IMG/VR virus record: IMGVR_UViG_3300032753_000042
Location: 1 to 51,455 of that record
DNA length: 51,455 nucleotides
Origin: a virus
Strand: one strand, 5' to 3'
The notes below the pieces were generated by a model. That model did no database searches. It was not told where the DNA came from and was given only the letters and a program-made list of their open reading frames with translations. Both the position numbers and the translations under genes were made by a program. Shown piece by piece: positions 1-51,455 of the stretch (positions are counted from its first letter, which is position 1; each line of letters begins with the position of its first letter).

Positions 1-2624
1 TAATTGGAAATGCTACAGTATCTACATCTACTTCAACTGGTGCATTACAAGTCGCAGGTGGTGTTGGTATTGGCGGTAACTTATATGTTGGTGGTAATGT
101 AAACCTTGGTTCAGTAAGCAGTCTAACCATAACTGGTGGAAGTCCAAATTATGTACTCACTACCAACGGTAGTGGTACACTAAGTTGGCAAGCAGTTGCG
201 CAGTTGCAAAACGCATTCAATGGCGGAACTATAAGTAACGCACTTGTTATTACTAATACTACAGCATCTACGGGTACTTCAACTGGTGCTGTAGTAGTAA
301 CTGGAGGTGTCGGTATTGGCGGCAACATCAATGTAGGTGGTAGTACATATCTAGGAAATGCAACCAGCGTACACATAACAGGTGGTTCTTCAGGATACGT
401 ACTGAGCACAGATGGTAATGGTAACTTATCCTGGATAGCTACATCTAGCATCAGCAGCACTTTTAACGGCGGCACTATATCAAATGCACTAATAATTACC
501 GATTCAACACCTGTTACAACAATTGGTACAGGTGCACTTCAGGTAACAGGCGGTGTTAGCATCAATAATAGTTTATTAGTTAATACCAATGCAACCGTAA
601 ACGGAAACATGGTAATTGGTGGTAATTTAACATTACAGAGCGGCGTTTCTAGCTTGTATATAGGCGGTGGAACTAGCAACCAAGTATTAACTACTAACGG
701 TAGCGGAGGATTAAGCTGGCAGAGTGTATCTGCAATAGTTTCAGCATTCAATGGTGGTGCTATTACCAATGCTCTAACAGTGTCTAATGCTACGCCTAGT
801 ACCAGCACAGGTACAGGTGCATTAGTCGTAACTGGTGGAGGCACAGCTGGTCTAGGCGTAGCCGGAAACATATGGGTTGGCGGCAATGTTAATGTTGGTA
901 AATCAATTAATGTTACTGGTAATATAAATCTATCAGGAAGCCTTGTCGGAGGAAACTTACCAACATATTGGACTTTGGGTAATGTTACTGGAACTACATC
1001 AGACATATATTACGCAGGCGGTAATGTTGCTATAGGTAAGAACTTCTCTTCTGGGGCTAACCTAGTAGTTACAAGCACAATTTGGGCTACAGGACAATAC
1101 TTTGGAAACCCCAGCGATACAGTAGCAACGCCATCTTATACATGGCCTGGCAATAATACAACTGGTATATATCGTCCTGCTACAAATCAAATTGGTTTGA
1201 CAGCAAATGGACTCAATGCTGCTATATTTGGACCATTAGGGGTAGGTATAGGAAGCACCAATCAAGCGCTGATAACAGGCGATTTGATATTGCAAGGTGG
1301 TATACAGCCAGCGTTGAGTACAAGTACAAGCGACGGTAACCATGGTATAATATGGCCAAATAATCCGGGTGGATCTTCCGGTGCAGCATGGTTGAAATTT
1401 TATCAAGGTGGCGAATATGGTTCTTCATATACTACATTTGAAATAGGAACTGGCTCAGACGCTAAAGATAACCTATATTTTAACGTTAGCGGCAATATGG
1501 GTATCAGTAACACAAGTCCCGCTTATAAAGTAGATGTTAACGGAGACGTGAACGTATCAGGAACATTCCGTGTGAATGGCGTCGCAATAGCAACCGGAAG
1601 CACTAGCGTTACTAGCATTACAGGTACCGCTAACCAGATAACCGCAAGTGCTAGCACGGGCGCTGTAACTTTGAGCTTGCCTAGCGCAGTAACTATAAGT
1701 GGCATCATGAGTGCCGGTGCAACAAATGCTACCGGAACTACTGCACCCGCAAATGGCGAATATCTCCCTGCTACTAACACGCTGGGATTTGCTACAAATA
1801 GTACAAATAGAATGAACATAAATGCTAACGGCAATGTAGGTATAGCCACTACAGTGCCAAGTGGTACCTTAGATGTAAACGGCAATACCAGTTTACGTTT
1901 ATCTGTAGGCATAGGCACTACGCCAACTGGTACTACGGGCGAAGTCAAAGCTGCTGGATCATTTTACGCTGGATCACTAACAGGTAACGGACAATACATA
2001 GCTGTATATGGATCTGGATCTACGTGGTATAACAGCATGCTACGAAATGACGGTTTTACTGCATATTTACTTTCATCAAATGTACAGACCAGTCAGTCTA
2101 GCGCATATAGTGCGTCATGGAATAACTTTAGACCATTTGCGTGGAATCTCAGCACAGGCGCTGTAACCATAGATACTGGCTCTAAAACAGGAGGAGTTAG
2201 TATAGGCAGCTATCTAGGTGTTGGCCAAACTGCTGTTCCAAGTGTTGGTATTTCAGTAACTGGTAGCATTACTGCTACGAATAATATAACTGCATATTAT
2301 TCTGATCAAAGACTCAAAACAATCACTGGAAATATAACTGAGGCTCTAGACAAAGTTAAAGCGCTCAACGGTGTAATGTATGAAAGCAATGAACTAGCAG
2401 CATCATTTGGTTATACCAACACTGAAAAACAAGTGGGTCTCATTGCTCAAGAAGTTGAAAAAGTTTTACCAGAAATAGTCAAACTTGCTCCATTTGATAT
2501 AGGACCAGATGGTAACAGCAAGAGTGGTGAAAACTATAAGACAATACAATATGAAAGGTTGATACCATTGCTAGTTGAAGCAATCAAAGAGTTGAGCGCT
2601 ATAGTGGAGAAACTAAAACCATGA
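1..2624 (+). CDS. Tail fibre/spike protein with C-terminal S74 chaperone domain (5' partial)
   Basis: The reading frame is open from the first bases of the window, so the N terminus lies outside it. The visible part of about 870 residues has tandem modules of roughly 80-95 residues built on FNGGTISNAL, TGALVVTGG and GIGGNxxVGG motifs, typical of beta-helical phage fibres. The C terminus carries an intramolecular chaperone (peptidase S74, endosialidase type) with SDQRLK, whose Ser and Lys form the expected self-cleavage dyad, followed by VGLIAQEVEKVLPEIV and a helical end. In known members this domain trimerises the fibre and then cuts itself off. The role is host recognition at the virion tail. 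The stop TGA overlaps the next start (ATGA), so translation is probably coupled. Confidence 0.93.
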   Translation, partial: IGNATVSTSTSTGALQVAGGVGIGGNLYVGGNVNLGSVSSLTITGGSPNYVLTTNGSGTLSWQAVAQLQNAFNGGTISNALVITNTTASTGTSTGAVVVTGGVGIGGNINVGGSTYLGNATSVHITGGSSGYVLSTDGNGNLSWIATSSISSTFNGGTISNALIITDSTPVTTIGTGALQVTGGVSINNSLLVNTNATVNGNMVIGGNLTLQSGVSSLYIGGGTSNQVLTTNGSGGLSWQSVSAIVSAFNGGAITNALTVSNATPSTSTGTGALVVTGGGTAGLGVAGNIWVGGNVNVGKSINVTGNINLSGSLVGGNLPTYWTLGNVTGTTSDIYYAGGNVAIGKNFSSGANLVVTSTIWATGQYFGNPSDTVATPSYTWPGNNTTGIYRPATNQIGLTANGLNAAIFGPLGVGIGSTNQALITGDLILQGGIQPALSTSTSDGNHGIIWPNNPGGSSGAAWLKFYQGGEYGSSYTTFEIGTGSDAKDNLYFNVSGNMGISNTSPAYKVDVNGDVNVSGTFRVNGVAIATGSTSVTSITGTANQITASASTGAVTLSLPSAVTISGIMSAGATNATGTTAPANGEYLPATNTLGFATNSTNRMNINANGNVGIATTVPSGTLDVNGNTSLRLSVGIGTTPTGTTGEVKAAGSFYAGSLTGNGQYIAVYGSGSTWYNSMLRNDGFTAYLLSSNVQTSQSSAYSASWNNFRPFAWNLSTGAVTIDTGSKTGGVSIGSYLGVGQTAVPSVGISVTGSITATNNITAYYSDQRLKTITGNITEALDKVKALNGVMYESNELAASFGYTNTEKQVGLIAQEVEKVLPEIVKLAPFDIGPDGNSKSGENYKTIQYERLIPLLVEAIKELSAIVEKLKP

Positions 2625-3655
2625 CACTTAATTCCTCTGGTCCTTTATCACTTGCCGGTACTACCACAGGTCAATCAATTGAAGTTGAATTGAGAGGAAA
2701 TGGTACAACACAAATATCATTAAATGATTCTAGTGTGCGAACTTTGTTAGGCGTTGCATCTGGACAAATATCAATGTCCAGCGCTTATGGCAAATCTAAC
2801 TTACCTGCATCTAGTTCTGCTGCATATACAACTCCTGGTACATATACCTGGATTGCTCCATCTAGTGTAACTAAAGTTGCTGTTGTTGCTGTCGGAGGCG
2901 GAGGCGGCGGTCAGTGCGGAGGCGGCGGTCAGTGCAGAGGATATAATGGCATTGGTGGCGGTGGTGGCGGATTAGGTTGGCAAAATTGTATAACTGTTAC
3001 ACCTGGATCAGGATATACTGTTGTTGTTGGTGGCGGCGGCACTGGAACATATTATGGAAGCTCCGGTGGTACAAGTTATTTTGTTAATACATCTACTGTA
3101 TACGGTGGCGGCGGCGGTATAGGTACAGGCGGGTCATACGGCGGCGGCGGCGGCGGTAACGGTGGAGGAAGCGCAGTCTTTGGCGCCGGTGGTGGTGCAG
3201 GAGGATATTCAGGTTCGGGTGGTGGTGGTGGCGGTACTACTTTAACCGGTGCATCTTTTGGTAGCGCCGGAACTGGTGGTGGTGGCGGTGGAGGTAGTTC
3301 ATCTTCTGGTAGCGACACAAATGCCGGCGGCGGCGGCGGCGTAGGATTATATGGTCAAGGTTCATCCGGAAGTGGTAGTACATATTGTGGCATTGGATGC
3401 GGCTTCGGCGGCGGCGGGGGTTCTAGCGGCACTGCTGGCGGAGCAGGTGGGTCATACGGCGGCGGCGGCGGAGCAGGTGGGTCATACGGCGGCGGCGGCG
3501 GCGGCGGCGTCGGTTGTGACGGCGGCGTCGGTTGTGGCGGGCCTGGTGGTCATTGCGGTTCAAGCGGAAAAGGTAACGGAGGCGGCGGAGCAGTCCGTAT
3601 TATGTGGCCATCACAAACTCGTAATTTCCCATCAACTAATGCAGGAACACCATAA
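2621..3655 (+). CDS. Glycine-rich tail/receptor-binding protein
   Basis: 344 residues. The N terminus (LSLAGTTTGQSIEVEL, then LNDSSVRTLLGVASGQISM) matches the attachment region common to phage glycine-rich tail proteins. A short bridge with PGTYTWIAPSSVTKVAVVAV leads into about 220 residues of near-continuous glycine runs broken by Ser, Tyr and Cys, which in known cases form polyglycine-II bundles at the fibre tip. The gene is unusually GC-rich because of GGC/GGT codons and contains perfect tandem DNA repeats. It overlaps the S74 fibre gene by four bases and the next gene by one, so it belongs to the tail operon. A distal adhesin role is inferred. Confidence 0.85.
   Translation: MTLNSSGPLSLAGTTTGQSIEVELRGNGTTQISLNDSSVRTLLGVASGQISMSSAYGKSNLPASSSAAYTTPGTYTWIAPSSVTKVAVVAVGGGGGGQCGGGGQCRGYNGIGGGGGGLGWQNCITVTPGSGYTVVVGGGGTGTYYGSSGGTSYFVNTSTVYGGGGGIGTGGSYGGGGGGNGGGSAVFGAGGGAGGYSGSGGGGGGTTLTGASFGSAGTGGGGGGGSSSSGSDTNAGGGGGVGLYGQGSSGSGSTYCGIGCGFGGGGGSSGTAGGAGGSYGGGGGAGGSYGGGGGGGVGCDGGVGCGGPGGHCGSSGKGNGGGGAVRIMWPSQTRNFPSTNAGTP
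2900..2935 (+). repeat. Two perfect 18-bp tandem units in the glycine-rich gene
   Basis: The unit GGAGGCGGCGGTCAGTGC occurs at 2900-2917 and again at 2918-2935. It encodes GGGGQC twice and keeps the frame, so copy number could change without disrupting the protein. Confidence 0.9.
3441..3500 (+). repeat. Two perfect 30-bp tandem units in the glycine-rich gene
   Basis: The 30-base unit that begins GAGCAGGTGGGTCATACGGC is present at 3441-3470 and 3471-3500. It encodes a GAGGSYGGGG-like decapeptide in frame. A related GGGTCATACGGCGGCGGCGG segment lies near 3130. This is a likely site of length variation by slippage or recombination. Confidence 0.92.
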
Positions 3656-4146
3656 TGACATACGAGTTATATATTGAAATAGACTCTAATGGTAATTGTA
3701 TCAATCATCCAATTTTAGGAGACAATCTATCTGATGCATTGGGTATTGATCTTAATAATTTACCTCCAAATTATGTACCTTTTATTCGAATACCACAACC
3801 ATCAACAGGAAATGTGTTTGTAGAAGCTGTTTGTTCTTATGGGCAAGTTAATGGGGCATATCAGGATATCTGGACTATGCAACCTATGTCCGATGATCAA
3901 ATATCAGCAATAAAAACACAAATAGATGAACAAGTTGCAACCATTATAGCTAATCGAGAACAAATTGCAAACACAGCATTATCGACTGCACAATTAAATG
4001 GCGATAGTAATGCAATTTCAGTTTGGACAGATTATATAAACACGTTATCATCTTTTACAATAACCGATTATAATAATATTTCCATTCCAAAATTGCCAAA
4101 ATTAAATGCCAATAGTAGTATTACTACTGGCAATGTAATTGTATAG
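3655..4146 (+). CDS. Small tail-associated protein, possibly fibre assembly
   Basis: 163 residues with no catalytic motif that I recognise. The layout resembles phage tail-fibre assembly or accessory proteins: a beta-rich N half (ELYIEIDSNGNCINHPIL, VPFIRIPQP), then a helical stretch (MSDDQISAIKTQIDEQVATI, IANREQIANTALS) and a short C-terminal part with KLPKLN. It starts on the A of the preceding stop (TAATG) and ends on two consecutive TAG codons. The role is inferred from position after two tail genes. Confidence 0.6.
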   Translation: MTYELYIEIDSNGNCINHPILGDNLSDALGIDLNNLPPNYVPFIRIPQPSTGNVFVEAVCSYGQVNGAYQDIWTMQPMSDDQISAIKTQIDEQVATIIANREQIANTALSTAQLNGDSNAISVWTDYINTLSSFTITDYNNISIPKLPKLNANSSITTGNVIV

Positions 4147-4158
4147 TAGGTCCTACTA
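4144..4158. repeat. Short inverted repeat between tail genes
   Basis: TAGTAGG-T-CCTACTA is a perfect 7-base inverted repeat that includes the double stop of the preceding gene. It could form a small hairpin. No T-tract follows, so it is not a classical terminator. Confidence 0.5.
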
Positions 4159-4169
4159 AGGAATATAAA

Positions 4170-4814
4170 ATGGAAAGCAATTTTACAGCAACTGGTTATT
4201 TTATCACATCTGTATACTCTGATTATAAACCAGAATTTCTGTCAACTGCATCTATAGTTTCAGATGAATATATAGACACAACAATTAAAAAATATCCAAC
4301 AGATGAAATGGATATACTTGTACAAACTGAAAATTTCAGTTTAGATTCTAGAGTATCAGACCTAACTGGATACATACAACAAACAAGTCAATTTATACTA
4401 GATGAGCAAGGATATGATCTATCTGGATTAAAGACCGATGTTTTTGAATTTTGGTGTCAGAAACACTTCAAATATTCTAGCCACGATGCTCATATGCATG
4501 GGTTTGGGTCAATGATTTCTGGATTTTATTTTATAGAATGCCCGGAAGATTCATGCAAGCTGGTAATTTATGATCCTAGACCAGCTAAAGAGTTTGGCAA
4601 TTTACCAGAGAAAGATATAAGAAATATTACCCTAGCATCTCAAGCTGTCAACTTTGGTCCTAAACCAGGAGATATATTTTTTATTAATTCTTGGTTAAGA
4701 CATTCATTTACTAGAAATAGAAGCAATGATGCATTTAAGATGATTCATTTCAATGTTGGTGTTGTGCCAGACAGTAATCAACAGAAAATGCAACTTTCAA
4801 CAATCGTTGTATAA
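4170..4814 (+). CDS. 2OG-Fe(II) oxygenase family protein
   Basis: 214 residues. The double-stranded beta-helix core is visible in the C half: HMHGFGSMISGFYFIECPE carries the first metal histidine region, KLVIYDPRP follows, and PGDIFFINSWLRHSFTRNRS supplies the distal histidine and a basic residue for 2-oxoglutarate. This is the pattern of the small phage 2OG-Fe(II) oxygenases commonly found near tail genes. The substrate is unknown and could be a protein side chain or a nucleobase. A start with AAGGAATATAAAATG gives a Shine-Dalgarno-like AAGGA. It lies at the end of the tail cluster, so a virion-protein hydroxylase is one reasonable guess. Confidence 0.72.
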   Translation: MESNFTATGYFITSVYSDYKPEFLSTASIVSDEYIDTTIKKYPTDEMDILVQTENFSLDSRVSDLTGYIQQTSQFILDEQGYDLSGLKTDVFEFWCQKHFKYSSHDAHMHGFGSMISGFYFIECPEDSCKLVIYDPRPAKEFGNLPEKDIRNITLASQAVNFGPKPGDIFFINSWLRHSFTRNRSNDAFKMIHFNVGVVPDSNQQKMQLSTIVV

Positions 4815-4824
4815 GGCAATTGAT

Positions 4825-5103
4825 ATGAACAAATATTTGATTAGATTTAATAAGAGTAGAGGCAATCCTGGCCGAGGAACAATTGATCATGTATGGAGAG
4901 TGTTTGAATATGATAACAACTCTACAAAAGAATATCTTTGCAAACATATTAAAATCAATGTCCCATCCTTCAGTGAAAAGTCAGCCGACGAAAATGGAAA
5001 TGATGATTGGAATATTTGCTGTTACGGTACCTTAATTGTTGATAAAAATACATCTACTTTGACTATTGAACAATCAGACAAAGAAAATACTTGTGTTGTT
5101 TAA
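4825..5103 (+). CDS. Hypothetical small protein
   Basis: 92 residues starting MNKYLIRFNKSRGNPGRGTI, with a beta-rich pattern ending in TLTIEQSDKENTCVV. No family is recognised. A longer frame runs back to 4753, but this would overlap the oxygenase gene by 60 bases, so the ATG at 4825 is preferred. Confidence 0.6.
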   Translation: MNKYLIRFNKSRGNPGRGTIDHVWRVFEYDNNSTKEYLCKHIKINVPSFSEKSADENGNDDWNICCYGTLIVDKNTSTLTIEQSDKENTCVV

Positions 5104-5138
5104 CACAATTTAAACTGATAGTTCTACAATTGCGTGAC

Positions 5139-5190
5139 TTGATAAATCTCCTGCTATGCAGTATCATAATATATCGCATAGCAGGAGATT
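5139..5190 (+). promoter_or_regulatory. Perfect 15-bp hairpin covering the RBS, with a promoter in its loop
   Basis: AATCTCCTGCTATGC at 5145-5159 pairs perfectly with GCATAGCAGGAGATT at 5176-5190 across a 16-base loop. The right arm contains the AGGAG ribosome-binding site of the gene at 5194, so any transcript entering from upstream would hide it. A candidate sigma70 promoter (TTGATA at 5139, TATCAT at 5162, 17-base spacer) would start RNA near 5174. That start is past the left arm, which leaves the site open. The fold is seen directly; the switch is inferred. Confidence 0.75.
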
Positions 5191-5193
5191 CTC

Positions 5194-5583
5194 ATGACAA
5201 AACCTCAGAAGAAGACATTTGTATATACAACATTTCAAAAGGAAGCTTATCATCGATTTCCCGAGGCTGGTACAAATCCTCAATATGCAACTGGAGATGA
5301 ATACGACGTATCGCATCTTGCGTTAAGGCACATGCATTACTTCAACTTCAAAGTTTGGGTAGAAGTCACGCATGCTAACCGTCAAATTGAATTCATACAA
5401 CTTCGCAGGTGGATTGAGAGTCTTTATGCTAATAATATGCTAGAATTGGATCGTCAGAGCTGTGAGATGCTTAGTGACGCATTGTATGAGAAACTATCAG
5501 AAAGATATCCAAATATGGAAATTAGAATAGATATTAGCGAAGAAGGTATCAACGGAGCTTATACTGAATACAAACCATTGTAA
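5194..5583 (+). CDS. Divergent QueD/PTPS-fold protein (6-carboxytetrahydropterin synthase-like)
   Basis: 129 residues, about the usual QueD length. LRHMHYFNFKVWVEV resembles the HxH-x-F/Y-xVxV zinc strand of QueD/6-pyruvoyl-tetrahydropterin synthases. LDRQSCEMLSDALYEKLSERYP matches the helix between the two strands, and ISEEGINGAYTEY matches the C-terminal strand with the conserved Glu. The upstream zinc histidine and catalytic Cys are not clearly placed, so this is a divergent member. QueD turns dihydroneopterin triphosphate into 6-carboxytetrahydropterin. With FolE and QueE in the same locus this assignment makes pathway sense. The C terminus overlaps an antisense homing endonuclease by 25 bases. 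Function is inferred from pattern and context. Confidence 0.55.
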   Translation: MTKPQKKTFVYTTFQKEAYHRFPEAGTNPQYATGDEYDVSHLALRHMHYFNFKVWVEVTHANRQIEFIQLRRWIESLYANNMLELDRQSCEMLSDALYEKLSERYPNMEIRIDISEEGINGAYTEYKPL

Positions 5584-6047
5584 TCTTTAACTTTACACAG
5601 TTTTTTAAACTGCCAATAGTTTCTCAAATGAGGTTTGTAAGGATCAAGAGATACACCTATACCTTTATCCTTACAAAATTTTAATCTCTTACCTCGTATA
5701 ATGTACACTTCTCCTGTAGGAGAAATAGCTTCCCACACATATGCATTATAATTTTTATCACCAAACTGGTCTTTTTTTGGTTTATTTTTAATTTTTGCCA
5801 ATTGACGAGTTCTAGCTTCAACTAAACCTTCTTTTCTGATAGATTCTATCCATTCTTTTCCAAAATTATTAATTAACAAATGCCTTATTGTATACTGCGC
5901 ATGACCAGTTTTCTCAGATGTTCCTTTGATAGTTTTACATTCTTCAAATGCCTCTTTGATAGATTTAACATAGCTATCGTATGACTGATACCCAATTTTT
6001 GAAGCTATAGAATCAAGATGTTTGGCTTTCACCTCTGATTTAAACAT
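5559..6047 (-). CDS. C-terminal part of a homing endonuclease (separate frame)
   Basis: 162 residues starting MFKSEVKAKHLDSIASKIGY. The content is basic, with a helix-rich region (YDSYVKSIKEAFEE) and HAQYTIRHLLINNFGKEWIE, which looks like a DNA-binding helix-turn-helix. The end (VYIIRGKRLKFCKDKGI) resembles a NUMOD-like specificity module. It overlaps the upstream GIY-YIG frame by 19 bases in a different frame. It is therefore either the second half of one frameshifted endonuclease or a translationally coupled second protein. It runs antisense to the flanking phage genes. Confidence 0.6.
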   Translation of the reverse strand: MFKSEVKAKHLDSIASKIGYQSYDSYVKSIKEAFEECKTIKGTSEKTGHAQYTIRHLLINNFGKEWIESIRKEGLVEARTRQLAKIKNKPKKDQFGDKNYNAYVWEAISPTGEVYIIRGKRLKFCKDKGIGVSLDPYKPHLRNYWQFKKLCKVKDYNGLYSV

Positions 6048-6508
6048 ACTATTGTGTTCTTTAGAATATTTTTATTGAATTTTCTCATAGCCTCAATTCC
6101 GTCGTGCGAATGATAAGAACCATTGTACTTTTCAAATCTAAATTTAGTATGATTGGTAATACGGCTGCCTACTCTATGTTTTACATTATTTGAACAATTC
6201 AAAAACCTATGGTCTGTAATCATATTCATCCTACGCAATACCTTATTTTCATATTCTACAGCTTTTTCTTGAGCATTTGATACTGATCCGTAATGATCAG
6301 GATGGAATTCTTTTCTAATTTCAATCAATGTAGGTTCGCCGTACATCTTTCTATATTGTTTAACTAATACAGACGATGTAAAATAAGTTTTCCAAAAATT
6401 ATTTGGATCAGACCCAATGCCAAACTTAACTCCAAAATAATAACGATTTATTGATGGCCAACCTATCAAGTAACAATAAGGCACAGTGTTTTGGTTCTTA
6501 TGACTCAT
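6029..6508 (-). CDS. GIY-YIG-like homing endonuclease, N-terminal part
   Basis: 159 residues. The start reads YCYLIGWPSINRYYFGVKFG, a GIY-YIG variant in which YLIG and YYFGVKFG replace the canonical tripeptides. WKTYFTSSVLVKQYRKMYGEP follows, as in the phage family whose members read WxxYFTSS. A catalytic-region Glu lies in AQEKAVEYENKVLRR and an Asn in FLNCSNN. The frame ends in TGA just after a second frame opens, so the original protein may have been about 310 residues. CATAAATA lies five bases before the ATG on the coding strand. That matches a T4-type late promoter and would give a nearly leaderless mRNA. Confidence 0.75.
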   Translation of the reverse strand: MSHKNQNTVPYCYLIGWPSINRYYFGVKFGIGSDPNNFWKTYFTSSVLVKQYRKMYGEPTLIEIRKEFHPDHYGSVSNAQEKAVEYENKVLRRMNMITDHRFLNCSNNVKHRVGSRITNHTKFRFEKYNGSYHSHDGIEAMRKFNKNILKNTIVCLNQR

Positions 6509-6513
6509 ACGAT

Positions 6514-6521
6514 TATTTATG
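6514..6521 (-). promoter_or_regulatory. Late-type promoter (CATAAATA) for the GIY-YIG gene
   Basis: On the reverse strand CATAAATA matches the T4 late consensus TATAAATA at 7 of 8 positions. It sits 5 bases upstream of the GIY-YIG start codon at 6508. A start site at the usual distance would fall on or beside the ATG. Confidence 0.5.
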
Positions 6522-6538
6522 GCAAAACGAGTAGTTGT

Positions 6539-6567
6539 TTGACATAATCGTTGCCATATAGTAACAT
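6539..6567 (+). promoter_or_regulatory. Sigma70-type promoter for the glycosyltransferase gene
   Basis: TTGACA at 6539-6544 and TAACAT at 6562-6567 are separated by 17 bases. The -35 box is perfect and the -10 box is weaker. It lies back to back with the late-type promoter of the antisense homing endonuclease. Confidence 0.55.
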
Positions 6568-6591
6568 TAAAAATGTTTCATGGAGATCTAT

Positions 6592-7704
6592 ATGACGATT
6601 TATATTGTAGATTTGGAAAGCATTCCAACTAGATACACTTGCGAATGGAAGATATTTCTTTCTAAACAAATAAGAGACGTAGGGTTAGACGTTGAAGTTA
6701 TCAGTGGGCCAGACGACTTGCCTGATAACACAACTCCTGGAATGTTTTTGAATTTTTCCGCTACTAACATTTATAAATCAGTTCAAGTAGAAAAGTTCAG
6801 TAGGTTATTTTCAGAAGGTAGGATTAAAAACGGAGATTATTTTCTGTTTACCGATGCGTGGCATCCAGGCGTAATTAATCTAAAATATATGGCAGACCTC
6901 TTAGGTATTAAGATTAAAATTGGAGGACTTTGGCACGCCGGATCATATGATCCTCAAGATGGATTAGGTAGGCTAATAGGTGATGTGCCTTGGGTTCGCA
7001 ATGCAGAAGCCAGCATGTTCTATTGTTATGATGACAATTTCTTTGCTACTAGATTCCATTCAAATATGTTCTTCAAGAACTTGTTTGATGTACGCAATAT
7101 GTTTGATAATGACGAAACAGAAGCATGGATAAACGGTCATAAACCAAACGGTCCAACTGTACATATTGTTGGATGGCCTATGGAATATCTCAAAGATACT
7201 ATGGCACCATATGCCGATATCCCCAAGAAGAACAAGATCATCTTCCCACATCGCATAGCACCAGAGAAACAGATAGAAATCTTCAGAGATCTAGCTGTCG
7301 CAATGCCTGAATATGAATGGTTTGTAGCGCAGGATCAAACATTGACTAAGGATGAGTATCACACTCATATGGCAGAGAGCAAGCTAATGTTCAGTGCTAG
7401 CTTGCAAGAGACGTTGGGAATTGGTGCATATGAGGCGGCTCTAGTAGGAACAATGCCTATATTGCCAAACAGACTAAGCTATGCTGAAATGTGGAATCAA
7501 AATGTACTGTACCCAAGTAATTGGACCAAAAACTGGGAATCATACCTAAGTAACAAAACTCAACTGATAGAGTTCATTAAGAATATCATGGAAGAAAACA
7601 ACCAAGATACAATTCAAACAGCGCATATATTAGCTGATGAAACTGGTGATAGGTTCTTCAATGGCAAGGCATTGTATGAAGTTATAGCAAATCCAAAAGC
7701 TTGA
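6592..7704 (+). CDS. GT-B fold glycosyltransferase-like protein
   Basis: 370 residues. The second half has the features of a GT4-like domain: IIFPHRIAPEKQIEIFRDL matches the RxxPEK segment that contacts the nucleotide, and LQETLGIGAYEAALVGTMPI matches the E-x7-E donor-site motif. The N half is an alpha/beta domain with FLFTDAWHPGV and IGGLWHAGSYDP. The ATG at 6592 is preferred over 6580 because GGAG lies inside the longer version at the right distance. The gene abuts a DpdA-like gene, so it may glycosylate modified phage DNA or a modified base. A virion or host surface target is equally possible. Confidence 0.72.
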   Translation: MTIYIVDLESIPTRYTCEWKIFLSKQIRDVGLDVEVISGPDDLPDNTTPGMFLNFSATNIYKSVQVEKFSRLFSEGRIKNGDYFLFTDAWHPGVINLKYMADLLGIKIKIGGLWHAGSYDPQDGLGRLIGDVPWVRNAEASMFYCYDDNFFATRFHSNMFFKNLFDVRNMFDNDETEAWINGHKPNGPTVHIVGWPMEYLKDTMAPYADIPKKNKIIFPHRIAPEKQIEIFRDLAVAMPEYEWFVAQDQTLTKDEYHTHMAESKLMFSASLQETLGIGAYEAALVGTMPILPNRLSYAEMWNQNVLYPSNWTKNWESYLSNKTQLIEFIKNIMEENNQDTIQTAHILADETGDRFFNGKALYEVIANPKA

Positions 7705-7739
7705 TTGACACCCCAAACATAGGCGATCATAATTATATC

Positions 7740-9398
7740 ATGACAAATAATTTCAAACGATTCAGTTTCAACACTGACCATTTAGATATCAATCCTGAAG
7801 CACATAATCTTGCTGCCAAACAGAATGACTATGCATTGTTCTTACCGTCAATCAGCATGATTTATGCTAAGATTGTCAGCATGGTTGAATATAACATGCG
7901 TGACAAAATGCCATCAGGATTGCCAAATGGGCTAAAAGATCTAAACTTCTTAGATCCAGCTAACAGCCTGTTTTATTATCCAGTTGCGCTGTATTCAGCT
8001 GGACATGCTATTTTGGATCCAAAAGAAAGTTGGGTACAAGAAAGTATGGTACAACAACGAGATCGCAAGAACACTATAATGGTTGGCGACAGCGGCGGGT
8101 TTCAAGCAGCTACTGGTGTGCTAAAGTATCCTTGGCATCCTAAACCCAAGCAAACTCCAGAAGAGCACATGCGAGACAAGGACGATGTGCGATTGAAGCT
8201 GTTGCGATGGTTGGAAGCAACTGCTGATTACAGCATGGTTCTAGATTGGCCAACTTACGCACTTGTGAAGTATGGTCTTGATCCTGTTACTGGTGTTAGC
8301 TTGCATCCCAGTTTGAAGAGCTTCAAAGATTGTCTAGACGGAAGCATGGAGAATCACCAATTCTTCATCAAACATCGCAAGCCGGGTGCAACTAAATTCC
8401 TCAACGTTCTACAGGGCCGCAATCAAGAAGAAGGCGACATTTGGTGGGAAGCTGCCAAGGACTTACCATTTGAAAGTTGGGCATTCTCCAACGTGCAGGC
8501 TTCCAACTTCAGCATCAACTTGCGTCGCTTGATCATCATGCGAGACCAACATTACCTAGAAGGTCGTGAGTGGCTGCATTATCTCGGTAATGGTAAGATC
8601 AAAGCTGGGTGTGCATTAACAACAGTACAGCGGGCATTGCGCAAGTATGTTGATCCAGAACTAACTATAAGTTTTGATGCAGCAAGTCCGTTTGTTATGA
8701 CCGCCAAGGGGCAGGGGTATTATGGACATGAGCTAAGTTCAACTAACGTTGGCTTCAAAGGCGGTCCTATTGTTGATAAGAAAGAACTCAAAAATGATCC
8801 AACATTATTAAATGATTGGATGGCTGCTAATCTACCTAAAAAATGTGTACCTGTACGTAGCAAGATAGGTGATCGCGTAACTGTGGGAGATATCTGTGTC
8901 AGAGGCGAAGATGATTTAAAGTACAAGAAGGTGTCATTTACCAAAAAAGAAATTGACAGCGGCCAGTGGGCTGCGACCCCAGAAGGTAGAGCAGGCGATC
9001 CATTCAAGTGGAGCAAGGCATATAAAGATTATCTACTGCATCATCTAGAAAATGGAGGTGTCTTTGATTTTGGTAGCAACGTATTTTTAGATGAAAAAAA
9101 GAAGTACGAAGTCAAGTGGCCCAGCAGCATGGATGGATTTAGCTATCTATTGATGATGAACCACAATGTAGAGCTTCATATAAATGCTATTCAATCAGCT
9201 AATATGGCACAAGATATGCCAATAAGCGAGGCAAAGAAATTACTTACACCAGACTTATTGGAATTTAAAGATCTTTGTACAGATATTTTTACATCAGAAA
9301 AGCCGATGGATTTGATAATTCGGCATGAGAAGATGCTGCAACAGATTACTGGCATGGATGCTGACAATTCTGTTAGCATGGATATAGGGGATATTTGA
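7740..9398 (+). CDS. dpdA: DpdA-like 7-deazaguanine DNA transglycosylase
   Basis: 552 residues from the ATG at 7740; the frame can be extended to a TTG at 7701 that overlaps the upstream stop. The TIM-barrel tRNA-guanine transglycosylase pattern is clear: MVGDSGGFQ near residue 117 holds the catalytic Asp, YSMVLDWPTYAL follows, FLNVLQGRN gives the QG strand, and ISFDAASPF near residue 312 probably carries the nucleophilic Asp. The CxCxxC-H zinc site of canonical TGT was not found, as in phage DpdA proteins. These enzymes exchange guanine in DNA for a 7-deazaguanine. FolE, QueE and a QueD-like gene nearby strongly support DNA modification rather than tRNA queuosine. Confidence 0.85.
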   Translation: MTNNFKRFSFNTDHLDINPEAHNLAAKQNDYALFLPSISMIYAKIVSMVEYNMRDKMPSGLPNGLKDLNFLDPANSLFYYPVALYSAGHAILDPKESWVQESMVQQRDRKNTIMVGDSGGFQAATGVLKYPWHPKPKQTPEEHMRDKDDVRLKLLRWLEATADYSMVLDWPTYALVKYGLDPVTGVSLHPSLKSFKDCLDGSMENHQFFIKHRKPGATKFLNVLQGRNQEEGDIWWEAAKDLPFESWAFSNVQASNFSINLRRLIIMRDQHYLEGREWLHYLGNGKIKAGCALTTVQRALRKYVDPELTISFDAASPFVMTAKGQGYYGHELSSTNVGFKGGPIVDKKELKNDPTLLNDWMAANLPKKCVPVRSKIGDRVTVGDICVRGEDDLKYKKVSFTKKEIDSGQWAATPEGRAGDPFKWSKAYKDYLLHHLENGGVFDFGSNVFLDEKKKYEVKWPSSMDGFSYLLMMNHNVELHINAIQSANMAQDMPISEAKKLLTPDLLEFKDLCTDIFTSEKPMDLIIRHEKMLQQITGMDADNSVSMDIGDI

Positions 9399-9943
9399 TG
9401 GAAAGAGATTATGTAGATGGTATACAAGACGATGTCATGATCTTCATAGGTACAGAAGTAGAGCATACTCCTGCACATGGTATGAAGACACTGTTTGTCG
9501 TTGGAGTGGGCGATCCCGATAAACTTGCTCAATTAGCTAAACTTCATGATTGCGAACACATATTCATAGGAGCTAATCAAAGCTTTGATCCAACTGAAGA
9601 GGTTCTCAAAACTGGAAAATCACTTCATGATATTATAGAACCTTGGGATAATATGATATTATACTTGATTGATAAAAACTTTTTAGTTACTTTGGATTTT
9701 GATGTGAGACACGCAAATACAGTATTAGAGATGCGTTGTGCAGAAAAAGATAACTTCATACCGCAAATATCAGTGAAGATACCGTACATCACATTATTCA
9801 ATTATAATGCTATGCTCAAGATTGACGATACTGACTTCAAAGCCAGTAACCCCGGAGTTTGGTGTCATTCTTTGCATAAACTTATGGACAGGTCAGTTTT
9901 TACTGACTGGAGACAGTACGGAAAGGACAAACCAATATGCTAG
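9398..9943 (+). CDS. Unknown protein encoded directly after DpdA
   Basis: 181 residues. The ATG at 9398 shares its A with the DpdA stop (TGATG). Alternating strands and helices are visible: MIFIGTEVEHTPAHGMKTLF, CEHIFIGANQSFDP, FLVTLDFDV, FIPQISVKIPYI. This would fit half of a TIM-like or Rossmann-like barrel, but no active-site motif is recognised. Coupling to dpdA and the position before folE suggest a role in making or handling the modified base. It ends with TAG overlapping the next start, so TAG acts as a real stop here. Confidence 0.65.
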   Translation: MERDYVDGIQDDVMIFIGTEVEHTPAHGMKTLFVVGVGDPDKLAQLAKLHDCEHIFIGANQSFDPTEEVLKTGKSLHDIIEPWDNMILYLIDKNFLVTLDFDVRHANTVLEMRCAEKDNFIPQISVKIPYITLFNYNAMLKIDDTDFKASNPGVWCHSLHKLMDRSVFTDWRQYGKDKPIC

Positions 9944-10341
9944 AATCATCAGAAAAGTATTTTGAAAGCTATCGCAAAAAGATTGATGAAATTGAATTTA
10001 AGAAAGATGAGTTGAACGTATTACAGCAACAACTCAGTAATGTTCGAGCTGATTTACTTGCGTTGCAATCAGAATGCGAAAGGATGCGTAGAATCATCAC
10101 AATGATGATAGAGAAAGGCATCGATGACGTTGAAGCTAGGTTGCGCATTGACGAAATATCTCATAGGACACTTTGGGAACATGATATGCGAATTGGTGCT
10201 ACAGGCGCAACTGGTCCAACATCCAATCATCTAACTCAATGGTCAACGTCCGTAATACCAAATGGTGGATATTCCATAACAGCAGGAGTAACAACAGCGT
10301 TAAGCCAAGCTAGTGTCAACGACTTTTACAAAACAATATAA
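9937..10341 (+). CDS. Coiled-coil protein with a short collagen-like segment
   Basis: 134 residues. The first 80 are a strong coiled coil (heptads through KKIDEIEFKKDELNVLQQQL and onwards). They are followed by GATGATGPTSNH, three collagen-type triplets, and a short tail. This resembles a small trimeric structural or chaperone-like phage protein rather than an enzyme. It overlaps the previous gene by seven bases, which places an apparently structural protein inside the base-modification locus. Confidence 0.6.
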   Translation: MLESSEKYFESYRKKIDEIEFKKDELNVLQQQLSNVRADLLALQSECERMRRIITMMIEKGIDDVEARLRIDEISHRTLWEHDMRIGATGATGPTSNHLTQWSTSVIPNGGYSITAGVTTALSQASVNDFYKTI

Positions 10342-10351
10342 TTTAAACCAG

Positions 10352-10411
10352 TTGATTAAACACCAATATTGCAGTACAATTAAATTACAGATAGCAATCC
10401 TCTGCTAGACT
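10352..10411 (+). promoter_or_regulatory. Two candidate promoters before folE
   Basis: TTGATT at 10352-10357 and TACAAT at 10375-10380 are 17 bases apart. A second candidate has ATTACA at 10384-10389 and TGC-TAGACT ending at 10411, which matches the extended -10 form seen repeatedly in this window. A CGGAG ribosome-binding site precedes the ATG at 10438. Confidence 0.55.
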
Positions 10412-10437
10412 AGAAGTAAAAACATCGGAGATAAAAA

Positions 10438-11124
10438 ATGGAAATTTCAGAAAAGATCAAAGAGCGCATCAAGAACAGTGGTGCGCGATTTCACAGTAAT
10501 GACAATATTTCAGAATTTGTTAGCAAAGATGAACTTGATTTGCTGATAGACGAAGTACAGGGAAAGTTTCAGGGTGTGTTGGACAGCTTGGTGATAGATA
10601 CCGATAATGATCCAAACAGCCGAGATACTGCTAGGCGACTCGCCAAGATGTATATCAAGGAATTGATGAGCGGTAGATATAATCCCCCGCCAAATGCTAC
10701 GTCATTTCCTAATGATAGCGATGAGAGATACGAGGGCATGCTGGTAGTGAGGAGTGAATTAAAGAGCGTATGCAGCCACCATCATCAGCCAGTTACCGGA
10801 GTAGCATATATAGGTATCATAGCTGCTAGGAAGCTGATTGGTCTCAGCAAATACACTCGCATTGCTCAGTGGTGTAGCAGACGCGGTACATTACAGGAAG
10901 AATTATGCAATGATATTGCCAGGGAAATTCAAAAGGCCACAGGTAGTGAAGATGTGGGAGTTTACATACAGGCAGTGCATGGATGCTGTGAAAATAGGGG
11001 CATAATGGCACATAGCAGTCTTACACAAACTACAGTGCTTAAAGGTGCGTTTTATAATGATCTCGGAACAAAGAAGGAATTCTTTGATAATATCAAACTA
11101 CAGCAGGAATTTGCACCTCGATAA
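10438..11124 (+). CDS. folE: GTP cyclohydrolase I (FolE)
   Basis: 228 residues, the expected length. Hallmarks in order are RDTARRLAKMYIKELMSGRY, VRSELKSVCSHHHQPVTG with the zinc Cys and His, ARKLIGLSKYTRIAQWCSRR, LCNDIAREIQ, and HGCCENRGIMAHSSLTQT with the second zinc Cys and the substrate loop. The enzyme opens GTP to dihydroneopterin triphosphate, the first step of folate and of 7-deazaguanine synthesis. With queE and dpdA nearby the second role is more likely. CSHHHQPVTG differs from the bacterial CEHHLLPFxG, a variation typical of phage copies. The gene has its own promoter region. Confidence 0.93.
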   Translation: MEISEKIKERIKNSGARFHSNDNISEFVSKDELDLLIDEVQGKFQGVLDSLVIDTDNDPNSRDTARRLAKMYIKELMSGRYNPPPNATSFPNDSDERYEGMLVVRSELKSVCSHHHQPVTGVAYIGIIAARKLIGLSKYTRIAQWCSRRGTLQEELCNDIAREIQKATGSEDVGVYIQAVHGCCENRGIMAHSSLTQTTVLKGAFYNDLGTKKEFFDNIKLQQEFAPR

Positions 11125-11150
11125 TATGCCGGATAGAGGAGATAGAAGTT

Positions 11151-11363
11151 ATGCCAACGTCTTTGATATACATGGTAGTATCTAACTTCATATTGTTGTT
11201 GCTTGCACCTATAATTGGCATATCAGCTAATTATATAGTTGATTTGATGAAATGGCCTTTTTTCGTTGGATATTATTTGATAATAACACCAATTCTTGTT
11301 AATCTTGGTATCACAGGGCTATTAGCCTATCTAGATTATAAGAAAGATCTTATAAAGCTATGA
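11151..11363 (+). CDS. Small membrane protein, two predicted TM segments
   Basis: 70 residues. Hydrophobic segments lie at about residues 5-27 (LIYMVVSNFILLLLAPIIGI) and 37-60 (WPFFVGYYLIITPILVNLGI), with a basic C-terminal tail (DYKKDLIKL). GAGGAGATAGAAGTT provides a strong ribosome-binding site. No family is recognised; an inner-membrane location is inferred. Confidence 0.65.
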   Translation: MPTSLIYMVVSNFILLLLAPIIGISANYIVDLMKWPFFVGYYLIITPILVNLGITGLLAYLDYKKDLIKL

Positions 11364-11590
11364 TTAACAAATTAGACAAATATCTAGAATGGTTAGCTAC
11401 CATAACACTGTTAACCAGTATCTCTCTCACTGCCGTAGACATTTATCCACTCAATGTAGTGTTAAGTTTTGCTGGTAATTTTCTTTGGATCATAGTAGCT
11501 TGGATTTGGCGTAAATGGTCACTACTACTGATGAGCATAGTGATTTGCGGCATCAATATTTTTGGGTTAATACATCACTGGTTCTGGTAA
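11360..11590 (+). CDS. Small membrane protein, three hydrophobic segments
   Basis: 76 residues. It starts inside the preceding stop (ATGA), so the two membrane proteins are probably co-translated. Hydrophobic stretches are ATITLLTSISLTAVDIY, VVLSFAGNFLWIIVAWIW and LLLMSIVICGINIFGLIHHW. The function is unknown; a joint role with the upstream membrane gene is likely. Confidence 0.63.
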   Translation: MINKLDKYLEWLATITLLTSISLTAVDIYPLNVVLSFAGNFLWIIVAWIWRKWSLLLMSIVICGINIFGLIHHWFW

Positions 11591-11605
11591 AATTGGAGAA
11601 ATCGC

Positions 11606-11974
11606 ATGAATTGGTTTGATCGATGGTTCTTAAAACAATCAATAAAAGCATGGGAAAACTCAAAGTCTGCAGAATACGATGAATATTCTACATCACCTGT
11701 TGATACAAATAAACGACGCGGTACCAGAGCAAATAGATTGTCTAAGTATAATCCATCAGCTGCCGCACCAGTAGATGACGTTGATGTAATAGAAGATGAT
11801 CGTAGTTATACTATAAAGATGCAACCAGCTAACGGTGGCACTATTTTACAAGTAGCCCATTACGACAAGAATTCCGAGATGTGGATTCGAGAGACATACA
11901 TTGTCTCCAATGATGAGGATCTCGGTACAGAAATCAGTAGCATATTGGTACAGTACAAACTAAAACACGTTTAA
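11606..11974 (+). CDS. Hypothetical phage protein
   Basis: 122 residues with a charged, probably disordered middle (DTNKRRGTRANRLSKYNPSA) and a beta-rich C-terminal domain (RSYTIKMQPANGGTILQVAH, WIRETYIVSNDEDLG). The layout is common in short conserved phage proteins without a known role. GGAG before the ATG supports the start. Confidence 0.6.
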   Translation: MNWFDRWFLKQSIKAWENSKSAEYDEYSTSPVDTNKRRGTRANRLSKYNPSAAAPVDDVDVIEDDRSYTIKMQPANGGTILQVAHYDKNSEMWIRETYIVSNDEDLGTEISSILVQYKLKHV

Positions 11975-11990
11975 TAAGAGGTGTTGCATC

Positions 11991-12320
11991 GTGTCTAAAA
12001 AGAACAATAACACAAGTGTACCATGGGGAGAACCTTTCAACAAAGCGCCGTGGTATACCAGTTATAGAGAATTTAACGGTGACGACATCAAAAGATATAT
12101 ATTTGTCCCAGAAGATACGCAGGGGGCAGGGTTATCATCGTCGATAATTAATGCATATAATCTAGCTACTATGCATAGAAAAGTTGATAACTGGCTGGGT
12201 TTTACACTAACTGTTAAAGTTGGCGAAGCAGCTGGTCAGGAAATAGATCGACCTTATGTAGAAGTTATACCAGTGAGGGAAGAAAATGGAACAACAGACT
12301 TACACGGCAGAAGTGATTGA
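11991..12320 (+). CDS. Hypothetical protein (GTG start)
   Basis: 109 residues. The GTG at 11991 is preceded by AGAGGTG. The sequence is rich in aromatic residues near the N terminus (VPWGEPFNKAPWYTSYREF). The last part overlaps the start of a 58-residue AbrB-like gene in another frame. No family is recognised. Confidence 0.58.
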   Translation: MSKKNNNTSVPWGEPFNKAPWYTSYREFNGDDIKRYIFVPEDTQGAGLSSSIINAYNLATMHRKVDNWLGFTLTVKVGEAAGQEIDRPYVEVIPVREENGTTDLHGRSD

Positions 12321-12462
12321 AGAAAACGGCGAATTGATGTTGGTGTTTCCACCAAACATGTTAGAGAAACTAGGATGGGCAGAAGGCGATACAATTGTTT
12401 GGGACTCTGCCGAAGACGGTAGCTATTTGATCGTTCGAAGAGCACAGGCTGGAGAAGCTTAA
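12286..12462 (+). CDS. AbrB/SpoVT-like small DNA-binding-fold protein
   Basis: 58 residues. LVFPPNMLEKLGWAEGDTIV followed by YLIVRRA has the swapped-hairpin AbrB pattern, as in antitoxin or transition-state regulators: a strand, P-x-x-hhxxLGhxxGD, then a strand. It overlaps the upstream gene by 35 bases. In large phages such proteins are common and usually unassigned; a small transcription regulator or antitoxin-like role is possible. Confidence 0.6.
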   Translation: MEQQTYTAEVIEENGELMLVFPPNMLEKLGWAEGDTIVWDSAEDGSYLIVRRAQAGEA

Positions 12463-12463
12463 C

Positions 12464-12874
12464 ATGGCTCAAACAACTAGTCCTTGGAGCAACAACAAAA
12501 GTGGTATTTCGGATATTACTGTAACTAATGCAGGCAGTGGATATTATTCTCCTTCCACTGTTACATTATCTAATAGCAGTACCAGCTATAATATAATACC
12601 CGACACTTCATACGTTACCGCTGGATTAGTTATAACACTTAGCGACAGCAGGAGTTTAAATGTAGGCGATACATTAGAACAGATCATTGAATGTTTTGGA
12701 ATAGTAATACCGGATAAAAACTTAATTGAGAAATATCCAGCTCTCAAAGAAGCGTATGACGAATACAAGCATCAACTGATCAAAACTCTATCTAGCCTCA
12801 ATCCAAATTTAAAATCTGCATTTGATAGTTACGATATGATAGAGAAGTTAGTTAAAAATGAAGAGGCTATATAA
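12464..12874 (+). CDS. Hypothetical protein, paralogue of the next gene
   Basis: 136 residues. The N half is Ser/Thr/Gly-rich (ISDITVTNAGSGYYSPSTVT), as in phage structural linkers. The C half (YPALKEAYDEYKHQLIKTL, LKSAFDSYDMIEKLVKNEE) is clearly homologous to the C half of the next gene. The N halves differ, so a shared helical module has been joined to different heads. Confidence 0.6.
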   Translation: MAQTTSPWSNNKSGISDITVTNAGSGYYSPSTVTLSNSSTSYNIIPDTSYVTAGLVITLSDSRSLNVGDTLEQIIECFGIVIPDKNLIEKYPALKEAYDEYKHQLIKTLSSLNPNLKSAFDSYDMIEKLVKNEEAI

Positions 12875-13341
12875 TGGCAATGTTAGGCAATTTCCCCACG
12901 TATGTACAAGTTAGCGTACCTCCACAATACCCAATGGTAGGGCAGCATTATTCAGATAATCAAGGCAACACATATACCTGGGATGGTTTCCAATGGGTAT
13001 ATACACGAGTTGGATACAATAATAACAATTATCTTTCTGCAAATAATAACATATATAACACCATTAATGATTATAGCCATATAGGATCTGACATAATAGT
13101 ACATCGTAAAGATGGCACTTATATAAATCTAATAGAAACTCTAGATCGTATAATGGAACGATTGGGTATGATAGAACCCGATTATAATCTAATAGACCAA
13201 TCTCCTGCACTAAAAGCCGCATACGAAGAATACAAAACACAGTATCAATTGGCTCTAGCCAAACAACATCCAGAATTAAAGGCTGCTATAGACAGCTATA
13301 ATATGATAGCTGCACTGGTTAAGGAAGAAGAGAATGGATGA
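12874..13341 (+). CDS. Hypothetical protein sharing a C-terminal helical module
   Basis: 155 residues. The N-terminal part has PMVGQHYSDNQGNTYTWDGF, a pattern found in small phage virion proteins. The C-terminal module (SPALKAAYEEYKTQYQLALA, LKAAIDSYNMIAALVKEEE) matches the preceding protein. Its ATG overlaps the upstream TAA by one base, so the pair is translationally coupled. Confidence 0.6.
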   Translation: MAMLGNFPTYVQVSVPPQYPMVGQHYSDNQGNTYTWDGFQWVYTRVGYNNNNYLSANNNIYNTINDYSHIGSDIIVHRKDGTYINLIETLDRIMERLGMIEPDYNLIDQSPALKAAYEEYKTQYQLALAKQHPELKAAIDSYNMIAALVKEEENG

Positions 13342-13537
13342 GGGTTTTGTCACATATATTTCACGTGACGGGTATATAGTATCAGCTAATATAAAAGGTT
13401 ACATCCATGAGTTTACAGTTAAGCTGAATCCTAACGATTTGCTGTGGAGAAATATACAAAATGCAGCAAAGACCAATGATGGCTTGCAAGATCTATTAAA
13501 TCAAGCTATCATGTTATATAGATTAATTGAGGATTGA
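13334..13537 (+). CDS. Hypothetical small protein
   Basis: 67 residues starting MDEGFVTYISRDGYIVSANI, with beta strands first and a helix at the end (LQDLLNQAIMLYRLIED). It overlaps the preceding gene by eight bases. No function is recognised. Confidence 0.55.
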   Translation: MDEGFVTYISRDGYIVSANIKGYIHEFTVKLNPNDLLWRNIQNAAKTNDGLQDLLNQAIMLYRLIED

Positions 13538-13541
13538 ATAA

Positions 13542-14417
13542 ATGTTTGGTCGTAATTCAATTGTTGGTCAAAAGTATTTCAATGACGCAGGTGACAAGCT
13601 ATATGTAACCAGCATCTTTTACACTCTTCAAGGAGAAGGCCCATATAGGGGAGAACCTGCGGTGTTTGTGAGATTAGCTAAGTGCAATCTCGCTTGTAGC
13701 TTTTGCGATACTTATTTTGACGGTGGCGATTGGCTCACTATTAATGAGATAAACGATCGCATAAACAGTGCTATCGAAACACATTTTAATGGAGAAGTAC
13801 CACTATGGGCGCGGGAATTGTGGGGCAATGAAGCCTATCCTGTGCGACCTAGAGAAATGGTGCTCGTAGTAACTGGTGGAGAGCCAATGCTGCAGAGTAA
13901 TCTAGTACCTTTTCTAGAGTTTATGAATCTTCGATTTAGAAAGACCCAGATAGAAAGCAACGGTACAGTTTGGCAGGATATCCCTGCTGCAACTACTTTG
14001 GTTTGCAGCCCTAAATGCAGCGAGAAGAAAGGCAAGGCAATCAAGTACTTGCAACCAAATCAAGATGTTATGGAACGTGCAGATTGTTTGAAATTTGTAA
14101 TGAACGCAGACCCTAACAGTCCATACAGCAGCATACCCGATTGGGCACACGAATATGCTGCTAAAGGTAAAAAAGTATTCATCAGCCCAATGAACGTATA
14201 TAACAGAGAACCTCAGAAGAGTAAACAACTACGAAGCACTAAGAATGACATCTCTATTGAAGAGCGTAGCAATGTAGATGAGGTTATTAGTTTTTGGGAA
14301 GAAGGATTATTGAATATGTCTGAAAATCAAAAGAATCACGAATATGCTGCAAGGTATTGTGCTAGGCATGGGTTTACGTTAAATCTTCAGATACATTTGT
14401 ATGCAAGCCTAGCATAA
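13542..14417 (+). CDS. queE: 7-carboxy-7-deazaguanine synthase (QueE), radical SAM
   Basis: 291 residues. IFYTLQGEGPYRGEPAVFVR is the QueE signature before the cluster-binding motif CNLACSFCDTYF (CxxxCxxC). VVTGGEPMLQ is the GGE SAM-binding strand and IESNGTVW follows at the expected distance. The enzyme converts 6-carboxytetrahydropterin to 7-carboxy-7-deazaguanine. At 291 residues it is longer than most bacterial QueE, with extra sequence around VPLWARELWGNEAYPVRPRE and in the C half. Together with FolE, the QueD-like protein and DpdA it forms most of a base-modification route. Confidence 0.92.
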   Translation: MFGRNSIVGQKYFNDAGDKLYVTSIFYTLQGEGPYRGEPAVFVRLAKCNLACSFCDTYFDGGDWLTINEINDRINSAIETHFNGEVPLWARELWGNEAYPVRPREMVLVVTGGEPMLQSNLVPFLEFMNLRFRKTQIESNGTVWQDIPAATTLVCSPKCSEKKGKAIKYLQPNQDVMERADCLKFVMNADPNSPYSSIPDWAHEYAAKGKKVFISPMNVYNREPQKSKQLRSTKNDISIEERSNVDEVISFWEEGLLNMSENQKNHEYAARYCARHGFTLNLQIHLYASLA

Positions 14418-14436
14418 ATTAAAAAGGAAATGATAT

Positions 14437-15033
14437 ATGAAAATTCCATTTAAATTCTTACCAGGCAGTTGGGGACTTCGAGGTAAAAGCCGTCAGATCG
14501 CTGAGGCAGAATATCTCTATCAGGGTTACGACTTAGATGTAGCTCTAGCCAAGATAGAATCTAACGATCCTGCACAGCTCGAAGAAGCTATGATCGTAAT
14601 TGATCTCAAGCATCATAAGATAGATCAATATGAAGCAGATCGTAGATTGGCTAGATTGTCTATAACTGACCAATCAGATGAAAAGGCAATTGCGTCTGCT
14701 ATGTTGGATGTAGATCTCAAACACAACAAGGTAAGTCAACAGGAATATGATAGAAAGCGTGCAGACCTTTTAGATGAACCCTACATGGCTATGCCTAAGA
14801 TAAGTTGGGATCCGGTTGATCCCAGCAAGACATATTTCGAGCTAGATTACAACGAGCAATTCGTAACATATCTACAAGAAAACGGCTACTCTGGTACAGA
14901 AGAAGAGATTATCAACCGATGGTTAAATGATGTCTGCAACAGCATATTAGATGAAATGGCTGTAGTTGAACCTGAGTTTGTTAGAACTGTAAGAAGTGTT
15001 CGCAGAGATGACGGAAAGACTGAACATAGCTGA
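14437..15033 (+). CDS. Hypothetical protein with a duplicated helical motif
   Basis: 198 residues. An internal repeat is visible: LEEAMIVIDLKHHKIDQYEA and IASAMLDVDLKHNKVSQQEY are spaced about 45 residues apart, each a short helix pair with a conserved DLKHxK core. The C half (YFELDYNEQFVTYLQENGYS) looks like a separate domain. This type is widespread in T4-like phages without an assigned role. Confidence 0.6.
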   Translation: MKIPFKFLPGSWGLRGKSRQIAEAEYLYQGYDLDVALAKIESNDPAQLEEAMIVIDLKHHKIDQYEADRRLARLSITDQSDEKAIASAMLDVDLKHNKVSQQEYDRKRADLLDEPYMAMPKISWDPVDPSKTYFELDYNEQFVTYLQENGYSGTEEEIINRWLNDVCNSILDEMAVVEPEFVRTVRSVRRDDGKTEHS

Positions 15034-15035
15034 TA

Positions 15036-15644
15036 TTGTTAGATAAATATAGTGTGATAGACATACAAGAATCAGACTTATCTAAACTGTCCAAACATGA
15101 ACTTTGGCCAAAATTCAAAAGTCAGCAAGCAGCATATGGATTAGTACCTCTCTTCCAAGACTTGGGATCTACCATACGCGGAGTAGAAGTTGGTTTATGT
15201 TTAGGCGTTAATAGCTTAATGCTATTAGAGTCTTGCCCAAACATGGTTGAGCTAATCGGAGTTGACCATTATAAAAGTTACACAGATTGGCAAAGCTTCA
15301 TACCGCAAGAGATACAAGACGAACATTACGAACTTATTATCAAAAACTTACCGCACCTTGGTTCTAGATTTAGATTGATTAGAGCTAGCAGTACCAATGC
15401 GGCAGCTACTATAGACGATCAAAGTCTTGATTTTGTGTTTATTGATGCAGAACATACTATGAAATCAGTACTTGCAGACATAGATGCATGGTGGCCAAAA
15501 ATCAAAGAAAATGGCATAATTTCTGGACATGATAGTAATTTATTCAGCGTAAATTTTGCAGTCACAAGTTGGGCTAGGCGACACGGGGTTGACAATAACA
15601 ATATCATGATGGCAGGTAACAATCCTTGGTGGTGGAGAAAATAA
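15036..15644 (+). CDS. Class I SAM-dependent methyltransferase (Methyltransf_24-like)
   Basis: 202 residues with a TTG start at 15036; a GTG at 15054 is an in-frame alternative. IRGVEVGLCLGVNSLMLLES is the SAM-binding motif I region, LIGVDHYKSY ends in the motif II acidic residue, and LDFVFIDAEHTMKSVLADID is the typical post-motif Asp-Ala-x-His strand. IIKENGIISGHD-like strand order completes the fold. Relatives methylate sugars or small molecules in surface polysaccharide pathways. The substrate here is unknown. GATAAATA at 15042-15049, just before the GTG, could be a late promoter. Confidence 0.75.
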   Translation: MLDKYSVIDIQESDLSKLSKHELWPKFKSQQAAYGLVPLFQDLGSTIRGVEVGLCLGVNSLMLLESCPNMVELIGVDHYKSYTDWQSFIPQEIQDEHYELIIKNLPHLGSRFRLIRASSTNAAATIDDQSLDFVFIDAEHTMKSVLADIDAWWPKIKENGIISGHDSNLFSVNFAVTSWARRHGVDNNNIMMAGNNPWWWRK

Positions 15645-15649
15645 TACAG

Positions 15650-15678
15650 TTGCATATTAGGTCTGCGTATGCTATAAG
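15650..15678 (+). promoter_or_regulatory. Extended -10 promoter for the exonuclease gene
   Basis: TTGCAT at 15650-15655, a 17-base spacer ending in TATGC, and TATAAG at 15673-15678. The TGC preceding the -10 box is shared by most promoters in this window. AGCAAGGA precedes the ATG at 15706. Confidence 0.65.
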
Positions 15679-15705
15679 TATAAAAGCATAGCAAGGATTT
15701 GAAAA

Positions 15706-16695
15706 ATGGCAACTTATATTGTGATCGATACTCAAAATTTGTTTATGAGAGTTCGGCACGGCGTGAGAGCACCGGATATTGATAGCCAAATTGGTTTAGC
15801 ATTACATATTATTTTCACTAGTATCAAGAAGGTTTGGAACGATTTCAATGGCGCGCATTCGGTCTTTTGTTTAGAAGGGCGCAGTTGGCGTAAAGACGTT
15901 TATCCACCTTACAAAGCCAATCGAAAAGTTGCAGCAGCCAAGAGAACTGCTCGAGAAGTTGAAGAGGACACTGTCTTCTTTGAAATCATGGATCAGTTTG
16001 TTTCTTTTATTAAAAACCAAACAAATTGCACAGTACTACATCATCCAAATGCAGAAGCTGATGATATGATTGCACGTTGGATACAATTGCATCCAGATGA
16101 TCAGCATATAGTTATTTCAAGTGATAGCGATTTCCAGCAGTTGATTGCAACAAATGTTATGATTTACAATGGCATAGCTGGATTGTTGTATACCCACAAA
16201 GGTATATACGATAAGGATGGCAATATAGCCAAGAATAAGAGTGGCCACGATTTGGCAATTCCTGATCCGCAGTGGATTCTATTTGAGAAATGTCTGCGCG
16301 GAGATCCGGGTGATAATGTTATGAGCGCATTTCCTGGAGTTAGAACCAAAAAGCTAACCGAAGCTTATGAAAATAGGCACGACAAAGGGTATGCGTGGAA
16401 CAATATCATGCTCAGTAAATGGGTAGATCATGAAGGTGTGGAACGACGAGTCAAAGACGATTATGAACGCAATCGTATGCTCATTGATCTTACACAGCAA
16501 CCTGCTGATCTAATTGAAAAATGGGATCTGGCTATTATAGACGAAGTTAGAACAGAACCCAAGAAACAGGTTGGACTAGCACTGATGAGATTCTGTAATC
16601 AACACGGACTAGTTAAGATTGAAAAGAACACTGCTGAATATAGCCCATGCCTTAGTGCTACTTACAAAGGTCCGTTTCTAGGAGACGAGCTATGA
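15706..16695 (+). CDS. 5'-3' exonuclease/flap nuclease, T4 RNase H-like
   Basis: 329 residues. The PIN/FEN layout is intact: YIVIDTQNLFMR with the first metal Asp, SVFCLEGRSWRKDVYPPYKA in the helical arch region, HPNAEADDMIARW with the acidic pair, HIVISSDSDFQQLI with further metal Asp residues, and the H3TH segment CLRGDPGDNVMSAFPGVRTK. T4 RNase H removes RNA primers and flaps during lagging-strand synthesis. This protein probably does the same in phage replication. It has its own promoter and overlaps the following gene through ATGA. Confidence 0.88.
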   Translation: MATYIVIDTQNLFMRVRHGVRAPDIDSQIGLALHIIFTSIKKVWNDFNGAHSVFCLEGRSWRKDVYPPYKANRKVAAAKRTAREVEEDTVFFEIMDQFVSFIKNQTNCTVLHHPNAEADDMIARWIQLHPDDQHIVISSDSDFQQLIATNVMIYNGIAGLLYTHKGIYDKDGNIAKNKSGHDLAIPDPQWILFEKCLRGDPGDNVMSAFPGVRTKKLTEAYENRHDKGYAWNNIMLSKWVDHEGVERRVKDDYERNRMLIDLTQQPADLIEKWDLAIIDEVRTEPKKQVGLALMRFCNQHGLVKIEKNTAEYSPCLSATYKGPFLGDEL

Positions 16696-16943
16696 ATATC
16701 AGTGATAATGAAACTATAACATTTACTGTAAATTGTACTATGACTCGAAGATGGGCGTCGCAGTTTATCGGTATGATCACTTATATGCAACAATTAGGCG
16801 GTAATGGTAGTAGCCGTAATGTAACATTCTATGCCGATGGCGACGGAGATTACCGTCCAAAATTTACATGGGACGACCAATCTATAAATATCGCCAAACC
16901 TGTTACATATAAATCTGGTGATACATTTTTTGATGCAGGATAA
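16692..16943 (+). CDS. Hypothetical small protein
   Basis: 83 residues, beta-rich (ETITFTVNCTMTRRWASQF, RNVTFYADGDGDYRPKFTW). The start overlaps the exonuclease stop by four bases, so it is co-translated with the nuclease. No family is recognised. Confidence 0.6.
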   Translation: MNISDNETITFTVNCTMTRRWASQFIGMITYMQQLGGNGSSRNVTFYADGDGDYRPKFTWDDQSINIAKPVTYKSGDTFFDAG

Positions 16944-16946
16944 TCA

Positions 16947-17474
16947 ATGACAGAATGGGATTTTTTAGGCGCGCTAGATGTTATTAAAAATGGCATAAAT
17001 CCAGAAATTTGGCATGTACGTAACAGTTCTCATCCTGGTATCGGATGGAGCATCAAGACCGTAATACCTAAACCACAGTTTGCTGGTATTGAAAGTCGAC
17101 AGGTGATAGAAGGTTGGGTAACTGTATGTGCAGAACATCCAACTTTTGTAACATGGACTGACGATGCATATGATTGGGAAGGTAATCTGTTAAAAGAATG
17201 GCAAACCATGTGGGTAAGGGATGGATACGATGTTGACCAACAGGAACACAATGATTCCGTAGTATACAAGCTAGTTACTGCTGTTAAGGGTCGAGAACCT
17301 GCGCTGGAATTGGTCATTGACAGAATTAGGTCGCAACTGGCACAATCAAATGACGAAGCTAATACAGCAGAGCTTACCGAACTGTTAGAAATAGCAGAAG
17401 CCATGCTCACACAAACCAGTGATAGCGACAGTCGAATGAGACGTAAAAAACTAAAGGTGGTTGATGACGATTGA
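16947..17474 (+). CDS. Hypothetical protein with acidic/basic C terminus
   Basis: 175 residues. The N half is rich in Trp (IWHVRNSSHPGIGWSIKTVI, VTVCAEHPTFVTWTDD). The C half is helical (IDRIRSQLAQ, LTELLEIAEAMLTQ) and ends in a charged tail with RMRRKKLKVVDDD. The function is not recognised. Confidence 0.6.
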   Translation: MTEWDFLGALDVIKNGINPEIWHVRNSSHPGIGWSIKTVIPKPQFAGIESRQVIEGWVTVCAEHPTFVTWTDDAYDWEGNLLKEWQTMWVRDGYDVDQQEHNDSVVYKLVTAVKGREPALELVIDRIRSQLAQSNDEANTAELTELLEIAEAMLTQTSDSDSRMRRKKLKVVDDD

Positions 17475-17940
17475 ATATAAACTTAGGCCAGTAACAGATA
17501 CCAGTTGGATTCTACATCAGAATGGCACAAGACTGGCAATGATTATTGCCAATAGCACGGGTTATACTGCAATTGGCTCTCTACCTAACAAGCATTACTC
17601 TAGCTTAGACGACCTAAGCAAAAAGCTTGGTGGTACAATTTCTATCGAAGAAGTTGAAAAAGAAGCAGAACCTGAGATTGGCCAAGTTGAAGGGTATCCC
17701 ATTAAACACAGTACAGCATGTGATATAACAAACGACGTATATCCTAGCTATGCTAAAACCAACGGTAGTTCTAATAGGTTTGCTGCAGGATACTATGGAA
17801 TATTGTTCAGTCATGGATGGGTTGGCAGCTATTGTCCAAAGATCAGCACGCTCGAAGACAATACATGGATAGGTCCGTTCCGTACTAAATTGGAGATGCT
17901 AAGTGCTATATCAGCCAAGAAGAAGGAACCTAAACTATGA
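17464..17940 (+). CDS. Hypothetical protein
   Basis: 158 residues from the ATG at 17464; an in-frame TTG lies directly before it. It has two parts joined by an acidic linker (SIEEVEKEAEPEIGQVEG). The N half resembles a small repeat-like fold (WILHQNGTRLAMIIANSTGY) and the C half contains NRFAAGYYGILFSHGWVG. No known family was identified. Confidence 0.58.
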   Translation: MTIEYKLRPVTDTSWILHQNGTRLAMIIANSTGYTAIGSLPNKHYSSLDDLSKKLGGTISIEEVEKEAEPEIGQVEGYPIKHSTACDITNDVYPSYAKTNGSSNRFAAGYYGILFSHGWVGSYCPKISTLEDNTWIGPFRTKLEMLSAISAKKKEPKL

Positions 17941-18170
17941 CAACACCTCAAACCAACATAGATTCTCTAGTTGAATTTCTAGATAAGTTTCAAGTAGCCA
18001 AGAACTATAATAGCAAAGAGATCAGGTTAACTATACAGGAAGCCGAGCAATTGAGCTTGGGTATAGCTAGATTGCTAGCAAGGCAAAGCTCACTTGCTGA
18101 CCAAGTTATCGAATTGCAGTCGCAGATCATGAACGGAATAGAGGTATCCCAAGATGGTGGTAAATTCTAA
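17937..18170 (+). CDS. Hypothetical helical protein
   Basis: 77 residues, almost wholly helical with heptad-like spacing (IDSLVEFLDKFQVAKNYNSK, LTIQEAEQLSLGIARLLARQ, LADQVIELQSQIM). It overlaps the previous gene by four bases and the next by seventeen. A small oligomeric accessory protein is plausible. Confidence 0.6.
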   Translation: MTTPQTNIDSLVEFLDKFQVAKNYNSKEIRLTIQEAEQLSLGIARLLARQSSLADQVIELQSQIMNGIEVSQDGGKF

Positions 18171-18819
18171 CTGGATCAGTAAACCTGTAACAGATCAAAA
18201 GTTCTCTAAGTTAGTTAATGATCTAGCAGTTTACGATATCAAACAAGGTCCATGGATTGCGGGTGGTTCTGTGCGGAAGCTGTGGCAAGGACTAGATTGG
18301 TCCGGAGAAGATATAGATATATTCTTCAATAATCGTACACAAATTGAACAGTTTCACAATCATATAAAGTATAAATTTATCAAGTCAAAATTTGACCTAC
18401 TTGACGAGTATATACAACCTACAAATCTAAAAAAAGACACTGACATAGATGTTTACGAGACCAGCAATGCAGTATCGTATACTCTTAATAATCCTTCTGA
18501 ATTTGGCGAAGCTGTTAAGATACAGGCTATCCGAAGGCAATTCTACGACTCTGCTGAAGATTTACTCAATGACTTTGATTGGACCGTATGTCAATTTGTA
18601 AGCGACGGAACCACAATGTGGGCTACGCCTTTGGCTGAAAGAGATCTTGCGGCTAAAAATATAGTTTTGTCTCCGACAACTACTCGCACAGTCAAAACAC
18701 TTCGACTTATGAAATATTCAGCATATGGTTTCAATGCTAGCGATGAAATGATGATAGCAGCTTTATCCGGTATTGAAAGTGGTAACGCATCACAGGATAC
18801 AGAAGATGATTACGCCTGA
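18154..18819 (+). CDS. Minimal nucleotidyltransferase-fold protein
   Basis: 221 residues. GPWIAGGSVRKLWQGLDW followed by EDIDIFF fits the polymerase-beta nucleotidyltransferase signature, a GG-S/G-x-R turn then D-x-D metal residues, as in tRNA nucleotidyltransferase heads. A third acidic strand could be DIDVYE (about residue 95) or DFDWTV. The C-terminal part is helical. The substrate is not evident; RNA 3'-end or small-molecule nucleotidylation would fit the fold and the RNA-repair genes elsewhere in the window. Confidence 0.62.
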   Translation: MVVNSNWISKPVTDQKFSKLVNDLAVYDIKQGPWIAGGSVRKLWQGLDWSGEDIDIFFNNRTQIEQFHNHIKYKFIKSKFDLLDEYIQPTNLKKDTDIDVYETSNAVSYTLNNPSEFGEAVKIQAIRRQFYDSAEDLLNDFDWTVCQFVSDGTTMWATPLAERDLAAKNIVLSPTTTRTVKTLRLMKYSAYGFNASDEMMIAALSGIESGNASQDTEDDYA

Positions 18820-19162
18820 TCAACTAGATAGACTTAAAATTGAGAGCAAGCTAAGCGAAAGTTTTTGTATGGCAACAGATACTAACGGCAATCGCTGGGT
18901 GGTATTTGGTAATCATGTAGTTGATTTGGCAACATTCAATGCTATGATGCTTTGGTACTTTGCTAATCACACTAGCTATATGAGATTGATACCAACTCGT
19001 ACAGACTACCAAGAGACACTTAGATCTTTAAATCCCAATATAAAACGAGACAACTATCATTTTTTAAATGAGCTATATCAAAAGTTTGTTGCTATAGCTA
19101 AAACTAGATCTAAATTAGAACTTATTGAAAGATTTAAAGAATGTACCACAGGACTAAACTAG
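18806..19162 (+). CDS. Hypothetical protein
   Basis: 118 residues from the ATG at 18806, which overlaps the previous stop by 14 bases. The N half is beta-like (GNRWVVFGNHVVDLATFNAM) and the C half is helical and basic (YQKFVAIAKTRSKLELIERF). It ends on TAG. No family is recognised. Confidence 0.58.
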   Translation: MITPDQLDRLKIESKLSESFCMATDTNGNRWVVFGNHVVDLATFNAMMLWYFANHTSYMRLIPTRTDYQETLRSLNPNIKRDNYHFLNELYQKFVAIAKTRSKLELIERFKECTTGLN

Positions 19163-19177
19163 TGTTTGGTTCCAAAA

Positions 19178-19216
19178 TCACCTCAATGTTGATAAATAAT
19201 TGGTAACGAGAGGTGA
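19178..19216 (+). promoter_or_regulatory. RBS-sequestering hairpin with a late-type promoter in its loop
   Basis: TCACCTC at 19178-19184 is complementary to GAGGTGA at 19210-19216, which is the ribosome-binding site of the gene at 19220. Between the arms lies GATAAATA at 19191-19198, a 7-of-8 match to the T4 late consensus. RNA starting from it near 19203 would lack the left arm. Read-through RNA would carry the closed hairpin. The same arrangement is known for T4 genes that must be silent early. The pairing is seen; the timing is inferred. Confidence 0.62.
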
Positions 19217-19219
19217 AAG

Positions 19220-19519
19220 ATGTCAAGACCGAAGCCAAAAATTATACTTAACTATACTGACCCAAAAACATACAAGTCAGAGCAAGTTCTTGAAGCGTCT
19301 GGCATCTATGCAGTGTTCTATCAAAATAAGCCAATCAATCTTAGAACACTGAATAGTCTCGTTAGTTATCCTGGCCCAAAATATCGCAAAAGTAGTTTTG
19401 CCAACAGCGGCCATGCTTTCAATCTATGCGAGAAACTCAACAAGCTGTTCAAAACAGATCAGTTTACGGTAGTACTTTTGACATCAGGTCAAACCATAGA
19501 TGAAAATTCAGAAGACTGA
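19220..19519 (+). CDS. Hypothetical phage protein, probably late expressed
   Basis: 99 residues, basic and compact (IILNYTDPKTYKSEQVLEAS, IYAVFYQNKPINLRTLNSLV, FTVVLLTSGQTI). No family is recognised. A late-type promoter and an RBS hairpin lie upstream, and the gene overlaps the next by 20 bases. Confidence 0.62.
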   Translation: MSRPKPKIILNYTDPKTYKSEQVLEASGIYAVFYQNKPINLRTLNSLVSYPGPKYRKSSFANSGHAFNLCEKLNKLFKTDQFTVVLLTSGQTIDENSED

Positions 19520-19901
19520 ACTACCAAACTTACCTCAACATTTTGAAAACACTAAAGAATTTGCGGAATTCATAAGACCGTATTTTGACGAAGATCATAA
19601 TAATACTGTATGGAAAGATGTACTCATACCTGATGCCATACACAAGTTTATGTTCTCTAACAAAGGTTGGCGACTAACACCTACGGGCGCCGACATGTTA
19701 ATGCAACATTACAAATCATATCAATCTACTCATGAGGATAACTGTATTATTACAGGTAAACTATTGATTCAAATGAACAGGTTGATAAATGGTCCCTGGA
19801 TACTTCGCAACCGTACTGTAACAATTTGGAATAGCCAAATACATTTTGAACTGCAATTGGTTGGCGGTAAACTTTTAGATTTGATAGATTTCAAATGTTA
19901 A
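19500..19901 (+). CDS. Hypothetical protein
   Basis: 133 residues with LPDAIHKFMF-like and GWRLTPTGADMLMQHYKSYQ segments. Small phage proteins with this WRLTxxG(A/x)xxLxxxY pattern recur in T4-like genomes, but the role is unknown to me. The last 11 bases overlap the end of the radical SAM gene on the other strand. Confidence 0.6.
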   Translation: MKIQKTELPNLPQHFENTKEFAEFIRPYFDEDHNNTVWKDVLIPDAIHKFMFSNKGWRLTPTGADMLMQHYKSYQSTHEDNCIITGKLLIQMNRLINGPWILRNRTVTIWNSQIHFELQLVGGKLLDLIDFKC

Positions 19902-20998
19902 TCATAGAATACATGCGAGCAAATACAGGATCTAGATCAAATATGTTTGTGCCTCTTGCTTGATCATATGCAGCAGTTCTTTCAAACATTTTCTTCATTA
20001 GAATAGCATCATATTCCATAGTTTTATCGTTGATAAGATTTACTATTTGATCTGCTAATTTATTGTTTTTGTTTTCTAACCAAATGATCTTTTCATTGCG
20101 TATTTCAGGAGGTATAGATTTTATAGATAGATCGCTTGGAGATACAACATGACTTAACCCTATCGCATCTCTATTTCCAAACCAATCAAACCAATCTTCT
20201 ATCATAGCCAAATTATATGACATCATGGTACACAATATACCATATGGTATTCCTAAATCATCCAATCTTTTCATATTGCGTTCAATAGTAGACCAATGTC
20301 CATTAGTACGTATATACTCATAACATTTTCCGGTTGCATCTACGCTGATTGTGTAGGAAATTTTTTTGAACTTCTTAACTCGACTTATCCATTTGTCATT
20401 TATATTGGAGCCATTGGTAGTTAACTGTAATTCAACATCGGTATTGGCTTCATATAACTTATCTAAAAAATCAAATACAGTTTGACTGATACTGGGTTCT
20501 CCGCCAAGTATGCTAACAACCTTTAATTGTTTGAGATCTATTGAATTTAAAATGTCATGATTGTTTGAAATTTGGCTATCTAGTTTATCCCAAATCATCA
20601 AATTGGGATTATCTATCAACTCTTTCATTATTAACGAGGACGATTGCGACGAACACATCCTGCATTTGAAATTGCAAATTATGTCAGGTCTATAATCTAA
20701 AATTTTGAACGAAGTACCAGTTTCTATATTCAATGATTCTAAATCAGCAAAACTATTTTCAAACTGTCTGTATGATGGTATATTTGATCGTTCATTAATA
20801 ACACATGAAACACAAGTTTTAGGTAATTCAGTACTCATCATTTGTTTTTTGATTGATTTCAGATAGTCGCTGTCAATGTATTCTTGAACGGTACCTGAGA
20901 ACATATCACCAAACCATTCGCAACATGGTTTAATTTTGTTGCCTGAGTGATAGCTCAACCCTTGCCAAGGTTGCTGCACACAATGGGTTAGTGTTCAT
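19891..20998 (-). CDS. Radical SAM protein of the twitch type, start probably frameshifted
   Basis: About 362 residues are readable from a GTG at 20979. IICNFKCRMCSSQ is the CxxxCxxC cluster motif, VSILGGEPSIS is the GGE strand and LQLTTNGSNI follows. An N-terminal PCCEWFG and a CVSC segment match the accessory cluster layout of twitch proteins, which usually begin M-x-x-x-P-x-C-x-x-PW. Here MNTNPLC is encoded at 20998 in a different frame. It would join QQPWQGL perfectly if one more TG dinucleotide were present near 20980. The natural start therefore appears lost by a two-base contraction. The target is unknown; such enzymes often modify peptides or sugars. It lies downstream of a kinase-like gene and a homing endonuclease. 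Confidence 0.78.
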
Positions 20999-21001
20999 AT
21001 A

Positions 21002-21627
21002 TTATTCCATGCTGCCGGGATCATAAACTGGATCTACCAATACAGGGACATTGCCGCGTAGCATTATGTTCCCCTCGTGAAGATCAAACGCGTCGCCTGC
21101 TGCATCCATATCAACCAATATTTTCAAAACACCTGGATAATTATTTTTCAACCAGATGCGGTTACTTTTCGAAAGGTCATCAAGACTATCATATATGTTC
21201 GATGTGAGTTTAGAAAGATGTTTTAATTTAGGATCACCAGCAACTGTCCAAGGTTTTAATGGTTCCATTCTAACTGCAAAAGTTTCATCGTTTATGCGCA
21301 ATATATTGCCTTTTATCTTGGGAACATTTGGGTTGTTTTGATTTTTAATTGCATAACGCAAATAAGTTAGATAGGAAGGATCCCTGTTGAATATCTTGAA
21401 TAACCACGGATATCCAGGTTTCTCATATACTGTACCAAAACTACCACTCCACTACCAACTTTTACGAATCCATGCTTTACTAATTCACTAGTAAAATTTT
21501 TCATCATGCGATTTCTTGTGGCCCAAAATGCTCCCTCTGTATCGCCATATTCTGACGGATCAAAGGTGGTTTTGGCCTTTTGATATATGGGATTTTCCCT
21601 GTAGCCTATTAATTCACTTATCAACAT
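21002..21627 (-). pseudogene. Kinase-like protein gene broken by a 2-base frameshift
   Basis: Two frames join into one protein of about 210 residues. The first (from ATG at 21627) runs MLISELIGYRENPIYQK to HGFVKVGSG. The frame then changes near 21445-21455, where an extra GT sits in a GTGG-rich stretch. The other frame reads GSFGTVYEKPGYPWLFKIF and onwards to DAFDLHEGNIMLR and VLVDPVYD. This is a glycine loop with GSFGTVYE, an FKI lysine strand, an HxxN catalytic loop and a DP metal site, as in small phage kinase-like proteins. Without the shift the gene would be intact. It could be a real mutation, programmed shift, or an assembly error. Confidence 0.75.
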
Positions 21628-21637
21628 AGTAAATTAT

Positions 21638-23329
21638 TTATAACAATTTTTCCCAGACAGCATTACCACAATCCCATATTCTATCCCACCCGTGATTGCG
21701 CATATTTTCCCATTCGCTTAAATTTGGATCAAAATTATCTAACTTTTTAACCAAATAGCGCTTTTGAAATCCGCTGCGATGATAGACCTTTCCCGCTTTT
21801 ACATACCAATAGCCCGGACCTGTATTTTTTACATGACTAAATCCTGCTAAGCCATATGATAAACCCGGCCCCCATCTTAGATCAGAATAAGTTATTATCT
21901 TTTTTCCAAAATGATCAAGACCAACAGCGTTGATCAATTTACTTACACCCCCTGGTATTACTATGCCGCAACGAGTGCTTGATCTAATTATTTCTAGGTC
22001 TGCTGTCTTGTCATATCTAGAATGACCTATGCTCATGCACATATAAATTACACCATCTTGAGATGCCAATGCATAATGCTGGTTAGCAGGTGCTGCACCT
22101 GAGAGATGATTTTGGTTATGAAAAGTAGCCGCTTGATCGTTGGAAATCTTTGTAACAACCAATTTCCTAGCACCGATCCTATTGCTGTTGACGCCTAATA
22201 GATTGTCTAACCTACTCTTAACAATGTCCAACTTATCTGCAATTTCAGTGTCCCAGATGTGTACCAATCGTATGCCAAGTTCAGCACACTTGCGAGTTTT
22301 TTCCAAATGGTAGTCATATGGCTTATTCCCTCCTAGTTCGCCGTGCCAATAAACGCCATCTATCTCAATAGCCAAATTTAACTCAGGTAACACAATATCC
22401 AATTCCATTCCATTCAAGACTTTGCGATCATTTATACATATTTCTCCGTAGTATTTGCTACGTAAATGATCTAATATAAATTGGTGATGAGAACTGATAG
22501 CATGCTGCACAGGAACGAGACCAAGTTTGTTGAATCTGACACTTAATTGGCTGGTTCCCATCCCCAATTTCTTAGCAATATAACACAACGGATATTGCGC
22601 ATTTTGTTCTTGTAACCATTGACGATTGTAACTAAGATCAATCATGTCCATACTCATATGCAATTGAGCAGGATCATATCTACCATATCTATCCAAATTG
22701 GTACGGTAACGGCGATCTAATATTTCTTGCAATCTCTCTGCATATGCTGTACGGGTGTTTTCTGTAGTTTTGGCAACTATCTCAGGTACATGCATAGGAT
22801 TAGCAACACCATATCTATCCAACAGGGTTTTTTTGATTTTGTCTTGAACGTCGGGCACACTCAATGTGCTTCGATGTCCATATAATGATAAATTAGTAGA
22901 TTCTATCTTGGCCCTAACAATTGGACTAGCTGATGGAACTTCTACACCATACTTCGATAAACTGGTTGCTCGAGCCTTGCGATGATAATCATCAGTTTGA
23001 AAATATGACCTGTTTCCGTAAATGCGCTCGGTACTGCTAGCTTTTTTCTGTTTGGTATTCGAGTCTCTTGCTGCACAAGCTTTGCTGCAAAATCGTCTAT
23101 AACAACCGTCTGTTCGGTCAAATTGAGTTGGAGAACCGCAGTTTTCACAAGACGGGATGTAAAATACCCTGTTGCGTAAATGCCATATTCTTACGTAAGT
23201 GGGAGTATTACATGGTAAAAATGTAGTTAGATCCAAAAGCTCCGTTGGGCACCATTTTGATAACGCTTTGGTATTTTTAGTGTTTTTCAATTGATCATAT
23301 TGCTCAAGTAATTTGTCTATAATATCCAT
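21638..23329 (-). CDS. Homing endonuclease, Zn-finger plus Vsr-like nuclease
   Basis: 563 residues from the ATG at 23329, which follows GAGGTAAATGT; longer reading to 23449 would cover the opposite promoter. The N-terminal part has a treble-clef zinc finger (PSCENCGSPTQF, FCSKACAA). Then come several YG repeat segments (SLYGHRSTLSVPDVQDKIKK, LLDRYGVANPM), and a Vsr/PD-(D/E)xK core: LNGMELDIVLPELNLAIEID, GVYWHGELGG, KTRKCAELGIRLVHIWDTEI. A C-terminal domain of about 190 residues is probably the specificity module. This family is common as free-standing homing endonucleases in phages. It runs divergently from the MoxR gene. Confidence 0.85.
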   Translation of the reverse strand: MDIIDKLLEQYDQLKNTKNTKALSKWCPTELLDLTTFLPCNTPTYVRIWHLRNRVFYIPSCENCGSPTQFDRTDGCYRRFCSKACAARDSNTKQKKASSTERIYGNRSYFQTDDYHRKARATSLSKYGVEVPSASPIVRAKIESTNLSLYGHRSTLSVPDVQDKIKKTLLDRYGVANPMHVPEIVAKTTENTRTAYAERLQEILDRRYRTNLDRYGRYDPAQLHMSMDMIDLSYNRQWLQEQNAQYPLCYIAKKLGMGTSQLSVRFNKLGLVPVQHAISSHHQFILDHLRSKYYGEICINDRKVLNGMELDIVLPELNLAIEIDGVYWHGELGGNKPYDYHLEKTRKCAELGIRLVHIWDTEIADKLDIVKSRLDNLLGVNSNRIGARKLVVTKISNDQAATFHNQNHLSGAAPANQHYALASQDGVIYMCMSIGHSRYDKTADLEIIRSSTRCGIVIPGGVSKLINAVGLDHFGKKIITYSDLRWGPGLSYGLAGFSHVKNTGPGYWYVKAGKVYHRSGFQKRYLVKKLDNFDPNLSEWENMRNHGWDRIWDCGNAVWEKLL

Positions 23330-23378
23330 ACATTTACCTCTTTTATCATTATATCTAATTTTTCCGCAAAATAACAGG

Positions 23379-23406
23379 TTGACAGTAAAGTTATAGGTGC
23401 TATTAT
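23379..23406 (+). promoter_or_regulatory. Extended -10 promoter for the MoxR gene
   Basis: TTGACA at 23379-23384, 16-base spacer ending in TGC, and TATTAT at 23401-23406. AGGAG precedes the ATG at 23450. Confidence 0.75.
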
Positions 23407-23449
23407 CACATCGTAACGACACAAACGTTAACTTAGGAGAAACACACAA

Positions 23450-24652
23450 ATGGCACCTAGCAAGCGTAATACTATCGACACAACTTCAACTGTTACTCCC
23501 AGCCGTTTGAAGCTGGCTATTCAGCACAGTATCAGCCGTAAGCGTCCACTATTTATATGGGGACAGCCTGGCATTGGCAAGAGCGATATTGTTGCCGAGG
23601 TGGCTCGCAGCCAGGGACGTCCGCTTATTGATATCCGACTGCCGCTTATGGAACCCACGGACATGCGTGGCATTCCCTACCTTGCAGATGTGAAGATCTA
23701 CGACAAGGACGGCAACCTCGTCAAGGACGAAGTTGGACAGCCGATCACCGAGAAGCTGTTTACGTGGAGCAACCCTTCGGATCTTCCAACTGATCCAAAC
23801 AGCCGCGCGCTGGTGTTCTTTGATGAAATGAGCGCTGCTCCGCCCAGCGTACAGGTTGCAACCTACCAGATCATTCTCAACCGTCGCATTGGTAACTACC
23901 ATCTTCCCAAGGATGTGGTTATTGTTGCTGCAGGCAATCGCGTTAAGGACAAGGGCGTTGCATATAACATGCCGATGCCGCTGGCCAATCGCTTCAGCCA
24001 CTTGACACTTGCGGTTGACTTTGATGATTGGAAGGAATGGGCGCTGCTCAATCGTGTGCATAAGGACGTGGTTGGCTACCTCTCCTTCCAGCCCAACGAC
24101 CTCAACAACTTCAATCCCAGCGCTGACAGCTATGCGTTTGCTACACCGCGTTCTTGGTACTTTGCAAGCGAGCTACTGCAGGAGGTCAATGACAAGGGCA
24201 AGATGGTTGATACTCAGCTTCCCGCAGATATCCTTGGAGACCTTGTGAAGGGTACCGTTGGCGAAGGTCCAGGCATCAAGTTTATGACCTATCGTCAGCA
24301 GGCTGCCAATCTACCGCACGCTAAGGACATCCTGAGCGGTAAGGTCACCAAGCTTAATAGCAAGCAGATTGACATCATGTATGCTCTCACTACGGCACTG
24401 GCATACGAACTGGTTGATAGCAATAACCGAGCGGTTGCTGCGGCCAAGGCAGGCGATAACAAGCCCATGGACGACTTCCACAAGGAGGTTGACTTCTTCT
24501 ATCGCTTTATGATGGACAATTTTGAGGATGAATTGTCGGTTATGGGTGCTAAGATCATCCTCGGTACCCATAAGCTTGCAATCAAGGCGCCCAAGTTGAA
24601 GACTTGGCACGAATTCTGCGATCGCTACAGCGATCTTTTGCCGAATATGTAA
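23450..24652 (+). CDS. MoxR-family AAA+ ATPase
   Basis: 400 residues. LFIWGQPGIGKSDIVAEVA is the Walker A region near residue 40. IDIRLPLMEPTDMRGIPYL is the MoxR-type insert, RALVFFDEMSAAPPSVQ the Walker B, VVIVAAGNRVKD sensor 1, and PLANRFSHLTL the arginine-finger region. MoxR ATPases act as chaperones for VWA-domain partners, loading metals or remodelling complexes. The next gene encodes such a VWA protein. GC content and use of C- and G-ending codons are visibly higher than in most neighbours, which suggests either high expression or a separate origin. A strong intrinsic terminator follows. Confidence 0.88.
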   Translation: MAPSKRNTIDTTSTVTPSRLKLAIQHSISRKRPLFIWGQPGIGKSDIVAEVARSQGRPLIDIRLPLMEPTDMRGIPYLADVKIYDKDGNLVKDEVGQPITEKLFTWSNPSDLPTDPNSRALVFFDEMSAAPPSVQVATYQIILNRRIGNYHLPKDVVIVAAGNRVKDKGVAYNMPMPLANRFSHLTLAVDFDDWKEWALLNRVHKDVVGYLSFQPNDLNNFNPSADSYAFATPRSWYFASELLQEVNDKGKMVDTQLPADILGDLVKGTVGEGPGIKFMTYRQQAANLPHAKDILSGKVTKLNSKQIDIMYALTTALAYELVDSNNRAVAAAKAGDNKPMDDFHKEVDFFYRFMMDNFEDELSVMGAKIILGTHKLAIKAPKLKTWHEFCDRYSDLLPNM

Positions 24653-24667
24653 TCATAAACGCGATGT

Positions 24668-24700
24668 ACAGCACGGGCTCAAATCCCGTGCTGTTTTATT
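24668..24700 (+). terminator. Rho-independent terminator after the MoxR gene
   Basis: ACAGCACGGG at 24668-24677 pairs perfectly with CCCGTGCTGT at 24685-24694 across a 7-base loop, followed by TTTATTTCTT. It is the clearest intrinsic terminator in the window. Confidence 0.92.
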
Positions 24701-24705
24701 TCTTA

Positions 24706-24734
24706 TTGACAATAGATCATGCATATGCTAAGTT
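24706..24734 (+). promoter_or_regulatory. Extended -10 promoter for the VWA gene
   Basis: TTGACA at 24706-24711, 17-base spacer ending in TATGC, and TAAGTT at 24729-24734. CAGGAG precedes the ATG at 24767. The gene is therefore expressed independently of moxR. Confidence 0.7.
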
Positions 24735-24766
24735 AGCGTTGAAATTAACACAATCAGGAGACACAC

Positions 24767-26020
24767 ATGTCAACACCAGTCACCAAGAAGATCAGTCAGG
24801 CACGCCTCAAGTTGCTGTTCTCTAACCCGTTCTTTGGAACGCTTGCAATGCAGCTCAAGTTAGTGGATGCCACTGACGCTGGTTGGTGTCCAACTGCTGC
24901 GGTTGACGGACGCAATATCTTCTACAACCGAGATTTTATATCCAAGCTGGATGTTGACGAGACGGTGTTCGTTCTCTGTCATGAAATTCTTCACGTTGCG
25001 CTGGATCACTTTGGTCGTCGATCTCATCGTGATCCCCAGTGGTGGAACATGGCCAATGATTATATCATCAATGGCATGCTCACTACCGACAAGATTGGCA
25101 AGATGCCTACCATGCGAGTTCCGGATCCCAATGCTGCAGGACAGGAGACGTCGCAGCGTGTTGGCTTGTATGATGCCAAGTACCTGGGTTGGACGTCCGA
25201 GGCAGTGTATGACGATCTTGAGAAGCGCAAGGTCAAGAAGGAGCTCACGCTGGACGTTCACCTTGAGATGGGCGACGACAAGAAGGACGGCAAGGGCAAG
25301 GACAGTTCCAAGGGCATTCCAATTGAAGTCAGCAGCGAGGAGCTCAAGAAGATCCGCGAGGAAATGAAGAACAAGATTCTGCAGGCTGCTCAGGCTGCTG
25401 CGGGCAAGCTTCCCGGTAGCATGAAGCGTATGCTCGAGGATCTCATTGAACCCAAGATCAACTGGCGTGACCTGCTACAGCAGAACATCCAGAGCTGCAT
25501 CACTGATGACTTCACTTGGTTGCGTCCAAATCGCAAGCATATGTATTCGGGCATCTTCCTTCCCACGCTGGACAAGGATGAGACCATTGACATTCAGATT
25601 GCTATTGACATGAGCGGTTCTATTAGCGATGCTATGGCCAAGGACTTCCTCGGTGAGGTTGCTGGCATCATGGACAGCTATCATGACTTCAAGATTGGCA
25701 TTCTTTGTTTTGATACCAGGGTCTATAACTACAAGGAGTTCACCAAGGACACTGCAGACGAGCTCATGAACTATCAGTGCATGGGTGGCGGTGGTACTGA
25801 CTTCAATGCGTTCTGGAATTATTGGATTGAAAACCAGATCGAACCCAAGAAGGCTGTGGTGTTCACTGACGGGTATCCGTTTGGTGAGTGGGGTCCAGAC
25901 ACTTATGCAGATACTCTTTGGATCATCACTGAAGGTGCCAAGACTCGCGTTAAGCCACCGTTTGGACAGTATGCGTATTACGATCACAACACTGGTATTG
26001 AAGAGGTAGATGCAGCGTAA
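24767..26020 (+). CDS. Putative metallopeptidase-VWA protein, partner of MoxR
   Basis: 417 residues with two parts. The N-terminal domain of about 150 residues has TVFVLCHEILHVALDHFGRR, an HExxH zinc-protease motif, with a possible third ligand region at WNMANDYIINGM (DUF2201-type). A charged linker of Lys and Asp follows. The C-terminal VWA domain has IDIQIAIDMSGSISDAMAKD (the DxSGS metal site) and CMGGGGTDFNAFW. In known systems the AAA+ and VWA proteins act together. The added protease motif suggests regulated cleavage, or a fold that only resembles a protease. Like moxR, the gene is GC-rich relative to its neighbours. Confidence 0.85.
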   Translation: MSTPVTKKISQARLKLLFSNPFFGTLAMQLKLVDATDAGWCPTAAVDGRNIFYNRDFISKLDVDETVFVLCHEILHVALDHFGRRSHRDPQWWNMANDYIINGMLTTDKIGKMPTMRVPDPNAAGQETSQRVGLYDAKYLGWTSEAVYDDLEKRKVKKELTLDVHLEMGDDKKDGKGKDSSKGIPIEVSSEELKKIREEMKNKILQAAQAAAGKLPGSMKRMLEDLIEPKINWRDLLQQNIQSCITDDFTWLRPNRKHMYSGIFLPTLDKDETIDIQIAIDMSGSISDAMAKDFLGEVAGIMDSYHDFKIGILCFDTRVYNYKEFTKDTADELMNYQCMGGGGTDFNAFWNYWIENQIEPKKAVVFTDGYPFGEWGPDTYADTLWIITEGAKTRVKPPFGQYAYYDHNTGIEEVDAA

Positions 26021-26031
26021 GCTGCATCTAC
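26006..26031 (+). promoter_or_regulatory. Perfect 11-bp hairpin at the end of the VWA gene
   Basis: GTAGATGCAGC and GCTGCATCTAC flank a GTAA loop, of the GNRA type, that contains the TAA stop codon. No T-run follows, so it is more likely an mRNA 3'-end stabiliser or processing structure than an intrinsic terminator. Confidence 0.7.
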
Positions 26032-26047
26032 ATGCCAAAGGTGTTAC

Positions 26048-26356
26048 ATGAAGATCAACTTCAATAGTCGTACCAGCCAAACTATAAATTGGCAAAAAGA
26101 TGAGCCAGCGTGGCTAATTGAAGTACAGCGCGAATTCTGTAATGACCATGACATGGTTTTTTCTGACTACCTAAATGACTTCTTTTATAGTACGGAGGGT
26201 GTCAAGGCTGTAATTGCATGGATGCAGAAAGTTGGTTATTCTGCATGCTATTGGGAACTTGATTACAAACTTGAGCGCGATGAAGTACCAGCAGCATATG
26301 GTATTGATATATTGGATACATGTCCAAAGTTTACAGAACTACGGTTAAAGATATGA
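26048..26356 (+). CDS. Hypothetical protein, paralogue of the gene at 26847
   Basis: 102 residues. It shares its frame of motifs with the protein at 26847: MKIN at the start, a helix with AWLIEVQREFCNDHDMVFSD, a YWELDYK-like centre and LDTCPKFTELRLK at the end. The two copies flank the DGPA-repeat gene. The role is unknown. Confidence 0.6.
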   Translation: MKINFNSRTSQTINWQKDEPAWLIEVQREFCNDHDMVFSDYLNDFFYSTEGVKAVIAWMQKVGYSACYWELDYKLERDEVPAAYGIDILDTCPKFTELRLKI

Positions 26357-26850
26357 CTGTGAGCAATGATAACGGTATCAAGCAATGGCGAAATGCAAAA
26401 GGTGAACTGCATCGCATAGACGGACCTGCAATTGTCAAATCTGACGGCACACAACTCTGGTTTCGCACCGGCCAACGGCATCGCGATGATGGACCCGCGG
26501 TGATCTGTTCAGACGGCGAACAACACTGGTACCGCAATGGCCAACGGCATCGCGATGATGGACCTGCATCGATTTGGGCTAGTGGCACACAAGAATGGTA
26601 CCGCAACGGCCAACAGCATCGAGAGGATGGACCCGCGGTGATCTGTTCAGACGGCGAACAACACTGGTACCGCAATGGCCAACGGCATCGCACAGATGGG
26701 CCTGCGGTTGTTCGACCAAATGGTGTGCAACACTGGTACCGCAACGGCATCGACATCACCAACACAGTCAATTTGTGGTTGACATCTAACAATATTGTGC
26801 TACCATTTACTCTAGATGATGCTACACTATTCAGGTTGGTATGGTCATGA
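26353..26850 (+). CDS. DGPA-repeat (MORN-like) protein
   Basis: 165 residues built from five repeats of 23 residues with the pattern DGPAxxxxxGxQxWYRNGQxHR. Unit 2 and unit 4 are almost identical at DNA level over more than 60 bases, which suggests recent duplication or gene conversion. The C-terminal tail (FTLDDATLFRLVWS) matches the ending of several other small proteins here. Such repeats form beta-hairpin ladders like MORN proteins; the binding partner is unknown. The start ATG overlaps the previous stop by four bases. Confidence 0.72.
   Translation: MTVSNDNGIKQWRNAKGELHRIDGPAIVKSDGTQLWFRTGQRHRDDGPAVICSDGEQHWYRNGQRHRDDGPASIWASGTQEWYRNGQQHREDGPAVICSDGEQHWYRNGQRHRTDGPAVVRPNGVQHWYRNGIDITNTVNLWLTSNNIVLPFTLDDATLFRLVWS
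26420..26754 (+). repeat. Five 69-bp coding repeats
   Basis: Each unit begins close to GAT/GACGGACC or GATGGACC and encodes 23 residues. The unit near 26488 and the one near 26626 share a stretch of about 60 identical bases, 138 bases apart. The repeats are in-frame coding repeats with no spacers. Confidence 0.85.
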
Positions 26851-27161
26851 AGATAAATCTCAGTCAATATTCTCCGCGTAAATCTTTTTACAAGTGGGCA
26901 GACGCATTGATAGCAGAATTTGCAAAAGCTCACGACATCAAAATGAGCGGTGCTGTTAAAGGCTATTGTGCAACTCCGGCCGGAGCCAAAACTCTAGCAC
27001 GTTGGGCCAATACTGAAGGCTACAAGATTCGCTATTGGTGCATCGAACCCTATGTGCAAGAGAGCGCGTATGGAAGTTCAAAGAACACCATTTATCTAGG
27101 ATTTGGTCTAGAAGTAGATGAAACCTGTCATCGTGTTGCGGAATTAAAACTGAAATCTTAA
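26847..27161 (+). CDS. Hypothetical protein, paralogue of the gene at 26048
   Basis: 104 residues from the ATG at 26847. It has a helical N half (FYKWADALIAEFAKAHDIKM, GAKTLARWANTEGYKIRYWC) and ends VDETCHRVAELKLKS, which parallels the paralogue's ending. It overlaps the DGPA-repeat gene by four bases. Confidence 0.6.
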   Translation: MKINLSQYSPRKSFYKWADALIAEFAKAHDIKMSGAVKGYCATPAGAKTLARWANTEGYKIRYWCIEPYVQESAYGSSKNTIYLGFGLEVDETCHRVAELKLKS

Positions 27162-27221
27162 CATTTGTTCTGCAAGCAAACTTTCAGTAAACTTATATCA
27201 TATACAAACGGAGCATACATC

Positions 27222-27416
27222 ATGAGTTTAGAAAATCATATCAATCGACTGATCAAGGAACACCGCGAACTTGATATTGAAATTGAGCACATGGAGAATA
27301 CTGGACAGTTTGATGATGATGTTCTCATGTCCAAGAAGAGACTGCGTCTGCATCTAAAGGATGAAATTTCTAGGCTGCAGAAGCTTGACCCACATCATCT
27401 TCCTCACAAGTCATAA
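27222..27416 (+). CDS. YdcH/DUF465-like small helical protein
   Basis: 64 residues. HINRLIKEHRELDIEIEHME and SKKRLRLHLKDEISRLQ match the YdcH pattern of a helical hairpin with HxxLDxxI and a basic KKxRLxLKDEI segment. The function of this family is unknown. ACGGAGC precedes the ATG at 27222, so the longer frame from 27165 is not used. Confidence 0.65.
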   Translation: MSLENHINRLIKEHRELDIEIEHMENTGQFDDDVLMSKKRLRLHLKDEISRLQKLDPHHLPHKS

Positions 27417-27427
27417 GGCAGCACAAC

Positions 27428-27706
27428 ATGAACACACCTGGTGATTACAAGAAGCAGTTGGAAGACCTTACTGTGTTGCTATGCCAGCGAGTAGCAGAAC
27501 GACTGGCTGTATGGAGCAAGGATCTAGAATCTCGAGACAGGCAGAATATCATGGAGATGATTGAAAGTGATCTTCCCGTGGTAATTTCCAACACTATTGC
27601 CAAAACTGCCAGCCTGCACAGTGCAAGCGGTGTGCAGTATTTGGAACAGCATCTAGATGAATGGGCTGACAGCTTCGCTAAGAAATTTGTTGGATCAGAT
27701 AGATGA
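27428..27706 (+). CDS. Hypothetical helical protein
   Basis: 92 residues, mainly helical (YKKQLEDLTVLLCQRVAERL, LEQHLDEWADSFAKKFVG). No family is recognised. It overlaps the next gene by four bases. Confidence 0.58.
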   Translation: MNTPGDYKKQLEDLTVLLCQRVAERLAVWSKDLESRDRQNIMEMIESDLPVVISNTIAKTASLHSASGVQYLEQHLDEWADSFAKKFVGSDR

Positions 27707-27951
27707 ATGTTATCGTCCAACGTGGCGAGACAGTTCACATTTCAATGAAAACTCAGCTAGATACGTTCGAACAGGATCTAGCTTTGAACCTGTTAGAACA
27801 ATTACTTGATGTTGATTACCAAGGTGCAGAACTTGTGGTGTCAAAAGACAAGTATGGTACTCTTACAGATATAAACATACGATTCGATAATGTCGAAGAT
27901 GCAACTCGTTTCAAACTTACTCATCTATGGACAGAGGAACACGAAAAATGA
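27703..27951 (+). CDS. Hypothetical small protein
   Basis: 82 residues with an alpha-beta pattern (DTFEQDLALNLLEQLLDVDY, GAELVVSKDKYGTLTDINIR). It is joined by four-base overlaps to both neighbours in a translationally coupled chain. The function is unknown. Confidence 0.57.
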   Translation: MNVIVQRGETVHISMKTQLDTFEQDLALNLLEQLLDVDYQGAELVVSKDKYGTLTDINIRFDNVEDATRFKLTHLWTEEHEK

Positions 27952-28166
27952 TTGATACTGCAGAACTTGGACGCAAGATGATGCGTTATGCTCCAAAGCT
28001 CGACGACGACAGTGAATTCAATCAGTGGTGTAGGTTGGCACCCAAGTTGATTGGCATGGGAACAGCAACGCACCCCAAAGACCTCAATGCTCTGGATGCT
28101 CTTGAGCAAGCGTTGGTCAAACGCGCAGTGGTTCTGCTAACTGCTGATGGCAACATCAACAGTTGA
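27948..28166 (+). CDS. Hypothetical small helical protein
   Basis: 72 residues from the ATG at 27948 (overlap ATGA). Helices MIDTAELGRKMMRYAPKL and NALDALEQALVKRAVVLL are evident. A promoter -35 box begins at its last codons. Confidence 0.57.
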   Translation: MIDTAELGRKMMRYAPKLDDDSEFNQWCRLAPKLIGMGTATHPKDLNALDALEQALVKRAVVLLTADGNINS

Positions 28167-28191
28167 CCGGTTGACTGCATTGTGTTATTAT
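28163..28191 (+). promoter_or_regulatory. Extended -10 promoter overlapping a stop codon
   Basis: TTGACC at 28163-28168 contains the TGA stop of the upstream gene. After 17 bases ending in TGT follows TATTAT at 28186-28191. Confidence 0.62.
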
Positions 28192-28217
28192 AAATCCAAT
28201 TGGCCAGGTATTGTGCT

Positions 28218-28466
28218 GTGACAGACGACATCATAAAAAGAGTACGCGATAACATCTCCAAACTTGGAGGCAGCGAGCTAAAAGCAGTTGCCAATGACGA
28301 AGGGTTGCAGGAGATGTTTGCTCAAAAACAAGCTCTCTTGGCAGAGATGAATGCAGCCAGGCGAGCTGCTGCAGAAGCAGCCGCAGCACCCTATCTAGAA
28401 GCTATCAAGGATCTCGATAGGATGTATGCTATGGTATTGTCCATGGTGGGAGACAACAAGGATTAA
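28218..28466 (+). CDS. Hypothetical alanine-rich helical protein
   Basis: 82 residues from a GTG at 28218; a TTG at 28200 would give six more. It is helical and Ala-rich (FAQKQALLAEMNAARRAAAE, AAAAPYLEAIKDLDRMYAMV). No family is recognised. Confidence 0.55.
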   Translation: MTDDIIKRVRDNISKLGGSELKAVANDEGLQEMFAQKQALLAEMNAARRAAAEAAAAPYLEAIKDLDRMYAMVLSMVGDNKD

Positions 28467-28470
28467 TCTC

Positions 28471-29652
28471 ATGAAGGAAAACATCAAAATACCAGCCAAG
28501 CATTATGTTGGACTAGTCAAACGCAAAAACAGCAAGTTGCCCATTGGATTTATGACTCCTTGGGGAGAAGATACCGCTGCAAAAAATCGTATGGCGTCTG
28601 TAGATACTTAGGCCAAAGGCACTCAAATACCCAGCCAAGTGATTGACAACATCCCTCTTAGCGGATTCAAGCTGGGAGACAGCATTAGATCTTCAGGATA
28701 CGGTGGGTACGACAAGTGGCGTATTGAAGATCCTCGTGGATTTGAATTGGAAATTACCAGCGGCAATTTGGCACAGTTGATCAGTGTTGGCATGATTGAT
28801 CGAGGCGAAATCATAGATCAATGCGTTTGGGCACGACTGGGCAAAGATAATGTGCTGCTCAGTACCAGTACAGATGTATACAAACAGGCTGTGCAGAATA
28901 CTATTGTGGCCAACACCAAAGCCAATTGGCGTGATGTTAAGCCAGGCGACGGTGTTGTATTGCAAAACAACCTTCGAGGCGTTTGGCTGGGTAAGATGTA
29001 TAGAATCTGCCGCACTTATAATCGAAATCACTCTTCTGCTCAGGGAACCAACGAGATTGCGATCAGTAGTAATGTAGTACATGTGATACATGTACATAAA
29101 ACATCACAGGACCATTCCAACAAGACTGAAGAGTTGCATCTCATTGCTAACCCTAAGCTCAGTAGCATTGAACCTGCCAACAAGAATCTAACCGCAGCAC
29201 AAGCAGAACTATTGGCTAACCAGCTGCGATCTTTGAGTCATGTGGACATTATAGACAACACATATTCAACTGTATTGTCGTTTGTATACGGAAAACCATC
29301 TGCTGGTTGTGTACTCAATCGTGTGCCAATTGACATACCAGACGAATCTACACTGACAGACAGTACCAAATACCGGTCACCAGAACTGTTTGTTGAAACT
29401 ACAGACGGTCGATTTGGTGAAGTTTTTTCTTCTGGTTATAATAATATTCACCTCCGCTCATTCAACAACTCACAGTTTACAGCCAATCATCTCTGTCGCA
29501 GTTTGGTTATATCCAAACATTACTCCTATCGAAATCATTATACGGAGGATGCTAATCCTTACACGTTTAATTCTGATGATCAATTCTTCAATGTTGAAAT
29601 CGCCGTAAAGTCTCCAACTGGTAACGAAATCAAGTGTCTGCTACGGCGATAA
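28471..29652 (+). CDS. Unknown protein interrupted by one in-frame TAG
   Basis: 394 codons with a TAG at codon 47 (28609-28611). The first 46 residues (HYVGLVKRKNSKLPIGFMTP, AAKNRMASVDT) and the rest (AKGTQIPSQVIDN, GGYDKWRIEDPRGFELEITS) are in the same frame and read as one protein. The domain with WRIEDPRGFELEI and FELEITSGNLAQL is known from conserved phage proteins of similar architecture. After the TAG the first possible start is a GTG at 28639 with no ribosome-binding site. Either the codon is read through or suppressed, or the gene has been inactivated. The last bases lie 10 bases from an antisense GIY-YIG gene. Confidence 0.7.
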
Positions 29653-29662
29653 AATAACGACA

Positions 29663-30352
29663 TTACCTTTTCATTTTATTTGCTAATTGAGTTGCAACTT
29701 TTCTAGCATATATTTCTGCTCGTTTTTCTGGAGTATATGCAAGTCTCTTTGCAACCCTTTTAGCAATAATTTCTTCTTTTTCTTTTTGCGATTTATTTTT
29801 CCAAGATATACTTTTCTCAATACTGGCTTTGTTCTTTTTATCAGCTGACATTTTAGACCATGTTTCTCGTCTTTTAGTTTTTTCTTCTTCGGTTTGAATT
29901 TTAATAGGCACTGTTGCTCTTGCTCTAGACATTTTTTCTTTTGTCTCTGGAGATCTTTTCAAACCTTTTAATGATTTAGATATTTTCTTTCTAACATCGT
30001 CTGGTGTTTTATCGTTAGCTCTTGAAAATATATGTTTGCCAAATACAGGATCTCTATAATGTTTATTGATACATAATGGATCTGTTATATGTTCTTTAAT
30101 CAATTGTTGTTCTATTTTATAACATTCTTTATAATCGTCATTGATTGCTATAACCTCAACAATAAAAGATTCTATACCGTATTGTGCGATTATGTTATGT
30201 ATTTCTTTAGAAGACGTGAAATAACGAACCCATAAATCATCTGCTATAGTTCTATTATATTTGTCATGTCTCATTCGATAACCAAAGTAATAAACCTCAG
30301 TAACTTTATGTGTTACTTTGTAAACATAAGGTGATATTAAATGTAAATACAT
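29663..30352 (-). CDS. GIY-YIG homing endonuclease with NUMOD-type tail
   Basis: 229 residues. The N domain has YVYKVTHKVTEVYYFGYRMR (the GIY and YIG strands), WVRYFTSSKEIHNIIAQYGI, and EVIAINDDYKECYKIEQQLI with the conserved Glu. The C half has ISKSLKGLKRSPETKEKMSR, a NUMOD3-like DNA-binding repeat, and Lys/Arg-rich helices. It lies antisense between the amber-interrupted gene and the AAA ATPase. A late-type promoter and a hairpin leader precede it. Confidence 0.88.
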   Translation of the reverse strand: MYLHLISPYVYKVTHKVTEVYYFGYRMRHDKYNRTIADDLWVRYFTSSKEIHNIIAQYGIESFIVEVIAINDDYKECYKIEQQLIKEHITDPLCINKHYRDPVFGKHIFSRANDKTPDDVRKKISKSLKGLKRSPETKEKMSRARATVPIKIQTEEEKTKRRETWSKMSADKKNKASIEKSISWKNKSQKEKEEIIAKRVAKRLAYTPEKRAEIYARKVATQLANKMKR

Positions 30353-30380
30353 TTGCTGATTGCTCCTACAAAGCGTTAGA

Positions 30381-30425
30381 GTAGTTGGGGATCGCGAGTC
30401 CCGTGAACTACATTACTTATTTATC
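30381..30425 (-). promoter_or_regulatory. Late-type promoter and leader hairpin of the GIY-YIG gene
   Basis: On the reverse strand GATAAATA (30418-30425) is followed after 6 bases by a hairpin: GTAGTT pairs with AACTAC (30381-30411) and, inside, GGGA pairs with TCCC. A ribosome-binding site AGGAGCA follows the hairpin, ahead of the ATG. The same element, with different paired bases, stands before the other GIY-YIG gene at 36549. Confidence 0.7.
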
Positions 30426-30436
30426 TAATAAATCAG

Positions 30437-30465
30437 TTGACAATATCATAAGGTCCTGCTACTGT
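30437..30465 (+). promoter_or_regulatory. Extended -10 promoter for the AAA ATPase gene
   Basis: TTGACA at 30437-30442, 17-base spacer ending in CTGC, and TACTGT at 30460-30465. The -10 box is preceded by TGC, as in the other promoters here. Confidence 0.65.
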
Positions 30466-30496
30466 ATGTTTGTTAACAACGACAGCGGATACCAAA

Positions 30497-31558
30497 ATGA
30501 CCTATTTTTTAAGAAATGGCAACTCCTATCGGATTACTGACGAGGCTAATCTAGATCTTCATACCAAACTACCTGTCAGCAACTACATTATTAAACAGGA
30601 TCCTTTTGGAAATTTATTTCTAGAGAAGATTAACAGCTTTACAGAACCTAAGAAGATCTACGGCGATACCATTAGGCATGCCAATCGCATCATGAATACA
30701 TTTCTCGATAGACCAAATAGTACTGGTGTACTACTAGCAGGTGAGAAAGGAAGTGGTAAGACATTATTGAGCAAGAAACTAAGTATGCTTGCTGCTACCC
30801 ATGACATGCCAACTATTGTGATCAACAGTGCATGGACTGGCGATGCATTCAACCAGCTGATTCAGGATATCAGTCAGCCTTGTGTAGTACTACTAGACGA
30901 ATTTGAAAAAATGTATGATCAAGAAGATCAGGAGAGCATCCTCACGCTGTTGGATGGAGTATTTCCCAGCAAGAAGTTGTTTGTGCTCACCTGCAACGAC
31001 AAGTGGCGCATTGACAATCACATGCGCAACCGTCCGGGTCGAATCTTTTACATGCTGGACTTCAAGGGGTTGGATGGTGCATTCATTGAGGAGTACTGTG
31101 AGGATAACCTCAAGTCTACTCAGCATATTGACACTATCTGCAAGATCAGCACTATGTTTGACGAGTTCAACTTTGACATGCTCAAAGCGCTGGTAGAGGA
31201 AATGAACCGTTATGGCGAAACTCCGCAGGAAGCTATGAAGATGCTGAATGCCAAGCCAGAGTTTGGCGATAGGCTCACCTACACTGTTCAGCTGGTCATT
31301 GACAACAAGGTTGTGCCTATCGAAGACATTGATGATGAAACTTGGACTGGCAATCCACTTAACGACCAGATTAGAATTGGCTATAAGGAATGGAATAAGG
31401 ATCACACTGATTACGATTGGGAGCATCAGATTTTTAAACCACAGGATCTCAAGAAGGTTGACGGCAAGGCAGGCTCGTTCTTGTTTGCTGATTCAGAAGC
31501 CAGCTTGATCCTAACTCGCTATAGTCCCAAGACCTTTAATTATTTTGGAGCGTTCTAA
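30497..31558 (+). CDS. AAA+ ATPase
   Basis: 353 residues from the ATG at 30497; an upstream TTG is less likely. GVLLAGEKGSGKTLLSKKLS is the Walker A near residue 80, PCVVLLDEFEKMYDQEDQES the Walker B, and FVLTCNDKWRIDNHMRNRPG holds sensor 1 and the arginine finger. The N-terminal 60 residues (MTYFLRNGNSYRITDEANLD) form a phage-specific domain. The second half of the gene is richer in GC-ending codons than the first. The family is widespread in large phages with an unassigned role. Confidence 0.85.
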   Translation: MTYFLRNGNSYRITDEANLDLHTKLPVSNYIIKQDPFGNLFLEKINSFTEPKKIYGDTIRHANRIMNTFLDRPNSTGVLLAGEKGSGKTLLSKKLSMLAATHDMPTIVINSAWTGDAFNQLIQDISQPCVVLLDEFEKMYDQEDQESILTLLDGVFPSKKLFVLTCNDKWRIDNHMRNRPGRIFYMLDFKGLDGAFIEEYCEDNLKSTQHIDTICKISTMFDEFNFDMLKALVEEMNRYGETPQEAMKMLNAKPEFGDRLTYTVQLVIDNKVVPIEDIDDETWTGNPLNDQIRIGYKEWNKDHTDYDWEHQIFKPQDLKKVDGKAGSFLFADSEASLILTRYSPKTFNYFGAF

Positions 31559-31559
31559 C

Positions 31560-32180
31560 ATGCACGCAGTCAGAGGCTGGTACCAAAAATGGTACGGTAA
31601 AAATTCGCCTAATTGGACATGGCATCTGACTATTGCTGCTATACCTAGTTTGCTATTTGGTGCATTAGATGTAGCATCCGGTTATTCTTGGACGGATGCA
31701 ATTTATATGTCCGCGATGATGGTGTGTTGGCTATTTGCTATTATAGAGGCCATTAAATGGGTGTTGCACAATAAGTTGCGGCCTATATTGATCAAACAGT
31801 GGGCTGGTATGCTAGCAGATGCTGCATACCCAAATACAAACACAACTGACCAGAAGCCCATCAACCTCAGTGTGAATTTGAGCCCGCTCAAATGGACCAA
31901 ACCAATTTATATAGATTGGACAGATTTATATAACAATTGGTCAACTAATAAACTTGAGACGCCGGAAGAACCAGAATTTTCAGAGACCATATATGAAGAT
32001 TACGTAGATCCTTTGCATAGATGGTGCCGCAATAATCTAGAGGGCGACTTCTACATGTGGCCAGAATCAGATGGGTTGAGGTTGATATTGACTACGCCTA
32101 GAGACCATACAATGTGGTTATTAAAATGGGAAGGCAAGATGCCTACACCCAACGAAGTTTCAAAGTTTGATACAAACTAA
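31560..32180 (+). CDS. Membrane protein with a cytoplasmic tail
   Basis: 206 residues from the ATG at 31560, one base after the AAA stop. Two hydrophobic segments (WHLTIAAIPSLLFGALDVAS, AIYMSAMMVCWLFAIIEAIK) are followed by a Trp-rich soluble part (LHRWCRNNLEGDFYMWPESD, LILTTPRDHTMWLLKWEGKM). The C-terminal motif (WLLKWEG) is reminiscent of other small proteins here. No function is recognised. Confidence 0.65.
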   Translation: MHAVRGWYQKWYGKNSPNWTWHLTIAAIPSLLFGALDVASGYSWTDAIYMSAMMVCWLFAIIEAIKWVLHNKLRPILIKQWAGMLADAAYPNTNTTDQKPINLSVNLSPLKWTKPIYIDWTDLYNNWSTNKLETPEEPEFSETIYEDYVDPLHRWCRNNLEGDFYMWPESDGLRLILTTPRDHTMWLLKWEGKMPTPNEVSKFDTN

Positions 32181-32191
32181 GGAGATGACAC

Positions 32192-32344
32192 ATGGAACAC
32201 AAGTGGTTTGCTATCATGATAATCGTATGTTCATTCATCATAATGTCGCCAGTATTTGTTCTAGGCTACTTTGAAAGCCAGTGCGAGATTGAACTTGGAA
32301 AATCAGGTAGATTGATATCAGATATTAACAATATCTGCAGGTAA
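32192..32344 (+). CDS. Small single-TM protein, first of a tandem pair
   Basis: 50 residues: MEHKWFAIMIIVCSFIIMSP is a membrane segment, followed by FESQCEIELGKSGRLISDIN and C. It is clearly paralogous to the next gene. GGAG lies before the ATG. Confidence 0.72.
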   Translation: MEHKWFAIMIIVCSFIIMSPVFVLGYFESQCEIELGKSGRLISDINNICR

Positions 32345-32366
32345 TCGTACACAAAGGAATCAACAC

Positions 32367-32531
32367 ATGGAATACAAGTGGTTTGCTATTACAGTATCCG
32401 TTGTAGTAGGTATCTGGTTTGTTTCTATTTTTGGAAGCGCAGTTTATATGGAAAACGTCAAGAGCAATTGTCGAATTGAACTTGCAAAGGTTGGTAGGTC
32501 TCCATCAGACATCGCAGACATCTGTCATTAA
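32367..32531 (+). CDS. Small single-TM protein, second of a tandem pair
   Basis: 54 residues: MEYKWFAITVSVVVGIWFVS is the membrane segment, then VKSNCRIELAKVGRSPSDIA and DICH. Two cysteines at matching positions in both copies (CxIEL and IC) suggest a conserved disulphide or metal site. The short distance points to a tandem duplication. Confidence 0.72.
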   Translation: MEYKWFAITVSVVVGIWFVSIFGSAVYMENVKSNCRIELAKVGRSPSDIADICH

Positions 32532-32535
32532 TTGG

Positions 32536-32564
32536 TTGACACTCGCATAGTCAAATGCTAGTAT
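32536..32564 (+). promoter_or_regulatory. Extended -10 promoter
   Basis: TTGACA at 32536-32541, 17-base spacer ending in AATGC, and TAGTAT at 32559-32564. This is one of the best matches to the window consensus. GAGGA precedes the gene at 32592. Confidence 0.78.
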
Positions 32565-32591
32565 AGGCTCATATTAATTGAGGATTTGATC

Positions 32592-33296
32592 ATGGGTGCT
32601 ATCAAAGCATACAAGGACGGGGACAAGCTTATTCCTGTAGATACTGCCAAGGTGGTCAAAGCCTATCAGTGTCCATGGACCAGCAAGCTCTACGTTTCCA
32701 AAAAGGCATATGTCAAACACCTTGCTGATCTGCGTGAAACTCGCGTGCATGCTAGAATTAGGGATGCTCGACTGCACAAGATGCTAGTTGACTTCAACAG
32801 TCAAAATGACTTTACTAGCATTATTGATTGGGTAGAGCGCAACAGCCATTGGTTTTTAGCTCGTGCCAAACACACTGCTGGTAGATTTTATGCCAAACAC
32901 AACTGGCCCGATCCAGAAGATTTTTGGATTCGCATTACCTATCTGGATGTTGTTCACAGTGATTGTGTGAGCAACAGTCACGCAGCACCGCGAGGTGGTG
33001 TAACCAATTGGGGAGGACGCACTCCAAATGCACCCCGAGGTTATCCTGGATGGCACGGTCGTATTGAGTATCGAACCAGTCACCACCTTCCTGGATGGAG
33101 TAGCGATATATTTAATTTTGCCGGCATCCATACTGGGACCGGTGGTGGTCTCCGCGGCAATCGCTACGGATACGGTGTAACTATGTTCGATAGCGATTGG
33201 CCCGGTCTTGATCAATTGCGTGTGTTGGGTATCCTTAGCGAGACCAACTGGAAAGAGTTCACTTGGGGTACTCCGTACTATATTTTAGGTAATTAG
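32592..33296 (+). CDS. Hypothetical protein with Gly/Arg-rich C half
   Basis: 234 residues. The N part is helical and basic (YVSKKAYVKHLADLRETRVH, ARIRDARLHKMLVDFNSQND). The C part is rich in Gly, Trp and Arg with PNAPRGYPGWHGRIEYR and GTGGGLRGNRYGYGVTMFDS. No family is recognised. It ends on TAG. Confidence 0.62.
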   Translation: MGAIKAYKDGDKLIPVDTAKVVKAYQCPWTSKLYVSKKAYVKHLADLRETRVHARIRDARLHKMLVDFNSQNDFTSIIDWVERNSHWFLARAKHTAGRFYAKHNWPDPEDFWIRITYLDVVHSDCVSNSHAAPRGGVTNWGGRTPNAPRGYPGWHGRIEYRTSHHLPGWSSDIFNFAGIHTGTGGGLRGNRYGYGVTMFDSDWPGLDQLRVLGILSETNWKEFTWGTPYYILGN

Positions 33297-33334
33297 ATTT
33301 TGATATCCACAAGAAATCTAGCATAAACATCTAT

Positions 33335-34090
33335 GTGAGTGGTATCATAAAACAATTACAAGGGTACAGCGGCAGCACGGTTCTGTTGATGCAGGACCGT
33401 AGCCGTACCTTTGTACGCAAGGTTGGCAACGTAACTCGCAATCAAGAACGCTTGCGGGCACTGTCAGACAGCAACATTGCCATGCCCAAGATCATAGCTA
33501 CAGGCGACAATCACTATGACATGGAATATATACCTCACGACGATATGATCACTTGGTTGCTGCACAATCCCATAGATCAATTTGTAAACTGGATTCTAGA
33601 TTGTATTGCTAAACTAAAAAGAAACAGTGTAGCACAAGAATGGCAAACAGTATATCGCGCAAGATTGGCAGTACCAGCACTAGCACCCTATTGGCCACAA
33701 TTGCCATTTACAGCAGAAGAACTGATAGCACAGTTACCTCACAGTATACCCGCTAGCAGCTATCACGGTGACTTGACTATGGACAATTGCATACATGGAT
33801 TTGATGGACGATTCTATCTAATAGACCCTATCACTAGCGATTATGCCAGCTGGGTTTTTGATCTAGCCAAACTGATGCAAGATCTAGAATGCGGTTGGTT
33901 CATACGCAATAAAGATGCAATGCTGCAGGGCAAGTTATGGTCAATCAAATCTGCAATTGTAGCAGAACATCCAATCTCAGATAACAAGAACCTCATTATA
34001 CTGATGCTGCTAAGAGTGCTGCCATATACCAATAACGATCAAGATCGCAACTTTATTATTAAGGAAATCAACAGGCTATGTATATTATAA
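33335..34090 (+). CDS. APH/choline-kinase-like small-molecule kinase
   Basis: 251 residues with a GTG start. The kinase fold of the aminoglycoside-phosphotransferase type is indicated by RTFVRKVGN (ATP-site Lys), HYDMEYIPHDDMI, SYHGDLTMDNCIH (HGDLxxxN catalytic loop) and FYLIDPITSDYASWVFDLAK (metal-binding DP). LicA choline kinases and similar enzymes share this pattern. The next gene starts inside this one and encodes a nucleotidyltransferase, which suggests that the product is phosphorylated and then activated by a nucleotide. A weak promoter (TTGATA, ATAAAC) places the start site near the GTG, so the mRNA may be leaderless. Confidence 0.75.
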   Translation: MSGIIKQLQGYSGSTVLLMQDRSRTFVRKVGNVTRNQERLRALSDSNIAMPKIIATGDNHYDMEYIPHDDMITWLLHNPIDQFVNWILDCIAKLKRNSVAQEWQTVYRARLAVPALAPYWPQLPFTAEELIAQLPHSIPASSYHGDLTMDNCIHGFDGRFYLIDPITSDYASWVFDLAKLMQDLECGWFIRNKDAMLQGKLWSIKSAIVAEHPISDNKNLIILMLLRVLPYTNNDQDRNFIIKEINRLCIL

Positions 34091-35121
34091 TACCGTGTGC
34101 TGGTCAAAGTACCAGATTCCCAAATATGCGCCCAAAGTATTTGCTGTGCGATTATCAAGGGCGCAGCATGTTACAACTAGCAGCCAAACCCTATTTGGAT
34201 GATCATACAGTATATGCAATTGTGCTCAAGGAGCACGACGAACAGTATCATTCAACAGATCAAATAAACAGTATGTTTGGCAACAGAGTTAAAGTTGTGG
34301 TATTGCCAGAACCAACTGCAGGTCCAGCAGATACCATTTATCAAGCTCTAGAGCATTTAAATTTACATAGCTCAGACGGTTTCTTGGTTAGAGACTGCGA
34401 CAGTTTATTGGAGCATGATCCTCTATCTCCCGGTAATAAAATATTTGTAGACACGTTGGACAACCATCCCACGTTGCGCATGCCTGGTAACAAGAGCTAC
34501 CTTACTGTCAACAATTGGGGTATAGTTGGCAACATAGTTGAAAAGAAGATAATCAGCGACACATTTTGTGTTGGTGGGTATCAATTTGAATGTATAGCAG
34601 AATACAAAGACGCTTACAACGATCTCAAGAACAGCAAGCTAGGTGAGATTTATATGAGCTCTATTGTGAGCTACATGATAACCAAACATGCCATATTCAA
34701 CACCGAACAGGTCAAGAGCTTTGTTGATCTAGGCACTGCAGAGGATTGGGCACAATATAACAACAAACCAACACTGTTTGTAGACATTGATGGCACTATT
34801 GTTAAGAATCAAGCACTCTACGGCAAGAACAATTACAAGACTAAACCAACAGCATTAGAGAACAATGTGAGAGCCCTGCTCAATGCCAAAGCTCGCGGGG
34901 CCCAGATCATATTCACAACATCTCGTCCAAGTTCTAGTAGAACCGAAACACAAGCACTGTTAGACCAATTGGGATTTGGCGACTGCCAATTATTGATGGA
35001 CTTGCATCATGCCCGCCGCATATTGATCAACGATCACGCTGCTACCAATCCGTGGCCCAGCGCTGTAGCTATCAACATCAAGCGCAACGACGACAGTTTG
35101 GATCAAATGCTGCGATATTAA
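34078..35121 (+). CDS. Nucleotidyltransferase (GT-A) fused to a HAD phosphatase
   Basis: 347 residues. The N-terminal 235 residues match sugar- or choline-phosphate nucleotidyltransferases: MYIIIPCAGQSTRFPNMRPK is the GxGxRF-type loop with its Lys, EPTAGPADTIYQAL follows, and FLVRDCDSLL is the metal-binding Asp strand. The C-terminal 110 residues are a HAD domain with FVDIDGTIVKNQ (nucleophile DxDGT), IIFTTSRPSSS and LINDHAATN. It overlaps the APH-like kinase gene by 13 bases. The combination resembles LicA/LicC and Campylobacter capsule modification genes that make CDP-linked groups, but the substrate is not known. Confidence 0.78.
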   Translation: MYIIIPCAGQSTRFPNMRPKYLLCDYQGRSMLQLAAKPYLDDHTVYAIVLKEHDEQYHSTDQINSMFGNRVKVVVLPEPTAGPADTIYQALEHLNLHSSDGFLVRDCDSLLEHDPLSPGNKIFVDTLDNHPTLRMPGNKSYLTVNNWGIVGNIVEKKIISDTFCVGGYQFECIAEYKDAYNDLKNSKLGEIYMSSIVSYMITKHAIFNTEQVKSFVDLGTAEDWAQYNNKPTLFVDIDGTIVKNQALYGKNNYKTKPTALENNVRALLNAKARGAQIIFTTSRPSSSRTETQALLDQLGFGDCQLLMDLHHARRILINDHAATNPWPSAVAINIKRNDDSLDQMLRY

Positions 35122-35165
35122 TTTACATTTTAAATTGTAAATCATTAATACACATTAAAAATGTG
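35121..35165 (+). promoter_or_regulatory. Two consecutive hairpins
   Basis: ATTTACA (35121) pairs with TGTAAAT (35136-35142), and CACATT (35151) pairs with AATGTG (35160-35165) across a 3-base AAA loop. They lie directly before the promoter of the split RNA ligase and may end upstream transcription weakly. Confidence 0.5.
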
Positions 35166-35166
35166 G

Positions 35167-35194
35167 TTGACAACACTTGTATAGATGTTATTGT
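35167..35194 (+). promoter_or_regulatory. Extended -10 promoter for the RNA ligase N part
   Basis: TTGACA at 35167-35172, 16-base spacer ending in TGT, and TATTGT at 35189-35194. ACGAGAGG precedes the ATG at 35220. Confidence 0.62.
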
Positions 35195-35219
35195 GTCCTA
35201 GTAACGAGAGGACCACGCG

Positions 35220-35816
35220 ATGCACTATAAGTTTCCGGAAATTCGGCATTTGGATGACGTGCGCCCTGCGATTGAGGGTCGCGATGAATTTGTGGTTGCA
35301 GAACGCGGCCGATTTACCATTGTTTGTTATGTAGTAGCAATGAGTGACACGTTTCCGCCAGTGGTAACTGTTAACGATGCAATTCGACGAGAATGTCGAG
35401 GTATTATCTTTGATAGCGCAACAGGAAGAATATTGCGTAGACCTCTTGCCAAGTGGTTCAACATCTTTGAGAAAGAAGAGACTCAACTTGATAAGTTAGA
35501 TTTTTCGCTGCCACATAAGGTTTATACCAAATATGACGGCTCTATGATTTCGCCTTTTGAAGACGGGTACAGATCTGGTGTCATAAGGTGGGGTACAAAA
35601 ATGGGCATTTCAGAAGTTGCACTTCAAGCTGAAGCTTTTGTAAAAAACCATCCGCAATATCAAAATTTCGCTAAATGGTGTATTTCAAATGATCTTACAC
35701 CAATATTCGAGTACACTGCACCTAATAATAGGATTGTTCTATCTTATGATAAGCCCATGTTGACATTGTTAACAGTGCGTCATATGGTAACAGGCGAACA
35801 TTTTAATCTGCTTTGA
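35220..35816 (+). CDS. RNA ligase 1-like protein, N-terminal part of a split gene
   Basis: 198 residues. RECRGIIFDSATGRILRRPL and KWFNIFEKEE precede KVYTKYDGSMISPF, in which the Lys of KYDGS is the nucleotidyl-accepting residue (motif I). LTPIFEYTAPNNRIVLSYDK carries motif III/IIIa. The protein stops after LLTVRHMVTGEHFNLL. Motifs IV and V are missing, but they are encoded at 36675 on the same strand. A GIY-YIG gene on the other strand lies between the two halves, and its 3' end overlaps this stop by 14 bases. The intact relative is T4 Rnl1, which joins broken tRNA and other RNA ends. Confidence 0.85.
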   Translation: MHYKFPEIRHLDDVRPAIEGRDEFVVAERGRFTIVCYVVAMSDTFPPVVTVNDAIRRECRGIIFDSATGRILRRPLAKWFNIFEKEETQLDKLDFSLPHKVYTKYDGSMISPFEDGYRSGVIRWGTKMGISEVALQAEAFVKNHPQYQNFAKWCISNDLTPIFEYTAPNNRIVLSYDKPMLTLLTVRHMVTGEHFNLL

Positions 35817-36549
35817 ATTTGCAATTATTCCCGTGCCACCGGGAATAATTGCCACTTTTAAACAAATTATTACAATATTGGCATAAAAATTTTGGCGCAG
35901 TTGATTTAGTTTTAGATATTTTCATTCGTTGGTCATAATTCATTAGACCACACTTATATCCTTTTTTAGATTTAGATATATTAGATCTGTGTGTATCTGA
36001 TATTGGACCTTTTTTAATTCCTGTAGTTGATTGGGATATTTTCTTTTTTGTTTCTTCACTATGCGGAATCGAGTGTTTATTTTTATTAGAAAGGGATATT
36101 TTCTTTTTTGTTTCTTCGTTTCGTGGTCCTAATAATTTTCCTTTTTTAAGTTTTGATATTTTTTGTCTAGTTTCGTCTGAATGTCTATAATGCTTCCTAC
36201 TCTTATTAAGTTTTTCTTGATGTTCTGATGTTCTATTTTTAGCATATAATGATAATTTATGTTTTGTAGTGTCGCTTCTTATGAACCCTCCCGGACCTTC
36301 TCCGCCGTTAGATAAATTACGTAATATTCCTGTTCCTATATCTTTGCAACCAAATAGTTTAATATATGCCTGTTCCAATTTAAATGCATCATCTTCGAGT
36401 AATCCAGTTTGATAGAATATAATTTTAGATTTATCTTTTGGTACAGGTACCGAATGTTTACCATAAATTCGTTTTCCTTTACCTTTTCCTATGTAATAAG
36501 GAGTGTTGTCTGTTTGTCGTAAATATGCGTAAACATAGTAAATATGCAT
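35803..36549 (-). CDS. GIY-YIG homing endonuclease inside the split RNA ligase
   Basis: 248 residues. YYVYAYLRQTDNTPYYIGKG is the canonical GIY-YIG pair. LEQAYIKLFG holds the Glu and LRNLSNGGEGPGG the Asn. Four or five NUMOD3-type repeats with HSEETKKKISQ patterns form the DNA-binding tail, which ends in a zinc finger (CQYCNNLFKSGNYSRWH). It sits antisense in the gap between the two ligase halves, which fits homing insertion into a conserved gene. It has the same leader element as the GIY-YIG gene at 30352. Confidence 0.92.
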   Translation of the reverse strand: MHIYYVYAYLRQTDNTPYYIGKGKGKRIYGKHSVPVPKDKSKIIFYQTGLLEDDAFKLEQAYIKLFGCKDIGTGILRNLSNGGEGPGGFIRSDTTKHKLSLYAKNRTSEHQEKLNKSRKHYRHSDETRQKISKLKKGKLLGPRNEETKKKISLSNKNKHSIPHSEETKKKISQSTTGIKKGPISDTHRSNISKSKKGYKCGLMNYDQRMKISKTKSTAPKFLCQYCNNLFKSGNYSRWHGNNCKFKAD

Positions 36550-36575
36550 GCTGTATGCTCCTTCAAAGCTATAGA

Positions 36576-36617
36576 GTAGTTGGGAACGCTAATTCCGCGA
36601 ACTACGCTTTATTTATT
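36576..36617 (-). promoter_or_regulatory. Late-type promoter and leader hairpin of the GIY-YIG gene
   Basis: On the reverse strand AATAAATA (36610-36617) is followed after 4 bases by a hairpin with GTAGTT/AACTAC outside and GGAA/TTCC inside. The copy at 30381-30411 has GGGA/TCCC at the inner stem, so both sides have changed together. The AGGAGCA ribosome-binding site comes next. Confidence 0.72.
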
Positions 36618-36626
36618 AAATTTTGA

Positions 36627-36654
36627 TTGACTAATCTTAGTATGATGCTAGAGT
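36627..36654 (+). promoter_or_regulatory. Extended -10 promoter for the RNA ligase C part
   Basis: TTGACT at 36627-36632, 16-base spacer ending in TGATGC, and TAGAGT at 36649-36654. ATAGGAGATAGCA precedes the ATG at 36675. The second ligase half thus has complete expression signals of its own. Confidence 0.72.
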
Positions 36655-36674
36655 ATGCATTATAGGAGATAGCA

Positions 36675-37280
36675 ATGACTCTTCAAATTCAACTTTTGGA
36701 CAAGATTAATTTATATAATATTCCTGTTGCAAAGGTTCATGATTCAGTTAAAGACCCTGTTGAGTTTATTAACTATGTTAGAGGTCTCAAGAATGTAGAA
36801 GGATTTGTTATCGCATGGGATTCTGGTTATCGAGTTAAGACCAAAGCTGACGAGTATCTACGTTTTCATAAAACTAAAGATGGACTGTCACAAGAAAAAA
36901 ATGTGATTGACCTGTTGGTAAACGATAAGGTTGATGACGCAAAGTCCTACATGATGGACGATGACCGACACCGTGTTGAACAGTTTGAAGACCAGTTCTG
37001 GCATGGCTTCAACTACACCGTTGATCAGCTTGAGCAGGATCTCAAGCGGGCGCTGTCTGTGACCCGCGGTGACCGCAAGACGTTTGCTCTAGGCATGGGC
37101 AAGGACATGCAGCCTATTGCTCGTCAGGTTATGTTCTCCTGCTGGGATGGAGCACGCGATGTGCGCACCGAGCTGCTCAGCGTGATCAAGAAGAACATTG
37201 GTACTGCAACCAAGGTTGACGGTGTACGCCATCTTTGGGGTGGTCATCGGTGGAGCTACCACTTTGAAGGAGATGCATGA
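36675..37280 (+). CDS. RNA ligase 1-like protein, C-terminal part of a split gene
   Basis: 201 residues. NVEGFVIAWDSGYRVKTKAD is motif IV and the start of motif V, and EYLRFHKTKDGLSQEKNVID continues as in T4 Rnl1-type ligases. The C-terminal helical region (HRVEQFEDQFWHGFNYTVDQ) matches the specificity domain. Together with the part at 35220 the length is about 399 residues, near that of T4 Rnl1 (374). This half has its own promoter, ribosome-binding site and ATG, so a two-subunit ligase is possible. The last third is richer in GC than the N part. Confidence 0.83.
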   Translation: MTLQIQLLDKINLYNIPVAKVHDSVKDPVEFINYVRGLKNVEGFVIAWDSGYRVKTKADEYLRFHKTKDGLSQEKNVIDLLVNDKVDDAKSYMMDDDRHRVEQFEDQFWHGFNYTVDQLEQDLKRALSVTRGDRKTFALGMGKDMQPIARQVMFSCWDGARDVRTELLSVIKKNIGTATKVDGVRHLWGGHRWSYHFEGDA

Positions 37281-37783
37281 TGATTTGCATGCAGTGTAAC
37301 AGCAATCGCATCCTGTCAGCAAATGCACATTGTAGTGATCTAGGATCGTTTGAAATATATGGTCAGGACCATAACGGTTATGTCCCTGACGATCTAGGAA
37401 TTGGCGGAGGCGACGATGTTTGTATTGAACTATGCCTCGAATGCGGTCAGGTACAAGGGCATTGGCCTCTACCCATAAGCAAGCTAGAGAATAAAACAGC
37501 AAAGCGGGAACGAGTTTATTCAGATTTGGCACAGTCTGTTATCGAACATATTATCAATACCAACGACGGTGACACAAGTACTGTATTGGCATTAATGTTG
37601 CAAGGATGGCTAACAAAATCTGAAAATGAGCTTGTACATCAAGTTGCCGACTGCGTCAATGCGTTACTAGATAACGGCTGTACTAGGGCTATGGGCGAAT
37701 CCGTTGCAAATGCGCTGGAGTATTGGGAACATTGGGACAAGCTCGAACCTCTATTAGATTATGAGTATGAAGATGACGACTAG
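37277..37783 (+). CDS. Zinc-ribbon protein with helical C half
   Basis: 168 residues. CMQCNSNR at the start and ELCLECGQVQGHW at about residue 52 supply two CxxC pairs of a zinc ribbon. The remainder is helical (YSDLAQSVIEHIINTNDGDT, VHQVADCVNALLDNGCTRAM) and ends in an acidic tail. An RNA- or DNA-binding accessory protein is possible. It overlaps the ligase C part by four bases and ends on TAG. Confidence 0.62.
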   Translation: MMICMQCNSNRILSANAHCSDLGSFEIYGQDHNGYVPDDLGIGGGDDVCIELCLECGQVQGHWPLPISKLENKTAKRERVYSDLAQSVIEHIINTNDGDTSTVLALMLQGWLTKSENELVHQVADCVNALLDNGCTRAMGESVANALEYWEHWDKLEPLLDYEYEDDD

Positions 37784-37820
37784 CATATGAGCTAATCAAG
37801 AACCATTTTGGAGTTGAATT

Positions 37821-38132
37821 ATGGATATTAATCTAGCAAAAACACTATTGGATTTCGCCGACGATGTCCCTGACGATGAATGGGAGCGCAATGATTATGA
37901 AAACATTGCCAATGAATATTTTGAAAATGTTCTCAAGCGTACTATCACCAGTCAAGGCCGTTGGAATACCCATTATCGCGAAGTATATCGAGACAATAGA
38001 GATGGCAGGTTTTGGGAGTTTCGATATTCTATTGGATCTACTGAATATCAGAACAATGGTATTGAAGATCTAGAGTTTTTTGAGGTTGAACCAAAAGAAG
38101 TTACAGTCGTAACGTACCAGAGGATCGCATGA
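37821..38132 (+). CDS. Hypothetical protein
   Basis: 103 residues, acidic, starting MDINLAKTLLDFADDVPDDE, with FWEFRYSIGSTEYQNNGIED in the middle. No family is recognised. It overlaps the next gene by four bases. Confidence 0.58.
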   Translation: MDINLAKTLLDFADDVPDDEWERNDYENIANEYFENVLKRTITSQGRWNTHYREVYRDNRDGRFWEFRYSIGSTEYQNNGIEDLEFFEVEPKEVTVVTYQRIA

Positions 38133-38395
38133 ACAAGCTGTTAAATGAACTACGACTCCGTGCTGGTATTGCACGTTTAGAAGACGGAAAGACCATAGTC
38201 TGTGTCAATCGCAATGGTAATATTATTGATCCCCTTGAAGGTTTGGAACAGTATGGTGGGTTGATTATTAACCATTGTGTTGATATAGTATTAAGTTGTG
38301 ATCCGTCGTCAAAAATGATCGCACATGAACCATACAGAACTATCATAAACAAGATTTTTGATAGTTTTGATTCTGAAGACGAGAATGATAATTAA
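38129..38395 (+). CDS. Hypothetical protein
   Basis: 88 residues, starting MNKLLNELRLRAGIARLEDG, with IVCVNRNGNIIDPLEGLEQY. It is coupled to the preceding gene by an ATGA overlap. The function is unknown. Confidence 0.58.
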   Translation: MNKLLNELRLRAGIARLEDGKTIVCVNRNGNIIDPLEGLEQYGGLIINHCVDIVLSCDPSSKMIAHEPYRTIINKIFDSFDSEDENDN

Positions 38396-38455
38396 CTAGT
38401 CTATGTATCTTTTAAAGATAAATGATTTATTATAACTGCAACTAAAGTTGAACTG

Positions 38456-39178
38456 ATGAGAATCATAGGCGGACACGATTATTATGATAGTGCATTAGCC
38501 TGGGGTCAGGATTCTAATACTATTTTTATTCGAGAAGATAGAATTATCAAATCTACTGATTCGCCGTTGTTTGCTGTATATCCTCACAGTATTGTTAAAA
38601 ACGGGTATCGATATGATTGTGTTGGCATTTCCAACCTTGGCTATGTTGAACTAAGATCGGTTAGTGTATACATTGCCGATAAACATTACGGCGGAGTTAG
38701 TGTTAACAAAGATAATCAAATCTATGAAACCTTTTGGGACTATGATAGATTTGAGGCATGGGTCAATGCAAGAGAATTATCAATTCACACGCCCAAACGG
38801 GAACGATATAAGTGGGAGAAGAATACAGAAATCAAAGATGCATTTCCCAATTTGCAGTCATGGTTCTCTTCTGTACCTGCCACCAATGCTCAACGCGATT
38901 GGCTGATCACTAACGGTATTGCCGTTGCAGTATGTAGTGAACAGTACTCGTGGGGCAATGAAAAGGGCTATTGGCATTGTAATGGATCCAATCTAAAAGA
39001 TATTGGATTCGCCAAGGCGGTTGATCCCTATACGCTATTCCAAGAACTCAGTATGTGGGTAGGCGGAGTATTACCTCGTCCTAGTGCGGAAATAGTAGAG
39101 ACAACTGATCCCAAAATAAAGGCACACAAACATGGATTTGATAAATGGAGTTTTAGAAAGCCGCCAGAGGCAAAATAA
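38456..39178 (+). CDS. Conserved phage-type hypothetical protein
   Basis: 240 residues. MRIIGGHDYYDSALAWGQDS at the start is a pattern I associate with a conserved family in T4-like phages that has no assigned function. A second part (KDAFPNLQSWFSSVPATNAQ) resembles an alpha-beta domain. No strong Shine-Dalgarno sequence is visible. Confidence 0.62.
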   Translation: MRIIGGHDYYDSALAWGQDSNTIFIREDRIIKSTDSPLFAVYPHSIVKNGYRYDCVGISNLGYVELRSVSVYIADKHYGGVSVNKDNQIYETFWDYDRFEAWVNARELSIHTPKRERYKWEKNTEIKDAFPNLQSWFSSVPATNAQRDWLITNGIAVAVCSEQYSWGNEKGYWHCNGSNLKDIGFAKAVDPYTLFQELSMWVGGVLPRPSAEIVETTDPKIKAHKHGFDKWSFRKPPEAK

Positions 39179-39185
39179 TATCAGT

Positions 39186-39298
39186 GTACGGTACACTTTG
39201 ATATAGGTATTGTATGTAGTATGTTGATCGCAACCAATGATTCTATTACAATGTTAGTTGGTGCAATCATAGTGTTATTCCCGCTGCGGAGATTGTGA
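39186..39298 (+). other. Intergenic stretch with an inverted repeat and a possible micro-ORF
   Basis: AGTGTA-CGG-TACACT is a perfect 6-base inverted repeat near the left end. Further on, an ATG near 39221 opens 25 codons (MLIATNDSITMLVGAIIVLF and more) that would make a hydrophobic peptide. No ribosome-binding site supports it. I leave it as a possibility. Confidence 0.3.
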
Positions 39299-39316
39299 AG
39301 AGCACAAAGGACTAGA

Positions 39317-39814
39317 ATGGCAAATTGGAAATGGATGGATTTTAAATATCTAGATGCTGTCAATCAGCTTGCAGATGCTGCACATCCAACTTTGCATGAG
39401 AGTCCACAGGTAATAATGGACAAGTTCACTGCGGCACCAGAAACGTGTTTTGTGTTATTGGAGGACGAAACCGTTTATGGTTACGGAATTGCCCACCCAT
39501 GGCGAGTTGGCAATGTGCCGGGCCTAGACAAAGATTTTGGTCGAATACCTAGTTCTCCAGACTGTCTACATGTTCATGACATAGTAGTGGCAGAATCAAG
39601 TAAAAGACAAGGTTATGCAACGTGGCTGATAAAGCATTATCTATCGTTAGCTAAAACATTTTGGTTTCCCGAAGTAACGCTAGTATCTGTGTATGGTACC
39701 GATGCGTTATGGAGCAAGTTTGGTTTTGAAACAATTGACGAAGTCGATGTTTCTGAATACGGTCCAACAGCAAAATATATGATAGCGAGAGTGAGAAATG
39801 GCAATACATTTTGA
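39317..39814 (+). CDS. GNAT-family acetyltransferase
   Basis: 165 residues. LHVHDIVVAESSKRQGYATW carries the acetyl-CoA binding RQGYA segment after the long central strand, and VTLVSVYGTDALWSKFGFET matches the C-terminal strand and the WxxxGF signature. The acceptor is unknown. Two genes downstream lies a RimK-like ligase, so protein modification could be linked. The ATG follows AAAGGACTAGA. Confidence 0.78.
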   Translation: MANWKWMDFKYLDAVNQLADAAHPTLHESPQVIMDKFTAAPETCFVLLEDETVYGYGIAHPWRVGNVPGLDKDFGRIPSSPDCLHVHDIVVAESSKRQGYATWLIKHYLSLAKTFWFPEVTLVSVYGTDALWSKFGFETIDEVDVSEYGPTAKYMIARVRNGNTF

Positions 39815-40286
39815 TTTCATAGTAGATGACTTTGATGCAGAAAATATCTTTGATTGTATTTCACAAGAAATTGCACGTCTTAAAAACGATGCACTTGAAG
39901 CTGAAATACGAGGAGGAGAAGGCGGTATTGTAGTTGCATATAGATCATCTGCTGAATACCTCGAAACACTCAAATCTAAGATGACCAATCAGAATGTAAC
40001 TGGAAATAAATCTAAGCCATTAGCTGCAGATGATGAGGTGCTAAATCCCAAATCTGGTTATATGGAAGCATTCAAAAACCGTTCAAAAAAAGACAAGATC
40101 AATATATTAGCTTCTGTTATATATAGGATAACAATTGTAGAACCATATGGATATCCAAACGGATTATCGTTTTGGGATGAGCTGCCAGATGTTGATGTTG
40201 ATATAAAGTTGGGTCTAGACAAGCTTCGCTTCATAGATGCTGCATCGCGAGTGTATGATATGTTAATACACGAACCTACATCATAA
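39798..40286 (+). CDS. Hypothetical protein
   Basis: 162 residues. It starts in the last codons of the GNAT gene (17-base overlap). Segments are DFIVDDFDAENIFDCISQEI, NALDALEA-like helices and a C half with NILASVIYRITIVEPYGYPN. The N part resembles small helical phage proteins. No function is recognised. Confidence 0.58.
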   Translation: MAIHFDFIVDDFDAENIFDCISQEIARLKNDALEAEIRGGEGGIVVAYRSSAEYLETLKSKMTNQNVTGNKSKPLAADDEVLNPKSGYMEAFKNRSKKDKINILASVIYRITIVEPYGYPNGLSFWDELPDVDVDIKLGLDKLRFIDAASRVYDMLIHEPTS

Positions 40287-40329
40287 CAACCAAAGACTTT
40301 TAGCAAGCGTTTACTGACAGAACACCACC

Positions 40330-40337
40330 AATAAATA
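40330..40337 (+). promoter_or_regulatory. Late-type promoter before the ATP-grasp gene
   Basis: AATAAATA matches the T4 late consensus at 7 of 8 positions and lies 45 bases before the ATG at 40383, in the only intergenic gap nearby. Confidence 0.45.
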
Positions 40338-40382
40338 TTTTTACGAGCAGTGCCAATTGTACTGTGATCTTTGAGGTGGCGG

Positions 40383-41276
40383 ATGACAGTATGGATATTG
40401 CACAAGAATGGCGAAGATTTTGAAAGCCAAAGATTGCTTGCTACATTTGCAGCAGCTGGCATAGAAGCCAAAGCAGTGCATCCCACAAAGTTCGATATAG
40501 TTGTACATGCATGTCACAAGGGCAAGATTAGATATGACGGCGAGTTAGTTAAACTACCAGACCTAGTGCTAACTAGAACAGGATCAGGTACTGATTACTT
40601 TGCTGCAGCCGTAGTGAGACAATTAGAAAAGCTTGGCGTAATAGTCGTCAATAGCAGCTATAGTATAGAACTGGTTAAAGACAAGATGGCTACTCACCAG
40701 CAGCTAGTCAAACACATGATACCAACTCCCAAGACCATGTTGCTGCACTTCCCTGTTAAAACTCAAGTGATCAAAGAAGAAATTGGCTTCCCTTGCGTTG
40801 TCAAAGTGATCACCGGCAGTTATGGCAAGGGTGTGCATCTCTGCGAGAATCGAAAACAATTTGAAAGCACTATGGAGCTTATAGATAATCTCGGCAGCAA
40901 GAAGATTTTGATTGTACAGGAGTTTGTTGCTGCTACCAATGGTAAAGATTTAAGAGTACTGGTAATAGGCGGCAAAGTAATAGGTGCCATGCGTCGCAGC
41001 GCCCCTGAGGGTGATTTCCGCGCCAATATCACAAGCGGCGGCACAGGAGAACCTTTCCCACTTACAGATGAAATAGAGCACCTAGCTAGAGAAACTGCAA
41101 GAGTGATGGGGTTGGATATAGCCGGAGTTGATTTGTTATTTGATACCAACGGTTACAAAGTATGCGAATGCAACAGCGCTCCTGGCTTTGAAGGTTTTGA
41201 AAAATATGTCCAAGTAGACGTTGCACAGGCTATAGTAAATTATGTCCGCATGAGGTTGAATTTAGTAATTGCGTGA
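40383..41276 (+). CDS. RimK-like ATP-grasp ligase
   Basis: 297 residues from the ATG at 40383, preceded by GAGGTGG. The layout matches RimK: KLPDLVLTRTGSGTDYFAAA, then VKDKMATHQQLVKHMIPTPK, FPCVVKVITGSYGKGVHLCE (ATP-grasp loop), ILIVQEFVAATNGKDLRVLV, and IAGVDLLFDTNGYKVCECNS (metal-binding Asp/Glu and Asn). RimK enzymes add glutamate residues to ribosomal protein S6 or join amino acids in small molecules. The phage copy could modify a host ribosomal or other protein. The substrate cannot be read from sequence. Confidence 0.88.
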   Translation: MTVWILHKNGEDFESQRLLATFAAAGIEAKAVHPTKFDIVVHACHKGKIRYDGELVKLPDLVLTRTGSGTDYFAAAVVRQLEKLGVIVVNSSYSIELVKDKMATHQQLVKHMIPTPKTMLLHFPVKTQVIKEEIGFPCVVKVITGSYGKGVHLCENRKQFESTMELIDNLGSKKILIVQEFVAATNGKDLRVLVIGGKVIGAMRRSAPEGDFRANITSGGTGEPFPLTDEIEHLARETARVMGLDIAGVDLLFDTNGYKVCECNSAPGFEGFEKYVQVDVAQAIVNYVRMRLNLVIA

Positions 41277-41291
41277 TACTAAACTCATGAT

Positions 41292-41492
41292 ATGAGTCTT
41301 TCAGAATTTGTTGATAGTTTGTCATTTGAATCAGTACCTGATGAATTTCTTAGAGAAACAGAGATTAGGTTCAAAGAGCTGTATCCTGGCGATTATGATA
41401 TCAACATCGAATATACAGACGAAAGAATATCTATAAAATTGAAGTTTATAGACATTTATGCAAAAACAGAATGGGAACTAAAATATAGTTGA
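41292..41492 (+). CDS. Hypothetical acidic small protein
   Basis: 66 residues, acidic, ending in a beta-like segment (DERISIKLKFIDIYAKTEWE). The start codon sits in a short perfect inverted repeat (ACTCAT-GAT-ATGAGT at 41283-41297). No function is recognised. Confidence 0.55.
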   Translation: MSLSEFVDSLSFESVPDEFLRETEIRFKELYPGDYDINIEYTDERISIKLKFIDIYAKTEWELKYS

Positions 41493-41517
41493 CTATAGTG
41501 TAAGTATATGCTACCAT
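41489..41517 (+). promoter_or_regulatory. Extended -10 promoter, probably leaderless
   Basis: TTGACT at 41489-41494 overlaps the upstream TGA stop. After 17 bases ending in ATGC comes TACCAT at 41512-41517. The ATG at 41525 lies where transcription should start. Confidence 0.62.
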
Positions 41518-41524
41518 AACCAAG

Positions 41525-41728
41525 ATGAATATTAGATCTTTAAATGTTGGCACTTACAGGTGGGCTATGTACGTTACTGCCAAAGATTGGCGAGAGTACA
41601 ACGAGTTCAAAACGTGGATGAATGAGAACTTTCCAGCTTGTATGTGTGCCAACCGAGGACCAAATACTTTTGAAGTAAGAGGTACTGATACAGGCATTCT
41701 CATGACTATCAAATTGAGGTGGTTATGA
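41525..41728 (+). CDS. Hypothetical small protein
   Basis: 67 residues (MNIRSLNVGTYRWAMYVTAK, then ENFPACMCANRGPNTFEVRG). The end (DTGILMTIKLRWL) follows the recurring C-terminal pattern of small proteins in this genome. The promoter -10 is 8 bases upstream of the ATG with no ribosome-binding site. Confidence 0.6.
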   Translation: MNIRSLNVGTYRWAMYVTAKDWREYNEFKTWMNENFPACMCANRGPNTFEVRGTDTGILMTIKLRWL

Positions 41729-42078
41729 CCTGGCTCTATATTATTGGAACAGGTTACCTATTAATTATGACTCTAGCATTTGCCGTGATTGCAAACTGGC
41801 GTAGTGTTAAATGGCATATGACGCTAACACCAACTTACAAAATACCATTTCCCAAAGGTGATGCAATATCAGGGTGTTATGAAACCCGCACAGTTTGGAT
41901 ACCATGGTTTGAGCAAAATTGCGGTGTGCTCTATAAAGATTGGGATATCGCATACAAGTCAGATCTTATGAAGTATGAACAACCACCCGTGCAAATTAAA
42001 ATTAAGAGAAATCACAAAGAAGTTATGGCGTGGTTTATATTGAGCGGAATTTGCACAGCGGATAACAAGACCGGTTAA
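41725..42078 (+). CDS. Single-TM membrane protein
   Basis: 117 residues with an N-terminal membrane segment (TWLYIIGTGYLLIMTLAFAV) and a soluble tail containing VWIPWFEQNCGVLYKDWDIA. It overlaps the previous gene by four bases. The function is unknown. Confidence 0.62.
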   Translation: MTWLYIIGTGYLLIMTLAFAVIANWRSVKWHMTLTPTYKIPFPKGDAISGCYETRTVWIPWFEQNCGVLYKDWDIAYKSDLMKYEQPPVQIKIKRNHKEVMAWFILSGICTADNKTG

Positions 42079-42090
42079 ATTAGTGTATAT

Positions 42091-42119
42091 TTGACAACAT
42101 CCGATAACGATGCTATCAA
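42091..42119 (+). promoter_or_regulatory. Extended -10 promoter
   Basis: TTGACA at 42091-42096, 17-base spacer ending in GATGC, and TATCAA at 42114-42119. GAGGATTCG precedes the ATG at 42148. Confidence 0.68.
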
Positions 42120-42147
42120 TGTAAAATAATACAGAGGATTCGAAAAC

Positions 42148-42588
42148 ATGGCGCGCGCTGAAATGGATGTTAGCGTCCTCAAGGACAAGATTTTAATTGA
42201 AATCAAGATAGATTTCAACAACAGTGCCATTTTATTTGTTACTGAAGATCACGAACAATATCGCATGTATCACGAGCAGGATTGCTGCGAATCTGTAACC
42301 ATTGAGGACATTGTTGGAGATCTTAACGATCTATTGGGAACTCCCATCCTGCTCGCAGAGTCAGTTACTAACAGTATGTATGATGTTACGCACGAACCCG
42401 ATATCTACCAGCGCACGTTCAATATACTGAGCGACCCGGGGCCCAAGAACGATTACGAGGAAAGCTATACGTGGACCTTCTATAAGTTCTCTACCATAAA
42501 GGGTAGCGTAACTATCAGATGGTACGGGTCATCAAATGGATATTATTCAGAAAGTGTAACTTTCGCTAAGATTCAAAGTGAGCAATAG
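42148..42588 (+). CDS. Hypothetical protein of a DUF7448-like phage type
   Basis: 146 residues. TEDHEQYRMYHEQDCCESVT IEDI and ESYTWTFYKFST, GSVTIRWYGSSNGYYSESV match a small conserved phage/bacterial domain of unknown function with a DCCE segment and a C-terminal WYG(S)xNGYYSE strand. It ends on TAG, directly followed by the next ATG. That makes TAG a true stop here. Confidence 0.65.
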   Translation: MARAEMDVSVLKDKILIEIKIDFNNSAILFVTEDHEQYRMYHEQDCCESVTIEDIVGDLNDLLGTPILLAESVTNSMYDVTHEPDIYQRTFNILSDPGPKNDYEESYTWTFYKFSTIKGSVTIRWYGSSNGYYSESVTFAKIQSEQ

Positions 42589-42589
42589 C

Positions 42590-42847
42590 ATGGAAAAGAA
42601 AAATGCCGCTGTTCAACACCAAGATATACTTGGGCGGAATATCAATATAAATGACTGGGTAGCTGCTCCAATTAGAACTTGGGGCGGTGGAAGTGCAAAT
42701 TTGTCAATCTGCAAGATCATTGGAATTACGCCCAAGATGGTTAGAGTAACATCTAAACGATCTTTGGATTATCTCGTATATCCTCACAATGTGGTACTAC
42801 TACCAACCGATGAGGTTGCATTTCATATTCTAAAAAATAGTGATTGA
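42590..42847 (+). CDS. Hypothetical small protein
   Basis: 85 residues, beta-rich (ININDWVAAPIRTWGGGSAN, LSICKIIGITPKMVRVTSKR). A small beta-barrel such as a KOW/SH3-like fold is possible from the pattern. The function is unknown. Confidence 0.57.
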   Translation: MEKKNAAVQHQDILGRNININDWVAAPIRTWGGGSANLSICKIIGITPKMVRVTSKRSLDYLVYPHNVVLLPTDEVAFHILKNSD

Positions 42848-42859
42848 CGAAATTGATAG

Positions 42860-42887
42860 ATGACATTTGTGTCTAGAGACATATAAT
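42860..42887 (+). promoter_or_regulatory. Promoter for the DUF805 gene
   Basis: ATGACA at 42860-42865, 16-base spacer and a perfect TATAAT at 42882-42887. A TCTAGA palindrome lies in the spacer. TTGGAG precedes the ATG at 42922. Confidence 0.6.
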
Positions 42888-42921
42888 GTGTTATAGTCAA
42901 TCAAGACTTTGGAGATACAAA

Positions 42922-43311
42922 ATGGATTATAAGTCAGCGTTGTTTAGTTTTGACGGTAGGTTTAATCGTATGCAGTACTTTGGTTGGACTATTGCCACCG
43001 TTGTTGCTGCAACTGTATTGGCACTGATACTAGTTGCTATTGGCAGTGCAAACGACGCAACTGCCGTTCTTGCAATTATATTGGGTTGTATTGCAACAGT
43101 TGGTTATGTATATGTAGGTATGGCCGTCATGGCCAAGCGGCTACATGATCTAGGCTATGCAACTATCAACTTGCTGTGGATCTGGTTGATCAATCTTGCA
43201 TCAGCTGCGTTCCATGGAACCAGTGAGACCCTAAGTCTTTTGCTGTCTATTGTTGGATTTGGTATTGGCATGTATCTGTTGTTTGCACCAGGTCAGACAG
43301 GTACCAACTAG
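42922..43311 (+). CDS. DUF805 inner-membrane protein
   Basis: 129 residues from the ATG at 42922. FSFDGRFNRMQYFGWTI is the DUF805 signature and MAKRLHDLGYATINLLW is the conserved loop. Four hydrophobic segments are visible (VVAATVLALILVAIGSA and others). Members occur in bacteria and large phages. The role is unknown; membrane remodelling or phage-resistance roles have been suggested for such proteins only by context. Ends on TAG. Confidence 0.85.
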   Translation: MDYKSALFSFDGRFNRMQYFGWTIATVVAATVLALILVAIGSANDATAVLAIILGCIATVGYVYVGMAVMAKRLHDLGYATINLLWIWLINLASAAFHGTSETLSLLLSIVGFGIGMYLLFAPGQTGTN

Positions 43312-43312
43312 T

Positions 43313-43585
43313 ATGGTAATCAGCCTGCCTGATGTTAAGGTAAGCAAACTCAAAGTCAATAGCTTTGAGGCAGTAGAGGACCTAGTGAGATGGCTTGATG
43401 AGCATATCTCACTAGGTATTAAGCATGATTCATGGGCAGTTGTAGTCAACGGCTATTACAAATGGCGTAGTGTAGACAGCAGTTGGATTGTCGAGTGGAG
43501 ACCCTATTTAAAAGAAGCTACTATATACGGGTTAGAAAAAGATACACTGATAGAACTATGTCTCAGTGTAGATCTAGGAGAGTAA
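43313..43585 (+). CDS. Hypothetical small protein
   Basis: 90 residues starting two bases after the DUF805 stop. It contains VEDLVRWLDEHISLGIKHDS and WAVVVNGYYKWRSVDSSWIV, with a Trp-rich strand. No family is recognised. Confidence 0.57.
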   Translation: MVISLPDVKVSKLKVNSFEAVEDLVRWLDEHISLGIKHDSWAVVVNGYYKWRSVDSSWIVEWRPYLKEATIYGLEKDTLIELCLSVDLGE

Positions 43586-43586
43586 C

Positions 43587-44417
43587 GTGAAGATATGTCA
43601 GTGGTCAGACCTACATCTAGAATGGCAGAAATCTGCACCCACATGGCCAAACTCAGGAGCAGACGTTCTGATATTGGGTGGTGATATCTGTCTTGCAGAA
43701 CATATTTGGCGCAATCCATCTGACATCAAACCCGGTGTCATACAAAAGGACGATCGCATACATGATGCACGTCGTTACAGAGAATTCTTCCGCCATGTGA
43801 ATGACCAATTCAAACACGTGATTTATGTTGCTGGAAACCACGAACACTACGAGGGTCGTTGGGACAGGACCATACAGGTTCTTACAGAAGAGGCTGCACG
43901 CTATCCCAACATACACTTTCTTGAGCAAGGCAAGGTTGTGATAGACGGCGTTGTGTTCCTGGGTGCATCATTATGGACCAACATGAATCGCGAAGATCCA
44001 ATCACCATGATGAGTGTTCGAGATCTAATGAACGATTATAAAGCCGTTGCAGACTTCTCAACTGGCAGTTGGGACAGGTTGAGACCTCATACCACTGTGG
44101 CTAAACATCGAGAGACACTGCAGTGGTTGCGCTTGATGCTAAACGAGGATAAGAGCAAAACTGTTGTGGTCACACACTATGCTCCGAGCTATCAGAGTAT
44201 ACATGAGACCTACAAGGGTCAATGGATAACCAATGGTGCATTTGCAAGTGATCTAGATGAGTTTATCATAGAGCATCCGCACATCGCCCTGTGGACACAT
44301 GGTCATGTTCATAATAGATTTGATTACATGATAGACTCTACCAGGGTAGTCTGTAATCCTCATGGATATCCGGGCGAGAACACTGAATTTGATCCTAACC
44401 TAATAATAGAGGTATGA
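43587..44417 (+). CDS. Calcineurin-like metallophosphoesterase
   Basis: 276 residues with a GTG start after GGAG. All five motifs are present: KICQWSDLHLEW (DxH), VLILGGDICL (GD), VIYVAGNHEHYE (GNHE), VVVTHYAPS (VxTHxxP) and LWTHGHVHNRFD (GHxH). These enzymes hydrolyse phosphodiesters or phosphomonoesters on nucleotides, RNA ends or signalling molecules. With RNA ligases and nucleotidyltransferases nearby, an RNA-end processing role is a reasonable guess but is not shown. Confidence 0.9.
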   Translation: MKICQWSDLHLEWQKSAPTWPNSGADVLILGGDICLAEHIWRNPSDIKPGVIQKDDRIHDARRYREFFRHVNDQFKHVIYVAGNHEHYEGRWDRTIQVLTEEAARYPNIHFLEQGKVVIDGVVFLGASLWTNMNREDPITMMSVRDLMNDYKAVADFSTGSWDRLRPHTTVAKHRETLQWLRLMLNEDKSKTVVVTHYAPSYQSIHETYKGQWITNGAFASDLDEFIIEHPHIALWTHGHVHNRFDYMIDSTRVVCNPHGYPGENTEFDPNLIIEV

Positions 44418-44420
44418 ACT

Positions 44421-44726
44421 ATGAAAAAGAGCAATATAGAAACGATAGTGGTAATTATATCGGTTATTGTTGCGGTTGGCATATCATTTTGGTTAGGATG
44501 GAAATCTTATCCTCTGTTATCTGGTAATCAGTGTCATGCTATCGATCAAGTACATGCAGGTATGAGCAAGCAGGATCTAATTAAGACATGCGGCGAACCA
44601 GGTAATATTATAACAGTTCACACAGCAAACAGAACACAGGACATTTGGTACTATAATTTTGATCGCGATTCAGTAACAATATCAGATAATACTGTGACAT
44701 TTATAGACATTGGAAAAGGCAATTGA
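44421..44726 (+). CDS. Membrane-anchored BamE/SmpA-like protein
   Basis: 101 residues. The N terminus is a single membrane segment (TIVVIISVIVAVGISFWLGW). The rest (VHAGMSKQDLIKTCGEPGNI, then TQDIWYYNFDRDSV) has the SmpA/OmlA-type G-M-x-x-x-D-h-x-x-x-x-G-x-P pattern and an aromatic strand. A periplasmic location is inferred. Possible roles in cell-envelope interaction during infection are not supported by direct evidence. Confidence 0.7.
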   Translation: MKKSNIETIVVIISVIVAVGISFWLGWKSYPLLSGNQCHAIDQVHAGMSKQDLIKTCGEPGNIITVHTANRTQDIWYYNFDRDSVTISDNTVTFIDIGKGN

Positions 44727-44727
44727 T

Positions 44728-44925
44728 ATGACTACATTAAGTAACGAACTAAGAGAATTGATAAACATGAGAAACAATCTTCCTGAGGAATTCTCTGGTA
44801 CATATTGGCATCATGATCGCCAAGATGTAGATAATGCATTATTGATATGGGTTTTAGAAAATTCAACAGCCTTAATAGATGCGTTGGAATATGCAGAAAC
44901 GGAAAATGATTTGATTGAAAACTAA
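44728..44925 (+). CDS. Hypothetical small helical protein
   Basis: 65 residues from the ATG at 44728. It includes LRELINMRNNLPEEFSGTYW and VLENSTALIDALEYAETEND. No family is recognised. The next gene starts directly after the stop. Confidence 0.58.
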   Translation: MTTLSNELRELINMRNNLPEEFSGTYWHHDRQDVDNALLIWVLENSTALIDALEYAETENDLIEN

Positions 44926-45276
44926 ATGGAACCAGTGCATTTTAATTCAATTATAGATATTGTGAACATACTGCTGTCAGAATTATTATTGGGGTTATTG
45001 GTAGCAGCATTAACAACACTGTTGATATCATTAGTGTTGATCAAACGATTTTTTTGTAAATATTTCACAAAGGTTTCTCACCGTGACAACACACCAACCT
45101 CAACTGAAGAAGAAGTCAACGTCGGCATTTGGCCATATACTAACTCTAATACAAGATGGACACCTTACTCACGCGCAAGCCTTAGTAGAAGCAGAAGAAG
45201 CGCAGATAGATTTCTATCGGGACGAACTATGCAAAGCGCTAGACGAACTCGCCGGCGTTCAAGCAGAGTTAGATAG
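44926..45276 (+). CDS. Membrane protein overlapping another gene
   Basis: 116 residues with a long hydrophobic segment (ILLSELLLGLLVAALTTLLI) followed by a positive region. From 45083 its frame overlaps the next gene in another frame, and its C terminus there is Ser/Arg-rich, as expected for a shadow sequence. The true product may end through a frameshift or may carry this odd tail. An embedded spanin-type pair was considered, but no lipobox was seen. Confidence 0.5.
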   Translation: MEPVHFNSIIDIVNILLSELLLGLLVAALTTLLISLVLIKRFFCKYFTKVSHRDNTPTSTEEEVNVGIWPYTNSNTRWTPYSRASLSRSRRSADRFLSGRTMQSARRTRRRSSRVR

Positions 45277-45310
45277 CATCAAAAAAACTTATAAATTTCA
45301 ATTGACGTAA
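45083..45310 (+). CDS. Hypothetical coiled-coil protein (GTG start)
   Basis: 75 residues. FGHILTLIQDGHLTHAQALV, EAEEAQIDFYRDELCKALDE and LAGVQAELDSIKKTY form helices with heptad spacing, which makes this the more likely coding frame in the overlap. It starts at a GTG inside the upstream membrane gene. Confidence 0.6.
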   Translation: MTTHQPQLKKKSTSAFGHILTLIQDGHLTHAQALVEAEEAQIDFYRDELCKALDELAGVQAELDSIKKTYKFQLT

Positions 45311-45329
45311 CATCTATAGATGCTATAGT
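45302..45329 (+). promoter_or_regulatory. Extended -10 promoter with a palindrome in the spacer
   Basis: TTGACG at 45302-45307, 16-base spacer ending in TGC, and TATAGT at 45324-45329. The spacer contains the perfect palindrome CATCTATAGATG, which may be an operator. TGGAGA precedes the ATG at 45352. Confidence 0.68.
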
Positions 45330-45351
45330 ACGCTTCTAATTGGAGATTGTC

Positions 45352-45714
45352 ATGAAAGTCACTGTGAAAAATCCAATGTATGCTGAACGCAATCGCTATG
45401 CGTTTTATATTCCCGAGTTTCTTACGTATGAAGGTGATCGTGTTCCTGCTCCAAAATGGGCGCCAGATGATACCGTCTGCCTAACTACCGGCAATCTCAA
45501 TTGGCCAATTAGAATGCTAGATTCAGCCTCAATTACAAGCATTGACGATAAAACTGTCGTTTCTGCAAAGGTTGAGTCCAAAAACAAGACTGTTACTGTA
45601 GAAGGCAGCAAAGGGCAGAAGTATGTAGTAACCATAACACCCGAAGGCAAGACATGTACTTGTCCTGGGTTTGGTTTCCGCCATAGCTGCAAACATGTAC
45701 TAGCAGCCAATTGA
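45352..45714 (+). CDS. SWIM zinc-finger protein
   Basis: 120 residues from the ATG at 45352. TCTCPGFGFRHSCKHVLAA is the SWIM motif CxC-x(n)-CxH at the C terminus. The N-terminal 100 residues are beta-rich (AFYIPEFLTYEGDRVP, VTVEGSKGQKYVVTITPEG). SWIM domains bind DNA or proteins, and the short phage versions have no assigned role. Confidence 0.82.
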   Translation: MKVTVKNPMYAERNRYAFYIPEFLTYEGDRVPAPKWAPDDTVCLTTGNLNWPIRMLDSASITSIDDKTVVSAKVESKNKTVTVEGSKGQKYVVTITPEGKTCTCPGFGFRHSCKHVLAAN

Positions 45715-45733
45715 CCACAAATCTAATAGTCAA

Positions 45734-45759
45734 ACTAGGCTGGGGAAACTCAGCCTAGT
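45734..45759 (+). terminator. Hairpin after the SWIM gene, possible weak terminator
   Basis: ACTAGGCTG at 45734-45742 and CAGCCTAGT at 45751-45759 are perfect complements with an 8-base loop. No T-run follows. It could still end or stabilise transcripts before the next promoter. Confidence 0.5.
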
Positions 45760-45762
45760 ACC

Positions 45763-45791
45763 TTGACATTAATTCAACAATTTGGTAGCAT
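45763..45791 (+). promoter_or_regulatory. Extended -10 promoter for the HNH-RNA ligase, probably leaderless
   Basis: TTGACA at 45763-45768, 17-base spacer ending in TGG, and TAGCAT at 45786-45791. The ATG at 45798 is where transcription should start, and there is no ribosome-binding site. Confidence 0.65.
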
Positions 45792-45797
45792 TGAAGT

Positions 45798-46820
45798 ATG
45801 GCACAGTTATTAACCAGAGACCAATTTCGCGAAGGTGTCTTTGCGCGCGACAGTCACAAGTGCGTGTTCTGTAAAAATCCTGCTGTGGATGCTCATCACA
45901 TACTAGAACGCAGACTTTGGACTGACGGAGGATATTATCTAGAAAACGGTGCCAGTGTATGCTAGCAACATCACCTCGAATGTGAAATGACTACAATATC
46001 TGTAGAGGCTGTGAGAGAAGCTTGTGGTATACGCAAGAAGGTTATACCAGAACACCTCTATGAGGATGTAGTTTATGACAAATGGGGCAACGTAATACTC
46101 CCAAATGGTCAACGCATGAAAGGCGAACTGTTTGGCGATGCTAGCGTACAGAAAATATTGTCACAGGGAGGTGTACTAGACCAATTTGTAAAATACTACA
46201 AATATCCTCGAACCTATCATTTACCTTGGTCGCCTGGCGTAAATGATGACGATAAAGTCATACACGATGTTGCTGTATTTGACAATTGTGAGATAGTGGT
46301 TACTGAAAAGATGGACGGCGAAAACTGTACCATGTATTTGGATTATATACATGCTCGCAGCATTGATGGACGCAATCATTAGAGTCGAGATTGGGTTAAA
46401 AATTTCCACAGCAAGATACAGCATGACATACCCGAAGGCTATAGAATCTGCGGAGAAAACCTATATGCCAAACACAGTATTGCATACAATGAACTTGGTA
46501 GCTACTTTTACGGATTTAGCATGTGGAATGAAGATACCTGCTTGAGTTGGGACGAAACTTTGGAATGGTTTGACCTAATTGGCATACAGCATGTGAATGT
46601 CCTATATAGAGGTATGTTCGATGAGAAGTTAGTTCGCAACCTACAGAAATCATTAGATTTTTCTAAGCAAGAAGGCTATGTTTTACGCAAGGTTGGATCA
46701 TTTAAGATGAATCAATTTAAGAACAGTGTTGGTAAGTTTGTGAGGAAGGATCATGTTCAGACCAAACAGCATTGGATGTATGACAGGATAGAACAGAATC
46801 GTATTAGGACCTTGACATGA
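45798..46820 (+). CDS. HNH-like plus RNA ligase fusion with two in-frame TAG codons
   Basis: 341 codons in one frame from the ATG at 45798, with TAG at codon 56 (45963-45965) and codon 195 (46380-46382). The first 65 residues are a zinc/HNH-like domain (CVFCKNPAVDAHHILERRLW, ENGASVC, then HHLECEMTT). The ligase core follows: VVTEKMDGENCTMY with the nucleotidyl Lys (motif I), HARSIDGRNH and SRDWVKNFH (motif Ia region), RICGENLYAKHSIAY (motif III), EGYVLRK (motif IV) and KFVRKDH (motif V). Sequence homology runs through both TAG sites without a gap. The TAGs fall at positions where related proteins vary, so Gln or another residue would be tolerated. It could be read through, suppressed or inactivated. 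Confidence 0.85.
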
Positions 46821-47131
46821 GAAAATACCTAAGCAACATAAAAAACAATAAAAAATGGTTATTTGAGGAAGCCATACGCATTAGTGGTAGAACGGATATT
46901 CATATTGACGACGATCCAATGCCCTATTGGGGTTATACGGGTTATATCAGTTACAATACAAGTCAGACATTTGATAGTTATGTACACCTTCGCAAAGATA
47001 TGATTGGTAGTTATTTCAGTATATATGTAGATAATAGCAATAGCGACTGCAGTGATTTTTGGAAAGTTGTTGATAAGTTACGACTTTTGAAAGAGTGGAA
47101 AGTATATGAAATTCTCTCAGAAGATGATTGA
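46817..47131 (+). CDS. Hypothetical protein
   Basis: 104 residues, overlapping the ligase stop by four bases. It contains YLSNIKNNKKWLFEEAIRIS and GYTGYISYNTSQTFDSYVHL. No family is recognised. It is translationally coupled to the RNA ligase, so expression may depend on reading through the upstream TAGs. Confidence 0.58.
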   Translation: MRKYLSNIKNNKKWLFEEAIRISGRTDIHIDDDPMPYWGYTGYISYNTSQTFDSYVHLRKDMIGSYFSIYVDNSNSDCSDFWKVVDKLRLLKEWKVYEILSEDD

Positions 47132-47155
47132 CATCTTGACAAGATGTGCTAGTAT
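47128..47155 (+). promoter_or_regulatory. Extended -10 promoter with a 7-bp palindromic operator
   Basis: TTGACA at 47128-47133 overlaps the TGA stop. After 16 bases ending in TGC comes TAGTAT at 47150-47155. Within the spacer ACATCTT-GAC-AAGATGT is a perfect inverted repeat from 47131, with a second TTGACA in its centre. A repressor site is plausible. Confidence 0.75.
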
Positions 47156-47179
47156 TGCTCTATAAATTGGAATTGGATA

Positions 47180-47599
47180 ATGGTAGCATATCTAGCTTAC
47201 GGAGCCAACACACATCTAGATCGAATGGCACAAACATGCCCTAATAGCCAGCTGATTGGCAAAGCGTGGTTGCATGACCATAAACTGGTGTTTAGGTATC
47301 ATGCTGATATAGAACCATGCAAAGGCAGTGTGGTATGCGGGGTACTTTGGGAAGTTACTGAACAAGACCTAATGGTATTGGACGAGATAGAAGGATATCC
47401 CAACTACTATACTCGAATCGAAGTCATGGTACACACAGACAGTCTAGATGCACCTGTTAGTGCATTGGTATACAGCATGGTAGACAAGTCATATGAACAG
47501 CCGCCGCGCGATCAATATCTAGGCATATGCTGCGAGGGTTATAAACAAAATGGATTGTTGCTAGATCAAATATCAAATGCGTTGGGAACAGATCAATGA
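47180..47599 (+). CDS. Gamma-glutamylcyclotransferase-like (GGCT/AIG2) protein
   Basis: 139 residues. YLAYGANTHLDRM is the YGSN-type loop at the N terminus, VVCGVLWEVTEQDLMVLDEI and EGYPNYYTRIEV carry the conserved Glu region. The fold cyclises gamma-glutamyl amines to 5-oxoproline. Phage copies may act on a glutamyl-modified product. The presence of a RimK-like glutamate ligase in the same window is suggestive but not proof of a link. The start ATG follows AATTGGA. Confidence 0.83.
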   Translation: MVAYLAYGANTHLDRMAQTCPNSQLIGKAWLHDHKLVFRYHADIEPCKGSVVCGVLWEVTEQDLMVLDEIEGYPNYYTRIEVMVHTDSLDAPVSALVYSMVDKSYEQPPRDQYLGICCEGYKQNGLLLDQISNALGTDQ

Positions 47600-47838
47600 C
47601 CGTAAAAGATGCTATAGATGCATGGCTTACGGTTAATGGTAAAAGAGATCCTAGACCTATGCTTGATGAGTATTTTTCAAGCTACACAGATAGAGTAGAC
47701 GTTGATAAAAATGAAATTGCCATTTGGTGCGACGAGAACCTTGGCAATGAAAACTGGTATAGGGCGTTCAACAAATATTGGTTTTCAACTCAATCGGACC
47801 TAACAATGTTTAGGTTGGCATGGCAGGGAAACTCATAA
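47596..47838 (+). CDS. Hypothetical small protein
   Basis: 80 residues (MTVKDAIDAWLTVNGKRDPR). It ends SDLTMFRLAWQGNS, which matches the ends of several unrelated-looking proteins here (DDATLFRLVWS, KTAVLAKLTWG). It overlaps the GGCT gene by four bases. Confidence 0.58.
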   Translation: MTVKDAIDAWLTVNGKRDPRPMLDEYFSSYTDRVDVDKNEIAIWCDENLGNENWYRAFNKYWFSTQSDLTMFRLAWQGNS

Positions 47839-47839
47839 T

Positions 47840-47962
47840 ATGAGCAATGTTGATAATCGTATGCGAGAATTTTACAATCGAGGTTATCACGATGCGTTGC
47901 GGGACTGTGACAAATTTATGCATGTGGTGATGGAACGATTTGGAAAATTTATCTATTACTGA
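47840..47962 (+). CDS. Small hypothetical protein
   Basis: 40 residues (MSNVDNRMREFYNRGYHDAL, then CDKFMHVVMERFGKFIYY). Too short for family assignment. It is followed in another frame by a second small ORF, so a frameshift joining the two is possible. Confidence 0.5.
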   Translation: MSNVDNRMREFYNRGYHDALRDCDKFMHVVMERFGKFIYY

Positions 47963-48065
47963 TAAACTCACTGTGAATTATTTTCTCACTATCCTAGCAA
48001 GGGAAATGAACGTATGTCACGGCGGAACGCTTTACGATCAAAAAGATGGTGAGATCAATGCTTGA
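47940..48065 (+). CDS. Small ORF with TTG start, or frameshifted continuation
   Basis: 41 residues from TTG at 47940 (LENLSITDKLTVNYFLTILA and REMNVCHGGT). It overlaps the end of the preceding gene in another frame and ends eight bases inside the next gene (ATGCTTGA). There is no ribosome-binding site for the TTG, so it may be the tail of the preceding protein after a frameshift. Confidence 0.4.
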   Translation: MENLSITDKLTVNYFLTILAREMNVCHGGTLYDQKDGEINA

Positions 48066-48309
48066 TACAACCAAACGTTGGCAGTTGGTAACCGACAACG
48101 GCGGAGCTTTCCGCAAACCATCTGCAACACTTTTCACTACAGAAATGCTAACCCTAGATGGGTTTGATTTTGGCTACAGGTATGAAAGCTGTATCTTCTT
48201 TTCAAATCATGAAAGTGAAGTACTGAACCGTTATGATTCGCAAATTGATGCATTTGCAGGTCATATTCGACTGTGTAACAAACACCAACTTAATCGCAAA
48301 ATCAAATAA
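48058..48309 (+). CDS. Hypothetical small protein
   Basis: 83 residues from the ATG at 48058 (MLDTTKRWQLVTDNGGAFRK, FGYRYESCIFFSNHESEVLN). No family is recognised. It overlaps the previous small ORF by eight bases. Confidence 0.58.
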   Translation: MLDTTKRWQLVTDNGGAFRKPSATLFTTEMLTLDGFDFGYRYESCIFFSNHESEVLNRYDSQIDAFAGHIRLCNKHQLNRKIK

Positions 48310-48322
48310 ATGGAGATGGTAA

Positions 48323-48619
48323 ATGATTGACGACTTCCAGTATCGTCCGGATATGCGTGTAGTAACCACTGCCCGTGCCTTTATCAAAGCTCTAAGCGAG
48401 GTATATGGTGCAGACCATGGTATGGCACTATGGGATTATGTGCGCAAAGGACTTGGTAATCAAATTGCCAGCGACATCTTTCTTGGAATGCTAGTAGGAA
48501 CGCCCGAATTAACTGTGCATACTATTGGTATGCACAAGATTGAAGCGATCAAGGAAGTTAGAGCATTTACGGGCATGGGCCTGAAGGAAGCCAAAGATTT
48601 TTTGGATAATTTTGGTTGA
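48323..48619 (+). CDS. Protein with a ribosomal L7/L12 C-terminal-like domain
   Basis: 98 residues. The C-terminal 25 (HKIEAIKEVRAFTGMGLKEA and KDFLDN) closely match the KIxVIKxVRxxTGLGLKEAKxLV signature of the L7/L12 C-terminal domain, which binds translation factors on the ribosome. The N part (QYRPDMRVVTTARAFIKALS) is unrelated to L7/L12. Ribosomal-protein-like domains are known in some large phages. A role in directing host translation is an inference. Confidence 0.72.
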   Translation: MIDDFQYRPDMRVVTTARAFIKALSEVYGADHGMALWDYVRKGLGNQIASDIFLGMLVGTPELTVHTIGMHKIEAIKEVRAFTGMGLKEAKDFLDNFG

Positions 48620-48643
48620 CATATCACGTACAGATGCTAGAAA
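48616..48643 (+). promoter_or_regulatory. Extended -10 promoter overlapping a stop codon
   Basis: TTGACA at 48616-48621 contains the upstream TGA. After 16 bases ending in ATGC comes TAGAAA at 48638-48643. A small ORF starts at 48652, where transcription should begin. Confidence 0.62.
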
Positions 48644-48651
48644 CCAGCCAG

Positions 48652-48717
48652 ATGTCAGACGAACAAATCAATGCATTTTGTCTGTCTATGTCGCGTATTG
48701 GTTGTGCGGTAAAATGA
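48652..48717 (+). CDS. Possible leaderless micro-ORF
   Basis: 21 residues (MSDEQINAFCLSMSRIGCAV and K). It lies 8 bases after the -10 box and its stop overlaps the next ATG (ATGA), as with leader peptides that control a downstream gene. It is also readable from an upstream in-frame ATG at about 48634. Confidence 0.38.
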   Translation: MSDEQINAFCLSMSRIGCAVK

Positions 48718-49085
48718 CCAACCCAATAAATGCTGCTATACTTGACGTGGCACACCTTCTACGGAAAGTATTTGTACCAGATAAACCTGTACAATCCCTA
48801 CATGATGTTGATTTAGGGTCGACGAGTCTCTGTGTAGATCACCAATACGGAGCAGGCAGGTATGTAATAGAAATATCGCCTGTTCATTATAATTGGGAAC
48901 GCAATCGAGATAGTGATTTACATCAATGGTGTATAGAAAACAAATGCCAGTATGGTTGGTATAGAGTTCTATGGGATAAATGGACCAATCGTTGGTCCAG
49001 CAATGGTATTGGCGGCGGCGATCATCTTTTTATTATAACTGATGATGAAAAAACAGCCGTTCTAGCCAAGTTAACATGGGGGTAA
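48714..49085 (+). CDS. Hypothetical protein
   Basis: 123 residues from the ATG at 48714. It contains a YVIEISPVHYNWERN-like strand, HQWCIENKCQYGWYRVLWDK and a C-terminal EKTAVLAKLTWG, the recurring ending of small proteins in this genome. A longer frame with a TTG start at 48612 is unlikely. Function is unknown. Confidence 0.6.
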   Translation: MTNPINAAILDVAHLLRKVFVPDKPVQSLHDVDLGSTSLCVDHQYGAGRYVIEISPVHYNWERNRDSDLHQWCIENKCQYGWYRVLWDKWTNRWSSNGIGGGDHLFIITDDEKTAVLAKLTWG

Positions 49086-49089
49086 AGAT

Positions 49090-49263
49090 ATGTGGGTATT
49101 ATTTGTATTATGGGTTACTAATGCTGATGTTGGCGATTTCAAAGCCAATTTGATGACATATAAATTTGAGGAAAAAGATACCTGCGCTCGTGCCCAGAAG
49201 AGCTATCTAGATGTAGGCAATGACTCAAAGATCATGGCCCAATGTTTTTTTATCAAAAAGTAA
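49090..49263 (+). CDS. Small protein with possible signal or membrane segment
   Basis: 57 residues. MWVLFVLWVTNADVGDFKAN begins with a hydrophobic stretch, and two Cys (ACAR-type CARAQKSY and QCFF) follow. It starts four bases after the preceding stop. Confidence 0.55.
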   Translation: MWVLFVLWVTNADVGDFKANLMTYKFEEKDTCARAQKSYLDVGNDSKIMAQCFFIKK

Positions 49264-49266
49264 TGG

Positions 49267-49295
49267 TTGACAAGCCTGCGTGAAAGTGTTAATTT
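49267..49295 (+). promoter_or_regulatory. Extended -10 promoter for the nucleotidyltransferase gene
   Basis: TTGACA at 49267-49272, 17-base spacer ending in GTGT, and TAATTT at 49290-49295. A strong ribosome-binding site AGGAGGG precedes the ATG at 49318. Confidence 0.68.
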
Positions 49296-49317
49296 AAGCC
49301 AAATGCAGGAGGGCTAA

Positions 49318-50208
49318 ATGATCTTGGACAACCTATACAAGCAGAAGCTAATCCATCCTCCCAAGTGGCTTCTAGCCAACACGATTTATCTTGCACGAGT
49401 AGGTAGTGAAAGCTACGGTGCAAAAATTGATAGCAGCGATGTAGATATTCAAGGTATTTGCATTCCAAAAAAAGATGATATTTTCCCCCATTTGCGAGGA
49501 GAAATTTTAGGATTTGGCACGCAGAAACAGAGATTTGATGTTTGGCAAGAACATCATATCGAAGATGTTTCTAACTCTAAAGAGTACGATTTTTCGGTAT
49601 ATTCTATTATTAAATTTTTCCAGCTTGCAATGGAAAATAATCCTAATATCTTGGATGTTATTTCGGTGCCAACTAATTGTATTGTTCATGCATCTGCAAT
49701 TGGTCAAATGATTCGAGATAATCGTAAGGTTTTCTATCATGCAGGATGTTTTCATAAGTTTAGGGGCTACGCATTTTCACAATTTTCTAAATTAGAAACA
49801 GGAGCAAATAAAAGCAATCCAAAACGGGCAGAAAATATTGCAAAATTTGGTTATGATACCAAATTTTTAATGCATGTTGTTAGATTGGCTCTGGAGTGCG
49901 AACAATTATTGTTAACAGGTGAACTTGTTCTTAACAAAGATAGTCAAACTTTACTCAGAATTCGCCGAGGTGAATGGTCTTTGGATGAAGGTAAGAAATG
50001 GTGGACTGCTAAAGAGCGTGACTTAGAATCTTTGTACGCAAATTGCAAAATTCTGCCGCACGTTCCCAACGAACCTGCTATTAAACAATTGTTGTTAGAT
50101 TGTTTAGAGCACCATTTTGGCTCATTAAGCTCTGCTATTAAATTACCAACAAAGGACGAACAATTGCTAAATGATCTTAAAAATCTCGTAGAAAAATATT
50201 CTCAGTAA
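49318..50208 (+). CDS. RlaP-type nucleotidyltransferase (RNA repair-associated)
   Basis: 296 residues. IYLARVGSESYGAKIDSSDV and DIQGICIP form the GSxxYG...SDxD signature of the polymerase-beta-like family (PF10127, RlaP). RlaP proteins are commonly linked to RNA-repair gene sets. The C half is helical (DTKFLMHVVRLALECEQLLL). It has a strong ribosome-binding site and its 3' end overlaps an antisense homing endonuclease by 32 bases. The target is probably RNA ends or tRNA but has not been shown. Confidence 0.82.
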   Translation: MILDNLYKQKLIHPPKWLLANTIYLARVGSESYGAKIDSSDVDIQGICIPKKDDIFPHLRGEILGFGTQKQRFDVWQEHHIEDVSNSKEYDFSVYSIIKFFQLAMENNPNILDVISVPTNCIVHASAIGQMIRDNRKVFYHAGCFHKFRGYAFSQFSKLETGANKSNPKRAENIAKFGYDTKFLMHVVRLALECEQLLLTGELVLNKDSQTLLRIRRGEWSLDEGKKWWTAKERDLESLYANCKILPHVPNEPAIKQLLLDCLEHHFGSLSSAIKLPTKDEQLLNDLKNLVEKYSQ

Positions 50209-51166
50209 GACCTGTTCTTTCCCAATAGACTAATATCTCTTTGGGATTAAATTGTCTTATGTGATTGAGTTTTAATTTATCTAATTCAAACTGTTGTAAT
50301 TTGGTAAATTTATTAGACTTATAGGGTGTAGCAGGTTCATACTCAACGCCTAAAATTTCTTCATTTGTATAGTGCCATGGACCGTTATACTCCAATACCA
50401 AATCAATTTTGGTTAAATCTTTATCAATCACAGCATCTTTTGTAGAAAAAACTATCAAGTCATAACTAAAATATTTCATTTTATTTAAAAACGGAACATA
50501 AATCATTTGCCAAAATTCATTTTTGTCAGTTGTTTTAAAGTATGCGAGATTTGTATCAATATTCCTTTTTTGTAACAATGAAATGATATATTCTTGTGCA
50601 GATCTAGAACTATATGCGCCTAGCACCCCTGGGTTTGAAGTCCCATATTTGAGTAAGCAAGTTGATTTCTTTTGATTTATAGTTTTTGGATTATTGGCTG
50701 CTGTTTTAAGTTTCAATTTCCAGTCATCATTTAATTTAAGTCCGAGCCTACTTTGACTGAGTTTTTTGGATCTTTCTTGTCTTGATTCTTCTGACAGGAA
50801 CTTGCTAGGTGTATTATATCTTGCATTGCAACTATATGAGCAAAATGAACGAAATCCGGTAGTAAATTTATCAAATTTGGTAATTTGTTTATTGCATTGT
50901 TTACAAAAAACATTTCCCAATTGCTTATTATATACTCTATAAATTCTTTCTACTAACGTAATATTGGGTAGGTGAGAAGTAATATATTTAATAGATTGAT
51001 ATAATGGTATCAAATTATGGTTATCTATATAACATTGTCTTGTGTAAATTGGTGATAAACTTTTACCATTTTTTGTAATTAAATGATCTCTAATTAAATC
51101 TACACATTTATCAATATCATATACCTGTTTTGATTCAATATTTTCTGTGTGGTCAATCTTTTTCAT
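50177..51166 (-). CDS. Homing endonuclease, zinc finger plus Vsr-type nuclease
   Basis: 329 residues. The order matches the protein at 23329: a zinc finger (VFCKQCNKQITKFDKFTT, FCSYSCNARY), a YG segment (LLKYGTSNPGVLGAYSS), then a PD-(D/E)xK-like core with KIDLVLEYNGPWHY and a Leu-rich end (KLNHIRQFNPKEILVYWE). It lies antisense, with a late-type ACTAAATA site upstream (51205-51212, 6 of 8). Confidence 0.72.
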   Translation of the reverse strand: MKKIDHTENIESKQVYDIDKCVDLIRDHLITKNGKSLSPIYTRQCYIDNHNLIPLYQSIKYITSHLPNITLVERIYRVYNKQLGNVFCKQCNKQITKFDKFTTGFRSFCSYSCNARYNTPSKFLSEESRQERSKKLSQSRLGLKLNDDWKLKLKTAANNPKTINQKKSTCLLKYGTSNPGVLGAYSSRSAQEYIISLLQKRNIDTNLAYFKTTDKNEFWQMIYVPFLNKMKYFSYDLIVFSTKDAVIDKDLTKIDLVLEYNGPWHYTNEEILGVEYEPATPYKSNKFTKLQQFELDKLKLNHIRQFNPKEILVYWERTGLTENIFLRDF

Positions 51167-51187
51167 GTTTTCCTGTATCCAACATAC

Positions 51188-51217
51188 TTGACAGTCTGTT
51201 TACTTATTTAGTATAAT
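51188..51217 (+). promoter_or_regulatory. Sigma70-type promoter
   Basis: TTGACA at 51188-51193 and a perfect TATAAT at 51212-51217, 18-base spacer. It faces away from the antisense endonuclease and overlaps its possible late promoter. Confidence 0.72.
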
Positions 51218-51222
51218 ATAAT

Positions 51223-51309
51223 ATGATTTTAAATCTTAATTACACTCGTAGTATTTCAAGTGCAATTCAATGTTATCTGCGAACATTAATGGATCGTTAT
51301 GTGGTTTGA
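51223..51309 (+). CDS. Short leader ORF
   Basis: 28 residues (MILNLNYTRSISSAIQCYLR and more). It begins just after the promoter -10 box, ends in TGATG with the next ATG, and so would be coupled to the downstream ORF. No ribosome-binding site is visible. Confidence 0.4.
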   Translation: MILNLNYTRSISSAIQCYLRTLMDRYVV

Positions 51310-51455
51310 TGCAGATGGAGTTTGAAGAACAAGATGTATTGTGGCTAAGGCGCGCGACCTGGACATACTGTCGCCCCTTGGTTCCACATCAATGTGTTAT
51401 AAGCAATAGATGGTTGTGGTGTAATAAACCGCATTTCAAATTGATTTGGGTTTAT
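51309..51455 (+). CDS. Hypothetical protein, 3' partial
   Basis: At least 49 residues from the ATG at 51309 (MQMEFEEQDVLWLRRATWTY, CRPLVPHQC) to the end of the window, where the frame is still open. Trp- and Arg-rich. No family can be assigned from this piece. Confidence 0.5.
   Translation, partial: MQMEFEEQDVLWLRRATWTYCRPLVPHQCVISNRWLWCNKPHFKLIWVY

Follow-up and report, generated by a model that had tools for sequence, protein, structure and literature searches.

The window analysed here is the whole 51,455-base virus record IMGVR_UViG_3300032753_000042 (positions 1 to 51,455). It contains a T4 RNA ligase 1 (Rnl1) gene that a homing endonuclease gene (HEG) in antisense orientation splits at 35816/36675. 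We propose, with a probability of about 0.75, that the interrupted gene specifies a two-chain Rnl1 that goes back to a single HEG-made break, with a core that has been moved by recombination and a HEG that has been lost in some phages. The N chain would carry the nucleotide-binding core with the adenylated lysine and the C chain the last two core motifs together with the helical domain; the chains would be made separately and assemble, without splicing, into one active ligase. A single insertion of a HEG cassette between motifs IIIa and IV probably created the break, with a hairpin that would terminate the N message and with a promoter, ribosome site and start codon left for the C half. Recombination around the site may then have carried the broken core into several ligase backgrounds, with or without the HEG, and some phages would later have lost the HEG while retaining the two-gene ligase.

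The two halves are each assigned by a domain family. The N half matches Pfam RNA_lig_T4_1 (PF09511; E 3.2e-21, profile positions 1-150 of 227), and the C half matches T4_Rnl1_C (PF20819), the Rnl1-specific C-terminal helical domain, with an E-value of 4.3e-7 that passes the cut-off. Both match phrog_562 ('RNA ligase and tail fiber protein attachment catalyst'), where they cover adjoining stretches of the 377-position profile (26-193 for the N half and 201-368 for the C half), indicating that no conserved block has been lost. A profile built from relatives matches T4 Rnl1 (2c5u, 9do4, 5tt6) with E-values near 4e-44. The break falls after GEYI, at about residue 190 of T4 Rnl1, in the interval between motifs IIIa and IV. 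The N half, which ends in GEHFNLL, contains the motif I lysine (KxDG; K104, D106 and G107) and motif III Glu164, and the C half, which begins MTLQ, contains E42 and G43 of motif IV and K55 and K57 of motif V. These assignments agree with the original prediction, which had placed the nucleotidyl lysine and motifs I to IIIa in the N part, motifs IV and V in the C part and the split between conserved blocks. The end of the HEG, including its stop, shares a 14-nt overlap with the end of the N part. The window also holds a second ligase gene, which has an in-frame stop.

Table 1. Positions of the features at the interrupted ligase locus
Feature	Position	Strand	Description
N-part promoter-like site	35167-35194	+	TTGACA-16-TATTGT, TG before second hexamer; consensus match only
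Rnl1 N half	35220-35816	+	198 aa; N-terminal region and nucleotidyltransferase motifs I-IIIa; stop TGA
HEG	35803-36549	-	248 aa; NUMOD3 motifs; GIY-YIG type by PHROG and relatives
Hairpin, 13-bp perfect	35821-35852		directly after N stop; z -5.6; possible (bidirectional) terminator
HEG 5' leader	36532-36618	-	match to covariance model R1, in its training set; ATAAATA box, hairpin 1, hairpin 2, start
Leader hairpin 2	36554-36571	-	around HEG ribosome-binding site; covariation over 115 leaders
Leader hairpin 1	36576-36605	-	GTAGTT/AACTAC and GGAA/TTCC
C-part promoter-like site	36627-36654	+	TTGACT-16-TAGAGT, extended -10 (TG); consensus match
C-part ribosome-binding site	36664-36668	+	AGGAG; read from sequence
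Rnl1 C half	36675-37280	+	201 aa; motifs IV, V and helical T4_Rnl1_C domain; own ATG

Recurrence of the break and exchange of the ligase core

A first screen yielded 88 loci (named L followed by a number) that encode relatives of both the N and C parts, several of them on identical or nearly identical contigs; every split copy comes from a metagenomic contig. The ligase lies in one frame in 82 loci, one of which (L043) has an early stop in the C part, and in two frames in the other six; four of these (L010, L030, L031 and L032) are broken as in the window and two (L077 and L094) differently. A second set of 21 loci, including three repeats of L010, L031 and L032, contributes the split L253/L254 and the split L252, whose contig ends before the C half, as well as 10 loci in one frame and one, L247, that is cut short; the queries used found no C part in L243-L245 or L249. 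A break just after the motif GEY[LF] recurs in four more viral lineages: L010, L031/L032, L030 and L253/L254.

An antisense HEG lies between the halves in L010, which has L251 as an intact close relative, and in L031. L032, L030 and L253 are split without a HEG. The N stop of L032 is followed after 10 nt by the C ATG, and that of L030 is overlapped by the C ATG, a single frame change that could be an assembly error. The halves of L253 are separated by a 380-nt gap without a HEG-like ORF, which by eye resembles a decayed remnant of the non-HEG gene found after the N half in L252. The occurrence of HEG-free splits suggests that a split lasts longer than its HEG, and this speaks for a working two-chain enzyme. 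L077 and L094 are broken at another place, inside motif I, where two sub-threshold matches to PF14890 (E 1.3e-4 and 4.8e-4) mark intein halves and an antisense DUF7487 nuclease gene is present.

All three HEG-bearing splits (window, L010 and L031) have a promoter-like site between the HEG start and the C start. The site at 3947 in L010 reads TTGATT-16-TATTAT with the TG of an extended -10, and the site at 1892 in L031 reads TTGACT-17-TATAAT (11/12). Because 12 promoter-like sites were found in the window scan against 7.9 expected, the C-part site of the window is weak evidence by itself; the background of the promoter scans was 7.9 and 9.0 expected sites in two larger scans and 1.1 in a small one. 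L010 (z -4.7) and L031 (z -4.3) likewise have a hairpin directly behind the N stop, and the sequences of these hairpins are unrelated. The C half starts with ATG after a ribosome site in the window and L031, and with TTG in L010. The C half was originally credited with start signals of its own, and it does have AGGAG and ATG, with the extended -10 promoter standing as a consensus match only.

The full-length ligase tree (59 rows, the 82 intact rows being collapsed to 54) puts the five split rows in three places, equivalent to three changes, and rejects a single clade (AU p 1.1e-5). We first read this tree as three independent splits, but gave that up when block identities and trees built separately for core and flanks revealed mosaics. 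L010 and intact L251 are 91% identical over N1-45, 73% over N46-85, 28% over N86-120, 35% over N121-160 and 44% over N161-196; in the C half the values are 11% over C3-40, 71% over C41-75, 91% over C76-120, 90% over C121-160 and 74% over C161-201. Overall, their flanks are 87% and their cores 30% identical, a gap of 57 points that is reached by none of 172 intact pairs with flank identity of at least 60%. The intact pair L003/L004 comes near, with flanks of 92%, a core of 45% and a gap of 48 points. The reverse holds for L031 and L032, with 97% identity in the core against 72% in the flanks, and for intact L004 and L085 (core 99%, flanks 40%). Such swaps among intact ligases indicate that core exchange needs no HEG, leaving homing as a plausible mover of the split core.

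Later trees omit L043, L027 and L028, which are incomplete, and add eight intact rows and L253. In the core tree (N86-196 and C3-45, 65 rows) all six split rows group together (85/94; 88% of 200 bootstrap trees), and none of 500 shuffles is as low. The flanking tree (N1-45 and C76-201) has all six apart, with six changes; it rejects a clade of the window, L010, L031 and L032 (AU p 7e-130) and pairs L010 with L251 at 100/100. When the junction columns are removed (N86-185, 64 rows, L246 dropped), the window, L010, L031 and L032 still group at 99/99; L030 may replace one of the three members other than the window, whose nearest rows are L010, L032, L030 and L031. The junction-free tree rejects a grouping of L010 with L251 (AU p 0.0007) and allows the six-row clade (AU p 0.44), yet this clade appears in only 16% of bootstrap trees, and the positions of L030 and L253 are unsure. 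The tree of the outer C half allows the window with L010 (AU p 0.09); the two C ends may thus be of common descent, or their divergence may be too great for a decision.

A single split core common to at least four ligases in different backgrounds is therefore well supported, and one common to all six is less well supported. The grouping of the split cores while the flanks scatter suggests that the split core probably arose once and was moved by recombination. An alternative, which we regard as unlikely, is that several independent splits occurred at one weak spot of the fold and that the split cores are alike by convergence. The three changes and the rejected single clade of the full-length tree are in its favour, as are the loose attachment of L030 and L253 to the core clade and the different, non-HEG insert at the same site in L252/L253; it has difficulty, however, with the L010-L251 mosaic that exceeds all intact control pairs, with the inverse disparity between L031 and L032, and with the 99/99 grouping that persists without junction columns.

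Retained residues and selection in the two halves

None of the five split ligases compared (window, L010, L030, L031 and L032) has lost the Lys/Asp/Gly of motif I, the Glu of motif III, the Glu-Gly of motif IV or the lysines of motif V. The original prediction had named decay of catalytic residues among relatives split in this way as a refuting observation; such decay was looked for and found in none of them. Among 83 columns that are at least 90% conserved in intact ligases, the residue is identical at 67 in the window, 69 in L010, 76 in L031, 79 in L032 and 81 in L030; the window halves, as the claim that neither is decayed would have it, are both open with all named catalytic residues present, and they deviate at conserved columns more often than the other split ligases (16/83). 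L031 and L032, the sole pair close enough to measure, give a dN/dS of 0.110 for the N half (dS 0.342) and 0.366 for the C half (dS 0.395), which, as judged from substitution rates, places both halves under purifying selection in this pair. The window and L010 are 57% and 40% identical in the N and C halves, which are still open. Both AlphaFold models are confident. That of the N half (pLDDT 92.3) finds its top PDB match in T4 Rnl1 (E 2.7e-10, TM 0.76 of query); for that of the C half (pLDDT 90.0) the three best matches are again T4 Rnl1, and are weak (E 2.7e-3, TM 0.45).

The kept residues, the purifying selection and the three HEG-free splits support the earlier suggestion that the halves may still work together in the manner of Aeh1 NrdA. 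The window ligase is probably functional as a HEG-split Rnl1, and its two chains would then assemble into an active enzyme. We find it improbable that the ligase is dead or dying, its gene broken by the HEG and its halves persisting for want of time. This explanation would suit the 16 deviant columns of the window copy, and phages can carry decaying genes, as the second ligase gene of the window illustrates; it is opposed by open halves with every catalytic residue in five split ligases, by the dN/dS values of 0.11 and 0.37, by the divergence of the window and L010 halves that remain open and by the persistence of three splits without a HEG.

Rejoining of the halves by splicing, through a group I intron or a split intein at the break, is very improbable, even though in the related L077/L094 ligase motif I is interrupted by a split intein with an antisense nuclease gene. 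Both candidates were rejected for the window break. The window has no Rfam match at gathering thresholds, and the layout leaves no room for an intron: the HEG stop overlaps the N stop, and the approximately 125 nt from the HEG start to the C start are too short for a group I core. Neither half matches an intein family in Pfam, and the C half is supplied with a ribosome site and a start of its own. That the HEG or the break comes from chimeric contigs is very unlikely. Every split copy is a metagenomic contig, and a single indel could account for L030, but contigs obtained independently from different samples have the same break and HEG-ligase order in different sequence, with matching regulatory signals at the boundaries.

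The homing endonuclease genes and their 5' leader

The window HEG matches NUMOD3 and PHROG homing endonuclease families. It does not reach the Pfam GIY-YIG family (PF01541), which the L010 HEG matches at an E-value of 0.0026, below the cut-off; the antisense homing gene predicted between the halves is thus borne out as a homing endonuclease gene, and its GIY-YIG class rests on PHROGs and relatives. The L010 and L031 HEGs share homology along most of their length (29% over 279 alignment columns, E 2e-30). The window HEG matches that of L010 only in the N-terminal 89 residues (43%) and has no significant match to that of L031. This pattern suggests that the resident HEG may have been exchanged, so that the one now in the window may be a replacement and possibly other than the gene that made the break.

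The HEG is preceded by a leader that recurs in over 100 viral contigs, in front of nucleases of both the GIY-YIG and the HNH type; an exact-pattern scan finds it in at least 120 viral stretches. A variant leader precedes another HEG of the window, at 29663-30352. Among the matches listed, 107 of 115 distinct leaders directly precede an ORF of at least 60 aa by a script rule, and the other eight do not. Of 106 distinct downstream proteins among these matches, 31 match NUMOD3, 18 HNH, 18 HNH_5, 8 HNH_3, 8 SegE_GIY-YIG, 8 GIY-YIG and 1 DUF7487 in Pfam (the counts overlap), and 54 match PHROG homing endonuclease 314. The leader is also present at four of 10 loci found through the HEG protein alone (L012, L013, L015 and L018).

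Nucleotide conservation and pairing define the leader. Of 94 distinct leaders, 77 have the ATAAATA box 12 nt upstream of the hairpin and four have it 11 nt upstream, and TATTTA lies 5 nt downstream of CAGC in 87 of 98 (both among the matches listed). The start codon stands 5, 4 or 3 nt ahead of TATTTA, that is, in all three frames, indicating that nucleotides rather than protein are conserved. Hairpin 1 of the window was matched in none of 100 shuffles and has no second copy in the window within three mismatches. When pair 5 of helix 1 is forced off T-A on both sides, all 14 stretches obtained are complementary (8 G-C and 6 A-T), some of them near-copies. Helix 2 is paired in 405 of 575 cells, against 317 (sd 5.6) with shuffled partners, for the 115 leaders among the matches listed, and in 132 of 170 cells against 90 (sd 4.5) for 34 dereplicated leaders. 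Four leaders folded singly have ordinary minimum free energies (z -0.5 to -1.8), and covariation is therefore what supports the hairpins. By analogy with T4-type HEG hairpins, as treated in the accessible parts of PMC2988022 and PMC3014915, the leader may serve in timing or limiting HEG translation.

The leader has no Rfam identity at gathering thresholds and is absent from Rfam 15; positions 36480-36700 give only two chance-like matches up to an E-value of 10. No exact match occurs in bacterial and archaeal genomes. The window leader has no match in cultured phages, and across leader queries one match is convincing: with another leader as query, cultured Rhizobium phage RHph_I1_18 (MN988519) has a leader, near 80288, in front of an unannotated gene with a GIY-YIG-like start by eye and no Pfam match. 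A T4-type late promoter as a phage-wide feature is not supported, since ATAAATA occurs nine times in the window against approximately 20 expected, with no copy before the first tail-fibre-like genes; only its placement in the HEG leader is striking. Divergent flanking genes as a rule at leader loci were also set aside as weak (55 divergent and 32 same-direction, n=87, among the matches listed).

Relation to known split genes

HEG-split enzymes have until now been single curiosities, whereas this break can now be traced with a HEG, without one and in mosaic ligases. What becomes of a gene after a selfish element has broken it is thereby testable in an enzyme family with a solved reference structure (T4 Rnl1), and the natural split point is a practical lead toward a two-part ligase. 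We give even odds to a broader view, in which a stable two-subunit Rnl1 travels as a recombining core independent of the selfish gene that founded it, and in which HEGs at the site use an exchangeable leader cassette (promoter box, two hairpins and start-site frame) that is shared by unrelated folds and behind which nucleases can be swapped. The less ordinary elements of this view are a split core that would persist without a HEG and move between ligase backgrounds, and one covarying leader that would be common to HEGs of unrelated folds. The sharing of this leader points to one regulatory RNA through which homing endonucleases of different folds would be expressed, a candidate RNA family.

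The primary paper on the split nrdA gene of Aeromonas phage Aeh1 is reportedly that of Friedrich (2007), and Dassa (2009) is said to have described fractured genes that combine split inteins with a Vsr-like homing endonuclease. L077/L094, relatives of the window ligase, resemble the latter layout; the window break, in contrast, has no intein and lies at another site. The accessible part of PMC2988022 describes Aeh1 nrdA, split by mobE, and the DNA polymerase gene 43 of the T4-like Aeromonas phage 25, split with seg43, as active in two chains, and it also includes T4 gene 60/39, split with mobA, and gene 43 of T4-like Aeromonas phage 44RR, split without a HEG. In PMC10448857, as far as its accessible text goes, at least one HEG-split enzyme is known and HEGs are treated as edges of genetic exchange. 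The open-access literature, taken without subscription papers, yielded no HEG-split RNA ligase, including in the accessible parts of PMC5587285 and PMC3322345, and no report of a leader common to many HEGs.

As in Aeh1 nrdA/mobE, a HEG in a functionally critical part of an enzyme gene yields two chains, and hairpin 2 of the window leader surrounds the ribosome-binding site much as a hairpin sequesters that of mobE (PMC2988022, accessible part). The window differs in that the enzyme is an RNA ligase and the nuclease is of the GIY-YIG/NUMOD3 type and antisense; HEG-free relatives and core mosaics are seen for the ligase. L032 parallels 44RR gene 43 in being split without a HEG. The gene 43 and gene 60/39 splits concern other enzymes, and a split core that moves between backgrounds is not described for them in the accessible part of the source. 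Hairpins at the ribosome site and a late-type promoter are reported there for I-TevI, I-TevII, I-TevIII, segB, Aeh1 mobE and seg43 of phage 25. Unlike these T4-type hairpins, which that text describes gene by gene, the leader found here is a single conserved element for GIY-YIG and HNH nucleases, with a start codon that falls in three frames.

Conserved leader upstream of homing endonuclease genes

The conserved 5' leader of two homing endonuclease genes (HEGs) in the window recurs in L010 and L031, two other split ligases with an antisense HEG, and in L220 and L100-L234. Its elements are an ATAAATA box, hairpins 1 and 2, the latter lying at the ribosome site, and CAGC-N5-TATTTA, relative to which the HEG start codon floats in three frames. 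Both GIY-YIG and HNH nucleases follow this leader, for which Rfam contains no family. G004, the phage of the HEG-free split ligase L032, carries two copies at other places, one of them ~4 kb from its split ligase.

Coordinates of features in the window and related viral records
Feature	Record	Position	Strand	Remark
HEG leader	window	36532-36618	-
HEG leader, second copy	window	30337-30425	-
Leader copy	G004	147440-147528
Leader copy	G004	69808-69894
RNA ligase 1 with split intein	L077	1856-4525		also L094
Non-HEG gene at ligase break	L252	3501-4698	same sense
Apparent decayed remnant of L252-type gene	L253	4110-4490
SegE-like nuclease	window	5559-6508	-	two overlapping ORFs
DUF7487/Vsr-like nuclease gene	window	21638-23449	-
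HEG-like ORF	window	50177-51166	-	without Pfam match
Rnl2-like second RNA ligase	window	45987-46820	+	PF09414, below cut-off
TGT-like gene	window	7701-9398		named by eye
FolE-like gene	window	10438-11124		named by eye
QueE-like gene	window	13542-14417		named by eye

Other breaks and core exchange in RNA ligase 1

In L077 and L094, a split intein breaks the ligase within motif I, and its two halves flank a DUF7487 nuclease gene in antisense orientation. The N half in L252 is followed at the break by a different, non-HEG gene, whose decayed remnant seems to occupy the break of L253, a split ligase without a HEG. Cores are also swapped among intact ligases (L003, L004 and L085): the L004 flanks are L003-like (92%) and its core is L085-like (99%).

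Further genes of the window

The window phage is rich in homing-type genes. Its SegE-like nuclease has ATAAATA 12 nt upstream of the start, with the full leader absent. The Rnl2-like frame is broken by one in-frame TAG (46380-46382), which may reflect nonsense, suppression or sequencing error. Together, the TGT-, FolE- and QueE-like genes suggest a deazaguanine pathway.

Follow-up and report, generated by a model that had tools for sequence, protein, structure and literature searches.

In-frame amber codons in the HNH-fused RNA ligase gene of a probable jumbo-phage fragment, and their possible suppression

Introduction

A gene for an HNH-fused RNA ligase in the IMG/VR record IMGVR_UViG_3300032753_000042 is interrupted by two in-frame TAG codons, which raises the question of whether the full-length enzyme is still made by decoding of TAG or whether the gene has been lost. 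The record is linear and 51,455 bases long; this whole stretch is referred to here as the window. It is most likely a fragment of a jumbo phage, about one tenth the size of its kin, because relatives of its ATPase gene, mostly 65-86% identical, are found in dozens of virus records including jumbo phages of 452,799 and 518,643 bases, and because several window proteins match those of cultured jumbo phages. Amber- or opal-suppressor tRNAs without a known target occur in several jumbo phages that use the standard code. If the TAGs are read through, the window would offer a concrete and testable pair of targets for such orphan tRNAs; if they are not, the case is one of ordinary gene loss.

Results and Discussion

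The interrupted gene and its predicted product

The ligase gene (45798-46820, plus strand) is a single frame of 340 codons followed by TGA. Translation gave two internal stops, TAG at codon 56 (45963-45965) and TAG at codon 195 (46380-46382), and no others, confirming the frame of 341 codons, final stop included, described in an earlier note on this DNA. Residues 3-337 match PHROG 24030 "RNA ligase" with E=1e-141, a full-length match to the fused family that supports the frame. The HNH/zinc region (45822-45989, plus strand; residues ~9-64) keeps all of the family-invariant residues C22, C25, H33, H34, N50, C55 and H59, with the first TAG placed between C55 and H58/H59 of the zinc site. The nucleotidyltransferase domain (46197-46808, plus strand; residues ~134-337) holds the K171-x-D173-G174 motif, E220, E292-G293 and K313-x-V315-R316, every invariant residue of which is retained, and the second TAG falls in its H-x-SRDW segment. 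PF09414 matches residues 165-313 (E=4e-32), the ligase profile matches a Naegleria RNA ligase, and the N-terminal part matches the HNH of IscB (E=0.005). An AlphaFold2 model with a mean pLDDT of 93 has a fold like that of ATP-dependent RNA ligases; in this model the TAG codons open two predicted helices (56-63 and 195-210). Judged from its sequence, the gene encodes an HNH-fused Rnl2-type RNA ligase, with enzymatic activity predicted.

HNH-Rnl2 fusions are already known from jumbo phages (PMC7824862). The window protein shares their domain order and full-length match and is ~51-65% identical to phage proteins such as those of Salicola SCTP-2, CcrBL9 and ME3, whereas its two TAGs set it apart from all 80 viral homologues compared, none of which has an in-frame stop. 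The small protein encoded upstream of the ligase (45340-45714) has a C-terminal Cys/His cluster and a weak match to a zinc-finger PHROG.

Conservation of the ligase frame

The ligase motifs had been called intact, and the alignment agrees: 85 columns reach a conservation of 95% or more, and the window protein violates none of them. No frameshift, TAA or TGA inside the frame, mixture of stop types or lost conserved residue was seen, and the branch is not accelerated, its root-to-tip distance ranking 43rd of 46, among the shortest. The standard picture of a decaying pseudogene, with frameshifts, mixed stops, lost residues and faster evolution, does not fit the ligase, although a very recent inactivation may. 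Under the neutral expectation, a change in a conserved column is favored over a new stop by 735:192 (3.8-fold), and the chance that a second stop arises before any conserved-column change is ~21%, which is mildly surprising. Codons 56 and 195 lie at the 75th and 80th entropy percentiles, that is, at variable sites, with a joint chance of ~0.055-0.08. The window was selected since a reader had spotted these two TAGs, and the statistics carry that bias. Taken singly, each statistical argument for retained selection is weak; the arguments from conservation, stop position and rate agree in direction, to modest effect.

The main rival to read-through, which we regard as a real but somewhat doubtful possibility, is recent nonsense inactivation, in which point mutations that happened to create TAG disabled two accessory genes, with decay still invisible. 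Two ligase stops accompanied by no violated conserved column, no frameshift, no TAA or TGA and no rate acceleration speak against it. In its favor, codons a single ordinary step away from TAG are present in homologues: at codon 56 many have GAG-Glu (E37, G17, S9, A8, P3, Q2 and others; n=80), at codon 195 TGG-Trp is found (P39, E13, W8, A6 and others; n=80), and TGG occupies a third site in the kin, described below. The earlier note had named such varied residues, as one of several observations, as grounds for doubting that TAG is decoded; the variation is there, and the set as a whole was found only in part. Its proposal that glutamine would fit the TAG sites is not supported, Gln being present in two of 80 homologues at codon 56 and in none at codon 195, with Trp at the third site.

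A third TAG and a screen of related records

One in-frame TAG had escaped the earlier note. It lies at 28609-28611 (plus strand), codon 47 of a gene (28471-29652, plus strand; 393 codons and TAA) for a conserved jumbo-phage protein of unassigned role. The corresponding loci of the kin are uninterrupted, with TGG-Trp at the TAG site in eight of nine and the Trp of the ninth shifted by an alignment gap; Trp also stands there in XacN1, Phosso and a Vibrio phage, and Tyr in PA5oct. The kin of this gene were missed with patterns drawn from it alone and recovered with its alignment.

In-frame stops were finally screened in 28 related records, comprising 529,472 homology-covered codons, of which the window supplied 10,482 (2%). 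Codon-usage gene calls were used in place of those of earlier screens, which had been dominated by antisense shadow ORFs. Only three clean in-frame TAGs were found, and every one is in the window, two in the ligase gene and one in gene 28471-29652; no further in-frame stop was seen in the homology-covered genes of the window. The only other convincing single stop, in the kin phages G024 and G025, is a TGA in place of a conserved Trp, the residual entries being doubtful ORFs or a decayed HNH-like gene in G031. That the second gene hit again carries TAG only, with in-frame stops otherwise nearly absent from the kin, counts against inactivation. TAG makes up 0.385 of nonsense targets, giving ~0.06 for three stops that are all TAG. 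On the side of inactivation, a truly decayed gene with several stops does exist among the kin: the HNH-like gene of G031 (18723-18866, minus strand), with TAA and TGA stops, is an example of real decay in a kin phage.

The same inventory bears on a sequencing or assembly error in the metagenome contig. The phage is represented by this single contig, searches with the ligase, metallophosphoesterase and ATPase having found no second or near-identical record; an error would nevertheless have had to produce three substitutions, all to TAG, in two separate genes, while sparing the other covered genes of the window from stops, and we consider this the least probable of the explanations weighed here.

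TAG remains a terminator

Seven of the counted window genes end in TAG. For a control gene (9395-9943, plus strand), this is truly the end, as its kin homologues stop at the same place. TAG accounts for 11% of gene stops in the window versus 5-14% in kin that have a tRNA with the anticodon CUA, and its use is therefore not lowered. Backup TAA or TGA codons close behind TAG terminators are absent in the window, in G032 and in G010, and no in-frame TAG was found in the covered genes of kin with a CUA tRNA. The coding bases amount to 47,274 with the standard code and 47,202 with TAG as sense; two of ~90 genes have an in-frame TAG, and the tail fibre gene is intact.

Code-15 recoding of the whole phage was rejected, since TAG still terminates genes and coding density is no higher with TAG as a sense codon. 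The window shares with the Lak and crAss-like phages of code 15, in which TAG encodes Gln, the presence of in-frame TAG and of a CUA tRNA in the lineage. It differs from them in keeping its TAG terminators, in having only two genes with in-frame TAG and in giving no indication of Gln; code-15 phages have many such genes, typically structural or lysis genes, a pattern that the window lacks. The fact that TAG still ends other genes points to sparse, gene-level suppression rather than code reassignment, if suppression occurs. A working TAG terminator is equally a point for inactivation.

CUA tRNAs in the kin and in other jumbo phages

A search for a suppressor tRNA had been proposed in the earlier note; it was negative for the window, an incomplete fragment of 51 kb in which no tRNA gene of any kind was found, and positive for its kin. 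Among the long kin, the four with the best coverage (318-608 kb) have one or two tRNAs each with the anticodon CUA. ARAGORN placed such tRNAs at 129519-129593 in G032 and at 138544-138617 in G041, as tandem pairs in G010/G011 (G010:321051-321206) and in G042 (4091-4256), and also found one in G030. G035, of which 260 of 358 kb were read, gave none, nor did the shorter kin fragments, most of which are without any tRNA. Comparison of the kin CUA tRNAs with other phage tRNAs allowed no amino acid to be assigned.

Similar tRNAs are known from other jumbo phages. XacN1 has a tandem pair annotated as tRNA-Sup (36047-36205), and CBB has one CTA tRNA; RsoM2USA carries a CUA suppressor tRNA (PMC8504454) and Atu_ph07 a UCA suppressor tRNA (PMC6102473). 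The authors of XacN1 extended 18 amber stops by read-through in silico and did not find a target (PMC5852040). The orphan CUA tRNAs of XacN1 and RsoM2USA come from the same wider group as those of the window kin, with the tandem arrangement common to XacN1, G010 and G042. The two cases differ otherwise: XacN1 has CUA tRNAs and no target found for them, whereas the window has two would-be target genes and a CUA tRNA known from kin only. Possession of such a tRNA by the window phage itself may be presumed through this kinship only. In the tandem pairs of G042, G010 and XacN1, three diverged phages, one member ends in A73 and the other in G73.

Sparse amber suppression as the preferred reading

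We propose, at about even confidence, that sparse amber suppression keeps the ligase gene and gene 28471-29652 productive. In this reading the two genes belong to a jumbo-phage lineage that keeps the standard code and carries amber-suppressor tRNAs with the anticodon CUA; some or all of the time, a CUA tRNA, either encoded by the phage outside the fragment or supplied by the host, would decode the three internal TAGs; and, with full-length protein still being made, both genes would stay under selection. The suggestion in the earlier note that TAG is read as an amino acid gains from the lack of decay beyond the TAGs, from the second TAG-bearing gene and from the CUA tRNAs of the kin, and survives without its choice of Gln. 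Against suppression count the lack of a tRNA in the window, its TAG terminators with no backup stops, and the kin that have the CUA tRNA yet no in-frame TAG in covered genes. In addition, the three sites disagree on the residue that would be inserted, homologues having mostly Glu or Gly at codon 56, Pro or Glu at codon 195 and a nearly invariant Trp at the third site. If read-through does take place, the window phage would stand partway from the standard code to complete code 15, with a few genes relying on a suppressor tRNA, and suppressor tRNAs would be linked to phage RNA repair.

The RNA-repair neighborhood

Several further genes of the window, all on the plus strand, match RNA-repair and related functions. 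A protein combining NTP-transferase and HAD/PNKP-phosphatase-like parts (34078-35121) is probably involved in RNA-end healing. Sequence matches identify the N-terminal (35220-35816) and C-terminal (36675-37280) halves of a T4 Rnl1-like RNA ligase, a calcineurin-like metallophosphoesterase (43587-44417) and an RNA ligase-associated RlaP nucleotidyltransferase (49318-50208). With this second, Rnl1-type ligase present, the phage may be able to do without the HNH ligase, and the HNH ligase is absent from most of the kin records searched, many of which are fragments; both observations favor inactivation.

The repair set also bears on an amber-gated switch, by which the ligase would be made only when CUA tRNA is sufficient or release factor 1 limiting. 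Membership of the ligase in a set with Rnl1, RlaP and the HAD/PNKP-like protein would suit such control, serial TAGs would be expected to sharpen the response, and an in-frame TGA is found in the PNKP-type phosphatase gene of a kin phage. A conserved switch is contradicted by the absence of TAG from all 80 ligase homologues, and the codon contexts of the TAGs share nothing obvious. We consider the switch improbable, and the timing by infection stage put forward in the earlier note found no support. A more specific possibility, tentative and rather unlikely, is that the orphan CUA tRNAs of standard-code jumbo phages have the amber codons of an RNA-repair enzyme as a functional target, forming a sparse gene-specific layer of amber suppression that allows or times synthesis of the HNH-Rnl2 ligase.

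The TGA-bearing phosphatase gene lies at G025:21511-21957 (L149:1511-1957), with the same gene in G024, and encodes a PNKP-type HAD phosphatase (PF25109, E=4e-34); its TGA takes the place of a Trp that seven matches share, which makes it a further RNA-repair gene of the clade with a stop inside.

On the opposite strand, a NUMOD3-containing homing endonuclease gene (35803-36549) separates the two halves of the Rnl1-like ligase (35220-37280). Rnl1 is split in G010 too and intact in G032. An Rfam search of the window at gathering scores returned no match, and thus no group I intron is seen at the split. Genes for several homing or HNH endonucleases, together with a radical SAM gene, also crowd 19891-23449 (minus strand), 24767-26020 (plus strand) and 29663-30352 (minus strand).
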